64,000 nucleotides of DNA from Antedon mediterranea (lineage: Eukaryota > Echinodermata > Crinoidea > Comatulida > Antedonidae). A program made the translations under genes and the position numbers. Positions 1 to 64,000 of the stretch are shown here, one piece after another. The DNA lies in the NCBI RefSeq assembly GCF_964355755.1, contig NC_092673.1:1431001-1495000 (forward strand), given 5' to 3'. The notes under the pieces were generated by a model that saw nothing but the letters and a program-made list of their open reading frames with translations, was not told where the DNA came from and made no database searches. Position 1 is the first letter of the stretch; every line of letters starts with the position of its first letter.

Positions 1-600
1 GACGAATCGCATATTCGCCGTTTATTGTTGAGGCGCGTAAACAGTGTGCGCAATGCACGTTTTCTTCCCATGACGAGACGAATCGATATTCGACTCTTCG
101 TGTGACGAATAATCGCCAAATTATAATTAATATAATTAATTAATGAAATAAGATACGCAGTTGATGTTTGCATCAATTGTTCTTTAGAATAAATACTTTC
201 GAAATACAAAACAAAAAATGTGTGGTGAGTGACGATATGTTCAATCATGGACCTATAAATTACTAATTTATAGGTCCATGATTCAATATCTGTAGCTTCA
301 ATTCAAACATAATGTAACAGAAAATTCGAAGCGTAAAAAACGTTCGTTTACACAACACTTTTTTTTATACTTTATTATTGATTATTATATTATACAGGAA
401 TACTATTTATTTCCTCATTTCTACCCAAGAATAAACAATTTTTGGATACAAAACTTTATGTGAATTACATTACCAAAATATTAAAATGAGGATAAAAAAA
501 CATCGCGTAAAATACTCGTACTCAAAAGCTTCTGAAATTTGTAGATATATGTCATGAAAAAGAAATTTGACATTCCCAATAATTTTTTTTGGCAAAAATG
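1..600. other. No gene seen; AT-rich flank with one hairpin
   Basis: I see no exon-like open frame with splice sites here. The stretch is AT-rich and ends where the palindromic repeat block begins. The only clear structure is the perfect hairpin at 243-283, listed separately. Confidence 0.5.
243..283. repeat. Perfect 20-bp inverted repeat with 1-nt spacer
   Basis: The arm AATCATGGACCTATAAATTA (243-262) is followed by one C and then its exact reverse complement (264-283). The arms resemble those of the smaller hairpin at 22416-22442, which share CATGGA and GGTAT/CCTAT elements. The two may be relics of one short palindromic repeat family. Confidence 0.8.
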
Positions 601-2450
601 TAATATATGAAACATACAATTTACATAGTTTATCATTGTTTTTTATTAGAACCAATATGGTTACACAGTTAAACATAGTGATAAAGAATAGATACTTGTT
701 AGGTTACTACCCTACCCTCTAGTTTGAAGCGACATTATAAATTCATCGAGAAAAAAAACGTATCGTATTCAGAAACGTTTGACATTTTGTATAGATATGT
801 TCAATAAGACAAAACAAATTATAAATTTCAAGACAAATCGATGATTTCCATTATTTGCATTTCAAAAAATTCACACTTATGAAAGACCATACATTTTCAA
901 CATTTCCTTTTTTCTGTGTACCGAGTTTAGAAACTTTTTGAATACCAGACGTATTTTTTTGTGATGCTTTTTCATTTGAATTGTAGTATAAAATGTCATT
1001 GAAACGAGATAAAAATCATACAAGACATGTTATAATAGGTTGCTCTATATACATAACAAAATTAGTTCTTTTTTTTGGTAAGAATCGCCAATGAAGTAGA
1101 AAGTTATTTCAGATGTAGTGTGCATTTATACGTCATTAATAGTAGGCCTAAAATATAATATTAAATATTATAAAGAATATCAAACATTTTATGTTATGAA
1201 AAATAAAATTGACATATAAGTTTATCATTGTGTTTTACTATAACCATTTTGGTTAAAAGTTAAACACAGTGAGTGATAAAGAATAGAACTGTTTTAGTTT
1301 ATTTAACCCTAACCCTAGTTTGAAGCGATCACATATTTAATATTCATCGCTAAAAATACGTATCGTCTTGAAAAACGTTTGATATTTGGTAGATATGTTC
1401 AATATAGGTTCTTACATCTATAATGCAAAAGAAATATCCTAATAGTTTTATTTTGATTTCTGAGAATCATCAATGAAGTAAAAATGTGTTGGAAATGTAT
1501 TGTCTTTCATAAGTGTAAATGTTTAGAAATGCAAATTATTAAAATCACGAATTTGTCTTGAAACTTTTATTTTTTGTTTGTTTTATAGACGTAAGAACCT
1601 ATTGAACATATTTACCAAATTTCAAATGTTTCTGAATACGATACGTATTTTTTCGCGATGAATTAAGTATGTGATCGCTTCAAACTAGGGTTAGAGTTAT
1701 ATAACCTAAAACAGTGTCTATTCTTTATCATTGTGTTTAACTGTGTAACCAAATTGGTTCTGTAAAACAAGATGATAAACTATGTAACTTGTATTTATTA
1801 TTATTACATTATATGTATCCTGTAATGTAATATGAAAAATAAAATGTATATAGTTTATCATTGTGTTGTACTAAAACCAATTTGGTTAAAAGTTAAACAC
1901 AGTGTTAAAGAATGAACTGTTAGGTTATTTAACCCTAACCCTAGTTTGAAGCGATCACATACTTAATTCATCGATAAAAATACGTATCGTCTTAAAAAAC
2001 GTTTGAAATTTGGTACATGTTCAATATAGGTTCTTACATCTATAATGTAAAAGAAATATCATAATTTGTTTTATTTTGATTTCTGGGAATCATCAATGAA
2101 GTAAAAATGTGTTGGAAAATGTATGGTATTTCATAAGTGTACATTTTTAGAAATGCAAATTATTAAAATCACGAATTTTTTGTGAAATTTATATTTTTTG
2201 TTTGTTTTATAGACGTAAGAACCTATTAAACATATCTAACAAATTTCAAAAGTTTCTAAATACGATACGTACTTTTTCGCGATGAATTTATTATGTCGCT
2301 TCAAACTAGGGTTAGGGTTATATAACCTAAAACAGTATCTATTCTTTATCACTGTGTTTAACTGTGTCACCAAATTGGTTCTGTAAAACAAGATGATAAA
2401 CTATGTAACTTGTATTTATTATATTATTACATTATATGTATCCTATTCTT
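600..2450. repeat. Tandem long palindromic elements (about 600 bp each)
   Basis: At least two head-to-tail palindromic units are visible, about 1190-1800 and 1850-2450, with a more decayed one before them. In each, a left arm carries TTTATCATTGTGTTTTACT, a CCCTAACCCTAGTTTGAAGCG block, TACGTATCG and GTTCAATATAGGTTCTTAC; the right arm carries the same blocks reverse-complemented and in reverse order. The centre holds TTTTGATTTCTG and TTTCATAAGTGTA. No coding capacity is seen. They look like non-autonomous fold-back elements; the superfamily is unknown. Confidence 0.75.
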
Positions 2451-2639
2451 TTCATAACGTTTAGATAATAAGATATGTTTAATATAATATTTTGCTATGT
2501 AAATAATATCATATAATAAATGTTTCATTATCATTGTGTTTTACTGTAACCAAATTGGCTATAGTAAAACACAATACTAAATTTGTATGTAAATGTATCA
2601 TATTATTATATGTTTCCTATTCTTAATTTGTGTTTTACT

Positions 2640-4215
2640 GTATCCAGCACAGTGCTAAATATCATTTATCATAGTTAAAATGTTTTACTCTAACCAAATT
2701 GGTTATAGTAAAACACAGTGATAAATTACTATGTAAATGTCATTTATCATATTATTAAATGTTTCATATTCTTTATCATTGTGCTTTACTCTAATCAAAT
2801 TGGTTATAGTAAAACACAGTGCTAAATTTCTATGTGAATGTCATTTATCATGTTATTAAATGTTTCCTATTCTTTATCATTGTGTTTTACTCTAACCAAA
2901 TTGGTTATAGTAAAACACAGTGCTAAATTGCTATGTAATGACATTTATCATATTATTAAATGTTTCCTATTCTATATCATTGTGCTTTACCATAACCAAA
3001 TTGGTTATAGTAAAACATTGTGCTAAATTGCTAGCTATGTAAATAATCATTATTATTAAATGTTTCCTATTCTTTGTCATTGTGTTTTACTCTAACCAAA
3101 TTGGTTATAGTAAAACACAGTGCTAAATTGCTATGTAATGACATTTATCATATTATTAAATGTTTCCTATTCTATATCATTGTGCTTTACCATAACCAAA
3201 TTGGTTATAGTAAAACATGGTGCTAAATTGCTATGTAAATAATCATTATTATTAAATGTTTCCTATTCTATATAATTGTGCTTTACCATAACCAAATTGG
3301 TTATAGTAAAACACAGTGATAAATTGCTATGTAAATGTCATTTATCATATTATTAAATGTTTCCTATTCTATATCATTGTGTTTTACTATAACCAAATTG
3401 GTTATAGTAAAACACAGTGCTAAATTGCTATGTAAATAATCATTATTATTAAATATTTCCTATTCTTTATCATTGTGTTTTACTCTAACCAAATTGGTTA
3501 TAGTAAAACACAGTGCTAAATTGCTATGTAAATGTCATATATCATATTATTAAATTCCTATTCTTTATCATTCTGCTTTACTTTAACCAAATTGGTTATA
3601 GTAAAACACAGTGCTAAATTGCTATGTAAATGTCATTTATCATATTATTAAGTGTTTCCTATTCTTGATCATTGTGTTTTACTTTAACCAAATTGGTTAT
3701 AGTAAAACACAGTGCTAAATTGCTATGTAAATGTCATTTATCAAATTATTAAATGTTTCCTATTCTATATCATTGTGTTTTACTCTAACCAAATTGGTTA
3801 TAGTAAAACACAGTGCTAAATTGCTATGTGAATGTCATATATCATATTATTAAATGTTTCCTATTCTTTATCATTGTGTTTTACTCTAACCAAATTGGTT
3901 ATAGTAAAACACAGTGCTAAATTGCTATGTAAATGTCATATATCATATGATTAAATTCCTATTCTTTATCATTCTGCTTTACTTTAACCAAATTGTTTAT
4001 AGTAAAACACAGTGCTAAATTGCTATGTAAATGTCATTTATCATATTATTAAATGTTGCCTATTCTATATCATTGTGTTTTACTCTAACCAAATTGGTTA
4101 TAGTAAAACACAGTGATAAATTGCTATGTAATGACATTTATCATATTATTAAATGTTTCCTATTCTTTATCATTGTGTTTTACTCTAACCAAATTGGTTA
4201 TTGTAAAACACAGTA
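2640..4215. repeat. Palindromic satellite, about 16 units of ~100 bp
   Basis: The core AACCAAATTGG (sometimes one base changed) recurs at about 2691, 2791, 2893, 2993, 3094, 3195, 3294, 3394, 3487, 3586, 3687, 3789, 3887, 3988, 4089 and 4189, a period of about 100 bp. In each unit the core lies inside a near-perfect palindrome with arms GTGTTTTACTATAACCAA and its complement. Arms are separated by a variable AT-rich link containing TTTATCATATTATTAAATG. The palindrome matches the outer ends of the elements at 1190-2450, so the array probably arose from them. The short open frames inside are repeat artefacts. Confidence 0.9.
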
Positions 4216-4647
4216 TATTTTACCTCAACAACATCGCCGCAAAATTGTTTATACGTTTATTTTGATTGGCTAACTAAAGTACGGTCTAATGAATATTGAT
4301 ATCAGAAGATTCCCTAGCTTAGTGAAAAAGTTTTATTACCAAAAATATGCTGATTACGTTACTACCGGAAGTTGTAGTCTAGCATGATGCAGACGCAATT
4401 GATTATGTACGTTTGTTAAACATATAAAAAGCTGTAAATTACCACAAAACGACAATAGGAAAGAATTCAAAGAAATGCCCTACGTGTTCAAAATCATTGT
4501 TTTAATATAGTCTGTATGTATAACTAACAATTGACCTTGTGGAAGAGCGTATAAATTTAATTTAAAGTAAAACATGATTTACTCGCCAATTTGGTATTGG
4601 ATATATAGCTCTTAATTGTCGACACGCAGTACAGCGCCCTCTACAGG

Positions 4648-6453
4648 ATGTACTCCCCACAATGTTTTTTTACAGTCGCCGCGCAATCAATGGTTATGTT
4701 TTGTCTTCTGTTAATATTACTCTCTCATTTTTTAATAATTAATGGTTATTTATTGCACATTGATGTACCGCAAAACACAGAATGCTTAAGTGAATCCTGT
4801 CTTATGTATCAACCCGAATCTGCACTCATTTTATGTTCATATCTGTAAGTGAAACGAGTCATATGACAGGCCTACTACTACTAGAGCTAGAAGAATGTTA
4901 CAGATACCTAAGCCAGGGGCCTACATAGGGCCTAGGTAGGGGTGCTGGTCAACTCGTACCCAAACGTACCAATGCCAACTCTAGGTAGCCTAGCCTGCTA
5001 GAGTTAAGTTAGCTGCCGCCTACCTACTAGTTTAGTGTAGTAGGCCCTTCTAGCTTACTAACAGAGATTCCTCTACTGGACTAAAACTGTATTGATTGCC
5101 TTGTTTTTCTTCTTGGACTGTAACATACAATTCACGAAGGATGTAATTTAGTCTATCTAATCTAATTTTCTTTTATTTGTAGACCAGAGGAGTTTATTGA
5201 GTGTGATCAGCCAGACAGCATAGACGAAGGCAATGAAACGTCTACTGAATATGGTTGTAAAACGGTAAATTGTTTATTTTTTGTTAGAATATTCATTCCT
5301 TTTTCTTTTAAACCTTATTCCAAAAGCATGTCACTTGTCAGACACATAAAAAATGATAATTTTTTGGCGCTAATGCAGTTTCGTACCCACCCCTTAAAAT
5401 TACTCAAAATCTTCATCCAACCTACTCACGAGTTGTCTACATACAAACAACATCCTGCAATCATAAAATTGTAAAAATCGAAATTTTTTTATTTATATCT
5501 ATTTTTAATCAATTAATACTGAGCACCCTTCGGAAAAACATCGCCAGCTTAGCTTCGCGAAAATCATCGCTAGGCCTGCCGATAAAAGTATGGAGGCCTC
5601 ACAGGACATTAACTCTATTAAAGTGAACAGCTAAGCTGGCGATGGGTTTCTGAAGGGTGTTCAATTATATTAATTGAATAAATATAGTTATAAATAACAA
5701 ATTATCAATATTTTACCATTTTATGCTTGCAGAATGTTGTAGACAACTCGTGAGTAGGTTAGATGAAGTATTGAAACCATTTTGAGTAATTTTAAGAGGT
5801 GGGTACAAAACTTTAGCGCCACTTTTTTAATTGAATCCCTTAGCACACTACCTACTTTCAAGTTAATTTTGATAGAATCGCACTTAATGTTTTTTTAAAA
5901 TTTGATTTGTTTCAGTATGGGAAAGTAAAATATCAAGATGTTGAAAGAACTAAAGTAAAATGTCGCCCTCTACCAGGTATTGAATGTTACGGTTCAAGAG
6001 AATTTGATAAATCTGGTGTTCCCTGTATAAAGTGAGTATTTTATACAGGATAGTGCTATCCTAGTCCTAAATGCAATCGTTAAATACGTTCTGATTCTAA
6101 AAAAACGGTGCAAACATGATTTCAATATGTATTAACTTGACAAGTTTTACACATAATTCATTTCATTAAACAATTACTTTATTTTTCTTAAATAACAATC
6201 ATATTTATTACCACTTTTAAACCTTTTTTTTTTATTAAGGTATGATAATCATCATTTTGTGTCAACGTTACTCTTTTCAATTCTACTTGGATTTTTCGGA
6301 GTTGATCGTTTTTGCTTAGGACACGTAGGAACAGCAGTAGCAAAGTTGCTAACGTTAGGTGGACTTGGTATTTGGTGGGTTGTTGATATCATCTTACTAG
6401 TTACTGGACAACTCATGCCTGCAGATGAATTCAGTTGGAGTCCAAATTGTTGA
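4648..6453 (+). CDS. TM2D2: TM2 domain-containing protein 2, complete four-exon gene
   Basis: Exons are 4648-4844, 5183-5264, 5916-6031 and 6240-6453, all with GT-AG borders and matching phases (2, 0, 2), giving about 202 residues (human TM2D2, from memory, is about 214). The N-terminus has a signal-anchor-like hydrophobic run. The diagnostic [16 protein letters not shown] block spans the exon 1/2 junction, followed by a cysteine-rich extracellular part and [16 protein letters not shown]. The TM2 domain in exon 4 has two membrane helices around [18 protein letters not shown] and GGLGIWW. The acidic DRF-type motif between the helices is present. Known TM2D proteins are membrane proteins linked to Notch and amyloid biology; their reaction is not defined. 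The GGLGIWW and CLGH motifs favour TM2D2 over TM2D1 or TM2D3. Intron 2 carries a fold-back element. Confidence 0.95.
5350..5835. mobile_element. Fold-back MITE-like element inside TM2D2 intron 2
   Basis: The left arm (about 5360-5545) includes GGCGCTAATGCAGTTTCGTA, ACTCACGAGTTGTCTAC and CATCGCCAGCTTAGC. The right arm (about 5625-5825) has each of these reverse-complemented in reverse order, ending near TTTAGCGCC. Arms are roughly 180-200 bp and diverged by small indels. No open frame lies between them. The element sits wholly within the intron, so splicing of TM2D2 should be unaffected. Confidence 0.8.
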
Positions 6454-6646
6454 TAAGAATTAGAAGTGAGGCAAAAACAATTGGGGTAGGGGTGGGGGCG
6501 TTTCTAGCGTTTAAATATGAGCTGAAATGTGTGACTTTTTGCACTTTAAGAACCTGTTGCATCTCTTGGTACAATACCATGTGGAACATCTACCAGTCCA
6601 TATAAAGTGCAATATAAATTTGATATACTAACTTAAAAAAAATAAT

Positions 6647-6652
6647 AATAAA
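6647..6652 (+). terminator. Candidate polyadenylation signal of TM2D2
   Basis: AATAAA lies 194 bases after the TM2D2 stop codon, in an A-rich stretch. This is the first canonical signal downstream. Confidence 0.5.
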
Positions 6653-6659
6653 ATTTGTA

Positions 6660-7310
6660 ATTCTTTACTAGAGTGAGTGGTACTGAATTGAACGTTATTG
6701 TATCTCTTTTAAATCAGAGGCACCGTCTCAGTAAGATGTGCAACAAGTTTACAGTGAATACAAAATTAGACAGAAAAACAAATTACAAAATATTTACAGT
6801 AAGTAAACTGAGAAACATTAAAAACATAGAAATGTACAAAATTAAGTTTGAAAAAAAAACTGTGTTACGGATATCATTTCGTGTGTTTCATATCATGGTA
6901 AGACATTCGAATAATGTTTTTCGAAAATATTACTTGCTAATTCGTATTTATCATGGGTCAATTGAGTTGGTGTAATTTTGATTTATTGTGGATTTCAAGA
7001 TCATCAAGGAATAAATGGTATTTAAGATATAGAGAGCTAGTAGAAAACAATTCCCAAAGCATGGATAGATTATTGTTGTTTAGTTCATCTTTAAGATTCA
7101 TGAGTATTGGTTGTCTTGAATACTTAAGTAGTTTGCCTTCAAATACGAAATGATTAATACAGTTTCCTTTTCATTACAATTATAAACATATACCTGCATT
7201 TTGAGGTGACCATGCTTCTTTTCTACCTTCAAGTGGTAATGAATATGAACAATATACAAATTGTTGATGCATATTTTTTTATGTTGTACTGTTGCTTGCA
7301 AAATGTGTTA
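6660..7310. other. Intergenic; short open frames not supported
   Basis: Open frames of 60-100 codons exist on + (6673-6975, 6953-7153), but their translations are lysine/asparagine-rich, show no recognised domain and have no clear splice partners. I treat the stretch as intergenic or distal 3' UTR. Confidence 0.4.
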
Positions 7311-7490
7311 ATACCAATTTACACCAACGAGCGGTAACGGTAATACAGTACAAATCTATGTTATTCCTTATAACCATTTTTACACACAACGCGGACGGTC
7401 GGTTACCGCTCAGGATAGATACAGATTCTACGTTGGACAAGTTACGCGCTTTTCCGCTTACCGTTACTGCTCGTCTGTGTAAATTGGCCT
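7311..7490. mobile_element. MITE with TTA target duplication (family A)
   Basis: The right end is GTCTGTGTAAATTGGCCT, and the left end is its complement with two changes (ATACCAATTTACACC). Both ends continue into a GAGCGGTAACGGTAA-type inverted repeat. The 3-bp repeat TTA flanks it at 7308-7310 and 7491-7493. The same termini and the same TTA flanks occur at 34790-35405. A TTA duplication fits PIF/Harbinger-type non-autonomous elements (inference). Confidence 0.85.
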
Positions 7491-7499
7491 TTAGCTGCA

Positions 7500-8670
7500 C
7501 TCATTGGAGATGTGATGACAATAATAGAACAATATAGCAGGGGTTTCTCCAAATTGTTTGTACATAAATTAAATATGATATTTTATATATTTAATAAAAA
7601 CATTACTATTAAACTTAATTGACAGAAACTTTTCGCTTTCAGTGTATTTTTAAACAAGATAAAACAAATCATCACTTCAGCTTCTAATCTACTCGGTAGT
7701 CTGTTTATCGGTAGGATCGCAAAACGGGTTGACCAGATCAACACATAACTAGCTATGCAGTTATGTGAATATTAAGTTTATACCAATATCATTATCTTTA
7801 ATACACAAACTTATCTTATGGTGCATGTGGTATCACAAACTGTGTTTGGGAACCTCGTTCACTGGGGATGAACAATAGGAACAGCAACAACGCCCACAAA
7901 CTATTTGCAATTCTGCATCCATTGTTCTCTACCGTACTATGACCTCCTTCATAAGTTGATTCACGGTTCCATGCTAACTTTTGGAAAATTAATTAGAATT
8001 TGTTAATTTTAATAATTAAGTTTCTACGCGATTTACCTAAATCAGCTTCAATAATAAGTCACACATTTAAGCTTAACGTTAACTAGATTTCAATTCTTCA
8101 ATTTGACAAATAAGGCTATATATTGTGATGATCTAGTAGCCTATATATGAAGAAAGAGGATAACCCCCCCTCCCTCCCTCCCTCCCTCCCCCCGCCCCAC
8201 TTCCTATATCTGCACATAGCTTAACAACTCACAACTCGATTCATTCAACTATAGACTTTGATGACAGTTAACTGAAAGTTAGTCCTCCTGAACAAATATT
8301 GATGTTATAATAAAATAAATAATACCTCATAATAATATGCCTAAATTATTAACTAAGTTTCGGCAAATAAAAATAGCGTGACAAGGGCTATCTTTTATTG
8401 TTTGATGTATGGCAATGTTACGGTCTTGTAGGTTTTATAGTCTTGTGCAATTTTATTAGTACATTATGTCATTGGTTGAGTAGTTTTTGAATCAGGGTTT
8501 GGACTTAAGTCATATCTCTTTTGAGTGTTTACACTGCTGTACTGAACTAAACTATCCTCTTATTCAAACAAATCAGATCCACCACCCGACACGTTTGTTG
8601 AATTTATCACCAGTTTATGAGATATTTCCTAGTGAACGGGTCGTGAAACAGCTATAGAAAACTCTAAAAG
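7500..8670. other. Intergenic, upstream of the first choline transporter gene
   Basis: No gene is seen. The notable structure is a pyrimidine tract at about 8166-8197, built of CCCT repeats and runs of C, capable of forming an i-motif or G-quadruplex on the other strand. The untranslated leader and promoter of the first SLC5A7 gene must lie in the 3' part, but I cannot place a TATA box or start site with confidence. Confidence 0.5.
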
Positions 8671-11600
8671 ATGTCTATAAATTGGGGTGGCCTCATTGGG
8701 GTGGTGATCTTTTATGTCATCATCTTAGCAATTGGATTGTATGCATCTAGGAAAACCAAGGGTAGCACGTCTATGGATGACGTCATGCTTGCTGGAAGAA
8801 GCATTGGACTGTTTGTGGGTGTCTTTACCATGACAGGTAAGCAATCCCTACCGTAGTGTATCACGAGAAAAACGATTTTCATGATTGTTATCCCTGTAAA
8901 GGCTTCACCTTTTCCTAAACCAACCCCCTTTTTACTCCTTTCCCTTCACTACGGGCCTGTATGCCTACTATGGAGGTACGAACTCAGAGAATACCATAGT
9001 AAATTAGATCATTGCTACAACTTATACAATGTAAAAATTCAGTAACAACTTCGCAGTTTTCCTTAGTTTCACCACCAGAAGAGACCGGCCTCAAAACTCG
9101 TACAGCTACTGAGCACCGGTTTACTGAGAGTAGCCTATTTTACCAAGAGACTGTATGCGCAGCGCAGCTCTACGAAGAGCACTCTCTCCATAGACCAAAA
9201 GCATTGCAGAAGATCACAAAAAAATCAAAATAGTTATCGTAACAATTTATCTGTTTTCTTATTAATTAAAAGCGACATGGGTTGGTGGAGGATTTATAAA
9301 CGGAACAGCTCAATCAGTGTATGATTCGGGGTTACTATGGGCGCAGGCCCCATGGGGCTATTCATGCAGCCTAATCATAGGTAAGACCTTTAAAATTAAG
9401 AATAGAAATTATGATATTTATTATTGAAGTAATTGATTGAGTGTGTTACGAAATGTCCCTCATTGTAAAAATGGTCACTCACACATATAAACGTTGAGAT
9501 ATTACTATTTACATGGTAAATATAAACGAGAATAATATAAACCAGATATTATTTCTATTTCTAATTTTTGATCACTTTTTTCTAAATTAAGGTGGACTTT
9601 TCTTTGCTAAGAAGATGCGGGAGCAGGGTCACGTAACCATGTTGGACCCATTTCAGATGAAATTTGGTAATCGAATGGGTGGACTTCTGTTCCTACCAGC
9701 TTTATCTGGAGAGATATTCTGGTCGGGTGCTGTTCTTGCAGCGTTGGGTAATTTTTACAATCTAACATTTACATTCCCATTTTAAATATTATGAGATGTA
9801 AAAAAATCAACCAAATAAGTAAACAATTTGGCGGATGAATATTCAAAGTGGAGAACACTACATAGTTTGCCTACAGCAAACATCACGCACTCATGCTTCT
9901 CGATACAAATCAAATTTATTCTTCAGATTTCTTAATTTTGAAGTAAAAACAAATATTGTGGACTACTTTCATATTATTAGGTTAATTACTGACGTCTTCA
10001 GAAAACCCAGAACAGTATCATAAATATCTTTTAAATGGTGTTTTATAGGATCAACGTTTAGTGTCATTTTGGATATAGACACAACCATTGCTGTTATTGT
10101 GTCAGCATGTATTGCCATGTCCTATACTCTATTCGGAGGTCTTTACTCAGTCGCCTACACAGATGTAGTTCAGTTAATCTGCATATTTTTTGGCTTGGTA
10201 AGTAATATAAACGTCCACCGATACCCCTGTGCTTCATAATATAATGCTGGTGAACAAAGACCAGCGAGACAACTAAAAACGATTATAAAATACGTCTATT
10301 TCGTTAAGATATTTATTAAACAGTTCTTTTAATTAGACCTATTCTCCAGAAATTAATCCAAAATGCTTTTTTATAATATATCTTCAGTGGTTGTCAATAC
10401 CGTTTGCAATGACAAACGAGCATGTTACAAGTATTGCTGAGACAAGTTCGACCTGGCTTGGAACTTGGGATAACCGTTATGCAGCTATCTGGTGTGATCT
10501 TGGCTTACAGTTGGTATGCATTCCATTCCAAGAGTGACACCAGCACGATGAAAGAGAAACACAAGTTAGTGACGCGCGCGTACACAAATACATATTGCGC
10601 TGTATTATCAGCGTTTGTACGCGCGCATGCACAAGTCTTGGGTTTCTATATGGTGTCTTTCTCTAACGGTTTAGATATTTTATTCGTTGTTCGTTGTCTA
10701 CACTATCAAGCTAGTTTGACAACAAATGTCACATAAAGTTTGATAATGTAGACAGAGCTTTTAGAATGATATTATTTTATTCGTTGTTTTAGTTTGAAGT
10801 TTCTTCTGTAACATTTCTCAAGTCAGCGTGACTGAGGAGGACGCTGCCATAAAAACACTAAGTATCAATAAAATTAATAATAACTTTTTGGATTTTATGC
10901 GCGCATGTTGTTATATTAAATGCGTACTATCCAGTACGTTATTTAATAAGCTTGATTCACACTAGAAACCAGTACAAGAACGTAGACGTAACGCAAATGA
11001 GTTGACCAATAGCATGCAACAGCTTTATTAATTCATTTGATTGGTCAAGTAATTTACGTTGCGCCTAGATCTTTGCGTTGCGTCGTTTTGAAATCAATTT
11101 CAAACGCGCTGTTTATGCCTTAATGGTCGATTTGAAACCTTACCTAGGCCCTATACTGTTACTTAAATAAATATATAAATGGATTTTATTTGTATTCTTT
11201 ATTTTTGTGTTTGATATATAGATATTTGGAGGTTTACCATGGCAAGTGTATTTTCAACGCGTCCTGTCCGCTAAGAGTGCGCGGTACTCACAAATCTTGT
11301 CTTACGCAGCCGCTGTTGGCTGTATGGTAATGACAATACCATCGGTCCTTATTGGAGCAATCGCCACAAGCACAAGTAAATTGAATCCTATGGTAGATTC
11401 CAGACCGAAATTAGTAAAAAGATATATATTTTTGCACATATGGCGTTTCATACGTATAATACTTTAGCTCATATTTTCATTATTTTTAAAAAACGAAACG
11501 CCGACTAGTGGACGACTAACATAAAAAAGACAATTAATGCAGAACTTTGCATCCGTACTGGCATGGGTTAACAATTTAAAAAACAAAATCAACAAATATG

Positions 11601-13749
11601 TAAACTATTAAACCAGATCCATCTGCGGGGTCCGACGCATAGGCCTATTTTTAAATATTATTTATTTGTTGACCATGCACTACCTTTGAATCGGTGGCAC
11701 TTGTGACAAGAAACAAAACATAACAGAACATATTATTATATACCCTTAAGGTTGATCTAAGTGATATTAAATTAACATTTAAAGAAAATGTAATATACTT
11801 GAAAACGCCTGAACAGCAACAACGTTTTTTCTTTATAGATTGGACTGCAACTGACTATGGCCAAGAAATCACAGACAGCAACATTGTACTTCCTCTAGTG
11901 CTGCAATACCTGACTCCTCAAGTTGTCTCCATCATCGGTCTTGGAGCTGTCTGCGCCGCTGTGATGTCATCAGCTGATTCGTCACTTCTCTCGGCTAGCT
12001 CCATGTTTGCACGAAACATATACAAACTCCTAATAAGGCAAAATGTTAGTTTAACACATTCGTATAAACTGAATCAGTCAGAGATCTTCACGTTTTAGTA
12101 GTACAGCTCTCATCCATACGACCATCATGTTTAGGAAACAATATAAGAAATAAACATGACGTGTTTTGTAAAGGCCAACTCTGATAGCATCATACGACGA
12201 CGCCCGACAAAACGTCTTGACTCGTCGTTGGTGCTGTCTGAGTTGAATCCCGACGAGATGAGTCGTCTTGAAATAGCGTCGGGCGTAGTTTTTAGGTCGT
12301 CGCGAGAACTTTAAACAGGATTAATTTTCTTTCGACGATCGAGACGACTCGTCGGGCTTTGTCGTACGACGCTGTCTCAGTTGGCCTTTACATTTATAAA
12401 ATGTATATAGGCCTATTCCTTATACTGTGGGAAAACTTTTACTTGTTTGAAATATTTACAATGCGTATACTTTTTATTTTGAAGGCAAGCGAAACCGAAA
12501 TCATTTGGGTGATGAGGGCATCGGTGATAGTGTCTGGAGCAATCGCTACAACATTAGCGATTACTATCAACTCAATTTACGGGCTGTTCTACCTCTGTTC
12601 CGACTTTGTCTACGTCGTTTTGTTTCCACAACTCCTGTCCGTTGTGTACATCGAATTCACAAATACGTACGGCTCGCTCGCCGCCTATATAGTTGGACTT
12701 ACGTTACGACTCGGAGGCGGAGAACCACTGCTGAATCTCAACCCGTTTATAGAGTACCCGTATTTTGACAACGGTGAACAGTTGTTTCCGTTCAGAACAT
12801 TCTCTATGTTGTGTGCTTTAGCTACGCTGCTCCTTGTGTCCCTTCTCTTTCATTTCTTGTTCACAAAGAAAATACTCGACAAAAAATATGACATTTTTAA
12901 ATGTGTGACCAACGTGCCGCCAGCACCAGATCCAGTAATGTTAAATATGAAATCAATAGATGAAGATAGAAAAGATGGTTAGTATTATATACTATTTTGA
13001 ATCATAAGTTGTTAGGGACCCCTCATGAAACGTCACAAAATAAACATTAATACTCATTAGTAATATCCATATAAGGTGTGACGTAAGAATTGAGCTACCC
13101 GGATAGTTCTGATATCAATTAAATTTATTAAAGTAGTACCTCTAGAGATGAAATGCAAGGACGTAACGCAACGTAGTTGAGTTGGCCAATCACAAGCGAT
13201 GGATTATTCGAACGCTCGCTTGTCATTGGTTACACGCTTGCGTTGCGTTTACGTCCTTGAGTTGCGTCCTAGTGGGAACCAAGCTTAAGAAAGAGATAGA
13301 AATATACAGTAAAATCAGGAAAGAAATCAAAATGATATTTGAAAACAACATACATTTACAATAAACAATCACAGTTAAAATGTAGTGATGCTACTTGCAA
13401 TGTGTTGTTAATGATAATGAATATCCCTAATACTAACACATAGATAACGATTCAAAAACATCAACATTGAAGTTTGGTTCCCAATAGGACGCAACGCAAA
13501 GACGTAAACGCAACGCAAGCTAGTTTACCAATGACAAGCGACAGTTGAAATAATCCATCGCTTGTGATTGGTCAACTCACTTACATTTTGTTACGTCCTT
13601 GTGTTGCGTCTCTAGTGATGGGAACCAATTACCCTCTTGCTAAAATTACCGCTATTCTTTTTATAGATTTTGATTCTGAGGTTAGCGAGTCAAAGAACGA
13701 TACTGAGAAGGCTGGGATAGATAATCGTGGAGCTGAAATTGAATTGTAA
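8671..13749 (+). CDS. SLC5A7: High-affinity choline transporter, tandem copy 1 (nine exons)
   Basis: Exons 8671-8836, 9273-9380, 9592-9747, 10049-10197, 10388-10513, 11222-11375, 11839-12044, 12485-12977 and 13667-13749 join in frame with GT-AG borders to give 546 residues (human CHT1, from memory, is 580). The family is sodium- and chloride-dependent, has 13 membrane segments and imports choline at cholinergic terminals. Signature blocks are [94 protein letters not shown] and FPQLL. The cytoplasmic tail is shorter than in vertebrates and ends GAEIEL. The start is the first methionine before the first helix. Introns carry several MITEs. No stop or frameshift is seen, so it should be functional; transport specificity is inferred. 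Confidence 0.95.
10515..10760. mobile_element. Decayed fold-back/MITE sequence in intron 5 of SLC5A7 copy 1
   Basis: A hairpin-prone stretch (GACGCGCGCGTACAC opposite TGTACGCGCGCATGCAC) is followed at about 10690-10757 by GTCACATAAAGTTTGATAATGTAGACAGAGCT. That block is the right end of the family C MITE seen complete at 20758-20888. Confidence 0.55.
10955..11095. mobile_element. Degenerate family D MITE in intron 5 of SLC5A7 copy 1
   Basis: GTAGACGTAACGCAAATGAG and, about 100 bases on, a rough inverted counterpart (ATTTACGTTGCG, TTTGCGTTGCGTC) flank a copy of the GTTGACCAAT core. The same blocks form the better-preserved copies at 13141-13285 and 13473-13628. Confidence 0.55.
12169..12392. 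mobile_element. Family B MITE in intron 7 of SLC5A7 copy 1
   Basis: The left end TGTAAAGGCCAACTCTGA is matched by TCAGTTGGCCTTTACA at the right. The interior is rich in CGACGA and CGTCGT and is itself palindromic (ATCATACGACGACGCCCGAC opposite TCGGGCTTTGTCGTACGACG). The AAGGCCAA termini resemble family A, suggesting a related transposase. Confidence 0.8.
13141..13285. mobile_element. Family D MITE, first copy, intron 8 of SLC5A7 copy 1
   Basis: About 145 bp running from TCTAGAGATGAAATGCAAGG to CCTAGTGGGAACCAAG. The arms GCAAGGACGTAACGCAACG and CGTTGCGTTTACGTCCTTG are inverted repeats around a GGCCAATCACAAGCGATGG core. It is palindromic and shares its blocks with the next copy. Confidence 0.8.
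13473..13628. mobile_element. Family D MITE, second copy, intron 8 of SLC5A7 copy 1
   Basis: Runs from TTGGTTCCCAATAGGACGCA to GATGGGAACCAA, so the terminal TTGGTTCCCA is present at both ends in inverted form. It contains AAGACGTAAACGCAACGCAA and its inverted counterpart. It ends 39 bases before the last SLC5A7 exon, close to the branch and acceptor region. Confidence 0.85.
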
Positions 13750-14992
13750 ACATCTTGCGGAGAAGAAGTAGGGCCTACGTATTGTTATAATATACCAATA
13801 TGTTGCCAAACCTTTGATCGCTAATACGACATACTGATTGAAAAAGTTTATGATGGACGACATTGTTATTTCGGATCTTGATTTACGAAGACTATAATTA
13901 CTGATACTGATTTTATTGTCCATAGTAATATAAAATGGAAATACATTTGAAACTGGCATGAAATATAAAAAACAAAGAACAAAAAAAAAAAAGATTATAT
14001 TGTTCGTAAACATTACCTGCTAATAAAGTAACATGATAAGCAACACCAACATTCTTTTATTTCATATGCATCCAGCAGCGACTAAAAGGATAGATAAACT
14101 GTTATCATTTATCGTGCTTATAAAGTCTCATTTGAGGCTTAGCGAGTGGAGTTACAACACTGGATCCTGAGAAGGCAAGCACGTTAACCACCAAGCTATA
14201 GCTCTACTGTTGTTTTGTGTCTAATGATTCGATATAGGCCTATAGCATTTTGATTTAATTTTCAAATTATTTTAATTTACCGACATTGGCTCTATGTGTA
14301 AGTCTAGAGATAGGACCATGTGCTCTCCAGTTAGCGCACGAATAATAAAAAGAAAATACTGTAAAGTAACTGAATCAATAATTTTAAAAAAGTAACATAA
14401 AACGTTAATGATTAAAACTCATAAACATGATTGTTTGTCAAATGAACATACTAATGGTAAAATGTAAAATAACGTTCAAGGAAACTAAATTATGTTTAAA
14501 ACTTTAAACGACTCCAGAATATACTATGAGAACTAATCGATATATACTAAGCGTATTCTCACTGATATGCGTGCGTCGTATGAGCAAGGCTCGAATTTGC
14601 GACTCTCGTAATTAAATATCACGTAGGCCCTATTACGAGATTAAATGAGATGAGAGTTTAGTGTGAGTGTACCGTGTGGTCGTACTGTTTTCTAGTAGAA
14701 GGGTTAGAAAAATAGAAAACTACCGTCAAGTGAAAAGTTAATACGATCAAATAAAGAACGAAATAAACATAACAAAACAGAAAACTAGTCCATACTGCAA
14801 AGAATTTATTTAAACGCCGCACCATGAGAGGCCTGGATGTGCTTTAAAATAGTTAGGTCCCTGGGGATTTGTCTGCTGCCGCCAGCGTTTAGTTATGCCA
14901 TACATTATTACTGTAACGATACAATCGCACAGGTTCATTCAGCAGTGTTGTGTGTGTTGAGTTAAACCAAAAAGTTTGATACAAATTACAAA
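13750..14992. other. Intergenic spacer between the tandem choline transporter genes
   Basis: About 1.2 kb with no gene seen. It must hold the 3' UTR of copy 1 and the promoter of copy 2. A degenerate tRNA-derived sequence lies at 14141-14206 on the minus strand. Confidence 0.5.
14141..14206 (-). repeat. Degenerate tRNA-derived SINE head
   Basis: On the minus strand TAGCTTGGTGG resembles a polymerase III box A and is followed by TTAACGTGCTTGCC. GTTGTAACTCC resembles box B (GTTCGAATCC), about 35 bases on. The spacing and order are tRNA-like, but the stems do not close, so this is a relic and not a tRNA gene. Confidence 0.5.
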
Positions 14993-17900
14993 ATGGCTGT
15001 AAATTGGGGAGGATTGGTTGGTGTTATTATATTCTATGGCATAATACTAGCAATTGGTCTTTATGCCTCAAGAAGAATTAAAGATAAGACTTCTATGGAA
15101 GATGTAATGCTTGCAGGAAGAAATATTGGATTGTTTGTTGGTATATTCACCATGACTGGTAAGTACCTAAATCCTAAAAGTTACATTTACACTAGGCCTA
15201 GTTATTTTCTTATCTTATAAAAACCTTAACTATAATATCGATGTGTATTTTACGTTTTGCTAACACTGTTTTTACGTTCTTTAATGTTAAAAAATAGAGT
15301 TAGCAAATCGGATTAAGCCATTATTAATAGCTGAACTTAAGCATCGAATCCGGCTTTGTTATATTGGTCACATCTGCTAAAGAATATAACCGTTAAGTAT
15401 CTAATCTGACCTTCTTAATGTAGAATTTCTTGAAGGTCAAGGCGTAACGTAGTAAAGCTTGTTTTTGTTGCATCGGTGCAATAAATAATTGCTTGTTTAA
15501 CGGTATATTAATCAAAATCTGACATTTTGTACTTTTATTTTCTTGTTATATTATATTTTGTTCAGTTCAGTACAAATTTTTGTCACGCTTTGGAAAAAGA
15601 TCTATATACTGACATTGAATTAGTTCAATATGTGGAGCAAAATAAAGTTAAGGGTTCGGAGAAAAAAATAAGGAAAATGTACATGGATCTTATGTTAGTC
15701 TTTAAATGTGTGTACCTTTAGACGACGTGGAAACTTAGACAAATGTAATACTTTTAATAGACAAACGTAACAACTTATTGACAAACTTAATAATGTATAG
15801 ACAAACGTAATAACTTACAAACAAACGTAATAACTTATAGACATGATTTTGCAAATGTGATATTTTACCAACCACACCCACCGCAAACTGACCTAATATT
15901 ATCGTAATCTCTTAAACTTAACTTTTATGCTCTGAATAATTATCTATTTTTCATTCATAAATATTAATAATTATTATTATTATTATTATTATTAGTGTTA
16001 TTATTATTATTATTATTATTAGTGTTATTATTATTATTATTATTACAGCTACTTGGGTTGGTGGAGGTTTTATAAACGGTACTGCTGAGGCGGTACATAG
16101 CAATGGACTAGTATGGGCACAGGCCCCTTGGGGCTACTCATGTAGCTTGATTGTAGGTATGTACATTTTATTTTAATCGGCGTTATTATTTATTAATATA
16201 TATTTTTCTAACTAGATTTTCACAACTATTTCAACGAATTTTATTCTTATTTTTCTCCATTTAGTTTAAATATAGACGTGTCATATCTGGAAATATAATT
16301 GAAATCAATTACCGTATAACGCCATTTTTCGTTTTCAGTAACATTTCAAAATATGATAACCTACACTAGTACACATTGTGTACACTATAGTTTTTCTTGT
16401 TGCTTACAAAATGTTGACGCGAATGTGCTATTTGACACCTTTGTTTGCAAAGAGCCACCTTAAAATGTAAACTTTGTTTTAAGTTTAATTTTTTAAACGC
16501 TTACCGGTATTTCAAATTTAAGGTGGACGATTTTTTGCTAAGAAAATGAGAGAAAGTGGCTACGTGACCATGCTGGACCCATTCCAGAAGAAGTTTGGTA
16601 AACGAATGGGTGGAATGTTGTTTTTACCTGCTCTTTCTGGAGAACTATTCTGGTCAAGTGCAATTCTCGCAGCTCTTGGTAAGGCTCTGTCTACAATATC
16701 AAACTTTATGCGACACAAAAAAAATGCGATGTGCCCATATACCATATACCATATTTAAGCATATCGCTACCATATTTGGTCACATCACAGTTTTTTGTCA
16801 AAGTTTAATAGTGACTCGACGGAACATAAGATGAAGTTCCAAACTTAAAGGTGGGCCATATCAAGAGTACTAGGTATGGAACTTAAAGATGGGCCATATC
16901 AAGATGGGCCATATCAAGATGGGGCATATCAAGATGGGGCATATCAAGATGGGGCATATCAAGTTGTACTAGGTCTAGAATGAAATCATACTTTATTTTA
17001 AAACCTTTAATTATATTCTAGGATCCACATTCAGTGTCATTTTGGATATCAACAAAACAGCATCTATAATCATATCTGCTTGTATTGCTATGTTCTATAC
17101 ACTGTTTGGAGGACTTTACTCCGTGGCATACACTGATGTTGTCCAGTTGTCATGCATTGGTCTTGGCTTGGTGAGTATTTAATTCAAACCAAACATTAAT
17201 CCATACTTGCCATCACCCCACCTTCAATACACATATGCATCGACGAAAGATTATTTATTATTTAATTGAAAATCAACGAGTTCTTCCAGAAAATCCAAAA
17301 CAAAATATTGTTCTTTAACAATAATTAATCCTTGCCATGTTTGTATCATAATTGATTTGATCCAATGGTTGACGGAGTGCGATAACCACATCTTTGTTTT
17401 AATCCAAGATTTTCCAATTTGTTCAATATAAAAATGTACTTATGGTATGATATATAATTTCTGAACTTGCCTGTCCAATTGCAAAAGTCTGTCAATTTAT
17501 ATACATAATACTATATACATCCTACACCTTTCTAAATATAGAATTGAGTCAAGTCAACCGACTCATTCAACAAAGGACGAATTCATAATTCTGATAATGC
17601 AAATGGCGTCTGCATAATCCTAATCTTTCCTATAACATGACTAATGAAAACGTGTAACATTATAGCATTTAAAAAAATGTATCATTATAAATATCAGTAT
17701 GTTGTTTTTATACATAATCTATTCTACCATACCTCTAAAACACCAGAAGATTATCTTTATTGGACCACAAATAGGAATATATAATTTAAATTGACAATTT
17801 ACACATTGAGTGCATTTATTTTTAATGTAAAGATGGCGTCTATCCTCTGGTTGTTCATAACAATTCGTTTTGCTTTGAATTACCATTGCTAATCGAATTC

Positions 17901-20900
17901 ACAGTCGATACTCATGTATACAATGGTTTAACAAAAACACAATACACGATGTTGTTGTATTTCCGCGTCGAGTATTACGCTATTCATATTAAACAGAGCG
18001 TTACGTTTGTTTGTTGACAATACTTTCTCCTACTACCACTATTATTAGTTAAAAATCCAACCGCCATAACATTCAAAACGTTAATAACAAAGTTTACATT
18101 TTAGTGTCATTCCAGCAACGAATGTTGGATTGGGGAGGTGGTGCATACTTTCCGATCCTTCGTTCCACATGTGTGTACGTTGATCAATTTTAACTCCATA
18201 TCATAATATTTAGGCCACTAATTCATGGTGTGGCAAATTTCAGAAGCGATGCTTGGCCTACTTTTTTGACATACCAAATTGTTGAATCTGGACTGGTTTA
18301 ATGCTCGTGGTGGCCGATTTCCAAAAGGCGGTGGTCTTAAAACAATATACTGATGTACATCATTTGTTTGATTAGAAAATACAAATTTCCCCAATTTTTT
18401 CCATGAGCTCATAAATCTTAATGGCCTTAGTGCTAATCTAGCATCAGTAGGCCCTTAATCCAGATATCGGATGCTGGTAAGATTATCCAATTAAATGGGT
18501 CAACTATCCGGTTTAACATTTACAGCAATCCGGAGCTTATTTCTCAGCATTCACTACTTGTCTTTGAAAAAAAAACAACATTACCAACGTATGGCCAAGT
18601 GCTAAATTAATAGATATATTCAATATGGTTGAATAAAAGAGCGATTATTAACGTCATTATTGCGTACCCTGTGCATTGGTATTTTGTGAGAGAAAATGAC
18701 AATAATGCATAACCATTGGATTTCCGCCATCTTTACATATTAAATGATAATTTCTGTGCATCTCATAATGAATGACAATATATTCTAGTTTGTTATTGTT
18801 ATATTATTATTATTATGGCAAAATTGGCACATGCGCAGACTATGCTATGTCAACTATTATTATTATTTGTTATTGTTGTAACATAGCTGAGTTACTTTTA
18901 GAGCATTACACGTCTACAATACAGATATCCGTTGAAAGAGGAGTTGGGAACTGCAGACGGTTCCAGAAGTAAACTTCTCGGTGTGTGGGACAGATAAGTG
19001 CTCAACTTGTCCGGCATCGTTTGGCCAAAAGACCAACGTTTGTTTATTATACTGTCTTTTAGTATTAGTATCTCTAATAATCGCTTAAAACATCTTGAAT
19101 AAAATGCTTGTCGTCGGCGAAGTATAGCTTTAGGATTAATTATGAAGATGAGTGGACAACTAAAACCACTCCAGACATTGTGAACTTTTAAAGAATTACT
19201 GAATAATTATCTAAAATCTATAATTATGGTGTTTTTTCCTCTTTAAAACTACAAAATATCACTCAAGACGACAAGCATTTTATCATATTTATGTTATTTT
19301 TTAAGTGAACCAAATTCAGTAATTTAATGCTTTGTCTTATAATTAATGTTTTGTCTTATAATATGTATGTTAACCTAACTTGCCATCTATAATATTGAAG
19401 ATTACAACATTATTGTTATAGCTACTGACACGAGTACATAAAAATGACACACTAGGCCCTATTGAGGGTTCATGCAGTTTTTTGTCTTCATAGCGTCAAT
19501 GATATTTTATGTTGCCTAGAAAGACACTAAAAACATGAATGTGTCGTAATGTACTATAAATAGAACAGATACATAAAAATTAAAGTTATATTCAACATCG
19601 TTCCCGGAAACTAAAACTAAAATTGAATTAGTGATGGCGCCTTCTAAACACGTCGACCTTGGCATTATTATTTAATTTGCATGCGAATAAAATAAAAATA
19701 GGAAATGATTCTAAAGATTTACAAAAATAACTTTAACAACTTTTTTTGTCTGAAGTCTACAATTTCCATTTTGTTTATAATAGTTCTTTTGTGTCATCCA
19801 TAGTGGTTGTCAATCCCGTTTGCCTTTACAAATGAACACGTGAGCAGCATCTCCCTCACCAAAGAGGATTGGCTTGGAAGCTGGGATAGTAGGAAGAGCG
19901 GAATATGGGTTGACTATGGCTTTCTTCTGGTAGGCAACTCTTCTGCTGTTCAGCCACAATATATAATTAGTTTAGCCTAAATATACAGAATATAGGCTTA
20001 CAGAACATAAAGTAATAAATATAATTGTGTTCGTAGAATTAGCAATGGAATCACGAGCTTATATATATTAAGCCTATAAAGTATACAAAAGTATTTTGTC
20101 TTTTGTAGATTTTCGGAGGAATACCATGGCAGGTGTATTTCCAGCGCGTATTGTCTGCAAAAACCGCTCGATACGCGCAGATCCTTTCTTACACTGCCGG
20201 TGCTGGATGCATGTTTATGACTATACCGTCGATCTTAATTGGTGCCCTAGGAGCAAGCACAGGTGAGCAACATTAAAAGAGTTAACCATAGTTTGCACTC
20301 GAAAACTTCAGTTTGCAAAAAAAAACTTTAGCAGAAAAAAGAATCAATAAATTGGTAAAGTTAGATTGAATAACTGTGGTAAACTAGGTTAAATTAAGCA
20401 CATGGACAAGCACCTTTGAGCCACAGTATTGGCACATTAGTAGATATATACTGTACACATTGTGGTATAGATTTGCCGTGGATTTGTATTTGTATATTAT
20501 AAATTATCTTTTTTTTCAGATTGGGAAGCAACTGATTATGGACGAAACGCAACCGATAGTAGCCTTATCCTACCACTAGTGCTGCAATACCTTACACCTC
20601 AAGGCGTCTCCATCATCGGCCTTGGGGCTGTCTGTGCCGCTGTCATGTCTTCAGCCGATTCTTCTCTTCTCTCCGCTAGTTCCATGTTTTCCCGTAATGT
20701 TTACAAGCTACTTATAAGACAAGACGTAAATATATTTATTTATATATAGCCAGCTAAAGCTCTGTCTACCAAACTATTGAAGTTAAAAAGTGTGATAATA
20801 CCGAAATATGGTACTGATATGACATCTTGTCCATATTGGGCACATCACATTTTTTTGTCACATAAAGTTTGATAGTGTAAACAGAGCTAAGAAATTTAGT

Positions 20901-23202
20901 TTAAAATAGTATATAAAGAATCTTAAAGAAACATGTTTGTGGACCCATAAAAAACTTTTTCTGAATGTTGTGTGAAACGATTTCTTTTTTTTAGGCAAGT
21001 GAACGGGAGATCCTGTTGATAATGAGATGTTCGATTCTGGTGGCAGGTGCCATTGCTACTACACTAGCTATCACTATCGATTCAATCTACGGCCTCTTCC
21101 ATCTTTGTTCCGACTTTGTCTACGTCATTTTATTCCCTCAACTTCTCTGTGTTGTGTACGTCGAGTTCGCAAATACTTACGGTTCCATTTGTGCTTACTT
21201 CATTGGTTTACTGTTACGACTCGGAGGTGGTGAAGAGATCCTTGGTCTGAAGTCATTTATAAAATATCCATATTACGATGAAGCAGAAGATCTCCAGCTA
21301 TTCCCGTTCCGTACGTTTTCTATGCTCATCTCGCTTGGAACACTGCTGTCCGTGTCTTACCTAACTCGCTACCTTTTCACTAAGGAGATTTTAGCCAAAG
21401 AGTACGATGTTTTGAGATGTGTAACTAACCAACCGGATCCAGAAGATGCTCCTAAAATTACAATGAAAACAATAGGTAGGTTCCACATTCTTTATACCAA
21501 AATTTACTTTTTATTTTGGCCTTTTGTTACCTTGCACATGTTTTCTTTATTTAATCTTTATTTGTTGGATGTCAAGTATTACACACCGAGTTCGGATATT
21601 GTGTTTAGTAGGCTAAACAAAGTAAATTGACTTTTCTTTAAATTTATTTCTTGTTTAACGTACGTTTTATTAAATACTGTGTCTTGTTTTTAATCTTTAT
21701 CATATTTTGTATGTTATTTTTTTGCTTGTGGTATGCGTATTTTTTCAAAGTGAAATCCCAACTAAGTTATAAGTTATTTTATCGGCTTTGTAGAGAATAA
21801 AGAAAGTTTCCAGGCACAGATGCTTCTATAATTTATGGTTTGAACCAGGTGACTCTTTTATTTATCAAAATGCACTGGAATAAAAATCATCATATATAAT
21901 AGCCATCAATGGATGTGAAGACATCATTTATCACAATCAACTATTACCGTATACTGCCCCCATATGTGTTTGTCTTTATTCATTGAATTTCACACTTCAC
22001 GCATGTATGATTAAACACAATTATTATTATTTACACTGCATATCTAAAGGCTTTTTTATTCACTTTCTTGCCTTTCGTACAATAGAAACTATTCAGATAC
22101 CGCAAATGCATTTTGTTTGTCAAACTAATTTGAAGATGGAACACTCTACGCCCAAATTGCATGCACAAATCTGTGAAGTGCAATTATTATTTTTGGTCAC
22201 CGCAGCGTCATTTTGACGATATCTGCGCGCGCGTGCGTACAAAGGTGAAATTGAGGGTGAAAAAAGTCGCATCCAATAGAAAATAGGCCTTCATTAAAAT
22301 CGCATGTGCGATTTGTGGAGTTAGCTGTATAGCGTTATAAAGTCAGGATCTCTGTAATTGCAAAACTTGTTTTCACTCTCTCATATAATAATAAAGCATG
22401 CTGCATAATTCACCCATGGAGGTATAAAATAGATACCTCCATGATTCACCGACCTTCACAATCATACAATGTAACTCTCACACTTCACAGTAATGCACCA
22501 CCCCGTTTAGTCATGGTTTGTGACGTCATTCCACAATTCTTAACAAACTCATGTTAAAATATAATTGTACTAATCGCATGGATATTTGTATCAATTTCCG
22601 CGTAACTTTTTATGCAAACGTAAATCACAATTGTTATTCCCATAATCGGCCACCTTGTTGTTGGCAAATTCCTCTTTGGATAAATGTAAATGTGATCTCA
22701 AAAGAGTTCCGGGAGCAAAACAAATCATATAATCTGCCAACTTCTACCGCAATTCATTTAAGTTCATTCATTCATATTGTGTGATTGTATTGTAGGTGTG
22801 ATTGTATTGTAGGTGTGATTGTATTGTAGTTGTAATAGGACGAACACCTACTCGTTAAAATATGACATGCTTGTCCCAAGAAGCCATAATACCTATACCA
22901 AGCCTCATTGGTCAACAAAATACTGAGTTGTTTGCACAGTTTATATTTGATTGTAGTCGAACACCTACTCGTTCAAATATGACTATTCTTTTCTCCTAAA
23001 TCCCCCACATTTCCTCAAAAAATGGATGTTATAAATAGTTAGGCCTAATAGCCCAAGGCTGGAATTAATATTTGTTTTTCCCTCTTTTTTTTTAGAGTTT
23101 GACAACGAAATACCTGAATTAAAAGATGGAGAAAAACCAAAGGGTGTTTATAATGGAAATTTCAATGGCATGGTGAACCCTGGTGCTGAGATTGAGTTTT
23201 AA
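14993..23202 (+). CDS. SLC5A7: High-affinity choline transporter, tandem copy 2 (nine exons)
   Basis: Exons 14993-15158, 16049-16156, 16523-16678, 17022-17170, 19804-19929, 20109-20262, 20520-20725, 20995-21475 and 23096-23202 join in frame to give 550 residues. Exons 1-7 have exactly the lengths of copy 1 (166, 108, 156, 149, 126, 154, 206) and all phases agree, so the two are tandem duplicates. Family signatures are kept: [61 protein letters not shown] and [20 protein letters not shown]. The tail after the last helix differs most between copies but again ends GAEIE plus a bulky hydrophobic residue (F). Intron 4 is 2.6 kb and intron 8 is 1.6 kb; an open frame reads into intron 8 to 21630 but bypasses the conserved last exon. 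No disabling change is seen. Confidence 0.95.
15966..16046. repeat. ATT/TTA microsatellite abutting an exon 2 acceptor
   Basis: An almost pure TTA/ATT repeat with two AGTG interruptions runs right up to the CAG acceptor of exon 2 of SLC5A7 copy 2 (exon starts 16049). It replaces the usual polypyrimidine tract. Confidence 0.85.
16684..16830. mobile_element. Family C MITE in intron 3 of SLC5A7 copy 2
   Basis: Begins GCTCTGTCTACAATATCAAA, includes GCGATGTGCCCATATACC, and closes with CACATCACAGTTTTTTGTCA and AAAGTTTAATAGTG. These blocks recur in inverted order, as in the copy at 20758-20888. Confidence 0.65.
16885..16975. repeat. 15-bp minisatellite, about six units
   Basis: Unit AAGATGGGGCATATC, with the first two copies reading AAGATGGGCCATATC. 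It lies in intron 3 of SLC5A7 copy 2, 46 bases upstream of exon 4. Confidence 0.85.
20758..20888. mobile_element. Family C MITE in intron 7 of SLC5A7 copy 2
   Basis: Terminal AGCTCTGTCTAC is matched by GTAAACAGAGCT at the right. Inside are GGGCACATCACATTTTTTTG and CACATAAAGTTTGATAGTG, shared with the copies at 16684-16830 and 10690-10757. It starts 32 bases after exon 7. Confidence 0.75.
22416..22442. repeat. Short perfect hairpin in intron 8 of SLC5A7 copy 2
   Basis: ATGGAGGTAT (22416-22425) and its complement ATACCTCCAT (22433-22442) are separated by seven bases. The flanks TTCACCC and TGATTCACC hint at a slightly longer element. Confidence 0.7.
22779..22832. repeat. 17-bp tandem repeat, three units
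   Basis: Unit GTGTGATTGTATTGTAG repeated three times with one change in the last copy, in intron 8 of SLC5A7 copy 2. Confidence 0.8.
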
Positions 23203-23590
23203 TCAAACCACCAGCCGCTAAGTATGTCATTTCTGTCTTGCAGTTCAGTGCAGACCACCACCGTTGGGGGCGCGCATACAGAGCGGGAGTTCTGCACTTA
23301 CGGTTTGATAACTGTGACATTATTGTCTCAAATTGTTTTATGCGAAATTGTAAATATATATATATATATTATTTTTCCTCCTGCCAGGGAGATTACTCGA
23401 ATACATAGAATTGCAATAAGTAGATTTAAATAAGTATGCATGTTTGGTGAATGTAGTACTGTACTTAGTAGTAGTGTATAAAAAAAACCAAATAATACTT
23501 ATCCATGTGTGTTTTAACCCTACTACCTATTATAAATTATCCATGGCCTTAACATACCCTCGCACACATCGCTGATATTTAAGTTTTACA

Positions 23591-23836
23591 AATAAATGTA
23601 TATTGATTTATACTGTTTTGAATTCTCATTTTTCCAGATTTCAATAATCAATCTTAAGCCACGTTTACACTGACAAAACATTTGCTTGCAATTTTTTGTT
23701 GTAAAAACACTGATTCCAATTCTTCAATGTGTCTCCGGTATACATCTTGTAACAGAATGCGCACAATATTCGTATTTGTTTTGTGTAAATTAATGTACTG
23801 TATATAGAATCATGATATTATGAATTTGTTAATAAA
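23591..23836 (+). terminator. Candidate polyadenylation signals of SLC5A7 copy 2
   Basis: AATAAA occurs at 23591-23596 and again at 23831-23836, about 390 and 630 bases after the stop codon. The second is followed by a T- and GT-rich stretch. It lies at the start of a 128-bp block that is duplicated in the actin gene. Confidence 0.5.
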
Positions 23837-23952
23837 GTTGTTTTGCTTTCTTCTTAAAAGTTTTTTATCTTCTATTTAATGTCAAAGATCTATCAGCTGA
23901 TGATATACAATCTTTGGTTATGTTATACCACGCCCACTGATAAAGCACGTGA
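23825..23952. repeat. 128-bp block duplicated into actin intron 2
   Basis: From TTTGTTAATAAAGTTG to GATAAAGCACGTGA this block matches 25621-25744 almost base for base, with a few substitutions and a 4-bp deletion in the intronic copy. It includes the distal AATAAA downstream of SLC5A7 copy 2 and CACGTG-containing DNA upstream of actin. Confidence 0.9.
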
Positions 23953-24004
23953 CGGTAACTTTGAACCAATGACGTTTAAGGAGATTACGCGACCCGTTTT
24001 CTGA

Positions 24005-24014
24005 CCATATTTGG
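24005..24014. promoter_or_regulatory. CArG box upstream of the actin gene
   Basis: CCATATTTGG fits CC(A/T)6GG exactly, the binding site of serum response factor, which controls many actin genes. It lies about 550 bases before the actin start codon. The distance to the transcription start is unknown because a leader intron cannot be excluded. Confidence 0.5.
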
Positions 24015-26988
<2,974 letters not shown>

Positions 26989-27585
26989 ATAATCTCCACC
27001 TAAAGCCATTTGGCGCCAATAATCGGTAGCAAAACAAATAAAGGTCATACGGGAAAAAATGTATTGTTGACATTTTGATTTTTACTGAATATTATGTCAA
27101 ATTGTGTTGTGTTCGTAATTAACTAACGTTTTTAATGCAATTCAAAGCTGCGGTTTTTCTATTTGAAATATAGTGAACGCCTCACTCATTGTATCAGAGC
27201 AACTAAGCCTACTCTTTATGGTTGAATAATTGTTGTATAATAATTGTTTTGAATTAAAATTGTTCTCAGCTATATATTTTATTTATTTATTTCATTTCTA
27301 TTTCCTGGTATAAAAAAACAAAAACAGGACCGACGCAGCGGTAACAAAAACACAGACAAACAGATTCTACAATTAACGATTCAAGAAGTACTGTACCCTC
27401 TAGGTACTGTACCATCTAAGTACTGTACCCTCTAGTTACTGTACCATCTAAGTACGGTACATTGTTATATTTTAATCCCTGCTGCATCTTATTTATTCAT
27501 TTATGACATATACAGAAACGGTGTTAACACCACATGATAAAAAGTCAATCGCGAGCAGTAAGGTAAACTGAATTTTCGGAATAAA
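26989..27585. other. Actin 3' region and intergenic spacer
   Basis: An AATAAA at 27037-27042, 49 bases after the actin stop, is the likely polyadenylation signal. The rest is AT-rich, with the 16-bp minisatellite at 27389-27456. No gene is seen. Confidence 0.5.
27389..27456. repeat. 16-bp tandem repeat with alternating variants
   Basis: Units TACTGTACCCTCTAGG and TACTGTACCATCTAAG alternate for about four copies, so the higher-order period is 32 bp. GTAC palindromes punctuate the array. Confidence 0.85.
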
Positions 27586-29607
27586 TCAAATGATTTCATC
27601 CGATAGAGGACAAACATAAGATACTTGCGTGTAGTTTGTCCATACTTCCATCAATTTAAATGAAGTGTTAAACCCATGAACAGTCATGGATGAGATCAAC
27701 GAGCAATGATCGCTTGGGCCACCGTAGTTTTTGAACTGTTCGATCATAGTCGGGACAACCCCAACTTTCTTAGCTAATATCCCCTGGAACGCGTCATCAA
27801 TCGGTAACAAAGGCGTTTCTAGCGACGCTTTATACATAGCTGGTATGACGTCTACCGAAATGATATAACCGCCGCCGCTGCAATACGGTGGAAAGAACTT
27901 CCCGGAATAAATCTTTTCAGGTATATAATACTTAGATGTTGGTCTCCGAACCGTTATGCTTTTACGCATAACCTGGCCTAAATAAAATGGTCGTGGTATT
28001 ACCTTTTGCTGCAAGAAGTGAACAATACGTTTAAAATTAACAAACATGTCGTCGTCACCTTTATAAAAGTAGTGAGCGTGGTTACAGTAACGCTTCATCC
28101 ATTTCAGTCCGACTACAACTTTTAAACTAAGGTTTTTAAAAGATTCTATACAATTATACTGAATGATATCATTATATTCAGACATTTCCGTCGATATTAT
28201 TCGTTTATGTAGGTCAGCATTCTCTTGTGGAATACCCATAACAAAAAGGATTCGTATATTGACATTGTCTATTTTTCGAAATTTTCCCCAGGTTAGCCGA
28301 ATTGCAGTGCGTCGTTCATAATTGCCAGGTAACGAACTAATGAGTGCTACCAAATGCCTCTCATCTGAGTCTGTTTCAATATCTTCACACGCATGCTCAT
28401 TTGCATGAATCAACTGTAAAGTCTCTTCAAAATATTGTTTGTTTGAAACATTGTAAGTAAGCACCACATTTAAATCCGGGTTATCGCACGTTTTTAAAAA
28501 TGATGTACTGGATACGTTTCTCCAAAATTCTACGTGCGACATTTCTGAAACCATTCCCTGAGAAGTTACCATGTTGTGTATGTCACATGCTAATGCATTT
28601 TTTTTCGAAAATAAATTGTTGTTAAATATTTTCATTCGTCCCTCATTATATTTGTCTAAAAACACCGCTAGAAACAAATCGATTCGAGAAATAAATGACG
28701 CACTTTTCGCCACTTGCAGAATTTGTTCAACAGCAGTTGACGTCAGCAAAAATCCCGCATCCTTCGCACAATATGGCGGCAATGTCCTGTCCGTGTATAT
28801 TTTATCGGAAACATAGTTAACAGAATCTGGTCTTTTTGTGACCTTTCTGTTGACCTCTAAGCTACCCATCCAAAAGCTTTTAGGGTAGTTACTTAAATTA
28901 ACAATAACTTTATTTACCAACACATCAACGTTGACAAACATATTGTCTTGTACCATGATAACATATGGTATGTCGTGTGCTGACGTCAACAATGTCCATG
29001 TTAACCCTGTTAATGCTTTCAATGAATTATTGTGAATATTGTCAACAAAATGTCCTTCTAAAATATCCTGTTCGGATGATTTTTCTTGTTCGATTTTAGC
29101 TGCCAACGACACGTCATCCTGAACCCCAATGACGAATACCAAACACACTTGATGTTGCGATAGCACCTCTGAATTGGCCCAACTGTTACGAATAGCTTTA
29201 CGTCGTTCAATATTCCTTCGAATAGAATTCACAAGAACAATGACGTTATTTCTGTACTTATTGCAAGGTATTAAAGGTGAAACATAGCTAACATTTCTTA
29301 TAAAATTTTGAAAATTAGATTGTTTATGTTGTTCTAATGCAACGGGTTCACGAGTTTGTTGATTCCCTAAAGTATGTCGTCCTTTTATGTAAGATTTCCG
29401 ATGGTCAATCTGATGGTCAGCCGTTTGTTGTACCGATAAAAGTGAGAATACATCGGTTGGTGTACTCTGATAGAAAACTCCAATCCAGGCATGCATACAT
29501 GCAAGACATATTGTACATATAAATAGTTGTAGCGTCGTTCCAAATCTTCGGGTAGTCATTATAAAAGTTATATTGATTTTTCTAACTTTAGTAACGATCT
29601 TCTTCAC
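27586..29607 (-). CDS. Two-domain GT31 glycosyltransferase-like protein, copy 1
   Basis: A single-exon frame of 673 residues. A signal-anchor helix at about 24-46 predicts a type II Golgi membrane protein; Met17 is an alternative start. Two GT31 domains (beta-1,3-galactosyl/N-acetylglucosaminyltransferase family, UDP-sugar donors) follow, about 118-330 and 418-640. Domain 2 keeps the family hallmarks: RTAIRLTWG, the KGDDDMFVN metal/nucleotide motif (DDD at 518-520), FPPYCSGGGYI and IDDAFQG. Domain 1 keeps the fold landmarks (RKAIRNSWA, PPYCAKDAGFLL) but its DxD site reads VQDNMFVN at 219-226 and the EDV-like motif is lost, so it is probably not catalytic. Acceptor and sugar are unknown. A paralogue lies at 40478-42397. 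Known family members usually have one such domain in 300-420 residues. Confidence 0.85.
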   Translation of the reverse strand: MKKIVTKVRKINITFIMTTRRFGTTLQLFICTICLACMHAWIGVFYQSTPTDVFSLLSVQQTADHQIDHRKSYIKGRHTLGNQQTREPVALEQHKQSNFQNFIRNVSYVSPLIPCNKYRNNVIVLVNSIRRNIERRKAIRNSWANSEVLSQHQVCLVFVIGVQDDVSLAAKIEQEKSSEQDILEGHFVDNIHNNSLKALTGLTWTLLTSAHDIPYVIMVQDNMFVNVDVLVNKVIVNLSNYPKSFWMGSLEVNRKVTKRPDSVNYVSDKIYTDRTLPPYCAKDAGFLLTSTAVEQILQVAKSASFISRIDLFLAVFLDKYNEGRMKIFNNNLFSKKNALACDIHNMVTSQGMVSEMSHVEFWRNVSSTSFLKTCDNPDLNVVLTYNVSNKQYFEETLQLIHANEHACEDIETDSDERHLVALISSLPGNYERRTAIRLTWGKFRKIDNVNIRILFVMGIPQENADLHKRIISTEMSEYNDIIQYNCIESFKNLSLKVVVGLKWMKRYCNHAHYFYKGDDDMFVNFKRIVHFLQQKVIPRPFYLGQVMRKSITVRRPTSKYYIPEKIYSGKFFPPYCSGGGYIISVDVIPAMYKASLETPLLPIDDAFQGILAKKVGVVPTMIEQFKNYGGPSDHCSLISSMTVHGFNTSFKLMEVWTNYTQVSYVCPLSDEII

Positions 29608-30420
29608 TTTTCAATCTATAAAAAAATAATAGAACTCATCACACTTTAAGAAAAATTGGAATGGAAAATTGTGGATGCAGTTTAACTCAGGGGCCGTAGT
29701 CACCACAGTGATATTTTTTAAAACTCATGTTTATTTTAATTGAAGTCCTCGAGGTAAAACAAAAGTTTAAAATCACACATGTAGCCTACGTCTGTTACTT
29801 AATGCCACGTAATGCATTGAATATAACTTAACAGTACTTTAAAGCATACATGCGTCATAAAATTAGGAAGTTAGCAGCTAGTATAGACAAAAATACCACA
29901 ATGTGTAATTGGTCCGAGCTAGATATGATAATAATGTTGTATCCCTACTGTAACAACATGCTGTACCTCGAGTTGTAAACTCCATGAATACGACCAAACC
30001 TGGTAATAACAATTGTACTCCTTTGTTTAAAAGGTTTGGCGAAACCAAATATTAGTGCAACGTTTGTCAACAACAATCGTAACTAATAATACCTATTAAA
30101 GTAGACCTGATCATTATATTTTTATTAATTTAAGAAGTACCATAGGCGTAACTATTTATGAGTGGGTGTACTTACCTGTTTTCTGTTTGCGTTTCGTCTT
30201 GCGTATGCCTTTAATTCTATTGAATCTTTTGACAGGTAAACAAGCCCTTTGTGTACAAATCTTTTATATTTCTCAAGCTTCAGCGATTTAAATATCCCAT
30301 TCGACTTAAAAGCCACAATGCTTTTGAATTTCTTTTTAGGGTTTTGACGCGCACTCGTTCATGGACTTTAACCTTTGACCGCATAATTTAGTGACGTCTA
30401 ATAATTCTGGCCAGCTCTAT

Positions 30421-30482
30421 CTATATTTTTGTTACATGAAATAAATTACAATATAGATTTATATTGTCATTTCGCTAGTCGG
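30421..30482. repeat. Dispersed repeat, partner of 36768-36830
   Basis: TATATTTTTGTTACATGAAA and GCTAGTCGGTAGATAAAAA are shared with 36768-36830 in the same order and spacing, with a few substitutions. The two copies lie on either side of the Penelope-like region. Confidence 0.75.
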
Positions 30483-31329
30483 TAGATAAAAATTCCGTAG
30501 CCAGGATTTTTACAGGGGGGGTTCTTTTTTCCCAAAAAGGCCCCGCTTATAGGAATTACCTCCGGTGTAACCAGCTTATATGATTTAATATCAAACGATC
30601 AAAACACCAATGATATTGATCACCAGCCACAAGAGCACCCCCCTCTCCTAAGAGTTTCCTGCCCCAGGACCTTGGCCTCATCATGGTTGGGGAAAGGGTA
30701 AGAAAAATTGGAAAAGATAGAGCGCTACATACAGGGGCGGTCGCAGACTCCCAGGACTATTTTAAGAGGATTGCCCAAAGACTCCAGTGCTGTAGACAAT
30801 GAGTATTTGAGCAAGAAAATTGTTAAATGACACCCCTACATGGTACTCTCGCACGTAAAATTCATAATAAATTGCACCTCTAGTTCGACGGAAATGTCAC
30901 TCACTCTATAGTGCGCTAGCAAACAGAGGATCGTAGCATAATGTTATTCGACCGGTAATAAAACATACGCGACTAACAATAGGCCTATAGGATAACATTT
31001 TTGTTTTCGTTCAATGCGAACGTCACGGGGAAGTTCCCGATGAGGGTACTTCTGGTACGGTATTACATCTAATAACTGTACTCAATTATTGTAAATTTAT
31101 TATCAATTAATAATTTTAAAAAGTTATACAAAAAATATGAAGCTGCTGCTATAAAATACTGCGCAAAACGTTAAATGGTGTTATTTTCAATTAAATGCTA
31201 AATAAGGTCAGATGTTAAAACCACAATTTCAAAAATTCATTTTTTATTTATCCACTATAAACTTTTAAAAAGTGTTGTTTAAACCACACTCCAAAATAAA
31301 ACAAAGAAAATTATGATATGATATTTGCA

Positions 31330-32262
31330 GAAGGAAGCAAACTTTGCTCTGCTACCGGTATAACACGGTTCAAATTTTGGAACTTCCATAAATTACTACG
31401 GAAATTCGGCCTAATATACGGACGTATGGAAGTGAAGATAAATAGAGTACTACACGCATCGGAAAAAAAACTATACGCACAATTATGATTTGGTCTAAAA
31501 ATTGGCCTTAGATTATAGAAAACCCCCGGCAAAACGCAATAATTATGGACAAATCGATTATCAGCCTTGGTAACATATGCCTAATATTTAAAAGGAATGA
31601 ATATAAGCTATATTTTTGTTTTGTCGCAAAGTTCATATGTAAATGCTTGATCCATTAGAGGTAATCTGTGATAGTTTTTATTGCTTGTATTATAACAAAA
31701 GTTCATTTTGGATTTTCAGTAAATTACCAATGGTTTATTTAAGGTCAACACTGTAACTAATCCCTCACTATATTCAATCAAAATGTTTATTATACAGTAC
31801 TACTATATTGTTGAAAAATGGATTGCGTGATATTAAAATGGATTGCGTGATATTAAAATGAATTGATGTAAAACGTAACAAAGATACGATATTGTCTGGT
31901 ATTCATGCACTGATGAAGCGGAGGATTGTTTTTGTAGCGTTCCATTTAAAAGAAACATTTTGGTTGTGAAGGTCGCTAAATTTTGGCGCCAGACTTACTT
32001 CTTTTATCAATTTTAACAATAAGCTAACAACAAAACATTGAACAATGATAAAATTCCGTAAAACTCTGTATCTACTTACAAGTTCCGAGTTTGCTCAGCT
32101 ACCGACGCGGTTAATTCTGAAATTCGGCCTAATATTACGAACGTATACGGAAATAATGAAGATAAACTGGGTACTTACACGGAAAAATAAAACTATACGC
32201 AAAACTATGATTTGGCCTTAAATTATGAAAAAACGCAATAATTATGAACAAATTGACGACCC
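31330..32262. repeat. Pair of diverged direct repeats
   Basis: 31330-31555 and 32085-32262 share, in order, GAAATTCGGCCTAATAT, ACTATACGCA, ATTATGATTTGG and AACGCAATAATTATG-type blocks separated by indels. No coding capacity is seen. The pair looks like an old duplicated non-autonomous element. Confidence 0.6.
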
Positions 32263-33062
32263 ATATGACGGGTTTTTCCCGAACACAGTGTGTGTTGGCA
32301 TCCTTTCGTACCTCTCATCAAGAGAGAGATAGGCCTACATCTCCCTGCTCTCTGACGCGCGCACCACAAGAAACTAGTCAATCAGAAATTTGTTCTGCGT
32401 ATGCTTAGAAACTTATCTACTTTTATCTGTGCGCGGTATAGTAGGACTATTGGTGACTGCTGTGCCAATTTACAAATATTCTCTTTCAGACTGGACTTCT
32501 ATAACGTATAAATATGGATATAGTATACGAAGAAATGGGACTCAATTTTAATTTAGTGGCAGAAACAACATTTAGTATGAAATTAAGGGTGTTGCCCGGG
32601 CCACTAAGGCAACACTCCTGGGTCCGCCCCTGGGGGATAAAGACCGAATTGAGAAGGTGCTGGGTAGAGCGTGGAAAGTAATTGGTTTGTCTATGCAAAC
32701 GCTTCACTGTACAGCGAACGGCTTGCCGATGTATTCCATGCTATATTGGATGATACCAATCATTCTCTTCATGGCGACATTATCAGCTCCGTTTTGCATT
32801 CGCTATATTATAACGTTTTGATGCAAACGTTGTTCAATTAGAATGTATTTCTACACAGAAACGTTTAAAACATTTTAGAAAAACCAAACCTAAAAACATG
32901 CAATGTCAAACGCTGTGTTGGGGAACAAAATGGTACAGATTCATTGACAAAATTATAATGTTTATTTGTTTTACTGATTACCTAATAATCAGTATGTGAT
33001 AGATCTTATTAAATGTACTACTGTCATCTTTATTAAATGTACTACTGTGTTATCGCTAGGTA

Positions 33063-33096
33063 AATTATATTTTTTATTTGTAACTGGAATAAAAAC
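33063..33096. repeat. Inverted fragment matching the start of the Penelope-like frame
   Basis: TTTATTTGTAACTGGAATAAAAACTTTCTTA here is the reverse complement of 33797-33826, the first coding bases of the RT fragment. Both copies are followed on the inner side by a (TA)n run. The inner interval is therefore bracketed by inverted copies. Confidence 0.8.
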
Positions 33097-33420
33097 TTTC
33101 TTATATATATATATATATATATATATAAGCCACCCTGGCTCCCTTTGTTATATTTCTTTTATTCCTGTCCACCCAGGCAGCACTTGCCAGCTTTATACTC
33201 TGACGTTATCCAAATTCCTTCACTTGCACTGATGAAGGGCTAGTGTTGCCCGAAAGCTCTGCTAACTTTTCTGGCTGTTTACTTTATCGTTTTGATTTAG
33301 CTTTTCGCTTTTTATTTTTGTATCTCCATTGAGATCCAGCCACTGATACCCACAGCATTGTCATTTTTTTCAGTAATTTGCCTTTGGATTTATATATATA
33401 TATATATATATAAACAAATC
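33097..33420 (+). mobile_element. Penelope-type terminal fragment between TA microsatellites
   Basis: The segment lies between (TA)n runs at about 33102-33127 and 33391-33411. It contains CACTGATGAAGGGCTAG and CCCGAAAGCTCTGCTAAC, which match a hammerhead core in order (see 33229-33264), and no open frame. Hammerhead motifs in terminal repeats are known from Penelope-like elements. Assignment is by motif and location only. Confidence 0.45.
33229..33264 (+). ncRNA. Hammerhead ribozyme-like core, incomplete
   Basis: CTGATGA (33229-33235) is followed by one extra A, a GGGC/GCCC stem (33237-33240 and 33248-33251), GAAA (33252-33255), a two-pair helix III (GC, loop TCT, GC) and TA. The core order is correct, but I find no helix I partner next to it, and the A between CTGATGA and helix II is unusual. 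Probably a decayed copy. Confidence 0.45.
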
Positions 33421-33521
33421 AGGCAAAGAACATTAATTCTAAACCGCCCGGTGATATACTGAAATTTAATTAATTAATTTGAAACGATAAAGATAAGGAA
33501 ATCTGTGAGAATGAGAAAAAG

Positions 33522-33597
33522 TCGCCCCAACCGAGACTCGAACTCGGACCGCCTGCTTGAAATGCAGATGTCCTAACCATTAGACCATGGTATTTCA
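33522..33597 (-). pseudogene. tRNA-Glu (UUC)-like relic
   Basis: On the minus strand GGTCTAATGGTTAGGAC (D arm), TCTGC-ATTTCAA-GCAGG (anticodon stem with TTC) and CCGAGTTCGAGTCTCGG (a perfect T arm) are in tRNA order, with TTTTT just after the 3' end. The acceptor stem does not pair: the 3' side reads TTGGGGC while the 5' side is AT-rich. It is therefore a tRNA-Glu pseudogene or the head of a SINE. Boxes A and B look intact enough for polymerase III. Confidence 0.75.
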
Positions 33598-33796
33598 TGG
33601 TATTGTTCGAACTCGATTGGATAGCGACTCTTTAACATTCTCGGCGTGGGTACGGCGGAACAGCGCTAGTCCTCAGTTGTACGCACGCGCACCAGAGATC
33701 AAATTGATACGCCCTCATCTTACAGTATTTTTATTCACGAGGCGGGATCTCCGAAGAGATACTTTTATATATATAAACATATATATATATATATAT

Positions 33797-34317
33797 AAGA
33801 AAGTTTTTATTCCAGTTACAAATAAAGCCAAACTAGAACCCAAGTACGGTAATAACATAGGATTGTACAGGGATGACGGACTCGCGGCATTTAATGAAAC
33901 TCCTCATGTTATTGAAAAAATAAAAAAAGATCTCTGCAGCACATTCAAAGAACATGATCTAAAGATAACGATCGAAGCGAATAAGAAAATTATAAACTAC
34001 CTAGATGTAACGCTTAATCTCAACGATGGAAGCTATAAGCCTTACTTGAAGGAAAACAACAAACCACGCTACGTTCATTGCAAAAGTAATCATCCAGCAT
34101 CAATAATTAAGAACATCCCTGAAGGCATAAACAAAAGATTATCAAACATTTCTTCGAATGAAACTGTTTTCAATGAATCAAAGAAACCGTACCAAGAAGC
34201 CTTGTATGAAAGTGGATACGACCACAATCTGAAGTACAACCCGACCAATATACCAGCGCGCAAAATAGCATGAAGAAGACAAGGAAAAGAAATATCATCT
34301 GGTTCAACCCGCCTTAT
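33797..34317 (+). pseudogene. Penelope-like reverse transcriptase, C-terminal fragment
   Basis: The frame runs from about 33797 and contains the catalytic [12 protein letters not shown] (YRDD) motif, then [28 protein letters not shown] and EALYESGY. All of these are landmarks of Penelope-like element RT thumb regions. The fingers and most of the palm are missing at the 5' side. After the stop at 34271-34273 the homology continues in another frame to IIWFNPPY at about 34311, so there is a frameshift. At that point the element is broken by an insertion and resumes at 35409. Confidence 0.85.
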
Positions 34318-34786
34318 TAATTTTGGCCGCCATCTTGGAACAGAGTACCTGCATATTAGATAATATATACTGAATCAGTTTTACTGACCCAGACAATATT
34401 GATCCAGTACCCAATTTGTGGCTATTTACAAATTTATAGCCAGAGATACAATAATAGTCTAATTTAATGGCGGCCATTTTGTATTTTGGCCGCCATCTTT
34501 GATCTGGTGATCCTTATTGGATAATATGCACTCAATCAGTTTTACAGACTTGAAAATTATTTGTTTTGTTTAGCTAATTGGTCTATTTGCAACTTTACAA
34601 CTAGAGATATAACGATAGTCCAAATAACTGGCGGCCATTTTGGATTTTGGCCGCCATCTTGAAAAATCGGAAACTATTTCGGTGGCTCCTAGGCAAAAAT
34701 CAATCAGTAGGTCAAAACGAAGCCTCATGCCAAATTTGGCGCTTTTGTCCGCCGTGTAACGATTAAGTCGCTAAGCCACCTGACTA
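34318..34786. repeat. Two ~155-bp direct repeats with GGCCGCCATCTT borders
   Basis: TTTTGGCCGCCATCTTG-type blocks recur at about 34317, 34486 and 34652, the later two preceded by GGCGGCCATTTTG, making short GGCGGCCA/TGGCCGCC palindromes at unit borders. Each unit also shares AATCAGTTTTAC and AGAGATA(T/C)AA. The stretch lies between the broken Penelope-like element and the family A MITE. Confidence 0.7.
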
Positions 34787-34789
34787 TTA

Positions 34790-35405
34790 AGGCCAATTTA
34801 CACAGACGAGCGGTAACGGTAAGCGGTAAAGTTGAGCGGAAAACGCAAAAATAGAATCTATGTTATTTCTTATGACCATTTACACAGAACGCGGAGCGGA
34901 CGAGCGGTTGAGCGGAAATCCGCTCAGGATCGAAACAGATTCGATTTTGTGAAATTACCGCGCGGTAATTATGAATTCTGGCCAACCAACGATATGATTG
35001 AAATGACGTCATCTATAAACAACTTTTTTTTTGCGTCCGTCGAGTCAAAGACGACAATAAATACGAGTGCCGTAGTAGGCCTAGCCTATTTTGCAACTTC
35101 TTTTTATTCAGAAATACAAACACCTACGACGTGAATAATTGTTTGTATAAGGATAGTGAAAAGAAAATATACATTTTAGTACGTTATTAGGCAACAAGTC
35201 CCTCTAAAACTTAGATCTGTGTGTGCTAGGCCTACTGGCAGTCAGTCACACCCTGGCCAGCAGTGACTGTAACATGCATTAGCCTCGAGGCCTACACGCA
35301 CCACTCCGTTCGCGAACTCCGCGCGCTGTGTAAATGGGAAAAGCCACGCGGCTTTTCGCTTACAATTACCGTTTACCGTTACCGCTCGTCTGTGTAAATT
35401 GGCCT
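34790..35405. mobile_element. Family A MITE, long copy, with TTA duplication
   Basis: Left end AGGCCAATTTACACAGACGA and right end TCGTCTGTGTAAATTGGCCT are perfect inverted repeats, continuing into GCGGTAACGGTAA-type arms. TTA flanks at 34787-34789 and 35406-35408. The 616-bp interior has no intact coding frame. Together with the left insert it interrupts the Penelope-like frame exactly between the codons for PPY and STN. Confidence 0.9.
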
Positions 35406-35408
35406 TTA

Positions 35409-36040
35409 CAGTACCAACGTGAAAACCAAAATAGGGCACGAGTTCTTAAAGACTGTAGCCTAGATGAATGTTTTCCACATAACCATGAGCTAAGAAAAAT
35501 ATTTAATAGAAACACCATTAAAATCAGCTATAGCTGCATGCCTAATATAGGGTCTGTAATATCGGCCCACAACAAAAATGTATTACGTAATGATATGCCC
35601 TGTGATAACATCAAGCAATGCAACTGTCGAAATGAATGCCCATTAGATGGGAAATGCCTAACCAGTGGTGTTATTTATCAGGCTACAGTAACAACAAATA
35701 GTGATGATAAAGCTGAAACATATGTCGGACTAACCGAAAACACATTTAAATGGTAGATATAACGCACATAATAGTTCATTCCGTAATGTTAAATACAAAA
35801 ACAGCACAACACTTAGCCAGTATATCTGGAAGCTAAAAGATGATAACATAAAGTATAACATTATATGGCGAATAATAAAGAAGTGTAAACCATATTCCAA
35901 TGTTAACAAACGGTGTAATCTATGCTTACAAGAGAAGTATTATATCATATGCAAGCCTGAAACCAGCTCACTTAACCATAGGAACGAATTAGTCAGTGCA
36001 TGTAGACATAGGAGAAAGTTTCTACTAAGGTATCAGTAAT
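35409..36040 (+). pseudogene. Penelope-like element, GIY-YIG endonuclease region
   Basis: Continues the homology broken at 34317: STNVKTKIGHEF, then (after a frameshift) NRNTIKISYSCMPNIGSVIS, a CNCRNECPLDGKCLT cysteine cluster, and the GIY-YIG-type TYVGLTENTFK and RYNAHNSSF. A further frameshift at about 35752 leads to YIWKLKDDNIKYNI and CNLCLQEKYYII, ending at the TAA near 36040. Penelope-like elements encode such an endonuclease after their RT. At least three frameshifts make this copy inactive. Confidence 0.85.
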
Positions 36041-36304
36041 TTAGATAATAAGAATTTGGTTAACAATAGACTGTCCAGGAAATAGAGATGTGTTGTACTT
36101 GCTAATTAACATACTATTGTTCACATAAACAGTTTGCCTTATAACTTCATTATAGCTTTTTGTATTCACTTTGACTAGCTGTTTCATGAGTATGAACTCA
36201 ATCTTCAGGTGCTTGGCTCTGAATGATAGTCTAAAACAATAGGCTATTGTATACTTCCTGATGACTCACTTCTATTAAGCACTATGAGACAACTGTGTCA
36301 CTTA

Positions 36305-36379
36305 TGTTTTATATTTCACCTGAAGAGTGCGGCCAGCTACATGCTGGTCGTACGAAACAAATTTGTAGTGATTAAAACA
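36305..36379 (+). ncRNA. Hammerhead ribozyme, complete type I layout
   Basis: Helix I: TGTTTTA (36305-36311) pairs with TAAAACA (36373-36379), and TCAC (36316-36319) with GTGA (36368-36371), around an internal loop TATT/T. Core CTGAAGA at 36320-36326. Helix II GTGCGGCCAGC (36327-36337) with GCTGGTCGTAC (36343-36353), eleven pairs including two G-U, loop TACAT. GAAA at 36354-36357. Short helix III CAA/TTG within CAAATTTG (36358-36365). Cleavage is expected after the GUA at 36365-36367. It lies about 265 bases after the Penelope-like coding end on the same strand, where such elements are known to carry hammerheads. Activity is inferred from structure only. Confidence 0.85.
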
Positions 36380-36500
36380 ATGAAGTAACCAAGTTTTCTG
36401 CTGTTATTTTATTTATTTATTTATGCTCTACCTTGGTATTGAGCACTCTATCCTAACGGTCTGATAATTTCAACCTGTATATATATATATACTTTCCAAT

Positions 36501-36545
36501 CTGCAGACAGTACTGTTTCGATCTTATTAGATCTCGTCAGTGCAG
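36501..36545 (-). ncRNA. Second hammerhead ribozyme, opposite strand
   Basis: Read on the minus strand: helix I CTGCA (36545-36541) pairs with TGCAG (36505-36501); core CTGACGA (36540-36534); helix II GATCT-AATA-AGATC (36533-36520), perfect; GAAA (36519-36516); helix III CAG-TA-CTG (36515-36508); cleavage site GUC ending at 36506. All invariant core positions are present. A (TA)n run follows helix I. It is not a copy of the plus-strand ribozyme 120 bases away, so it marks a different element lying in the other direction. Confidence 0.8.
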
Positions 36546-37150
36546 CTTAGGTTTCGAAATGATTTCTGTAATCTATAAATCTGTAAAAATTATATAGAAA
36601 TAAAGAGCCATAATATACTGTATTAACTTGAAAACTGAAATTAATTCTACAGCATGCAGGGCGTAGTTGTTTTCCCTTTGTGGCTGAAACATAACGCATT
36701 AAACAAAAGAACAAAAGCAGCAGTATTTTAACACATTAACACACTCAATTAATAAATGGGACCTATATTTTTGTTACATGAAATAAATTACAATATATAT
36801 TTATATTGTCATGCCGCTAGTCGGTAGATAAAAAAAAAGATTGTAATACTGTAATTAATAATAACTAGATGGTCGTGCCCACAGATGGTTCTCGAATACA
36901 TAATAATTTCAGCGTTAAAAAACTGGCGATTTCAAATATACGTACCGCAGGACAATAATACGTACCGCAGGACAATGATACATGTCGTTTACAGGAACGA
37001 ATAAATAGACACTGTGATTTATGTACTCAACTAAAATTAGCACCCTGGGAATTACTTCCGAAAAAGAAACTTGTCACAAAATGAGACAAATTGTGTAAGT
37101 CAAATTTAAACAAACTTAATTTGTGTTTTGTATGTAACATTAGGGTTGAG
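36546..37150. other. Gene-free interval between ribozymes and LINE fragment
   Basis: AT-rich, no gene seen. It holds the second copy of the 62-bp dispersed repeat (36768-36830) and a tandem ACGTACCGCAGGACAAT duplication at about 36940-36977. Confidence 0.5.
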
Positions 37151-37159
37151 GGATGGGGA

Positions 37160-37523
37160 AGAGGATGGTTGCAAAGAGGAACAATTTTTAAATATATTCT
37201 TTATCCATTTAGTAACGAAATATTAATTGAACTTATTCAACCTTATGTTCCTAAGCGGTCTCTGAGATCTAGATCTGAGTCTCTTCTTGCCCATATATTT
37301 CATACTTCCACTAAGTTTTAGGCCTATGGAAATCGTTCATTTTCTTCGGCATCCGTTTCTCTATGGAATGCGTTGCCTATTGAAATCCGACAGGCTACTT
37401 CCACCAGTGTCTTCAAATCTCTCCTCAAAACCCATCTTTTTAATTTGTAATTTTCTAAATTTTTCTGTCTTTGTAAAGCGCATTGAGGCTTTCAGCATAA
37501 TGCGCTATATCCAGTTATTATTA
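37160..37523 (+). pseudogene. LINE 3' end (L2/CR1-like ORF2 C-terminus and tail)
   Basis: Reading to the stop at 37448-37450, the frame contains YVPKRSLRSRSESLL, YGNRSFSSASVSLWNALPIE and FKSLLKTHLFNL, the common C-terminal block of L2/CR1-type ORF2 proteins, interrupted by one in-frame TAG at 37319. The 3' tail TGTAAAGCGCATTGAGG, TGCGCTATA and a (TTA)n run is typical of these LINEs. The rest of the element is missing, as expected for 5' truncation. Confidence 0.8.
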
Positions 37524-39128
37524 TTAGGTGATCATTTAGAATAAAATGATCACCTATTGTTATTGTATCAAATCTTTATTCTTCTTCTTCTTCTTCTTCT
37601 TCTTCTTCTACTTCTTCTTCTTCTTTCTGTACACTTTTTGTTTAACAAATATCTCAAAAAGTTAAATGTCAATGATTACCAAAATTTCACAATGTCTTTC
37701 AAATACTGTAACTTAGTCCTAATAAGCTTTTCAGCGTGATCACTCATCCGTGACAACACGTATATGCCATTTTGTGAAATCACATTATCAATCATATCTC
37801 CATAATTCATTATCACATATTAATGAAATTCACTACATGTAAACTTCAGGTCAAGGTAAAAAATATTAACAAATAAAAACCTGCGAGTTTCAAGGTCATG
37901 CGCATGAAATCGCGCGTTAAAATTTTAAAAAGCTCAAAATTAGGTTTTGATCAATTTAGAGCATGAATTAGGCCATTTGCGTGTTTCAAAAAATTACTGC
38001 GCAAAAACACGTTTTTGCGCACGCGATTCGTAAAAAGCGTAAAAAATAAAATTTGATGTATAAATCACAATCTACTCACAATCCTTAGTACATTCACCAA
38101 ATTTGAGTCCATTTCTACTTAAAATAGTGCTCTATGAGCACATTACAAATGACAAAATGCACACATTAATTGTACAAAAGTGCTAAAAATGGTAAAAAAT
38201 AAGGCCTTTTTAAAATGAAAATAAATCTTCAGAATGCACGATGACCCCTAAGTTTTTTAACTTATTCGGGATTGAGTTGTAGATATAAATGTATATACAC
38301 ATTAGACGTACAAAATGGTATTACGTCATCAAATGGCCACTTGAATTTAAAAATTAGGATTTTTTCCGTTTTGTGTAGGTTATCACATTCAATAGAGCGC
38401 ATCTCCGCTTTTTGAGCTCGATTTTTGCGCAAATTTCAGTGTGTGCTTGCCTAATTATTTATCTTTCTCATAAGTTGTCAGTGTTTTCATTTTGATGACG
38501 TCATCACGCGTAAAATTTTGAATAACGTAGGTCGTGTAATTTCACCTTCGCCGTAAATTGAATATTTTACAGCTCTTCAGAATTGAACGTTACCTTGATG
38601 ATTATAATTTATTATGAAAGCTGATGAAATGTAGATATGAATTCATATAAAAACCAAGCCTTTCGGATGTTGTGACATTAAAATATGGCCAGATGAAGTT
38701 AAAAAGTAGTTTTTACATCTTTTTCGTCAAAGTTATACAAATTTCAAAGAGCGGGCACAGCGCTTCTACGTGCCAGATTTTTTTCCAATTCTTATATTTA
38801 TTTGCTCAATTCATTATCTTTCGAAATTGTCATCTTTGAGTTTATTTTGATAATTCCATCATACCAAAAAATTAGAACATGATGTGTGTCCCGTAATTTC
38901 ACCTATGCTACACTGTATATAGATATACAGTATATACTGTACATATTTTATATGGCATATAATAGGCACAACTCAGCACTATAAGCGTATGCATCATGTC
39001 ATAGGATGGCGTACATCAACTTTTTACGATCGTATGTTAACGTACATGCATGTTTAAAAAGTGGTAATTTCATTAAAATGATAAAAATGATCACCTATAA
39101 TTCGTCAAAGTGACGAATTAAATTCTAG
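37524..39128 (+). mobile_element. Helitron/Helentron-like non-autonomous element, divergent single copy
   Basis: The left end is a palindrome: AGGTGATCATTT (37526-37537) and its complement (37544-37555). The same AAATGATCACCT recurs at 39085-39096, followed by the hairpin AATTCGTCA-AAG-TGACGAATT (39099-39119) and a terminal CTAG (39125-39128). This layout (left inverted repeat, internal right partner, 3' hairpin, CTAG end) matches rolling-circle elements with asymmetric inverted repeats. The 1.6-kb interior has no coding frame but shares motifs with the array at 45.7-56.8 kb. It sits in the TTA-rich tail of the LINE fragment. Confidence 0.75.
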
Positions 39129-40477
39129 CTATTATTGTCTTCATGTTTTACAAATAATATACCACTAAACACAGTAAAACATTGCGATGTAATACTTTGT
39201 TGAAACTATCACCGTCCTAGTCGATTGAAATAGTACAGTACATGTAACGATACATCACTACGACGTGTATATGTTTATATAATGTAAAACAATTTGTGAA
39301 AACCACCTCTATTCGGGGAAAATCATAAATTCGATTTAATCCTCAATAAATATTAAATTATCCAACTCAACTTAATTAGTTAGGCCTAATGGTTTTCAAT
39401 TGTTTCTTAGAGCCAATTCATACTTAAGTTGGTTCCTACCGGGGTTCCTACCCTACCCACCATAAAAGTTGTTCTGCGTTTAGGGCATGTGATGTACCTT
39501 AGGCCTATCCTCTACTGGTTTTACAACGCTACTCATGCCAGTGAGGGAAGGGTGATGATGTGGGTGGTTTAACTGCAATAATAACGATTTGTACATAATA
39601 TACGGCGAGTGAAAACGCTAGCTCATTATCCGTTTAAACAAAATTCATATCCAACCTCTGCAGCACAGATTGAAAAAAAAAATGGATCGAATTTCTGTTA
39701 TGAGTATACAGTAGTACTTGCCTTTACGACGCCTGAGGGAATAGACACTTGTGGAACAGAGATTGGAATGTTCCATTCATCGCAAATCAATACATTTGTA
39801 TAAACGTATATTAAATCTATCAAAATAGTATTTTTTTTAAAAAAATCGGCCTGTCTTCAACATTATGATGCTGTACTTGAGCTGTTCAACCGGTTTTCAG
39901 CCATTAAAAACAATTATCGTAAGAGGAGATAGGAAAATGCGAAGCTTCCTCGTATTATCGTCTGCGGGTATTTTTCAAGACGGACATCCATTAGACAGTG
40001 TATACCACTATTGAAAAACACCCCTATTTGGGGCAAATCGTTGAACCTAAATTCGTTTTAATCGTCAATAACTAATTATCGAACTAAATTTAATTAGTAA
40101 ACAGGGTTACATCAGGTGGTTAAAATCAGTACCGAAAGTACGAACCAACTTTATATACCATCGAGTAAACATTCTAGAAATAACGCGCGATTTACCGAAT
40201 TTTGCCCTTACGTAAATTTATATATAGATAATAATAAAGACTTATACTAATGAAGGAAGCCTCAATGTCCATATAATGTAATAATGTATTCAAACCTATA
40301 TATATATATTTCAGTTTTATTAATAACACTATAAATGATAAAATGGAGGAAAAAATGATGGGACACACATTAAGGCATTGTCAATCAACTAAAATGAGTC
40401 AATGGCGGTCTTATTGTTATCAACATAGGCCTATAGGTATTAGGAGTAGAAGTTATTCATCAATAATGACCACTTTG
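39129..40477. other. Gene-free interval
   Basis: No supported gene. Two diverged direct repeats share a TCGATTTAATCCTCAATAA-type block (about 39290-39380 and 40010-40100). This is the 3' flank of the GT31 gene on the minus strand. Confidence 0.45.
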
Positions 40478-42397
40478 CTAACATTTAACGGACGCGTCTG
40501 TAAAGTTGGTCCACACTTTAAATATTTCAACTGGTGATTTATACGGACCATGGACAACCATGCTCTTTAAAAGATCACATTTATCTGAATCACTATAACC
40601 CCAGTTTTTAAAACCATCATGATGCATTGGGATCACGCCTTCTTCCTCTGCTAAAATTCCTTGAAACGCGTCATCAATTGGTATAAGTGGTGTTTGTAAC
40701 GCTTTTAAATACATCCCGTGGATGACGTCGCTGGATAAGATGTAACCACCACCAGAACAATATGGCGGAAAATATTTCCCACTATACTCCTTGTGAGATA
40801 CGTAATATTTTGATTTTTCTCTTCGTACAATTCGACTGCGGGGTAAGACTGAACCCATGTAGAACTTTTCTAACGCTCTACCTTTCGCTCTAAGATTTAG
40901 TATATAACTGATGATGTTTTCAAAATTAACAAATATATCATCATCCCCTTTAAACATATACTCAGCATTTTGGCAATTTTCTGATACCCATTTTAATCCT
41001 AGAGCGACTTTTAGTGTCAAATTGTGAAAACTTTCAATAAAGTCTGCCTGTATTATATCTCCATATCTAATTTGTTCGTTTTTGACAATTGATTTGTATT
41101 GTTCATCTTCATTTTTTTTTAGTTGGCGTCCCATTACAAACAGAAATCGGATAGCCATCCCGATAACGTTATGAGATTTTGCCCACGTTTTTCTGATTAT
41201 GTCACGTTTACCAACATGCATTGGGAGTGTACTAATAAGCACAATCATAAATATATCTTCTGGTTTACCTTGGTCGTTTTTACAAAGATCAGGACTATTA
41301 ACAAGAAGGTAAAATCCTCTATCAAACAAATCACCATTCGAAACACTATTCGTTTGCATTATTAAATCCACTTCAGAATGTTCACACTTTTTAAAAAATT
41401 CAGGATTGGAAACATTCGCCCACAATTTTGCCGTTAAAAGTGATGTATCAAAACCACGAGCTGTAACAATGTTACGAAATAAACAAGTATCATGGTTTAA
41501 ATTTCTAAGCGTGAATCTTTTATCGTTAATAACTGTTACTCCAGCCTTTTCTGCTAAAATTGAAATGAACACATCTGCAATTGGGATAAAAGTTGAATTG
41601 AACGCTTCTTTCAAAATAATATTTGCACCTTTTTTTGAAAGTATTATTCCAGAATCCAGTGTACAAAATGGCGGGAAATATTTGCGCCCGAACTGCTTAG
41701 GAGATATATAATATTTTGAATTTGGTTCTCGAATTGGCGCGCGATTTGTTATTATATTTCCTGATACAAACGTGGATTCTTTCTTCTTTTTTTTTCCAAA
41801 TATTTTAAAGAAAACATCATAATTGACAAAGTTGTGATCATTCACCATAAAAATAAATTTGGCTTTAGGACAAAATGTTTGTGACCATTTTAATGCCATA
41901 AACGCTTTTAAACTTGATGTCCGGAAGTTGTCTTCAAACCTCCCTTGGAGCAAATCGCCATGATTTTCATTCTCCGTTGAAACAGATTCACCATATTGGA
42001 AGTTCGCATCCCTTCCTAAAATAAATAAAGTAACTATTCGTTTAAGTTTTCCGTGTTTTCCCCAAGATCTTCGAATTGCATTTCTCAAGTCAACATTTTT
42101 AGGACTTGAGTTAATAAATGTTATAGCAAGAACTGATTTACTTCCGTCGCAAATGCTAACACCTTGATCAACTTTCCGTGTCAGCATAATATCTTTAAGA
42201 ACCTTTATGTTTAGCAAGTTCGGCTCAACAGTATTTTCACTTTTACTCAAAATGGTTTTCTCTATTTCAATCGGAGAATTTCTACTCAGTCTTGGTTCTT
42301 CGTTTTCTTCCAAGTAAACCACGAAAAGTACAAATTGTAAAACAATAAAAGATACAATTGCTCCAACACCCCTTTGAATTGCCTTTCGTAATATCAT
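40478..42397 (-). CDS. Two-domain GT31 glycosyltransferase-like protein, copy 2
   Basis: A single-exon frame of 639 residues. A signal anchor lies at about 11-28 (IVSFIVLQFVLFVVYL), so a type II Golgi protein is predicted. GT31 domain 1 spans about 88-290 and domain 2 about 382-600. Domain 2 has KRDIIRKTWAKS, the intact KGDDDIFVN (DDD at 485-487), FPPYCSGGGYILSS and IDDAFQG. Domain 1 retains RNAIRRSWGK and FPPFCTLDSGIIL but has VNDHNFVN in place of DDD (185-192) and IADVFIS in place of IDDAFQG, so it is probably non-catalytic. Layout and both losses match copy 1 at 27586-29607, so the two derive from one ancestor that already had two domains. Substrate unknown. A 66-bp piece of this gene recurs at 43481-43546. 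Confidence 0.85.
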   Translation of the reverse strand: MILRKAIQRGVGAIVSFIVLQFVLFVVYLEENEEPRLSRNSPIEIEKTILSKSENTVEPNLLNIKVLKDIMLTRKVDQGVSICDGSKSVLAITFINSSPKNVDLRNAIRRSWGKHGKLKRIVTLFILGRDANFQYGESVSTENENHGDLLQGRFEDNFRTSSLKAFMALKWSQTFCPKAKFIFMVNDHNFVNYDVFFKIFGKKKKKESTFVSGNIITNRAPIREPNSKYYISPKQFGRKYFPPFCTLDSGIILSKKGANIILKEAFNSTFIPIADVFISILAEKAGVTVINDKRFTLRNLNHDTCLFRNIVTARGFDTSLLTAKLWANVSNPEFFKKCEHSEVDLIMQTNSVSNGDLFDRGFYLLVNSPDLCKNDQGKPEDIFMIVLISTLPMHVGKRDIIRKTWAKSHNVIGMAIRFLFVMGRQLKKNEDEQYKSIVKNEQIRYGDIIQADFIESFHNLTLKVALGLKWVSENCQNAEYMFKGDDDIFVNFENIISYILNLRAKGRALEKFYMGSVLPRSRIVRREKSKYYVSHKEYSGKYFPPYCSGGGYILSSDVIHGMYLKALQTPLIPIDDAFQGILAEEEGVIPMHHDGFKNWGYSDSDKCDLLKSMVVHGPYKSPVEIFKVWTNFTDASVKC

Positions 42398-43480
42398 TCT
42401 GTGTTAGTTGTGCTAAGAAATCTGAAACGAGATAAACAGCTGTTTACACCAACATTTCGACAAATGCTTCCTATAGGCCTAATGGTATACTTTTCGACTA
42501 AAAAGTGTAAGTTGTAATGTAAAGATGACACAAAATAGTTAATGCTTTAATTAATGTTTTCATATTAGTGATTCAACGCCCTCCCATGTGTCGAAATAAC
42601 ATGTATAAATGTACAATTAAATGTTGATAAATGTCTTAATAATTTGATTCCTTTCGTCAAATAGTTTTTAATAATTGGAGTTTCACATGTACACATTTGA
42701 CTGAAAAAATGTTAATAGACCCAATACGGGATATTATTAACTTTACTGTGTTCCTCAGTTTCCAGTTAAGCTTGAGGAAAAAATATGAATACGTTTAACT
42801 TTCTTTACCTTTACCTTTCATTTAACTTTACTTATTATTGATGAGCAAAGTCTTAGCAAACTTAGAAATACTTAACTCAAAACTAACCTTAACTGAATTT
42901 AATCCAAATTGGGTCCTTTTCTGTAAGTAATGTCCGAATGCTTTCCTTTTATATTTAAAATATCCGACACGTACAGTAGCATTTGTCGTATTCGATTGGG
43001 AACTTTCGTTGTCAACGTAAAGATTCGTTGAGTACTTTTTGTATTCGAATTGTAAATTTGTGCTCAACAGAAAGTCATTCGAATAGAAACGTTGACAAAC
43101 GAAAGCTTTTTCGTTAAGAACAATCTCAACGCTCAAAATACTCCGTTAAAGAAGTACTCAACGGTGAAAGTCTAAATCGAATACGACAATTATCGATAAA
43201 AACTAAGTGGAATGTCCTACTCTATACAAACGAACACAGTCGTTCCACTTAAAACTTCAATGTGATCAAGATTATGGAACGTTCCAAATGATTGGTTATC
43301 TTGGAAAAAATGTGGTCACTGCGATGAAAAACTGTTTAAACAAGACTATTGACCAAGGATCCACTTTTTGAACAAAAAAAAGTAAATAGGTTCTTGTTTG
43401 TTTTAGTTGGAGTACTTCTCTTAACACGACTCTCTTCATATTTGACTAAGTTTTAAAACGACAACAATGAGGAAATCTGT
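42398..43480. other. Upstream flank of GT31 copy 2; repeats, no gene
   Basis: AT-rich DNA. A ~65-bp block at about 42872-42938 (CTCAAAACTAACCTTAACTG, AATTTAATCCAAATTG) recurs at 45488-45550. TTGAGTACTT and AAGTACTCAA blocks at 43030-43160 form imperfect inverted repeats, and the minus-strand open frame there (42828-43136) is not supported as a gene. Confidence 0.45.
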
Positions 43481-43546
43481 GAGAATTTCTACCCAGTCTT
43501 GGTTCTTCGTTTTCTTCCAAGTAAAACACGAAAAGTACAAATTGTA
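43481..43546 (-). pseudogene. 66-bp duplicated fragment of GT31 copy 2
   Basis: Matches 42274-42339 at 64 of 66 positions, same orientation. That segment encodes the membrane anchor and start of the stem of copy 2. No further gene homology is seen on either side, so this is a small isolated duplicate about 1.2 kb upstream of its source. Confidence 0.85.
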
Positions 43547-43704
43547 GTTTTGATGAAGTTGTTAAGAACTAAATTAAATTTAACCAAGAACACATTGTTG
43601 TTTTGACTATTTTGTTTTGCTTTAAATCTGCTTTAAAATTGTTTGGTGATTCAATTTTGGTCAGAGTGAATAACTATTGTGACAATAAAATGGCATACTA
43701 AACC

Positions 43705-43710
43705 AATTAT

Positions 43711-43797
<87 letters not shown>

Positions 43798-43896
43798 CAA
43801 TGATGTTGCGTAGCACTGTGTAAATTATATATAAATCATACTGTAAATTATAGAAACAGTGCTAATATGAGCACTGTTTCTATAATTTACAGTATG

Positions 43897-43934
<38 letters not shown>

Positions 43935-44017
43935 CACTGTGTAAATTATATATAAATCATACTGTAAATTATAGAAACAGTGCTAATATGAGCACTGTTT
44001 CTATAATTTACAGTATG

Positions 44018-44056
<39 letters not shown>
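43705..44056. repeat. TA microsatellite with two perfect 35-bp-arm palindromes
   Basis: A (TA)n run at about 43707-43793 is followed by a 120-bp unit present twice. Each unit has TAGCACTGTGTAAATTATA, then an arm from ATATAAATCATACTG to AAACAGTGCT, a six-base spacer AATATG, and the exact reverse complement (first about 43829-43904, second about 43949-44024), then another (TA)n run. Such a structure can extrude cruciforms. Confidence 0.9.
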
Positions 44057-44058
<2 letters not shown>

Positions 44059-45677
44059 AGGACAATATATCTTTAAATAAATAATTCCTTGGTTATAATA
44101 ATAACAAGAACACCAGATCTCCTGCGATGTAGCTACTTTAAATAATAACAAAGCATTGTTATACATTTTTTTATTAATGTCAAATGACGTATTTTTTTAA
44201 AGGCAAAACTCATGATTGCACCAAAACATGTTATAGGCATAATTACCCACGCGTATTTCATTTATTCATTCCGATTGTAGTTAATAAACTAAGGATTATA
44301 CATGGAGGAAAAAATGTATATTTTTTATATAAAGTTTGCGGTGAACCACGTATAGGCCTATATTAGTTCTGAAAAGAACTGTTGAGTTTCTCGACGTTTC
44401 GATCAATATGCTTTGATCGTCCTCATGAGTGAGAATTCTCACTCCCACTCCTAACCCATTCTCCTGAGGACGATCAAAACATATTGATCCAAACGTCAAG
44501 AAACTCAACAGTACTTTTCAGAACTAATATACGCGTGGTGTACCGCAAACTTTATATCAACATTTGATTTCGCCATGCAAACCTTCAAACAATTAATTTT
44601 TTTCTCCATGATTATAACTTGATAAACTATTAAAAATGTGTAGGCCCTATCTGTTTGTTGTAGGACTATTTATTTTGTATCTGCTTGTTGTTTATATTTA
44701 TTTTAAAGCTCAGGTATAGACAAGAATTTTAAATATAATATCTGGTTAATTGTACATAAATCAAATATTTGTAACAGAAGTCAAGACGAAAAAACATGAA
44801 TTTCCCTTAATATGGTCAAATACAAAATTTGGCAAAATGTTGCCATAAAAACCAGGAAGACTTTTTTTCAGTAGTTAGGTAGTTTAACCTAATGTAATAA
44901 CATGTCTGGTGACTCCCTGGAAGGTGAAAAAAGATGGTGGATATACGGTGGATAATTTTTGCTATAGCATGAAAATAAAAATTTGAAGTTGAATAAAAAT
45001 ACCAGAAATGTAAAATTCAAGTTATATTACCTATATTTAGTCGTCTGATAACATTTTTTACCCCACCGTTTCATTTTCATAGCTTTTTAAAATGCCTCTC
45101 TATTTACAAAACGTGTGTACAAAAGAATAGGGATTTTACTGTGTAATTTAAACTATATACTGATAAGAAAGTGCTTATTTTCAACAAGCTTGTGTAGGCC
45201 TAACACAAATAAAATTCCTAAAATTATGAAACATCGGGGAAACTATAGATCGATAATTATTGGAATGTATGATCAATAGAAATGTTTTTCCCCCGCACCT
45301 CGCCTTTAAGAACGCACCGTATATGGACGTGTGACGTATCACCGTTGTAAAGCAGAGCCATGGCCCAGTATGTTCCTGTTGTTAAGGCTTACACCTTTAC
45401 AACGGTAACACGTTGCTACAGTAGCTAACTATTATCTGTTTACGGAGTTTACACATTAATTTGTTATACAGGTGTATCTCTTATTTCAAATAAAACTTAA
45501 CTCAAAACTAACCTTAATTGAATTTAATCCAAATTGCACTTTTTCTGTAAGTTATAAGAATACTTTTTAATGAAGGAATATTCAAAGAATACCTCCATAA
45601 AAGCAAATCTATTTTGATTTAACACGATTTCGAATGCCTAATAGGCTTATAGTGACTTTATCCTTGAAGTTTTCTAT
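44057..45677. other. Gene-free interval with a fold-back element
   Basis: No supported gene. It contains the fold-back element at 44295-44615 and the 65-bp dispersed repeat at 45488-45550. Confidence 0.45.
44295..44615. mobile_element. Fold-back element with hammerhead-like centre
   Basis: Arms of about 130-150 bp: CATGGAGGAAAAAATGTATA, ATATAAAGTTTGCGGTG, TTAGTTCTGAAAAG and AACTGTTGAGTTTCT on the left reappear complemented in reverse order on the right, ending TTTTTTTCTCCATG. Near the centre, CTGAGGA (44464-44470), CGATCA...TGATC, AAACGTC and AGAAACTC resemble a hammerhead in order, with TTCTC next to the core as a possible helix I partner. Substitutions make it unlikely to be active. Confidence 0.65.
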
Positions 45678-45751
45678 TTAGTTATCCGCTTGGTATACCA
45701 AGCGGATAACTCCTTGTTATTGTATGAGATCAACATTTTTTTTCTGTATTA
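45678..45751 (+). mobile_element. Array: 5' end fragment of element G
   Basis: Holds the left palindrome AGTTATCCGCTTGGTATACC and its mirror, then CTCCTTG and a T-rich run ending CTGTATTA, where unit A begins. The element body that would continue this fragment most plausibly starts at 55245 (TTCTTCTTTCCTTCC), because intact unit A reads CTGTATTATACTTCTTTCC across the same point. Confidence 0.7.
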
Positions 45752-47342
45752 TTAGTTATCCGCTTAGTAGCGGATAACTCCTTGTAATCGTCCTGTTTCA
45801 TCATATTTTTTTTTTTTTTCTGTATTATACTTCTTTCCTTCTGTCATTTTTGTGCGTCGTGTTTCTCTAAAACGTGTAAACAGAACATATCGTAACTTTC
45901 TCAACATATCGACATTTACGTGAACTTGTGCACCTCCTATTTTTGAATGACGTCAGAGTTGCGCAACGTGACTTATGCGCGATTTTATGAATTTCAATGA
46001 TTGATCATAGACTAAAAACCAAACATAATTTTGTTTTGACACTTTGTGAAAATTTAAGTCATATCAAGCGCAAACTTTCTATGGATAGCATGTTTCACAA
46101 AAAGTTACGCGCGCACGCGCGTTTAAAATTTTACCATGGGAAAAATCAACTTCTAATCAACTTTCTATGCGTTTCATGTCATTTTGAGCATGTCAAAAAT
46201 TCCCACGCGCGCGAAAATTTTTACGCACGCGGTGCACACGAAGCGTTAAAAACATATTTTTTTCGCATGATTTATGTTTTTTCAACCTTTTCTAGTAATG
46301 TTACCAACTTTTAAACAATTTCGACTTAAAATTACGTCATACGAGCACGTCGAATTAGATAATTTGCACGCGTTTTTGGTGAAAAAATTCCAAAATTCGT
46401 CAAAATTATGCCTATTTTTAAACAGTCATAGATTCTAAACTACATGGAGAACTTTTTTTTAATTACATATTCTGGAAGTTGATGAGTTGTAGATATCGGA
46501 TCATGCATTAATATGGCTAACCGGACATTGTGACGTCATCGTATGGCCACGCGAATATAAAATATAGGATTTTTGTCTCTTTCGTCATAGCTCATCACAT
46601 TTAATAGAGCGCATCTCCACTTATTTTTTGTCCATTTTCACCCCGATTTTAATATATTCTAGGTCAATCAACTATCTTTTGCATGAATTAAAAATTTTTT
46701 AATTTGTTTAACGTCATCATGCCTAAAAATTTAAATTACGTTGGTCATTAATTTCATCTTTACAGTAAATTTTAATCTGTTATAGCTCGTAAGAATAAAA
46801 TGTGATAATCACAATTAAAACATTTACAGGAAGCTATTGTATAGTAGATACAAAATCATGTGAAAATTGTGCCAATCGAATGTTGTGACGTCATCATATG
46901 GCCAGTTGAATAAAAAAAGTCGTATTTTCATATTTTGCGTAATAGTTCATCACATTTAAAAGGGTGCGCATCTATATTTTACGTATTCAAATTTCTTCTA
47001 CACGTTAATATGTTTTTCCTGAGATAATTTCCTTCTGAAATTGCTATCTAAGTGTTTCATTTTGATACCGTCGCCATGTTAAAAATTGGAATAAATGGCG
47101 GGTCCCGTAATTTCACCTATTCTACACTGTATGTAATATGTATACAGATTATACTGTTTGCATGTATATACTATATGACACAAAATTGACAGAATTCAGC
47201 ACTAACAGCATATCTTATTCTTCAGTTCTTGTCATAATGCCATAATCTTTATCTGTGTGCAATATTCCAACGTATGACGTGCACGTAGCGTTTGTCGTGG
47301 TGCGGATAACTAACTCGTCAAAGTGACGAGTTTCATGTCTAG
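45752..47342 (+). mobile_element. Array: unit A, complete Helentron-like element
   Basis: About 1.59 kb. Left end TTAGTTATCCGC with palindrome partner GCGGATAACTCC; right end GCGGATAACT followed by the hairpin AACTCGTCA-AAG-TGACGAGTT, six bases, and CTAG (47339-47342). The 10-bp left repeat AGTTATCCGC pairs with the internal right copy, giving asymmetric terminal inverted repeats. No coding frame. Internal conserved blocks include GGACATTGTGACGTCATCG and TTGTGACGTCATCATATGG. Confidence 0.85.
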
Positions 47343-47419
47343 TTAGTTATCCGCTTAGTAGCGGATAACTCCTTGTAATCGTCCTGTTTCATCATATTTT
47401 TTTTTTTTTTCCTTTATTA
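47343..47419 (+). mobile_element. Array: 5' end fragment of element C
   Basis: Starts TTAGTTATCCGCTTAGTAGC directly after the CTAG of unit A and ends in CTTTATTA, where unit B is inserted. Joined across unit B to 49020 it would read CTTTATTATACTTATTTCC, closely matching unit A at the same place (CTGTATTATACTTCTTTCC). Confidence 0.8.
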
Positions 47420-49019
47420 TTGGTTATCCGCAACGAAGTTGCAGGATAACCTCTTGTGATTGTACGAAATCATCATCTTTTTTGTCATCTTCTTTCTTTC
47501 TGTATGATTTTTGTGTAACGCTTTTCTCTAAAACTTGCAAACATAACATTTTGTTAACTATGTTAACATTTTGACATTCACGTAACGTCGTCAAGCGAAG
47601 CTTTTCATGATGTTTACAATTGCGCAACGTGACGTACGCGCGATTTAACGATTTTCTCGTATTTAACATATGTCGAAAACCAAATAACATTTTAAAATGA
47701 AACTTTGCAAAAGTTTAATTTATATCATGCGCTAACTGTCTGTTGAAAAAAAATTGCGTGTTTTACACAAAGTTACGCGCGCACGCGCATTTAAAATTTC
47801 AAAATGCGCAAAATTAATTTATAATCAACTTTCTACGCGTTTCATGTCGTTTTGAGCATGTCAAAAATTCCCACGCGTGCGCACATTTTTACGTGTACGG
47901 TACGCACGTAGCATTGAAAACGTATTTTTTTCGCGTGATTTATGTTTTTTCAGCCTTTTCTAGTAATTTTACCAAATTTTAAACAATTTCGACTTAAAGA
48001 TACGTCATACGAGCACGTCGAATTGGACAATTTGCGCGCGTTTTTTATGAAAAGGTTAAAAAATTCGTTTAAAATATGCCTTTTTTTAAACAGTCGTAAT
48101 TTCTAAACTAGACGGTCAAATTTTTGTGGATGACATATTCTGGAAGTAGATGAGTTGTAGATATCGGATCAGGTATTAATATGGGTAACCGGACATTATG
48201 ACGTCATCGTATGGCCATGCGAATATAAAATTTAGGATTTTTGTATCTTTCGTCATAGCTCATCACATTGAATAGAGCGCATCTCCAATTATCCGTTTTC
48301 CATTTTCACCCCGATTTTGATATTGTCTAGGTCAATCAAGTATCTTTCGCATGAGTTAAAAATATTTTAATTTTTTTGACGTCATCGTGCCTAAAAATTT
48401 AAATCACGTGTGGCATTAATTTCATCTTTACAGTAAATGTTAATCTGTTATAGCTCGTAAGAATAAAATGTGATAATCACGATTAAAACTTTTTCTGGAA
48501 GCTATTGGATTGTAGATACGAAATTATGTAAAAATGTTGCCAATCGGATGTTGTGACGTCATCATATGGCCAGTTAAATAAAAAAGGTCGTATTTTCATC
48601 TTTTGCGTCATAATTCATTACATTTAAAAGAGCGCGCATCAATATTTCACGTATTCAAATTTCTTCTACACGCTAATACGTTGTTGCTGAGATAATTTCC
48701 TTTCGGAATTGCTACCTTCGCGTTTCATTTTAAAACCGTAAACATGTTAAAAAATTGCAATAAATAGCGGGTCCCGTAACTTCACCTATTCTATGTATGT
48801 CACTGTATGTGATAGATACAGATTATACTGTGTATACTATATATGAATTTAAATAATAAAATTCAGCAATAACAACATATCATATTCTTCAGTTCAGGTC
48901 ATAATGCCAACGTGAACACTTCCTTTTGTCCTCAACCTATCCCCTTAATGTTAATGTTGCACCACTTGCGCGGCGCGGCGGATAACCAAACTCGTCAAAG
49001 TGACGAGTTACATGTCTAG
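47420..49019 (+). mobile_element. Array: unit B, complete, inserted into element C
   Basis: About 1.6 kb. Left end TTGGTTATCCGCAACGAAGT with a palindrome; right partner GCGGATAACC, then hairpin and CTAG (49016-49019). Both left and right repeats end ...AACC/GGTT.. here rather than AACT/AGTT, so the two ends have changed together. The flanks A (47419) and T (49020) fit the A/T insertion site of Helitrons. Confidence 0.85.
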
Positions 49020-50530
49020 TACTTATTTCCTTCCGTCATTTTTGTGCGTCGCGTTTCTCTAAAACGTGTAAACAGAACATATCGTAACTTTGTCAACATA
49101 TCGACATTTACGTGAACTTGTGCACCTCCTATTTTTGAATGACGTCAGAGTTGCGCAACGTGAATTACGCGCGATTTTATGAATTTCAATGATTGATTAT
49201 AGACTAAAAACCAAACATAATTTTGTTTTGACACTTTGTGAAAATTTAAGTCACATCAAGCGCAAACTTTCTATGGATTAAAAATAGCACCATTCACAAA
49301 AAGTTACGCGCGCACGCGCGTTTAAAATTTTAGAGTGCGAAAAATCAACGTCTTATCAACTTTCTATGCGTTTCATGTCATTTTGAGCATGTCAACAATT
49401 CCCACGCGCGCGAAACTTTTTACGCACGCGGTGCACACGTAGCGTTAAAAACATATTTTTTTCGCGTGATTTATGTTTTTTCAGCCTTTTATAGTAATGT
49501 TACCAACTTTTAAACAATTTCGACTTAAAATTACGTCATACGAGCACGTCGAATTAAATAATTTGCACGCGTTTCTGGTGAAAAAGTTCAAAAATTCGTC
49601 AAAATTATACCTATTTTTAAACAGTCATAGATTCTAAACTACATGGAGAACTTTTTTTTAATTACATATTCTGGAAGTTGATGAGTTGTAGATATCGAAT
49701 CATGCATTAATATGGCTAACCGGACATTGTGACGTCATCGTATGGCCACGCAAAAATAAAATATAGGATTTTTGTCTCTTTCGTCATAGCTCATCACATT
49801 TAATAGAGCGCATCTCCACTTATTCGTTGTTCATTTTCACCCCGATTTTAATATCTTCTAGGTCTATCAACTATGTTTTGCATGAATTAAAAATTTTTTA
49901 ATTTTTTTAACGTCATCATGCCTAAAAATTTAAATTACGTTGGTCACTAATTTCATCTTTACAGTAAATTTTAATCTGTTATAGCTCGTAAGAATAAAAT
50001 GTGATAATCACGATTAAAACGTTTTCAGGAAGCTATTGTATTGTAGATACAAAATCATGTGAAAATTGTGCCAATCAAATGTTGTGACGTCATCATATGG
50101 CCAGTTAAATACAAAAAGTCATATTTTCATCTTTTGCGTTATATTTCATTACATTTAAAAGAGCGCGCATCAATATTTCACGTATTCAAATTTCTTCTAC
50201 ACGTTAATATGTTGTTGCTGAGATAATTTCATTCTGAAATTTCTACTTTTGCATTTCATTTTGAAACCGTCAAGATGTTAAAAATTACAATAAAATACGG
50301 GTCCCGTAATTTCACCTATTTTACACTGTTTGTGATATGTATACAGATTGTACTGTTACTATGTATATGACACAAAATAACAGAATTCAGAAATAACAAC
50401 ATATCATATTCTTCAGTTCAGGTCATAATGCCTTAATATTTTTCTGTGTGCAATATTCTAACGTATGACGTGCACGTGGCGTTTGTCGAGCGGATAACTA
50501 ACTCGTCAAAGTGACGAGTTTCATGTCTAG
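49020..50530 (+). mobile_element. Array: body of element C
   Basis: Lacks a left palindrome of its own and begins in the T-rich tract just inside the usual left end; it continues the fragment at 47343-47419. Right end GCGGATAACT, hairpin, TCATGT, CTAG (50527-50530). Carries TGACGTCA at 49140, 49730 and 50085, and TTGCGCAA beside the first. Confidence 0.8.
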
Positions 50531-50581
50531 TTAGTTATCCGCATTCAGCGGATAACTCCTTGTAACTGTCCTGTTACTTTT
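50531..50581 (+). mobile_element. Array: short 5' end fragment before unit D
   Basis: TTAGTTATCCGCATTCAGCG, its palindrome partner and CTCCTTGTAACTGTCCTGTTAC, ending in a T run where unit D begins. Its body may be the T-run-starting segment at 53709 (element F), but this pairing is less certain than that of element C. Confidence 0.6.
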
Positions 50582-52171
50582 TTAGTTATCCGCACTCAGC
50601 GGATAACTCCTTGTAACTGTCCTGTTTCATCATCTTTTTTTTTTTTCTGTATTATTCTTTCTTTCTGTCATTTTTGTGCAGAGCATATCTCAAAAACGTG
50701 TAAAGTTAACATTTCATAACTTTGTCAACATATGGGTATTCACCTGAAGTTGTGCTTTTCTATTTTTGAATGACGTCAGAATTGCACAACATGACTTACG
50801 CGCGTTTTAACGAATTTCGCGTATTTAACATACATCGAAAACCATATAACAATTTAAATTGAAACTTAACAAAAGTTTTAGTTATATCTTGCGCTAACTG
50901 ACTTTGTAAAAAAAATGGCATGTTTTACACGAAGTTACGCGCGCACGCGCTTTTAAAATTTCAAAACGCGAAAAATCAATTTCTAATCCACTTTCTACGC
51001 GTTTCATGTCATTTTGAGCAGGTAAAAAATTCCCACGCGTGCGCATTTTTTTACGCGCGCCGTGCGCACGTAGCGTTGAAAACAATTTTTTTTCACGTGA
51101 TTTATGTTTTTCCAGCCTTTTGTAGTAATTTTACCAACTTTTAAACGATTTAGACTTAAAATTACGTCATACGGGCACGTCGAATTGGATAATTTACGTG
51201 GGTTTTTGATGAAAAAGGTAAAAAATTCGTTAAAATTTGTCAAAATTATGCCTTTTTTTAAACAGTCGTAATTTCTAAACTGGACGGTCAACTTTTTGTG
51301 GATGACATATTCTTGAAGTTGATGAGGTGTAGATATCGGATCATGTAATAATATGGCTAACCGGACATTGTGACGTCATCGTATGGCCACGCGAATATAA
51401 AATATAGGATTTTTGTATCTTTCATCATAGCGCATGACATTTAATAGAGCGCATCTCCAATTATCTGTTTTCCATTTTTACCCCGATTTTTATATTATCT
51501 AGGTCAATCAACTATCTTTCGTATGAGTTAAAAATATTTTAATTTTTATGACGTCATCATGTCTAAAAATGTAAATAACGTGGGTCACTTATTTTCGTCT
51601 TTACAGTAAATTTCAATCTGTTATAGCTCGTCAGAATAAAACGTGATAATCATGATTAAAACGTTTTCTGGAAGCTATTGGATTGTAGATACGAATTTAT
51701 GTAAACATTTTGCCAATCGGATGTTGTGACGTCATCATATGACCAGTTAAATAAAAAAAGTCGTATTTTCATCTTTTGCGTCATAATTCATCACATTTAA
51801 AAGAGCGCGCATCAATATTTTACGTATTTAAATTTCTTCTACACATTAATATGTTGTTGCCGAGATAATTTCCTTCCGAAATTGCTATCTTAGTGTTTCA
51901 TTTTGATACCGTCGTTATGTTAAAAATTGGAATAAATGGCGGGTCCAGTCATTTCACCTATTCTACACAGTATGTAATATGTATACAGATTATATTGTAT
52001 ATATAATATGACACAAAATAACAGAATTCAGCAATAACAACATATCATATTCTTCAGTTCAGGTCATAGTGCCACAATCTTTTTCTGTGTGCAATATTCT
52101 AACGTATGACGTCTACGTGGCCTTTGTCGTGCGGATAACTAACTCGTCAAAGTGACGAGTTACATGTCTAG
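50582..52171 (+). mobile_element. Array: unit D, complete Helentron-like element
   Basis: About 1.59 kb. Left TTAGTTATCCGCACTCAGCG with palindrome; right GCGGATAACT, hairpin, TACATGT, CTAG (52168-52171). Contains four TGACGTCA sites (50771, 51371, 51549, 51727). No coding frame. Confidence 0.85.
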
Positions 52172-53708
52172 TATTCTTCTTCTTTCTTTCTGTATGATTT
52201 TTGTGTAACGCTTTTCTCTAAAACTCGCAAACATAACATTTCGGTAACTATGTTAACATTTTGACATTTATGTAACGTCGTCAAGCGAAGCTTTTCATGA
52301 TGTTTACAATTGCGCAACGTGACGTACGCGCGATTTAACGATTTTCTCGTATCTAACATATGTCGAAAACCAAATAACATTTTAAAGTGAAACTTTGCAA
52401 AAGTTTAATTTATATCATGCGCTAACTTTCTGTTGAAAAAAAATTGCGTGTTTTACACAAAGTTACGCGCGCACGCGTATTTAAAATTTCAAAATGCGCA
52501 AAATTAATTTATAATCAACTTTCTACGCGTTTTATGTCGTTTTAAGCATGTCAAAAATTCCCACGCGTGCGCACATTTTTACGTGTGCGGTGCGCACGTA
52601 GCATTGAAAACGTATTTTTTTCGCGTGATTTATGTTTTTCCAGCCTTTTCTAGCAATTTTACCAAATTTTAAACAATTTCGACTTAAAGATACGTCATAC
52701 GAGCACGTCGAATTGGACAATTTGCGCGCGTTTTTTATGAAAAGGTCAAAAAATTCGTTTAAAATATGCCTTTTTTTAAACAGTCGTAATTTCTAAACTA
52801 GACGGTCAACTTTTTGTGGATGACATATTCTGGAAGTAGATGAGTTGTAGATATCGGATCAGGTATTAATATGGCTAACCGGACATTGTGACGTCATCGT
52901 ATGGCCACGCGAATATAAAATTTAGGATTTTTGTATCTTTCGTCATAACTCATCACATTGAATAGAGCGCATCTCCACCTATTCGTTTTCCATTTTCACC
53001 CTGATTTTGATATTGTCTAGGTCAATCAACTATCTTTCGCATGAGTTAAAAATATTTTAATTTTTTTGACGTCATCATGCCTAAAAATTTAAATCACGTG
53101 TGGCATCAATTTCATCTTTACAGTAAATTTTAATCTGTTATAGCTCGTAAGAATAAAATGTGATAATCACGATTAAAACTTTTTCTGGAAGCTATTGGAT
53201 TGTAGATACGAAATTAAGTAAAAATGTTGCCAATCGGATGTTGTGACGTCATCATATGGCCAGTTAAATGAAAAAGGTCGTATTTTCATCTTTTGCGTCA
53301 TAATTCATTACATTTAAAAGAGCGCGCATCAATATTTCACGTATTCAAATTTCTTCTACACGCTAATACGTTGTTGCTGAGATAATTTCCTTTCGGAATT
53401 GCTACCTTCGCGTTTTATTTTAAAACCGTCAACATGTTAAAAATTGCAATAAATAGCAGGTCCCGTAATTTCACCTATTCTACACTGTATGTCACTGTAT
53501 GTGATATGGATACAGAATATACTGTGTATACTATATATGAATTTAAATAATAAAATTCAGCAATAACAACATATCATATTCTTCAGTTCAGATCATAATG
53601 CCAACGTGAACACTTCCTTTTGTCCTCAACCTATCCCCTTAATGTTAATGTTGCACCACTTGCGCGGCGGATAACCAAACTCGTCAAAGTGACGAGTTAC
53701 ATGTCTAG
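52172..53708 (+). mobile_element. Array: unit E, B-type, 5' end missing
   Basis: Very close to unit B along its length (for example TGTATGATTTTTGTGTAACG and CCAACGTGAACACTTCCTTT), with the B-type right repeat GCGGATAACC, hairpin and CTAG (53705-53708). It starts after a short TATTC in the TCTTCTTTC tract. No B-type left end (GGTTATCC) is found before it, so the first ~60 bp appear to be lost. Confidence 0.8.
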
Positions 53709-55244
53709 TTTTTTTTTCTTTCTTTCTCCCTCATTTTTGTGGCTCGCGTATCTCAAAAACGTGTAAACATAACATGTTATAACTTTGTCAGCATGAGGGC
53801 ATTCAGGTGAAGTTGTGCACCTCCTATTTTTGAATGACGTCAGAGTTGCGCAACATGACTTACGCGCGTTTTTACGAATTTCGCATTTTTAACATAGATT
53901 GAAAACCATATAGCAATTTAAATTGAAACTTAACGAAAGTTTAATTGATATCTTGCGCTAACAGAATGTGAAAAAAAAATGGCATGTTTCAAAGGAAGTT
54001 ACGCGCGCACGCGCGTTTAAAATTTCAAAATGCGAAAAATCAATTTCTAATCAACTTTCTACGCGTTTCATGTCATTTTGAGCATGTAAAAAATTCCCAC
54101 GTACGCGCATTTTTTTATGCGTGCGGTGCGCACGTAGCGTTGAAAACCATTTTTTTCGCGTGATTTATGTTTTTCCAGCCTTTTCTAGTAATTTTACCAA
54201 CTTTTGAACAATTTCGACTTAAAATTACGTCATACGGGCACGTCGAATTGGATAATTTACGTGCATTTTTGATGAAAAAGTTCAAAAAGTCGTCAAAATT
54301 TGTCAAAATTATGCCCTTTTTTAAACAGTTATAGTTCCTAAACTAAACGGTGAAAGTTATTTTTATTGCATATTCTGAAAGTTGATGAGTTGTAAATTTT
54401 GAATCATGCATTAATATGGCTAACCGGACATTGTGACGTCACCGTATGCCCACGCGAATATAAAATATAGGATTTTTGTATCTTTCATCATAGCGCATGA
54501 CATTTAATAGAGCGCATCTCCAATTATCTGTTTTCCATTTTTACCCCGATTTTTATATTATCTAGGTCAATCAACTATCTTTCGTATGAGTTAAAAATAT
54601 TTTAATATTTATGACGTCATCATGTCTAAAAATGTAAATAACGTGGGTCACTTATTTTCGTCCTTACAGTAAATTTCAATCTGTTATAGCTCGTCAGAAT
54701 AAAACGTGATAATCATGATTAAAACGTTTTCTGGAAGCTATTGAATTGTAGATACGAATTCATGTAAACATTTTGCCAATCGGATGTTGTGACGTCATCA
54801 TATGGCCAGTTGAATAAAAAAAGGCGTATTTTCATATTTTGCGTAATAGTTCATCACATTTAAAAGGGCGCGCATCTATATTTTACGTATTCAAATTTCT
54901 TCTACACGTTAATATGTGGTTGCTGAGATAATGTCCTTCCGAAATTGCTAACTTAGTGTTTCATTTTGATACCGTCGCCATGTTAAAAATAAGAATAAAT
55001 GGGGGGTCTCGTAATTTCACCTATTCTACACTGTATGTAACATGTATACAGAGTATACCGTTTGCACTGTATATACTATATGACACAAAATAGACTGAAT
55101 TCAGCACTAACAACGTATGATATTCTTCAGTTCAGGTCATAATGCCATAATCTTTATCTGTGTGCAATATTCCAACGTATGACGTGCACGTGGCGTTTGT
55201 CGTGCGGATAACTAACTCGTCAAAGTGACGAGTTTCATGTCTAG
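53709..55244 (+). mobile_element. Array: unit F, 5' end missing or displaced
   Basis: Begins in a T run (TTTTTTTTCTTTCTTTC) directly after the CTAG of unit E and ends with GCGGATAACT, hairpin, CTAG (55241-55244). Shares AAAACGTGTAAAC and ATCTCAAAAACG with unit D. Four TGACGTCA sites. The left palindrome may be the fragment at 50531-50581. Confidence 0.75.
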
Positions 55245-56796
55245 TTCTTCTTTCCTTCCTTCCTTTTTGTGAGTCGCGTTTCTCTAAAATGTGTAAACAT
55301 AACATTTCATAACTTTGACAACATATGGGCATTTACGTGAAGTTGTGCACCTCCTATTTTTGAATGACGTCATAGTTGCGCAACGTGACTTACGCGCAAT
55401 TTTATGAATTTCAATGATTGATCATAGATTAAAAACCAAAAGTCATTTAGTATTGACACTTTGACAAAATTTAAGTCATATCAGGGGCAAACTTTCTACG
55501 GATTAAAAATGGCATGTTTCACAAGAAGTTACGCGCGCACGCGCATTTAAAATTTCAAAATGCGCAAAATTAATTTCTAATCAACTTTTTACGCGTTTCA
55601 TGTCATTTTGAGCATGTCAAAAATTCCCACGGGCGCGCGATTTTTTACGCACGCGGTGCGCACGTAGCGATAAAAACATATTTTTTTCTCTTGAATTATA
55701 TTTTTCAAGCCTTTCCTAGTAATTTTGAAAACAATTTAGAACTTTTCCAGTTTAAATAACGCCATACGAACACGTTGAATTAGACAATTTGTGCGCGTTT
55801 TTTATGAAAAAGCTTAAAAAATCATCAAAATAATGTCTTTTTTTAAACAGTCATAGTTTCTAAAGTAAACCGTGAACCGTTTATTTTTATTACAAAATCT
55901 AGAAGTTGATGAGTTGCAGATATCGGATCATGCATCGATAAGGCTAAAAAAACATTGTGACGTAATCGTATGGCCACACGAATGTAAAATATAGGATTTT
56001 TGTCTGTTTCGTTATTGCTCATCACATTCAATGGAGCGCATCACGCTTATCTGTATTCCTTTTTCTCCTATATTTATATATTGTCTAGGTTAATCAACTT
56101 TCTTTAGCATGAGATAAAAATATTTTAATTTTTATAACGTCATCATGCCTAAAAATTTTAATTACGTGGGTCATTAATTTCATCTTTACAGTAAATTTTA
56201 ATCTGTAATAGCTCGTAAGAATAAAATGTGATAATCACGATTAAAACGTTTTCTGGAAGCTATAGGATTGTAGATACGAATTCATGTAAACATTTTGCCA
56301 ATCGGATGTTGTGACGTCATCATATTGCCAGTTGAATAAAAAAAGTCGTATTTTCATATTTTGCGTAATAGTTCATCACATTTAAATGTGCGCGCACCAA
56401 CATTTTACGTATTCAAATTTCTTCTACACGTTAATATGTTGTTGCTAAGATAATTTTCTTCAGAAATTGCTATCGTTGTGTTGTTTTTTTTATGACGTCA
56501 TCATGTTAAATATTTGAATTAAAGGCAGGTCCCATAATTCAGTTAATATGTCATATAATAATACAGTAGTACAATGTACACCAGCATAGTCTCTGATGTG
56601 AGCAAATTGTTGTTTGCCGCCCTCTGTATCATGTAGAATTAATGTCTCCTTTTATACACAGTGTACTGTATAATTATAATAGGCTACAAGGCGAAAATAC
56701 AGGACCACCTCTTATTATAGTTTTTAACGTATGACGTGCACGTGGCATCTGTCGTGCGGATAACTAACTCGTCAAAGTGACGAGTTTCATGTCTAG
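55245..56796 (+). mobile_element. Array: body of element G, outermost unit
   Basis: Starts TTCTTCTTTCCTTCC with no left palindrome and ends GCGGATAACT, hairpin, TCATGT, CTAG (56793-56796). It is the most diverged copy: one of the usual CRE-like sites reads TGACGTAA. This fits its being the oldest element into which the others inserted. It probably pairs with the fragment at 45678-45751. Confidence 0.75.
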
Positions 56797-57351
56797 TTTT
56801 ATATAGAATTATAAAACCTTGAAAACAGGATTATAATAGGCTACTAACTTTAATTGTTAGTCTGCAGTAAAGCAGAAGGTGCATCGTGAAAACAGTGCTA
56901 ATAGGAAAAAATCACTGTTGAGTAAAAACAAGGCCATATAGATATATATATATATAAACTTTATTTAGACACGAGACTGATGTGCAGTACAACTCGTTCA
57001 ATCAATATTGATTGTTTTTACACAAGTTCGTGATACTGTATTACAAAACAAAAAAAAATCAACACCATATAAATACAACAGAAACGAAAAAAATTGAAAT
57101 TGAAAAGAAACAAAATTACAGCAGAATCCCCTTCATCTGACACCTCTATTTAGGGTACACCATACCGGTACTTCCCGTGTAAACGGAAACCCTTATCGAA
57201 GTGTATAATTCATGGGGATTCAACTGTAATACATAATAAATCTTTTGGATTTCATTGACGTTAAAATAATAGTGATAAAACACACATTTTACATAGTATT
57301 TAGCCATTTTAAAAGTTGGATGTAGATCGTAGATTACCATACCATTATGTT
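56797..57351 (-). mobile_element. 3' untranslated region and tail of the LINE
   Basis: On the minus strand the sequence after ORF2 runs through an AT-rich 3' UTR to AATAAAG and a (TA)n tail at about 56940-56957, near CTAAATAAAGTTTATATATA. The stretch from 56797 to about 56935 is host flank with no gene. Confidence 0.6.
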
Positions 57352-60300
57352 TTACAATGCATTTTTCAGATACGTTTTAAACAACTTAACTGATTTTGGA
57401 AGGGTATCAATATTGAGACTATTCCATAATTGCTCCACGATAAGACAGACTTCGTTTTTTAAAATCTGTTTTTGGCTTTGGGATGAATAGATGTGTATCA
57501 CTGTTCCTTAGATTATAATTTATATCATTGAATGTAAATACATTATTTAGGTAAGGTGGGGCATTATCTGTCAAAACCTTATATATAACCATACAACATT
57601 CATATCTATCTTGATAAAATAAAGGTGACCAATTAATTTGCCTTAGTGCCTCACTACTAGGTGTGTCCCATGTTAGACCACACACGATTCGAGCTGTTCT
57701 GTTTTGGATAGTTTGAACTCTTTTCATTAGAGTTTGACTACTATTTCCCCAAATTATGTTACAATAGCTCAAGTAAGGTATTACAATAGAGTTTGCAATA
57801 TGTTTTAATATGTTTTGTGGAAAATAATAGCTACATCGTCTAAGCATACCCAATCCATTTAGAGCTTTACCTCGAATGTATTCAATCTGATTTTTCCATG
57901 ATAAATGTTCGTCTATTATGATACCGAGATGTTTGCAATATAGAACGCGTGGTACAACATCGTTATCTATATTAACTGATCTATTTTTTTCTTTGGTGGT
58001 TGCCAATCGGTTTGTCGATCCGATCAACATGAACTCGGATTTAGAGACATTTAGACTCAATTTATTATTTTTTAGCCAATCGTCGATTTGTATAAGTTCT
58101 TCATTTATACTTTGGTATATTTCATTTTCATTTTTTGAAGAACAATAAATTATAGTATCGTCAGCATACATACTTATTTTACATTTGTTTGCAACTTTCG
58201 ATAGGTCATTTATATATAAGAGGAAAGCAAGTGGGCCCACGATTGACCCCTGAGGCACTCCACATTGGATGTGTGTATAGTCAGACAATGTATTATTTAC
58301 ATTTGTGAATTGCTTTCGCTCAGACAGATAGCTCTCGAACCATTTTAAAACATATTTACTTAAACCATAAAGTCTCAATTTGCTTAATAGTATGTTATGG
58401 TTTACCGTATCAAAGGCCTTTTTAAAATCTAGTAAACAGATTCCGACCAGCTTACCCTCGTCTATTGCACTATACCAGTCTTCCGTCACTTTTGTAAGTG
58501 CAGTAGATGTTGAGTATGATGGTCGAAAACCTGATTGATTTATACATAACAGATTATTATTATTCAAAAAAGCATAAAGTTGATTAAAAACGACTCGTTC
58601 AATTATTTTTGAAAGTATAGGTAGGACGGAAATGGGACGATAATTATTAGGGTTAGTTTTTTCACCATTCTTAAAAATTGGCGTGACCTTTGCTATTTTC
58701 CACGTATTTGGGAATTTACATGTTGTGAAGGAGTGATTTATAATTCTTGTAATTGTTGGGGATATAATCGGGGCAGACAGTTTTAGAATGCCCGGTGGTA
58801 AGTTATCATGACCAGTGGCTTTGTTTTTTGAAAGATTATTTAAGTATTTATATACAAATTCACATGTGATGTGTTCGAATTCAAAATTATTTTCGGTAAA
58901 AGCATCGATTTCATCATAATTTATATCATTTATCGGCTCATGTATTTGTGATGCAAGATTTGAACCTATATTTGAGAAAAATGTATTAATTTCATTTGCG
59001 ATGTCCTTGGCTTTATAGAGGACATCGCCATTATCATTGCAAATTGTTTGAATAGTTTGAGTTTTCTTTTTTGACGATATAATATATCTTATGGTATCCC
59101 ATGTTTTTTTTACATCGTTTTTATTTTCTTTTATACTTTCTTGAATAAAATTAGCTTTACTTTTACGTATTAATTTATTGCACATATTTCTATACTTTCT
59201 GTACCTTTTCCAGAGTGATTCATTTTTAGAATGTTTACATTCTCTTTTGAGTTTATCTCTTTCTCTCATATTTTCAATTACATCATCAGAGAGCCAAGGA
59301 GCTGTTTTTTTACGTACCCTGTGTTTTTTCCAAGGAGCATGTTTATCTAAAATGTTGGTTAGTGTAGTTTCGAGAAGTTTGGCACTCTGACTTACGTCGC
59401 CACTGGCTGTAATACCATTCCAATTTACCATTAATAAATCGTTTAAAAAACTGTCTTCATTAAATTTTTTAAAGTTTCGTGTCATTTTATAATTATGATC
59501 CTGTTTAATAATTTTATTTGTTTTTTTGGAATCTTTATTATTTTTCGCCCCTTTCCCTATTATAGCGAATGGCATTGAGTGGTCACTTAAGCCGACGTGG
59601 ATAACTCCAGACTTTAATATTTTAGAAACATTTGAGAAATACATGACATCTATTAATGTAGAGGAATGTTTTTCTATACGTGTTGGTTCTTCAATGATCT
59701 GTTTTAGATTAAAATTTTCACTTAATTCAATTAGTTTCTTTGTGTAGCAATGTGGATTGTCAGACATAACGTCACAGTTTAAATCTCCCATCATCATAAT
59801 ATCTTTGTGTTCCAGTTCAATCTTTTGAAATATATTTTGTAAATATTCAAAAAGAACTGCTGTAGTATTTGGAGGTCTATACCACAATAGAACAATTAGA
59901 TTTTTACATTTATCACGTACTATTTCAATAGATAGGAGTTCGAGTTCATTACACATTAGATCATTCCTAATTTTGTGGTTGGTTTTTAGATTTATATAGA
60001 GTGCTACACCTCCACCTTTTTTAGTTTTACGTCTATCTAGTCTGTGTAATATATAGTTGTCAACATGAAAATCTTCATCAATAAATGTATTATCGAGAAA
60101 TGTTTCGCTTAAGCCAAAAACATTGAAATTGTTGTTATTTAGAATACGTTGCAATTCATCAAAATGTAAGTCTAGGCTACGTATATTTAAATGTGCAAAT
60201 ATAAAACCCTTTTGATTAAGTTCCTCAAATATATGAGGATCTTTTTTAACTATTTGGTTTATATCTGTTATTGTATTATTCCTATTATTTATTACATATG

Positions 60301-60406
60301 AGTGGTTATCATTAATTAATACATCATCTATGGCCTGGGAACATTCAGTAGTATTGTTAGTCTCTTTTTCGGACTGTGACTTTAATGTACTTCTTAGACT
60401 CTTTGG
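57352..60406 (-). CDS. LINE ORF2: AP endonuclease and reverse transcriptase
   Basis: An uninterrupted frame from 60406 to 57419 (about 995 codons), followed by a frameshift near 57425 after which the usual C-terminal WNSLNIDTLPKSVKLF continues to the TAA at 57352. The N-terminal endonuclease has FAHLNIRSLD, FGLSETFL, DLNCDVM and VGLSDHSM. The RT has PNNYRPISVLPILSKIIERV, GFRPSYSTSTAL, LDFKKAFDTVNH, GVPQGSIVGPL and the catalytic YADDT. This is a CR1/L2-type non-LTR element that copies its RNA at a nicked target. No AUG lies between the ORF1 stop and the endonuclease; the frame is the same as ORF1. The element is nearly intact apart from the C-terminal shift. Confidence 0.93.
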
Positions 60407-61726
60407 TCAATTATTTCGTTCGTAATAATAATGATCATAATTATGTACATTACCACAATATCTTGCTTTATGACCATATTGACCACATGATTTACATGTT
60501 AACTGTTCTTGAAAGTAGCATTCGTAAGCTTGATGGTTGTTTAGTCCACATTTCCAGCATGGTTCATACATAATATAGTTTGACTCTTTTGAGCCATAAC
60601 TAAAGTGTTGGTAACTGTCATTCCTTGCTTGTTGATTATAATAACCATGTCTATTTCGTTTCCAGGGGCGTGTATTTTGATTTCTGTTTGTTTGACATTC
60701 TTGAGCATGTTGCCTGGATGATGATTTCTCTGTATATTGAAATTGGAGATCATCAATATTTTCAGAGAATAGTTTACCTAGTCGTATGGATCCAGTTATG
60801 TTGAAATGTAAGCCATCAATGAATAGGGATTCATCAACTGAGCCACATTGGTACACACATTTTGATGAGATGTTTATGAAGCCAGTATCCAGCCGTGTAC
60901 TGAGTTCGCTAAGTGCTGTATTTACACTTTGAATATCATCCATATGATTTGGGCGTGGAGGAATTGCTGATATATAAAGCTTCGATGTTGGTGACTTCAC
61001 CATGACCATCGTGATTATTTTTTCCATTGATTCTTGGATTTCTGTTACCACCTTACCATTTGAGACATCATTTGTTTCTACTTGTATAATTATATTTGCA
61101 TATGAATTTAAGTTTTTGGATTCTTGTAGTTTATGGTATATATCTTCGGTAACCGCACCACGTTTCACTATGACATCAGTGTCCTTAAACCATGAGTTAT
61201 CCATATCTCTGAGCATACTGTCCCCAATTATAAGGGTTTTGTGGATTGGATTCGTGCTCTCTGGTCTGATTATATTATCTGAGGAGGTGTTTAATCGGCC
61301 GTATCGCTCAAGATCACCCTCAAGTTTGTTGACCTTTACGTTTAAGCTTGTCATTTGTTGCTTTAGTTTTTTGTTTTCATCTTCTAGACTTGCTTGCCGT
61401 TTCTTAACATGATCGTTTTCAGTAGAAATTTTGTTTACATTTGTCTGTAAGGACTCAACTTTTTCTTTCAGTTGTTTTACTATGAAACTTATATCCTTTT
61501 TGCAATTTTGACATGCCCATTTTGGATTTGGTCGCCTCTTTAGGTCAACACATGTCAGGTGATATGAGTTTCTGCAGTTCGAGCATTTTACTAGTGTTCC
61601 ATTAGTTTTTTTACAGGTTTCCAAGCTACAATTTGTACTAGTAGCACTAGACTGCTCATCCAGTGTCCCTGTTTGTTGATCATTTGGCTTAGATTTGTCG
61701 TTTGTTTCGTCTGGCATACTTAGCAA
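60407..61726 (-). CDS. LINE ORF1: PHD finger, coiled coil, SGNH esterase, CCHC knuckles
   Basis: 439 residues. An N-terminal PHD-like zinc finger (CSLETCKKTNGTLVKCSNC, HLTC, WACQNC at about 33-79) is followed by a leucine/lysine-rich coiled coil (about 85-140). Next is an SGNH-type esterase with TLIIGDSML (block I), an ETND variant of the GxND block, and IDGLHFN (catalytic Asp-His). A basic linker leads to two CCHC knuckles (CWKCGLNNHQAYEC and CKSCGQYGHKARYC), ending YYYERNN and TGA at 60407-60409. PHD plus esterase is the known ORF1 layout of CR1-clade LINEs. It probably binds element RNA. ORF2 follows in the same frame. Confidence 0.9.
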   Translation of the reverse strand: MLSMPDETNDKSKPNDQQTGTLDEQSSATSTNCSLETCKKTNGTLVKCSNCRNSYHLTCVDLKRRPNPKWACQNCKKDISFIVKQLKEKVESLQTNVNKISTENDHVKKRQASLEDENKKLKQQMTSLNVKVNKLEGDLERYGRLNTSSDNIIRPESTNPIHKTLIIGDSMLRDMDNSWFKDTDVIVKRGAVTEDIYHKLQESKNLNSYANIIIQVETNDVSNGKVVTEIQESMEKIITMVMVKSPTSKLYISAIPPRPNHMDDIQSVNTALSELSTRLDTGFINISSKCVYQCGSVDESLFIDGLHFNITGSIRLGKLFSENIDDLQFQYTEKSSSRQHAQECQTNRNQNTRPWKRNRHGYYNQQARNDSYQHFSYGSKESNYIMYEPCWKCGLNNHQAYECYFQEQLTCKSCGQYGHKARYCGNVHNYDHYYYERNN

Positions 61727-62279
61727 ATAAAATGTAGACCCTTAGTAGGCCTATGCCGTCGTCTATCTTTGCTATCGACCTCAATTGTGTAGGTGAAACT
61801 TTCCTCAGAGATCAATCAGAGAAGATCAAATCAAAGATCAAATCAAATATCAAAAGATAGGCCCAGGTGTGTGTTTCGTAATCAGCTTGGATACCGGTAG
61901 CGTCCTTGGATACGGTTGATAGGTACGCTGTCAAACGGTAACGTAGCGTTGTGAGGCCTAGTCAGACAAGTTTGTTGAAAAACACACCTTAACTTACGAT
62001 TTGACTTATTTCAGGTGGTATGTTAGTAGCTTGAAAGTTCAAATCAAACAATATGCAGGGTTCAGTTTAGCAATAAGTAAGACACAATCGATTTTGTGAC
62101 TTTTAAACATACAATTTATTGCCGATTTTTAAAAGCGTCGTTCAACATGTACGCCCTCAACTACTTGACTGCAATCGCGTGCTCATTAGTGTTTACCGAA
62201 CGACCGACCAACCTACCAACTGACCGAAATTACTGAACATGTTTAAAAATGTTGAAATGTTTAAAAACATTTATATTTT
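61727..62279 (-). other. LINE 5' UTR and flank
   Basis: No coding signal. The LINE 5' end lies somewhere in the first few hundred bases, but I cannot fix it and see no target duplication. The tandem AAGATCAAATCAAA block (about 61822-61850) and AACTGACCGA-type repeats are the only patterns. Confidence 0.4.
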
Positions 62280-62870
62280 TTTAATTTACACGTGCGTAGC
62301 CTGTCACTTTTGACGTGCTCGTATAACGTAATTTCGAGTTGAAAAGTAAGTCAAGAAAATAGAAATCGGGCAAAGAGAGTGCGCAATAACATTTAACGCG
62401 CAGTGCGCGCGCAAAAATCTGCGCACTCATGGCAATTTTGTAAACGCTTAAAATTGCCTGAAACGTACTCTTATTTTATCGAAAATAAATTTTGAAAATT
62501 TTAAGCGCGCGTACGCATGCGTTACATGCGCTACGCACGAATTGTATTGCCATATGATGATTTATGCCCTGAAATTTATGAGTACCAAATTTTATTTAAT
62601 TGTGATTAATGGTTGTGAAGATATGATTACAAACGTGATTTCGTTAAATCGTGCATACACCGCGTAATTTTTTATTGCGCACCGTGAAAACATAACCACA
62701 TCGATTCCTGGCCATACGGAATATACTGTGAAAAATTGACTTAGCTAGATTAAACTGATATCAAGATAAGGTCAAAAAGCGATAAAACGCATAGTGATAC
62801 CGGACCGACAGACAGACCGACCGACACACATAGTGAACTATAGAGTCGCGTCCACGCGACTAAAAATCAC
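62280..62870 (-). mobile_element. Diverged relative of the Helentron-like array, reverse orientation
   Basis: On the minus strand, AAATTACGTTATACGAGCACGT closely matches the array motif AAATTACGTCATACGAGCACGT. It is preceded in both cases by CG-rich GCGCGCGC-containing blocks and TTTAAAATTTT-like links. The segment starts (minus strand) with a palindrome AGTCGCG-TGGA-CGCGACT (62844-62861), analogous to the left palindromes of the array. A 3' hairpin and CTAG end are not seen, so the copy may be truncated. Confidence 0.5.
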
Positions 62871-63165
62871 AAATAAATAAATAAATGGTCATAATAAATT
62901 TTGTTTTTGTATCTCATTTTTTATTCTCATCATGGTGTTAACATTGTTGAGTGCAAGAAAGTAAATATTGATAAAACCAATATAATCTGTGGAGTTAACC
63001 AAGTTTCAACAATAAATTAATTTTCAGAATTAATTTAATTTATACACATTTACCCAGTCATAACAATATTAACTGGGGCCCGCACTAGATGCGAAGGCTT
63101 GTCTCATGAGGGCTCCAACAATACATATAATACATGAATACAAATGTTAAACAAAACAATAATTG
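62871..63165. other. 3' flank of THG1L; no gene
   Basis: AT-rich DNA downstream of the THG1L stop codon on the minus strand. A block GGGGCCCGCACTAGATGCGA at about 63078 looks like part of a dispersed repeat, but I cannot assign it. Confidence 0.4.
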
Positions 63166-64000
63166 TTAACATTCTAGAATTTCTGTATTTTGAAGCCAGA
63201 ATGCATCGCCTATAAGATCGGTATGGAGGTGTGTAACTCTTCGACGTGATCGTATGACAACTCTTTCTTGTTCTTCTACATCATCTTTACTTCGACATAC
63301 TTTTAATACTTCTTCATCAACCTAACCAAGAATTAAAATTTATCATTATCAAAATGCAACACAGAACTCCCTACTCTCCCAACAATCGTCAGAGTCGATA
63401 TTTCAAGTTGTCTCATTCTCTCCTGTAAATTTATCCCAATTTAAAAAAAAAATTCCTACATACATAAATAATTTATTACAAGGTATTGTAGATGTAAATG
63501 CATTCTCTCGATGCATTGTCCAACTTTGATAGTGACTGGCATAAAAGTGACTGGCATTGAAAGTGACTAGCATATCAATTGTTTATTATAGACATTGATA
63601 ATTTTGTGGGAGGTTAACTGACACAGCCACTTTCATGGACAGACGAATGAGCGCTAGTATTGCCAGCACTGACATTAAGAAGCATGTAGTTGGAAAGAGG
63701 AACATCTTAGTCCACAGTGCCATGAGCAATATCGTTGGAATGGCACTGTGTAAATCAAAATTATTATTCACTATAATAGACATCAAGATAAGTTTTTTAG
63801 CTCCCCCTGTCCTGATTCCCCCTGTCCTGATTCCCCCTGCCCTGATTCCCCCTGCCCTGATTCCCCCTGTCCTGATTCCCCCTGTCCTGATTTTTAAAAG
63901 TCTTTATTTTGGAGGAAGTAGCTTTTACTTACTTTCTTCCATATAAGTATGGTTCCTTTTCTGTAAAACTCATCTAATGTGTTGTAATTTATACCAAATT
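63166..64000 (-). CDS. THG1L: tRNA-His guanylyltransferase, 3' two exons (partial)
   Basis: The penultimate exon (63933 to beyond 64000, donor GTAAGT) encodes FGINYNTLDEFYRKGTILIW plus two lysines. The last exon (63166-63321, acceptor TTAG) encodes VDEEVLKVC..., a basic RSRRR stretch and LHTDLIGDAFW, ending EILEC and TAA. Both align with the C-terminus of animal THG1 proteins (human, recalled: [20 protein letters not shown] then VDEV, and HCDIIGDAFWKEHPEIL). The enzyme adds a 5' G to tRNA-His (position -1), needed for histidyl-tRNA synthetase recognition. The catalytic N-terminal domain lies outside the window. Phase across the intron is 0 and the exons join in frame. Confidence 0.92.
63322..63932. 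other. THG1L last intron with short repeats
   Basis: The intron holds a threefold AAAGTGACTGGCAT-type repeat at about 63520-63575, an inverted pair CCACAGTGCCATGAGCAAT and TTGGAATGGCACTGTG (about 63712-63752), and the 15-bp minisatellite at 63802-63891. Confidence 0.6.
63802..63891. repeat. 15-bp minisatellite, six units
   Basis: Unit CCCCCTGTCCTGATT repeated, with the third and fourth copies reading CCCCCTGCCCTGATT. Translation gives a spurious PPVLI repeat. It lies in the last THG1L intron, 42 bases from the exon donor. Confidence 0.9.

Follow-up and report, generated by a model that had tools for sequence, protein, structure and literature searches.

Putative non-autonomous Helentrons of the crinoid Antedon mediterranea carry matched ends and form nested towers

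How does a dense array of rolling-circle-type elements come about, and why do the two ends of each element agree in sequence where families differ? These questions are raised by a 64,000-nt stretch of the Antedon mediterranea genome (hereafter the window, whose positions serve as coordinates), in which ~1.6-kb non-autonomous rolling-circle elements are piled into an array, or tower, at 45678-56796. Each element runs from a left palindrome to an inverted copy of the palindrome's outer arm, a near-constant hairpin and a CTAG end. An earlier note on this DNA had described this arrangement, and its motifs and ends are present in the window. The motif TCGTCAAAGTGACGA has eight exact matches there (39102 and seven others between 47315 and 56769); with up to two mismatches, nine were found against 0.13 expected from shuffles. 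Genome-wide it occurs 2,510 times, and a control pattern read backwards 0 times.

The left palindrome starts the element immediately after TT, beginning with A/G-GTT (AGGTG in family F), and a 5' hairpin is predicted there by folding. Constant parts comprise a TTGTNAYTGT-like motif and a T-rich tract at the left, and hairpin, tail and CTAG at the right; family-specific are the left palindrome and the right copy of its outer arm, which lies 0-2 bp from the hairpin and ~30 bp from the CTAG end. All 39 elements of our first parse are preceded by TT and followed by T (TT^T). The left palindrome is AGTTATCCGC at 45680, 45754, 47345, 50533 and 50584, GGTTATCCGC at 47422 and AGGTGATCATTT at 37526, and the right arms GCGGATAACT, GCGGATAACC and AAATGATCACCT track family identity. 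Across families A, B, E, F and G the arm sequence varies while left and right ends agree, over ~10 bp in A, B, E and G and 12 bp in F by eye; in the former four no matching past 10 bp was seen by eye, the 11th base not following. The hairpin, which the earlier note held to be nearly constant, is so in A, B and E (with TCAATG in one A copy); F has AATTCGTCA-AAG-TGACGAATT, and G, from a locus on C8, has another loop (CTCGTC-CGTAGT or CGCAGT-GACGAG).

Table 1. Positions of elements and element parts in the window
Feature	Positions	Strand	Remark
Complete element of family F, with AGGTGATCATTT...AAATGATCACCT as left palindrome, AAATGATCACCT as right arm, hairpin AATTCGTCAAAGTGACGAATT and CTAG end	37526..39128	+	
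Left end of the tower's outermost A element: palindrome at 45680-45711, then tract	45680..45753	+	
Complete A element lying inside the T-rich tract of the 45680 element	45754..47342	+	
Right-module example: hairpin AACTCGTCA-AAG-TGACGAGTT, short tail, CTAG	47312..47342	+	at all seven right ends, with slight tail variation
A left end and tract, interrupted by a B element; body resumes at 49020 and ends at 50530	47345..47421	+	rejoined tract
Complete B element with GGTTATCCGC ends; insertion into the left tract of the 47345 A element	47422..49019	+	
Body and right end of the A element starting at 47345	49020..50530	+	
A left end and tract	50533..50583	+	
Complete A element	50584..52171	+	
B body and right end	52172..53708	+	
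A body and right end	53709..55244	+	
A body and right end	55245..56796	+	

The array had been read as complete units in a row. Instead, left and right ends stand in bracket order, so that the arrays are nested rather than head-to-tail. Since the tower is nested, with six left and seven right ends, several of the supposed units are headless bodies whose left ends lie upstream of other units. By eye, continuity with an intact copy (L028) suggests that the body at 53709-55244 is the rest of the A element whose left end is at 50533; the strict parse instead pairs that left end with the B right end at 53708, for whose own body no left end was found, and this we read as lost. The last A body, whose right end the strict parse leaves open, is probably the rest of the outermost element. 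The tower has a single stop-to-stop frame of at least 120 aa, 123 aa long. Elsewhere, an array at C1:916501-943500 (arr916) forms a closed bracket word of 13 pairs.

When the ends were paired strictly as a stack, across the array of the window and three others that were fetched, 45 of 48 pairs had both ends of the same type, against a permutation mean of 33.0 (0 of 20,000 permutations as high). Our first parse, which left out 11,600-30,262 and 35,310-70,000 of the array arr5692, had 38 of 39 pairs agreeing; the 48-pair parse includes these stretches and one right end without CTAG, and omits the incomplete C8 tower, copies standing alone and the opening 1,180 bases of arr3147. The three disagreeing pairs, one in the window and two in arr5692, we tentatively attribute to loss of left ends. 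Along contig C1 up to 29.7 Mb, with exact matches, 128 of 141 pairs were of the same type (permutation mean 103.7, maximum 116 in 5,000 permutations). Nine of the 13 disagreements there fall in one 122-kb cluster (37/46 agree within it), 5 left and 16 right ends stay open, and 22 of 39 clusters close fully. The claim that the arm differs by lineage while the right copy matches is thus borne out, and the stack pairing favours its reading of joint recognition of both ends. A census of further arms, restricted to those with a non-T first letter and G or T five bases before the core, yielded six matches, one of which (C5:15441275) resembles a new arm. The left partner predicted from this right arm had no exact match genome-wide, and none was seen by eye in 1 kb ~0.9-1.9 kb upstream, so the prediction failed. 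In single-strand folding, the local left palindrome was favoured over left-right pairing in four of five junctions; left-right pairing was the preferred fold only in G.

Truncated and interrupted copies distorted an initial tree built on the bodies of 70 copies; the final tree has 38 rows (8 rows dropped, B thinned from 31 to 7), of which the 24 with both ends known entered the count of arm changes. It needs three left and three right changes, joint in 3/3 independent pairs, a number too small for significance (sign test, p 0.25, n=3). The B, E and G bodies are each grouped at 100/100, and G branches from an unresolved fork. One could suppose that matching arises without selection: in a joined-end intermediate, which would place both arms near each other, template switching or conversion would transfer the sequence of the left palindrome to the right arm or vice versa. 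We judge this improbable. The B right arm GCGGATAACC is the exact complement of the outer left arm and does not reproduce the palindrome's second half, which has an additional A (GCAGGATAACC); homogenisation does not extend beyond 10 bp, and arm-hairpin spacers vary by family. Copying between ends, as the earlier note had suggested, accordingly finds little favour. A more serious contender, though still one we think unlikely, is that recombination carried end modules from one family to another, B, E and G having received matched GG ends from one source, which would reduce the three joint changes to one. TTGCGC near the right arm is common to B, E and G and makes such shared modules possible; B and E also have similar left palindromes, and ~75 bp of the B right module is without visible homology to A by eye. 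Against this, by eye the right flank of G resembles that of A as far as the arm, and B, E and G are unlike one another in hairpin loop and spacer; the B and E bodies sit in different supported clades that both include A copies.

For the arrays themselves, the rival account invokes rolling-circle concatemers or right-end bypass, in which one event lays down several head-to-tail units, their ends matching simply as those of copies of one another. Even body sizes would fit (48 of 51 bodies are of normal length), but left ends are stacked and then followed by headless bodies in bracket order, and adjacent units often come from different families. Bypass, moreover, adds right ends, whereas exact ends genome-wide are almost equal in number (B, 558 left and 557 right; A, 1018 left and 1025 right), a balance that speaks against bypass of an end or growth at one end only. 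Together with the bracket order it disfavours head-to-tail concatemers, to which we give very little credence. Nesting by self-insertion accounts for the bracket order because copies insert 23-55 bp inside resident left palindromes, or directly after an earlier insert. Once the first left end of each array is set aside, 62 remain: 42 have a left end before them (at 23-55 bp in 39 cases and at 0 in 3), 19 come 2-17 bp after a right end, and one, of type B, lies within the right-end tail of an A element; an earlier count of left-to-left gaps was cut at 150 bp, and the 62-end count is made without that cut. TT sites 20-60 bp past the palindrome make up 14/233 (B) and 18/238 (A) of the element total. 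Hosts did not prove older than inserts: divergence showed no significant trend with depth (rho -0.26, p 0.42, n 12; -0.08, p 0.82, n 10), and hosts were not more diverged than their inserts (host higher in 10, insert in 9, one tie).

The search for an autonomous copy with the same ends, which the earlier note had proposed, led to an ORF of 3,086 aa located between A-type ends. Its C-terminal 2,498 aa, when searched, matched Helitron_like_N, PIF1 and Exo_endo_phos (PF14214, PF05970, PF03372), together with OTU and DUF6570 domains; the N-terminal 587 aa had no family match. The translation carries, by eye and compared with PMC4067079, the Helentron-type Rep motif GSPHVH (IEFQMRGSPHVHM). Positions 1-1400 and 1412-1589 of the A element match the two sides of this locus at 86.6% and 89.9%, suggesting that the Rep belongs to the A-ended element flanking it. 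The Rep is antisense to the ends, also on C8, and the loci span roughly 20-31 kb. No second ORF of at least 150 aa lies beside the Rep in the A-flanked locus, introns left out of account; an RPA-like second ORF is a trait of some Helentrons. With a Rep/PIF1/endonuclease ORF bearing the Helentron Rep signature between A-type ends, the units classify on sequence as HINEs, non-autonomous Helentrons of the Helitron2 group, in line with the earlier assignment. The 5' ATIR is positioned in a predicted hairpin and the 3' ATIR upstream of a hairpin, as in Helitron2; Rep and PIF1 with a C-terminal endonuclease, GSPHxH, and TT insertion without target duplication (read from element flanks) are Helentron features; and the units, as HINEs do, lack coding capacity and have ends in common with an autonomous-type locus. 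The 5'-TC start and the insertion between A and T of canonical Helitrons (Helitron1) are absent.

Matched ends as such are already known. Base changes that compensate each other, so that 5' and 3' ATIRs stay matched, were reported for one Helitron2 pair, Helitron-1N1_CQu and -1N2_CQu (Bao & Jurka 2013, PMC3627910); the present data span several families within a single genome, with 128 of 141 C1 pairs. As here, the 5' ATIR in that account lies within 0-2 bp of the left end and folds into a hairpin with the bases after it, the 3' ATIR precedes a hairpin at about 20-30 bp from the right end, and RepHel is antisense in some members; its Helitron2 description, so far as it goes, does not mention nested towers. 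Identity of the subTIRs is what defines a Helentron family (Thomas, Vadnagara & Pritham 2014, PMC4067079), and Helentrons and HINEs share with our units palindromic subTIRs, a 3' palindrome, TT/T-rich insertion and a Rep-PIF1-endonuclease partner with a GSPHxH Rep motif. The Antedon ORF differs in its 3,086 aa with OTU and DUF6570, and nothing comparable to the nested arrays appears in the Helentron and HINE descriptions of that paper. FoHeli of Fusarium oxysporum (PMC5148889) likewise has ATIRs, self-insertion and multiple 5' termini, but its description gives one nested case, and composites that have one 3' end but several 5' ends, whereas exact left and right ends are near-equal here (about 1,020 A, 558 B). 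Canonical Helitrons such as Helraiser (PMC4778049) have the 3' hairpin and CTAG end; they are described with no terminal inverted repeats and with A/T insertion, in contrast to the matched arms and TT^T here. The nested-tower architecture is what the earlier note missed.

We consider it very likely that these are non-autonomous Helentrons whose matched ends are used jointly and whose nested towers grow by targeting of the tract. A Helentron-type Rep-helicase-endonuclease encoded at such loci in the same genome would act on the units, most likely nicking the left end, unwinding to the matching right end and stopping at the hairpin and CTAG, after which the single strand would be joined into a TT^T target. 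Family-specific arms would have to match because both ends serve one transposition event, the arm perhaps being recognised by protein or by single-strand pairing. In arrays the usual target is the T-rich tract 23-55 bp inside a resident copy's left palindrome, so that arrays grow inwards as nested towers. It is an evenly balanced proposition that Helentrons thereby bring their own landing site: the tract is targeted far above its TT-site share, perhaps because Rep/endonuclease bound at resident left ends guides the incoming strand, and the towers would be self-built, transposition rarely mixing nested ends despite same-family inner ends lying between them.

In a genome with some 1,020 exact ends of type A and 558 of type B, Helentron end recognition becomes testable one arm at a time, and the near-equal end counts make both target choice and end partnering accessible to test. 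Balanced nesting, as bracket order with equal end counts, offers a simple sequence test of self-insertion versus end-bypass as the source of Helitron arrays, and here the nesting points to resident left ends as the integration target.

The 354-Mb assembly of Antedon mediterranea (18 contigs) was searched for the ends of the non-autonomous Helentrons (HINEs) found in the window, whose elements at 45680–56796 contain no long ORFs. Their right ends run in the order arm (GCGGATAACT or GCGGATAACC), optional spacer, hairpin AACTCGTCA-AAG-TGACGAGTT, short tail and CTAG, and all 39 parsed elements have TT to the left and T to the right. The core TCGTCAAAGTGACGA occurs 2,510 times genome-wide, and the same core read backwards, used as a control, 0 times. 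Matched ends of five kinds were distinguished among the window and fetched copies (see table). Exact A and B right ends account for 1,582 of the 2,510 cores, with E and F outside that count. A partial census for other arms, limited to those that do not begin with T and carry G or T five bases upstream of the core, gave six hits genome-wide; arms with A or C at that position would be missed. The G loop differs, and this family was counted separately, giving 830 strand-wise matches of the palindromic stem, not all of which are G right ends.

Families of matched ends and coordinates of the features discussed
Feature	Location	Details
Window	C4:1431001–1495000	
Family A		left AGTTATCCGC, right GCGGATAACT
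Families B, E, G		left GGTTATCCGC, right GCGGATAACC; pre-hairpin spacers A (B), CG (E), T (G)
Family F		left AGGTGATCATTT, right AAATGATCACCT; both arms replaced
Element group	window 45680–56796	six left palindromes, seven right ends; elements about 1.6 kb
F right end	window 39125–39129	C after CTAG; T in other six fetched F right ends
ORFs, minus strand	window 27586–29610; 40478–42403	674 and 641 aa; resemble duplicated galactosyltransferase genes (by eye)
Putative non-LTR retrotransposon, minus strand	window 57419–61741	adjoining ORFs, 995 and 444 aa; endonuclease and reverse transcriptase, first ORF PHD-like (by eye)
Closed tower	C1:916501–943500	13 left, 13 right ends; single closed bracket word
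Rep ORF	C1:5734505–5743762	OTU, DUF6570, Helitron_like_N, PIF1, Exo_endo_phos; Helentron-type GSPHVH
A-type ends flanking Rep ORF	arr5692 38539 (left); 69810 (right)	ORF antisense to both
Tandem repeats	L038	periods 16–48 bp; between Rep ORF and A-type right end of arr5692
Diverged partial A copy	arr5692 67789–68668	between Rep ORF and A-type right end
Unassigned sequence, ~9.6 kb	arr5692 ~13016–22588 (L034 3016 to L035 2588)	splits B body near its right end
B left end in tail of A element	arr5692 36770–36842 (L036 6770–6842)	between hairpin and CTAG
Directly repeated left palindromes	arr5692 33653–33748 (L036 3653–3748); L041 ~8874–8923, minus strand	
Tandem array	C8_870 13696–16206 (L042 3696–6206)	period near 343 bp, copies ~90% alike; between Rep start and G-type right end

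The covariation of the two ends claimed in the earlier note is borne out. Pairing each right end with the last open left end joined ends of the same type in 45 of 48 strict pairs from four arrays (the window and three fetched), and in 128/141 pairs on C1 below 29.7 Mb, where only exact matches were used. The mismatched pairs (one of six pairs in the window and two of 18 in the fetched stretch arr5692; nine of the 13 mismatches on C1 sit in one 122-kb cluster) would fit the loss or mutation of a few ends. The suggested comparison of arm changes with a tree of element bodies gave a concordant result: in a tree of 38 bodies (after dropping 8 rows and thinning B), three changes fall on the left and three on the right, always jointly, among the 24 rows for which both ends could be typed. 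Each of B, E and G forms a well-supported group; those of B and E lie in different starred clades, both of which also hold A copies, and G arises from an unresolved fork. The independence of B, E and G is uncertain, because TTGCGC occurs close to the right arm in all three.

The end motifs that the earlier note used to delimit units are present, but the arrays are not head-to-tail rows of complete units. Their ends are nested in bracket order: stacked left ends come first along the arrays, and after them come bodies that lack a left end of their own but close with a right one. For B alone on C1 to 29.79 Mb (exact 30-mers; 96 left and 100 right ends), stack matching closed 88 pairs with a 35-kb gap cut and 92 with a 40-kb cut, against maxima of 84 and 89 in 5,000 shuffled orders. 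A 90-kb C1 cluster spanning the Rep locus at C1:3140090 leaves one right end open for B alone and two for A and B together. Exact ends number 558 left and 557 right genome-wide for B, and 1018 left and 1025 right for A (patterns with 27 and 28 fixed bases), which fits almost all copies owning both ends. Right-end bypass would predict surplus right ends, and composite elements with several left ends surplus left ends; since the counts are nearly equal, both are at most minor contributors in A and B. An incomplete G tower on C8 has 9 left versus 4 right ends.

Most insertions fall in the T-rich tract just inside the left palindrome. Across five arrays including the window, 62 left ends were surveyed, each array's first being excluded: 42 come after another left end (39 at 23–55 bp, three at 0), 19 come 2–17 bp after a right end, that is, within a remnant of the tract, and one, a B left end in a right-end tail, is an insertion outside it. 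This landing stretch holds 6–8% of an element's TT sites. Body length is normal in 48 of 51 cases; the others are one shortened body, one with ~9.6 kb of sequence inside and one bearing a Rep. Joined by eye, the window tract after 50533 and the sequence from 53709 onward resemble the uninterrupted left end of the intact copy L028 and represent an in-tower empty site. The three zero-gap cases are tandem palindromes with the junction GGATAA-TT-[A/G]GTTATCC, in which TT takes the place of the palindrome's last two bases; the missing host bases follow no right end in the arr5692 end list.

The PF14214 profile matched 87 places in the genome, many with open frames of ~3,000 aa, and a candidate for the Rep/helicase copy with the same ends that the earlier note proposed to seek lies between A-type ends on C1. 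The flanks of this locus match an A element at 86.6% and 89.9%. The 29.7 kb between them could be an insertion into a HINE or the element's own interior. On C8, two Reps ~22 kb apart are likewise antisense to G-type ends and bracket another tower, a layout that speaks for an own interior rather than an insertion. The ~343-bp array on C8 recalls satellite-like repeats within oyster HINEs, as described in PMC7492417. A second Helitron_like_N group (L009–L013; frames of 402–1,452 aa), with Pfam scores above those of the ~3,000-aa group, is perhaps another rolling-circle lineage.

Between them, PMC3627910, PMC4067079 and PMC5148889 already report matched asymmetric terminal inverted repeats (ATIRs), compensating base changes, insertion into TT, an antisense Rep and self-insertion. 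A literature search of titles and abstract openings, with most subscription journals outside its scope, returned no report of large balanced nested towers. In the model of Bao and Jurka, the 5' hairpin is opened when the 5' and 3' ATIRs pair, and this fixes the end point (PMC3627910). Computed folds, which have little bearing on a Rep-bound strand, did not favour the left–right paired form except in G, where the centroid does not favour it either. Family B suggests that the outer left arm would be the partner of the right arm, because only that half of its palindrome matches it. The arm is most likely recognised by a Helentron protein at each of the two ends.
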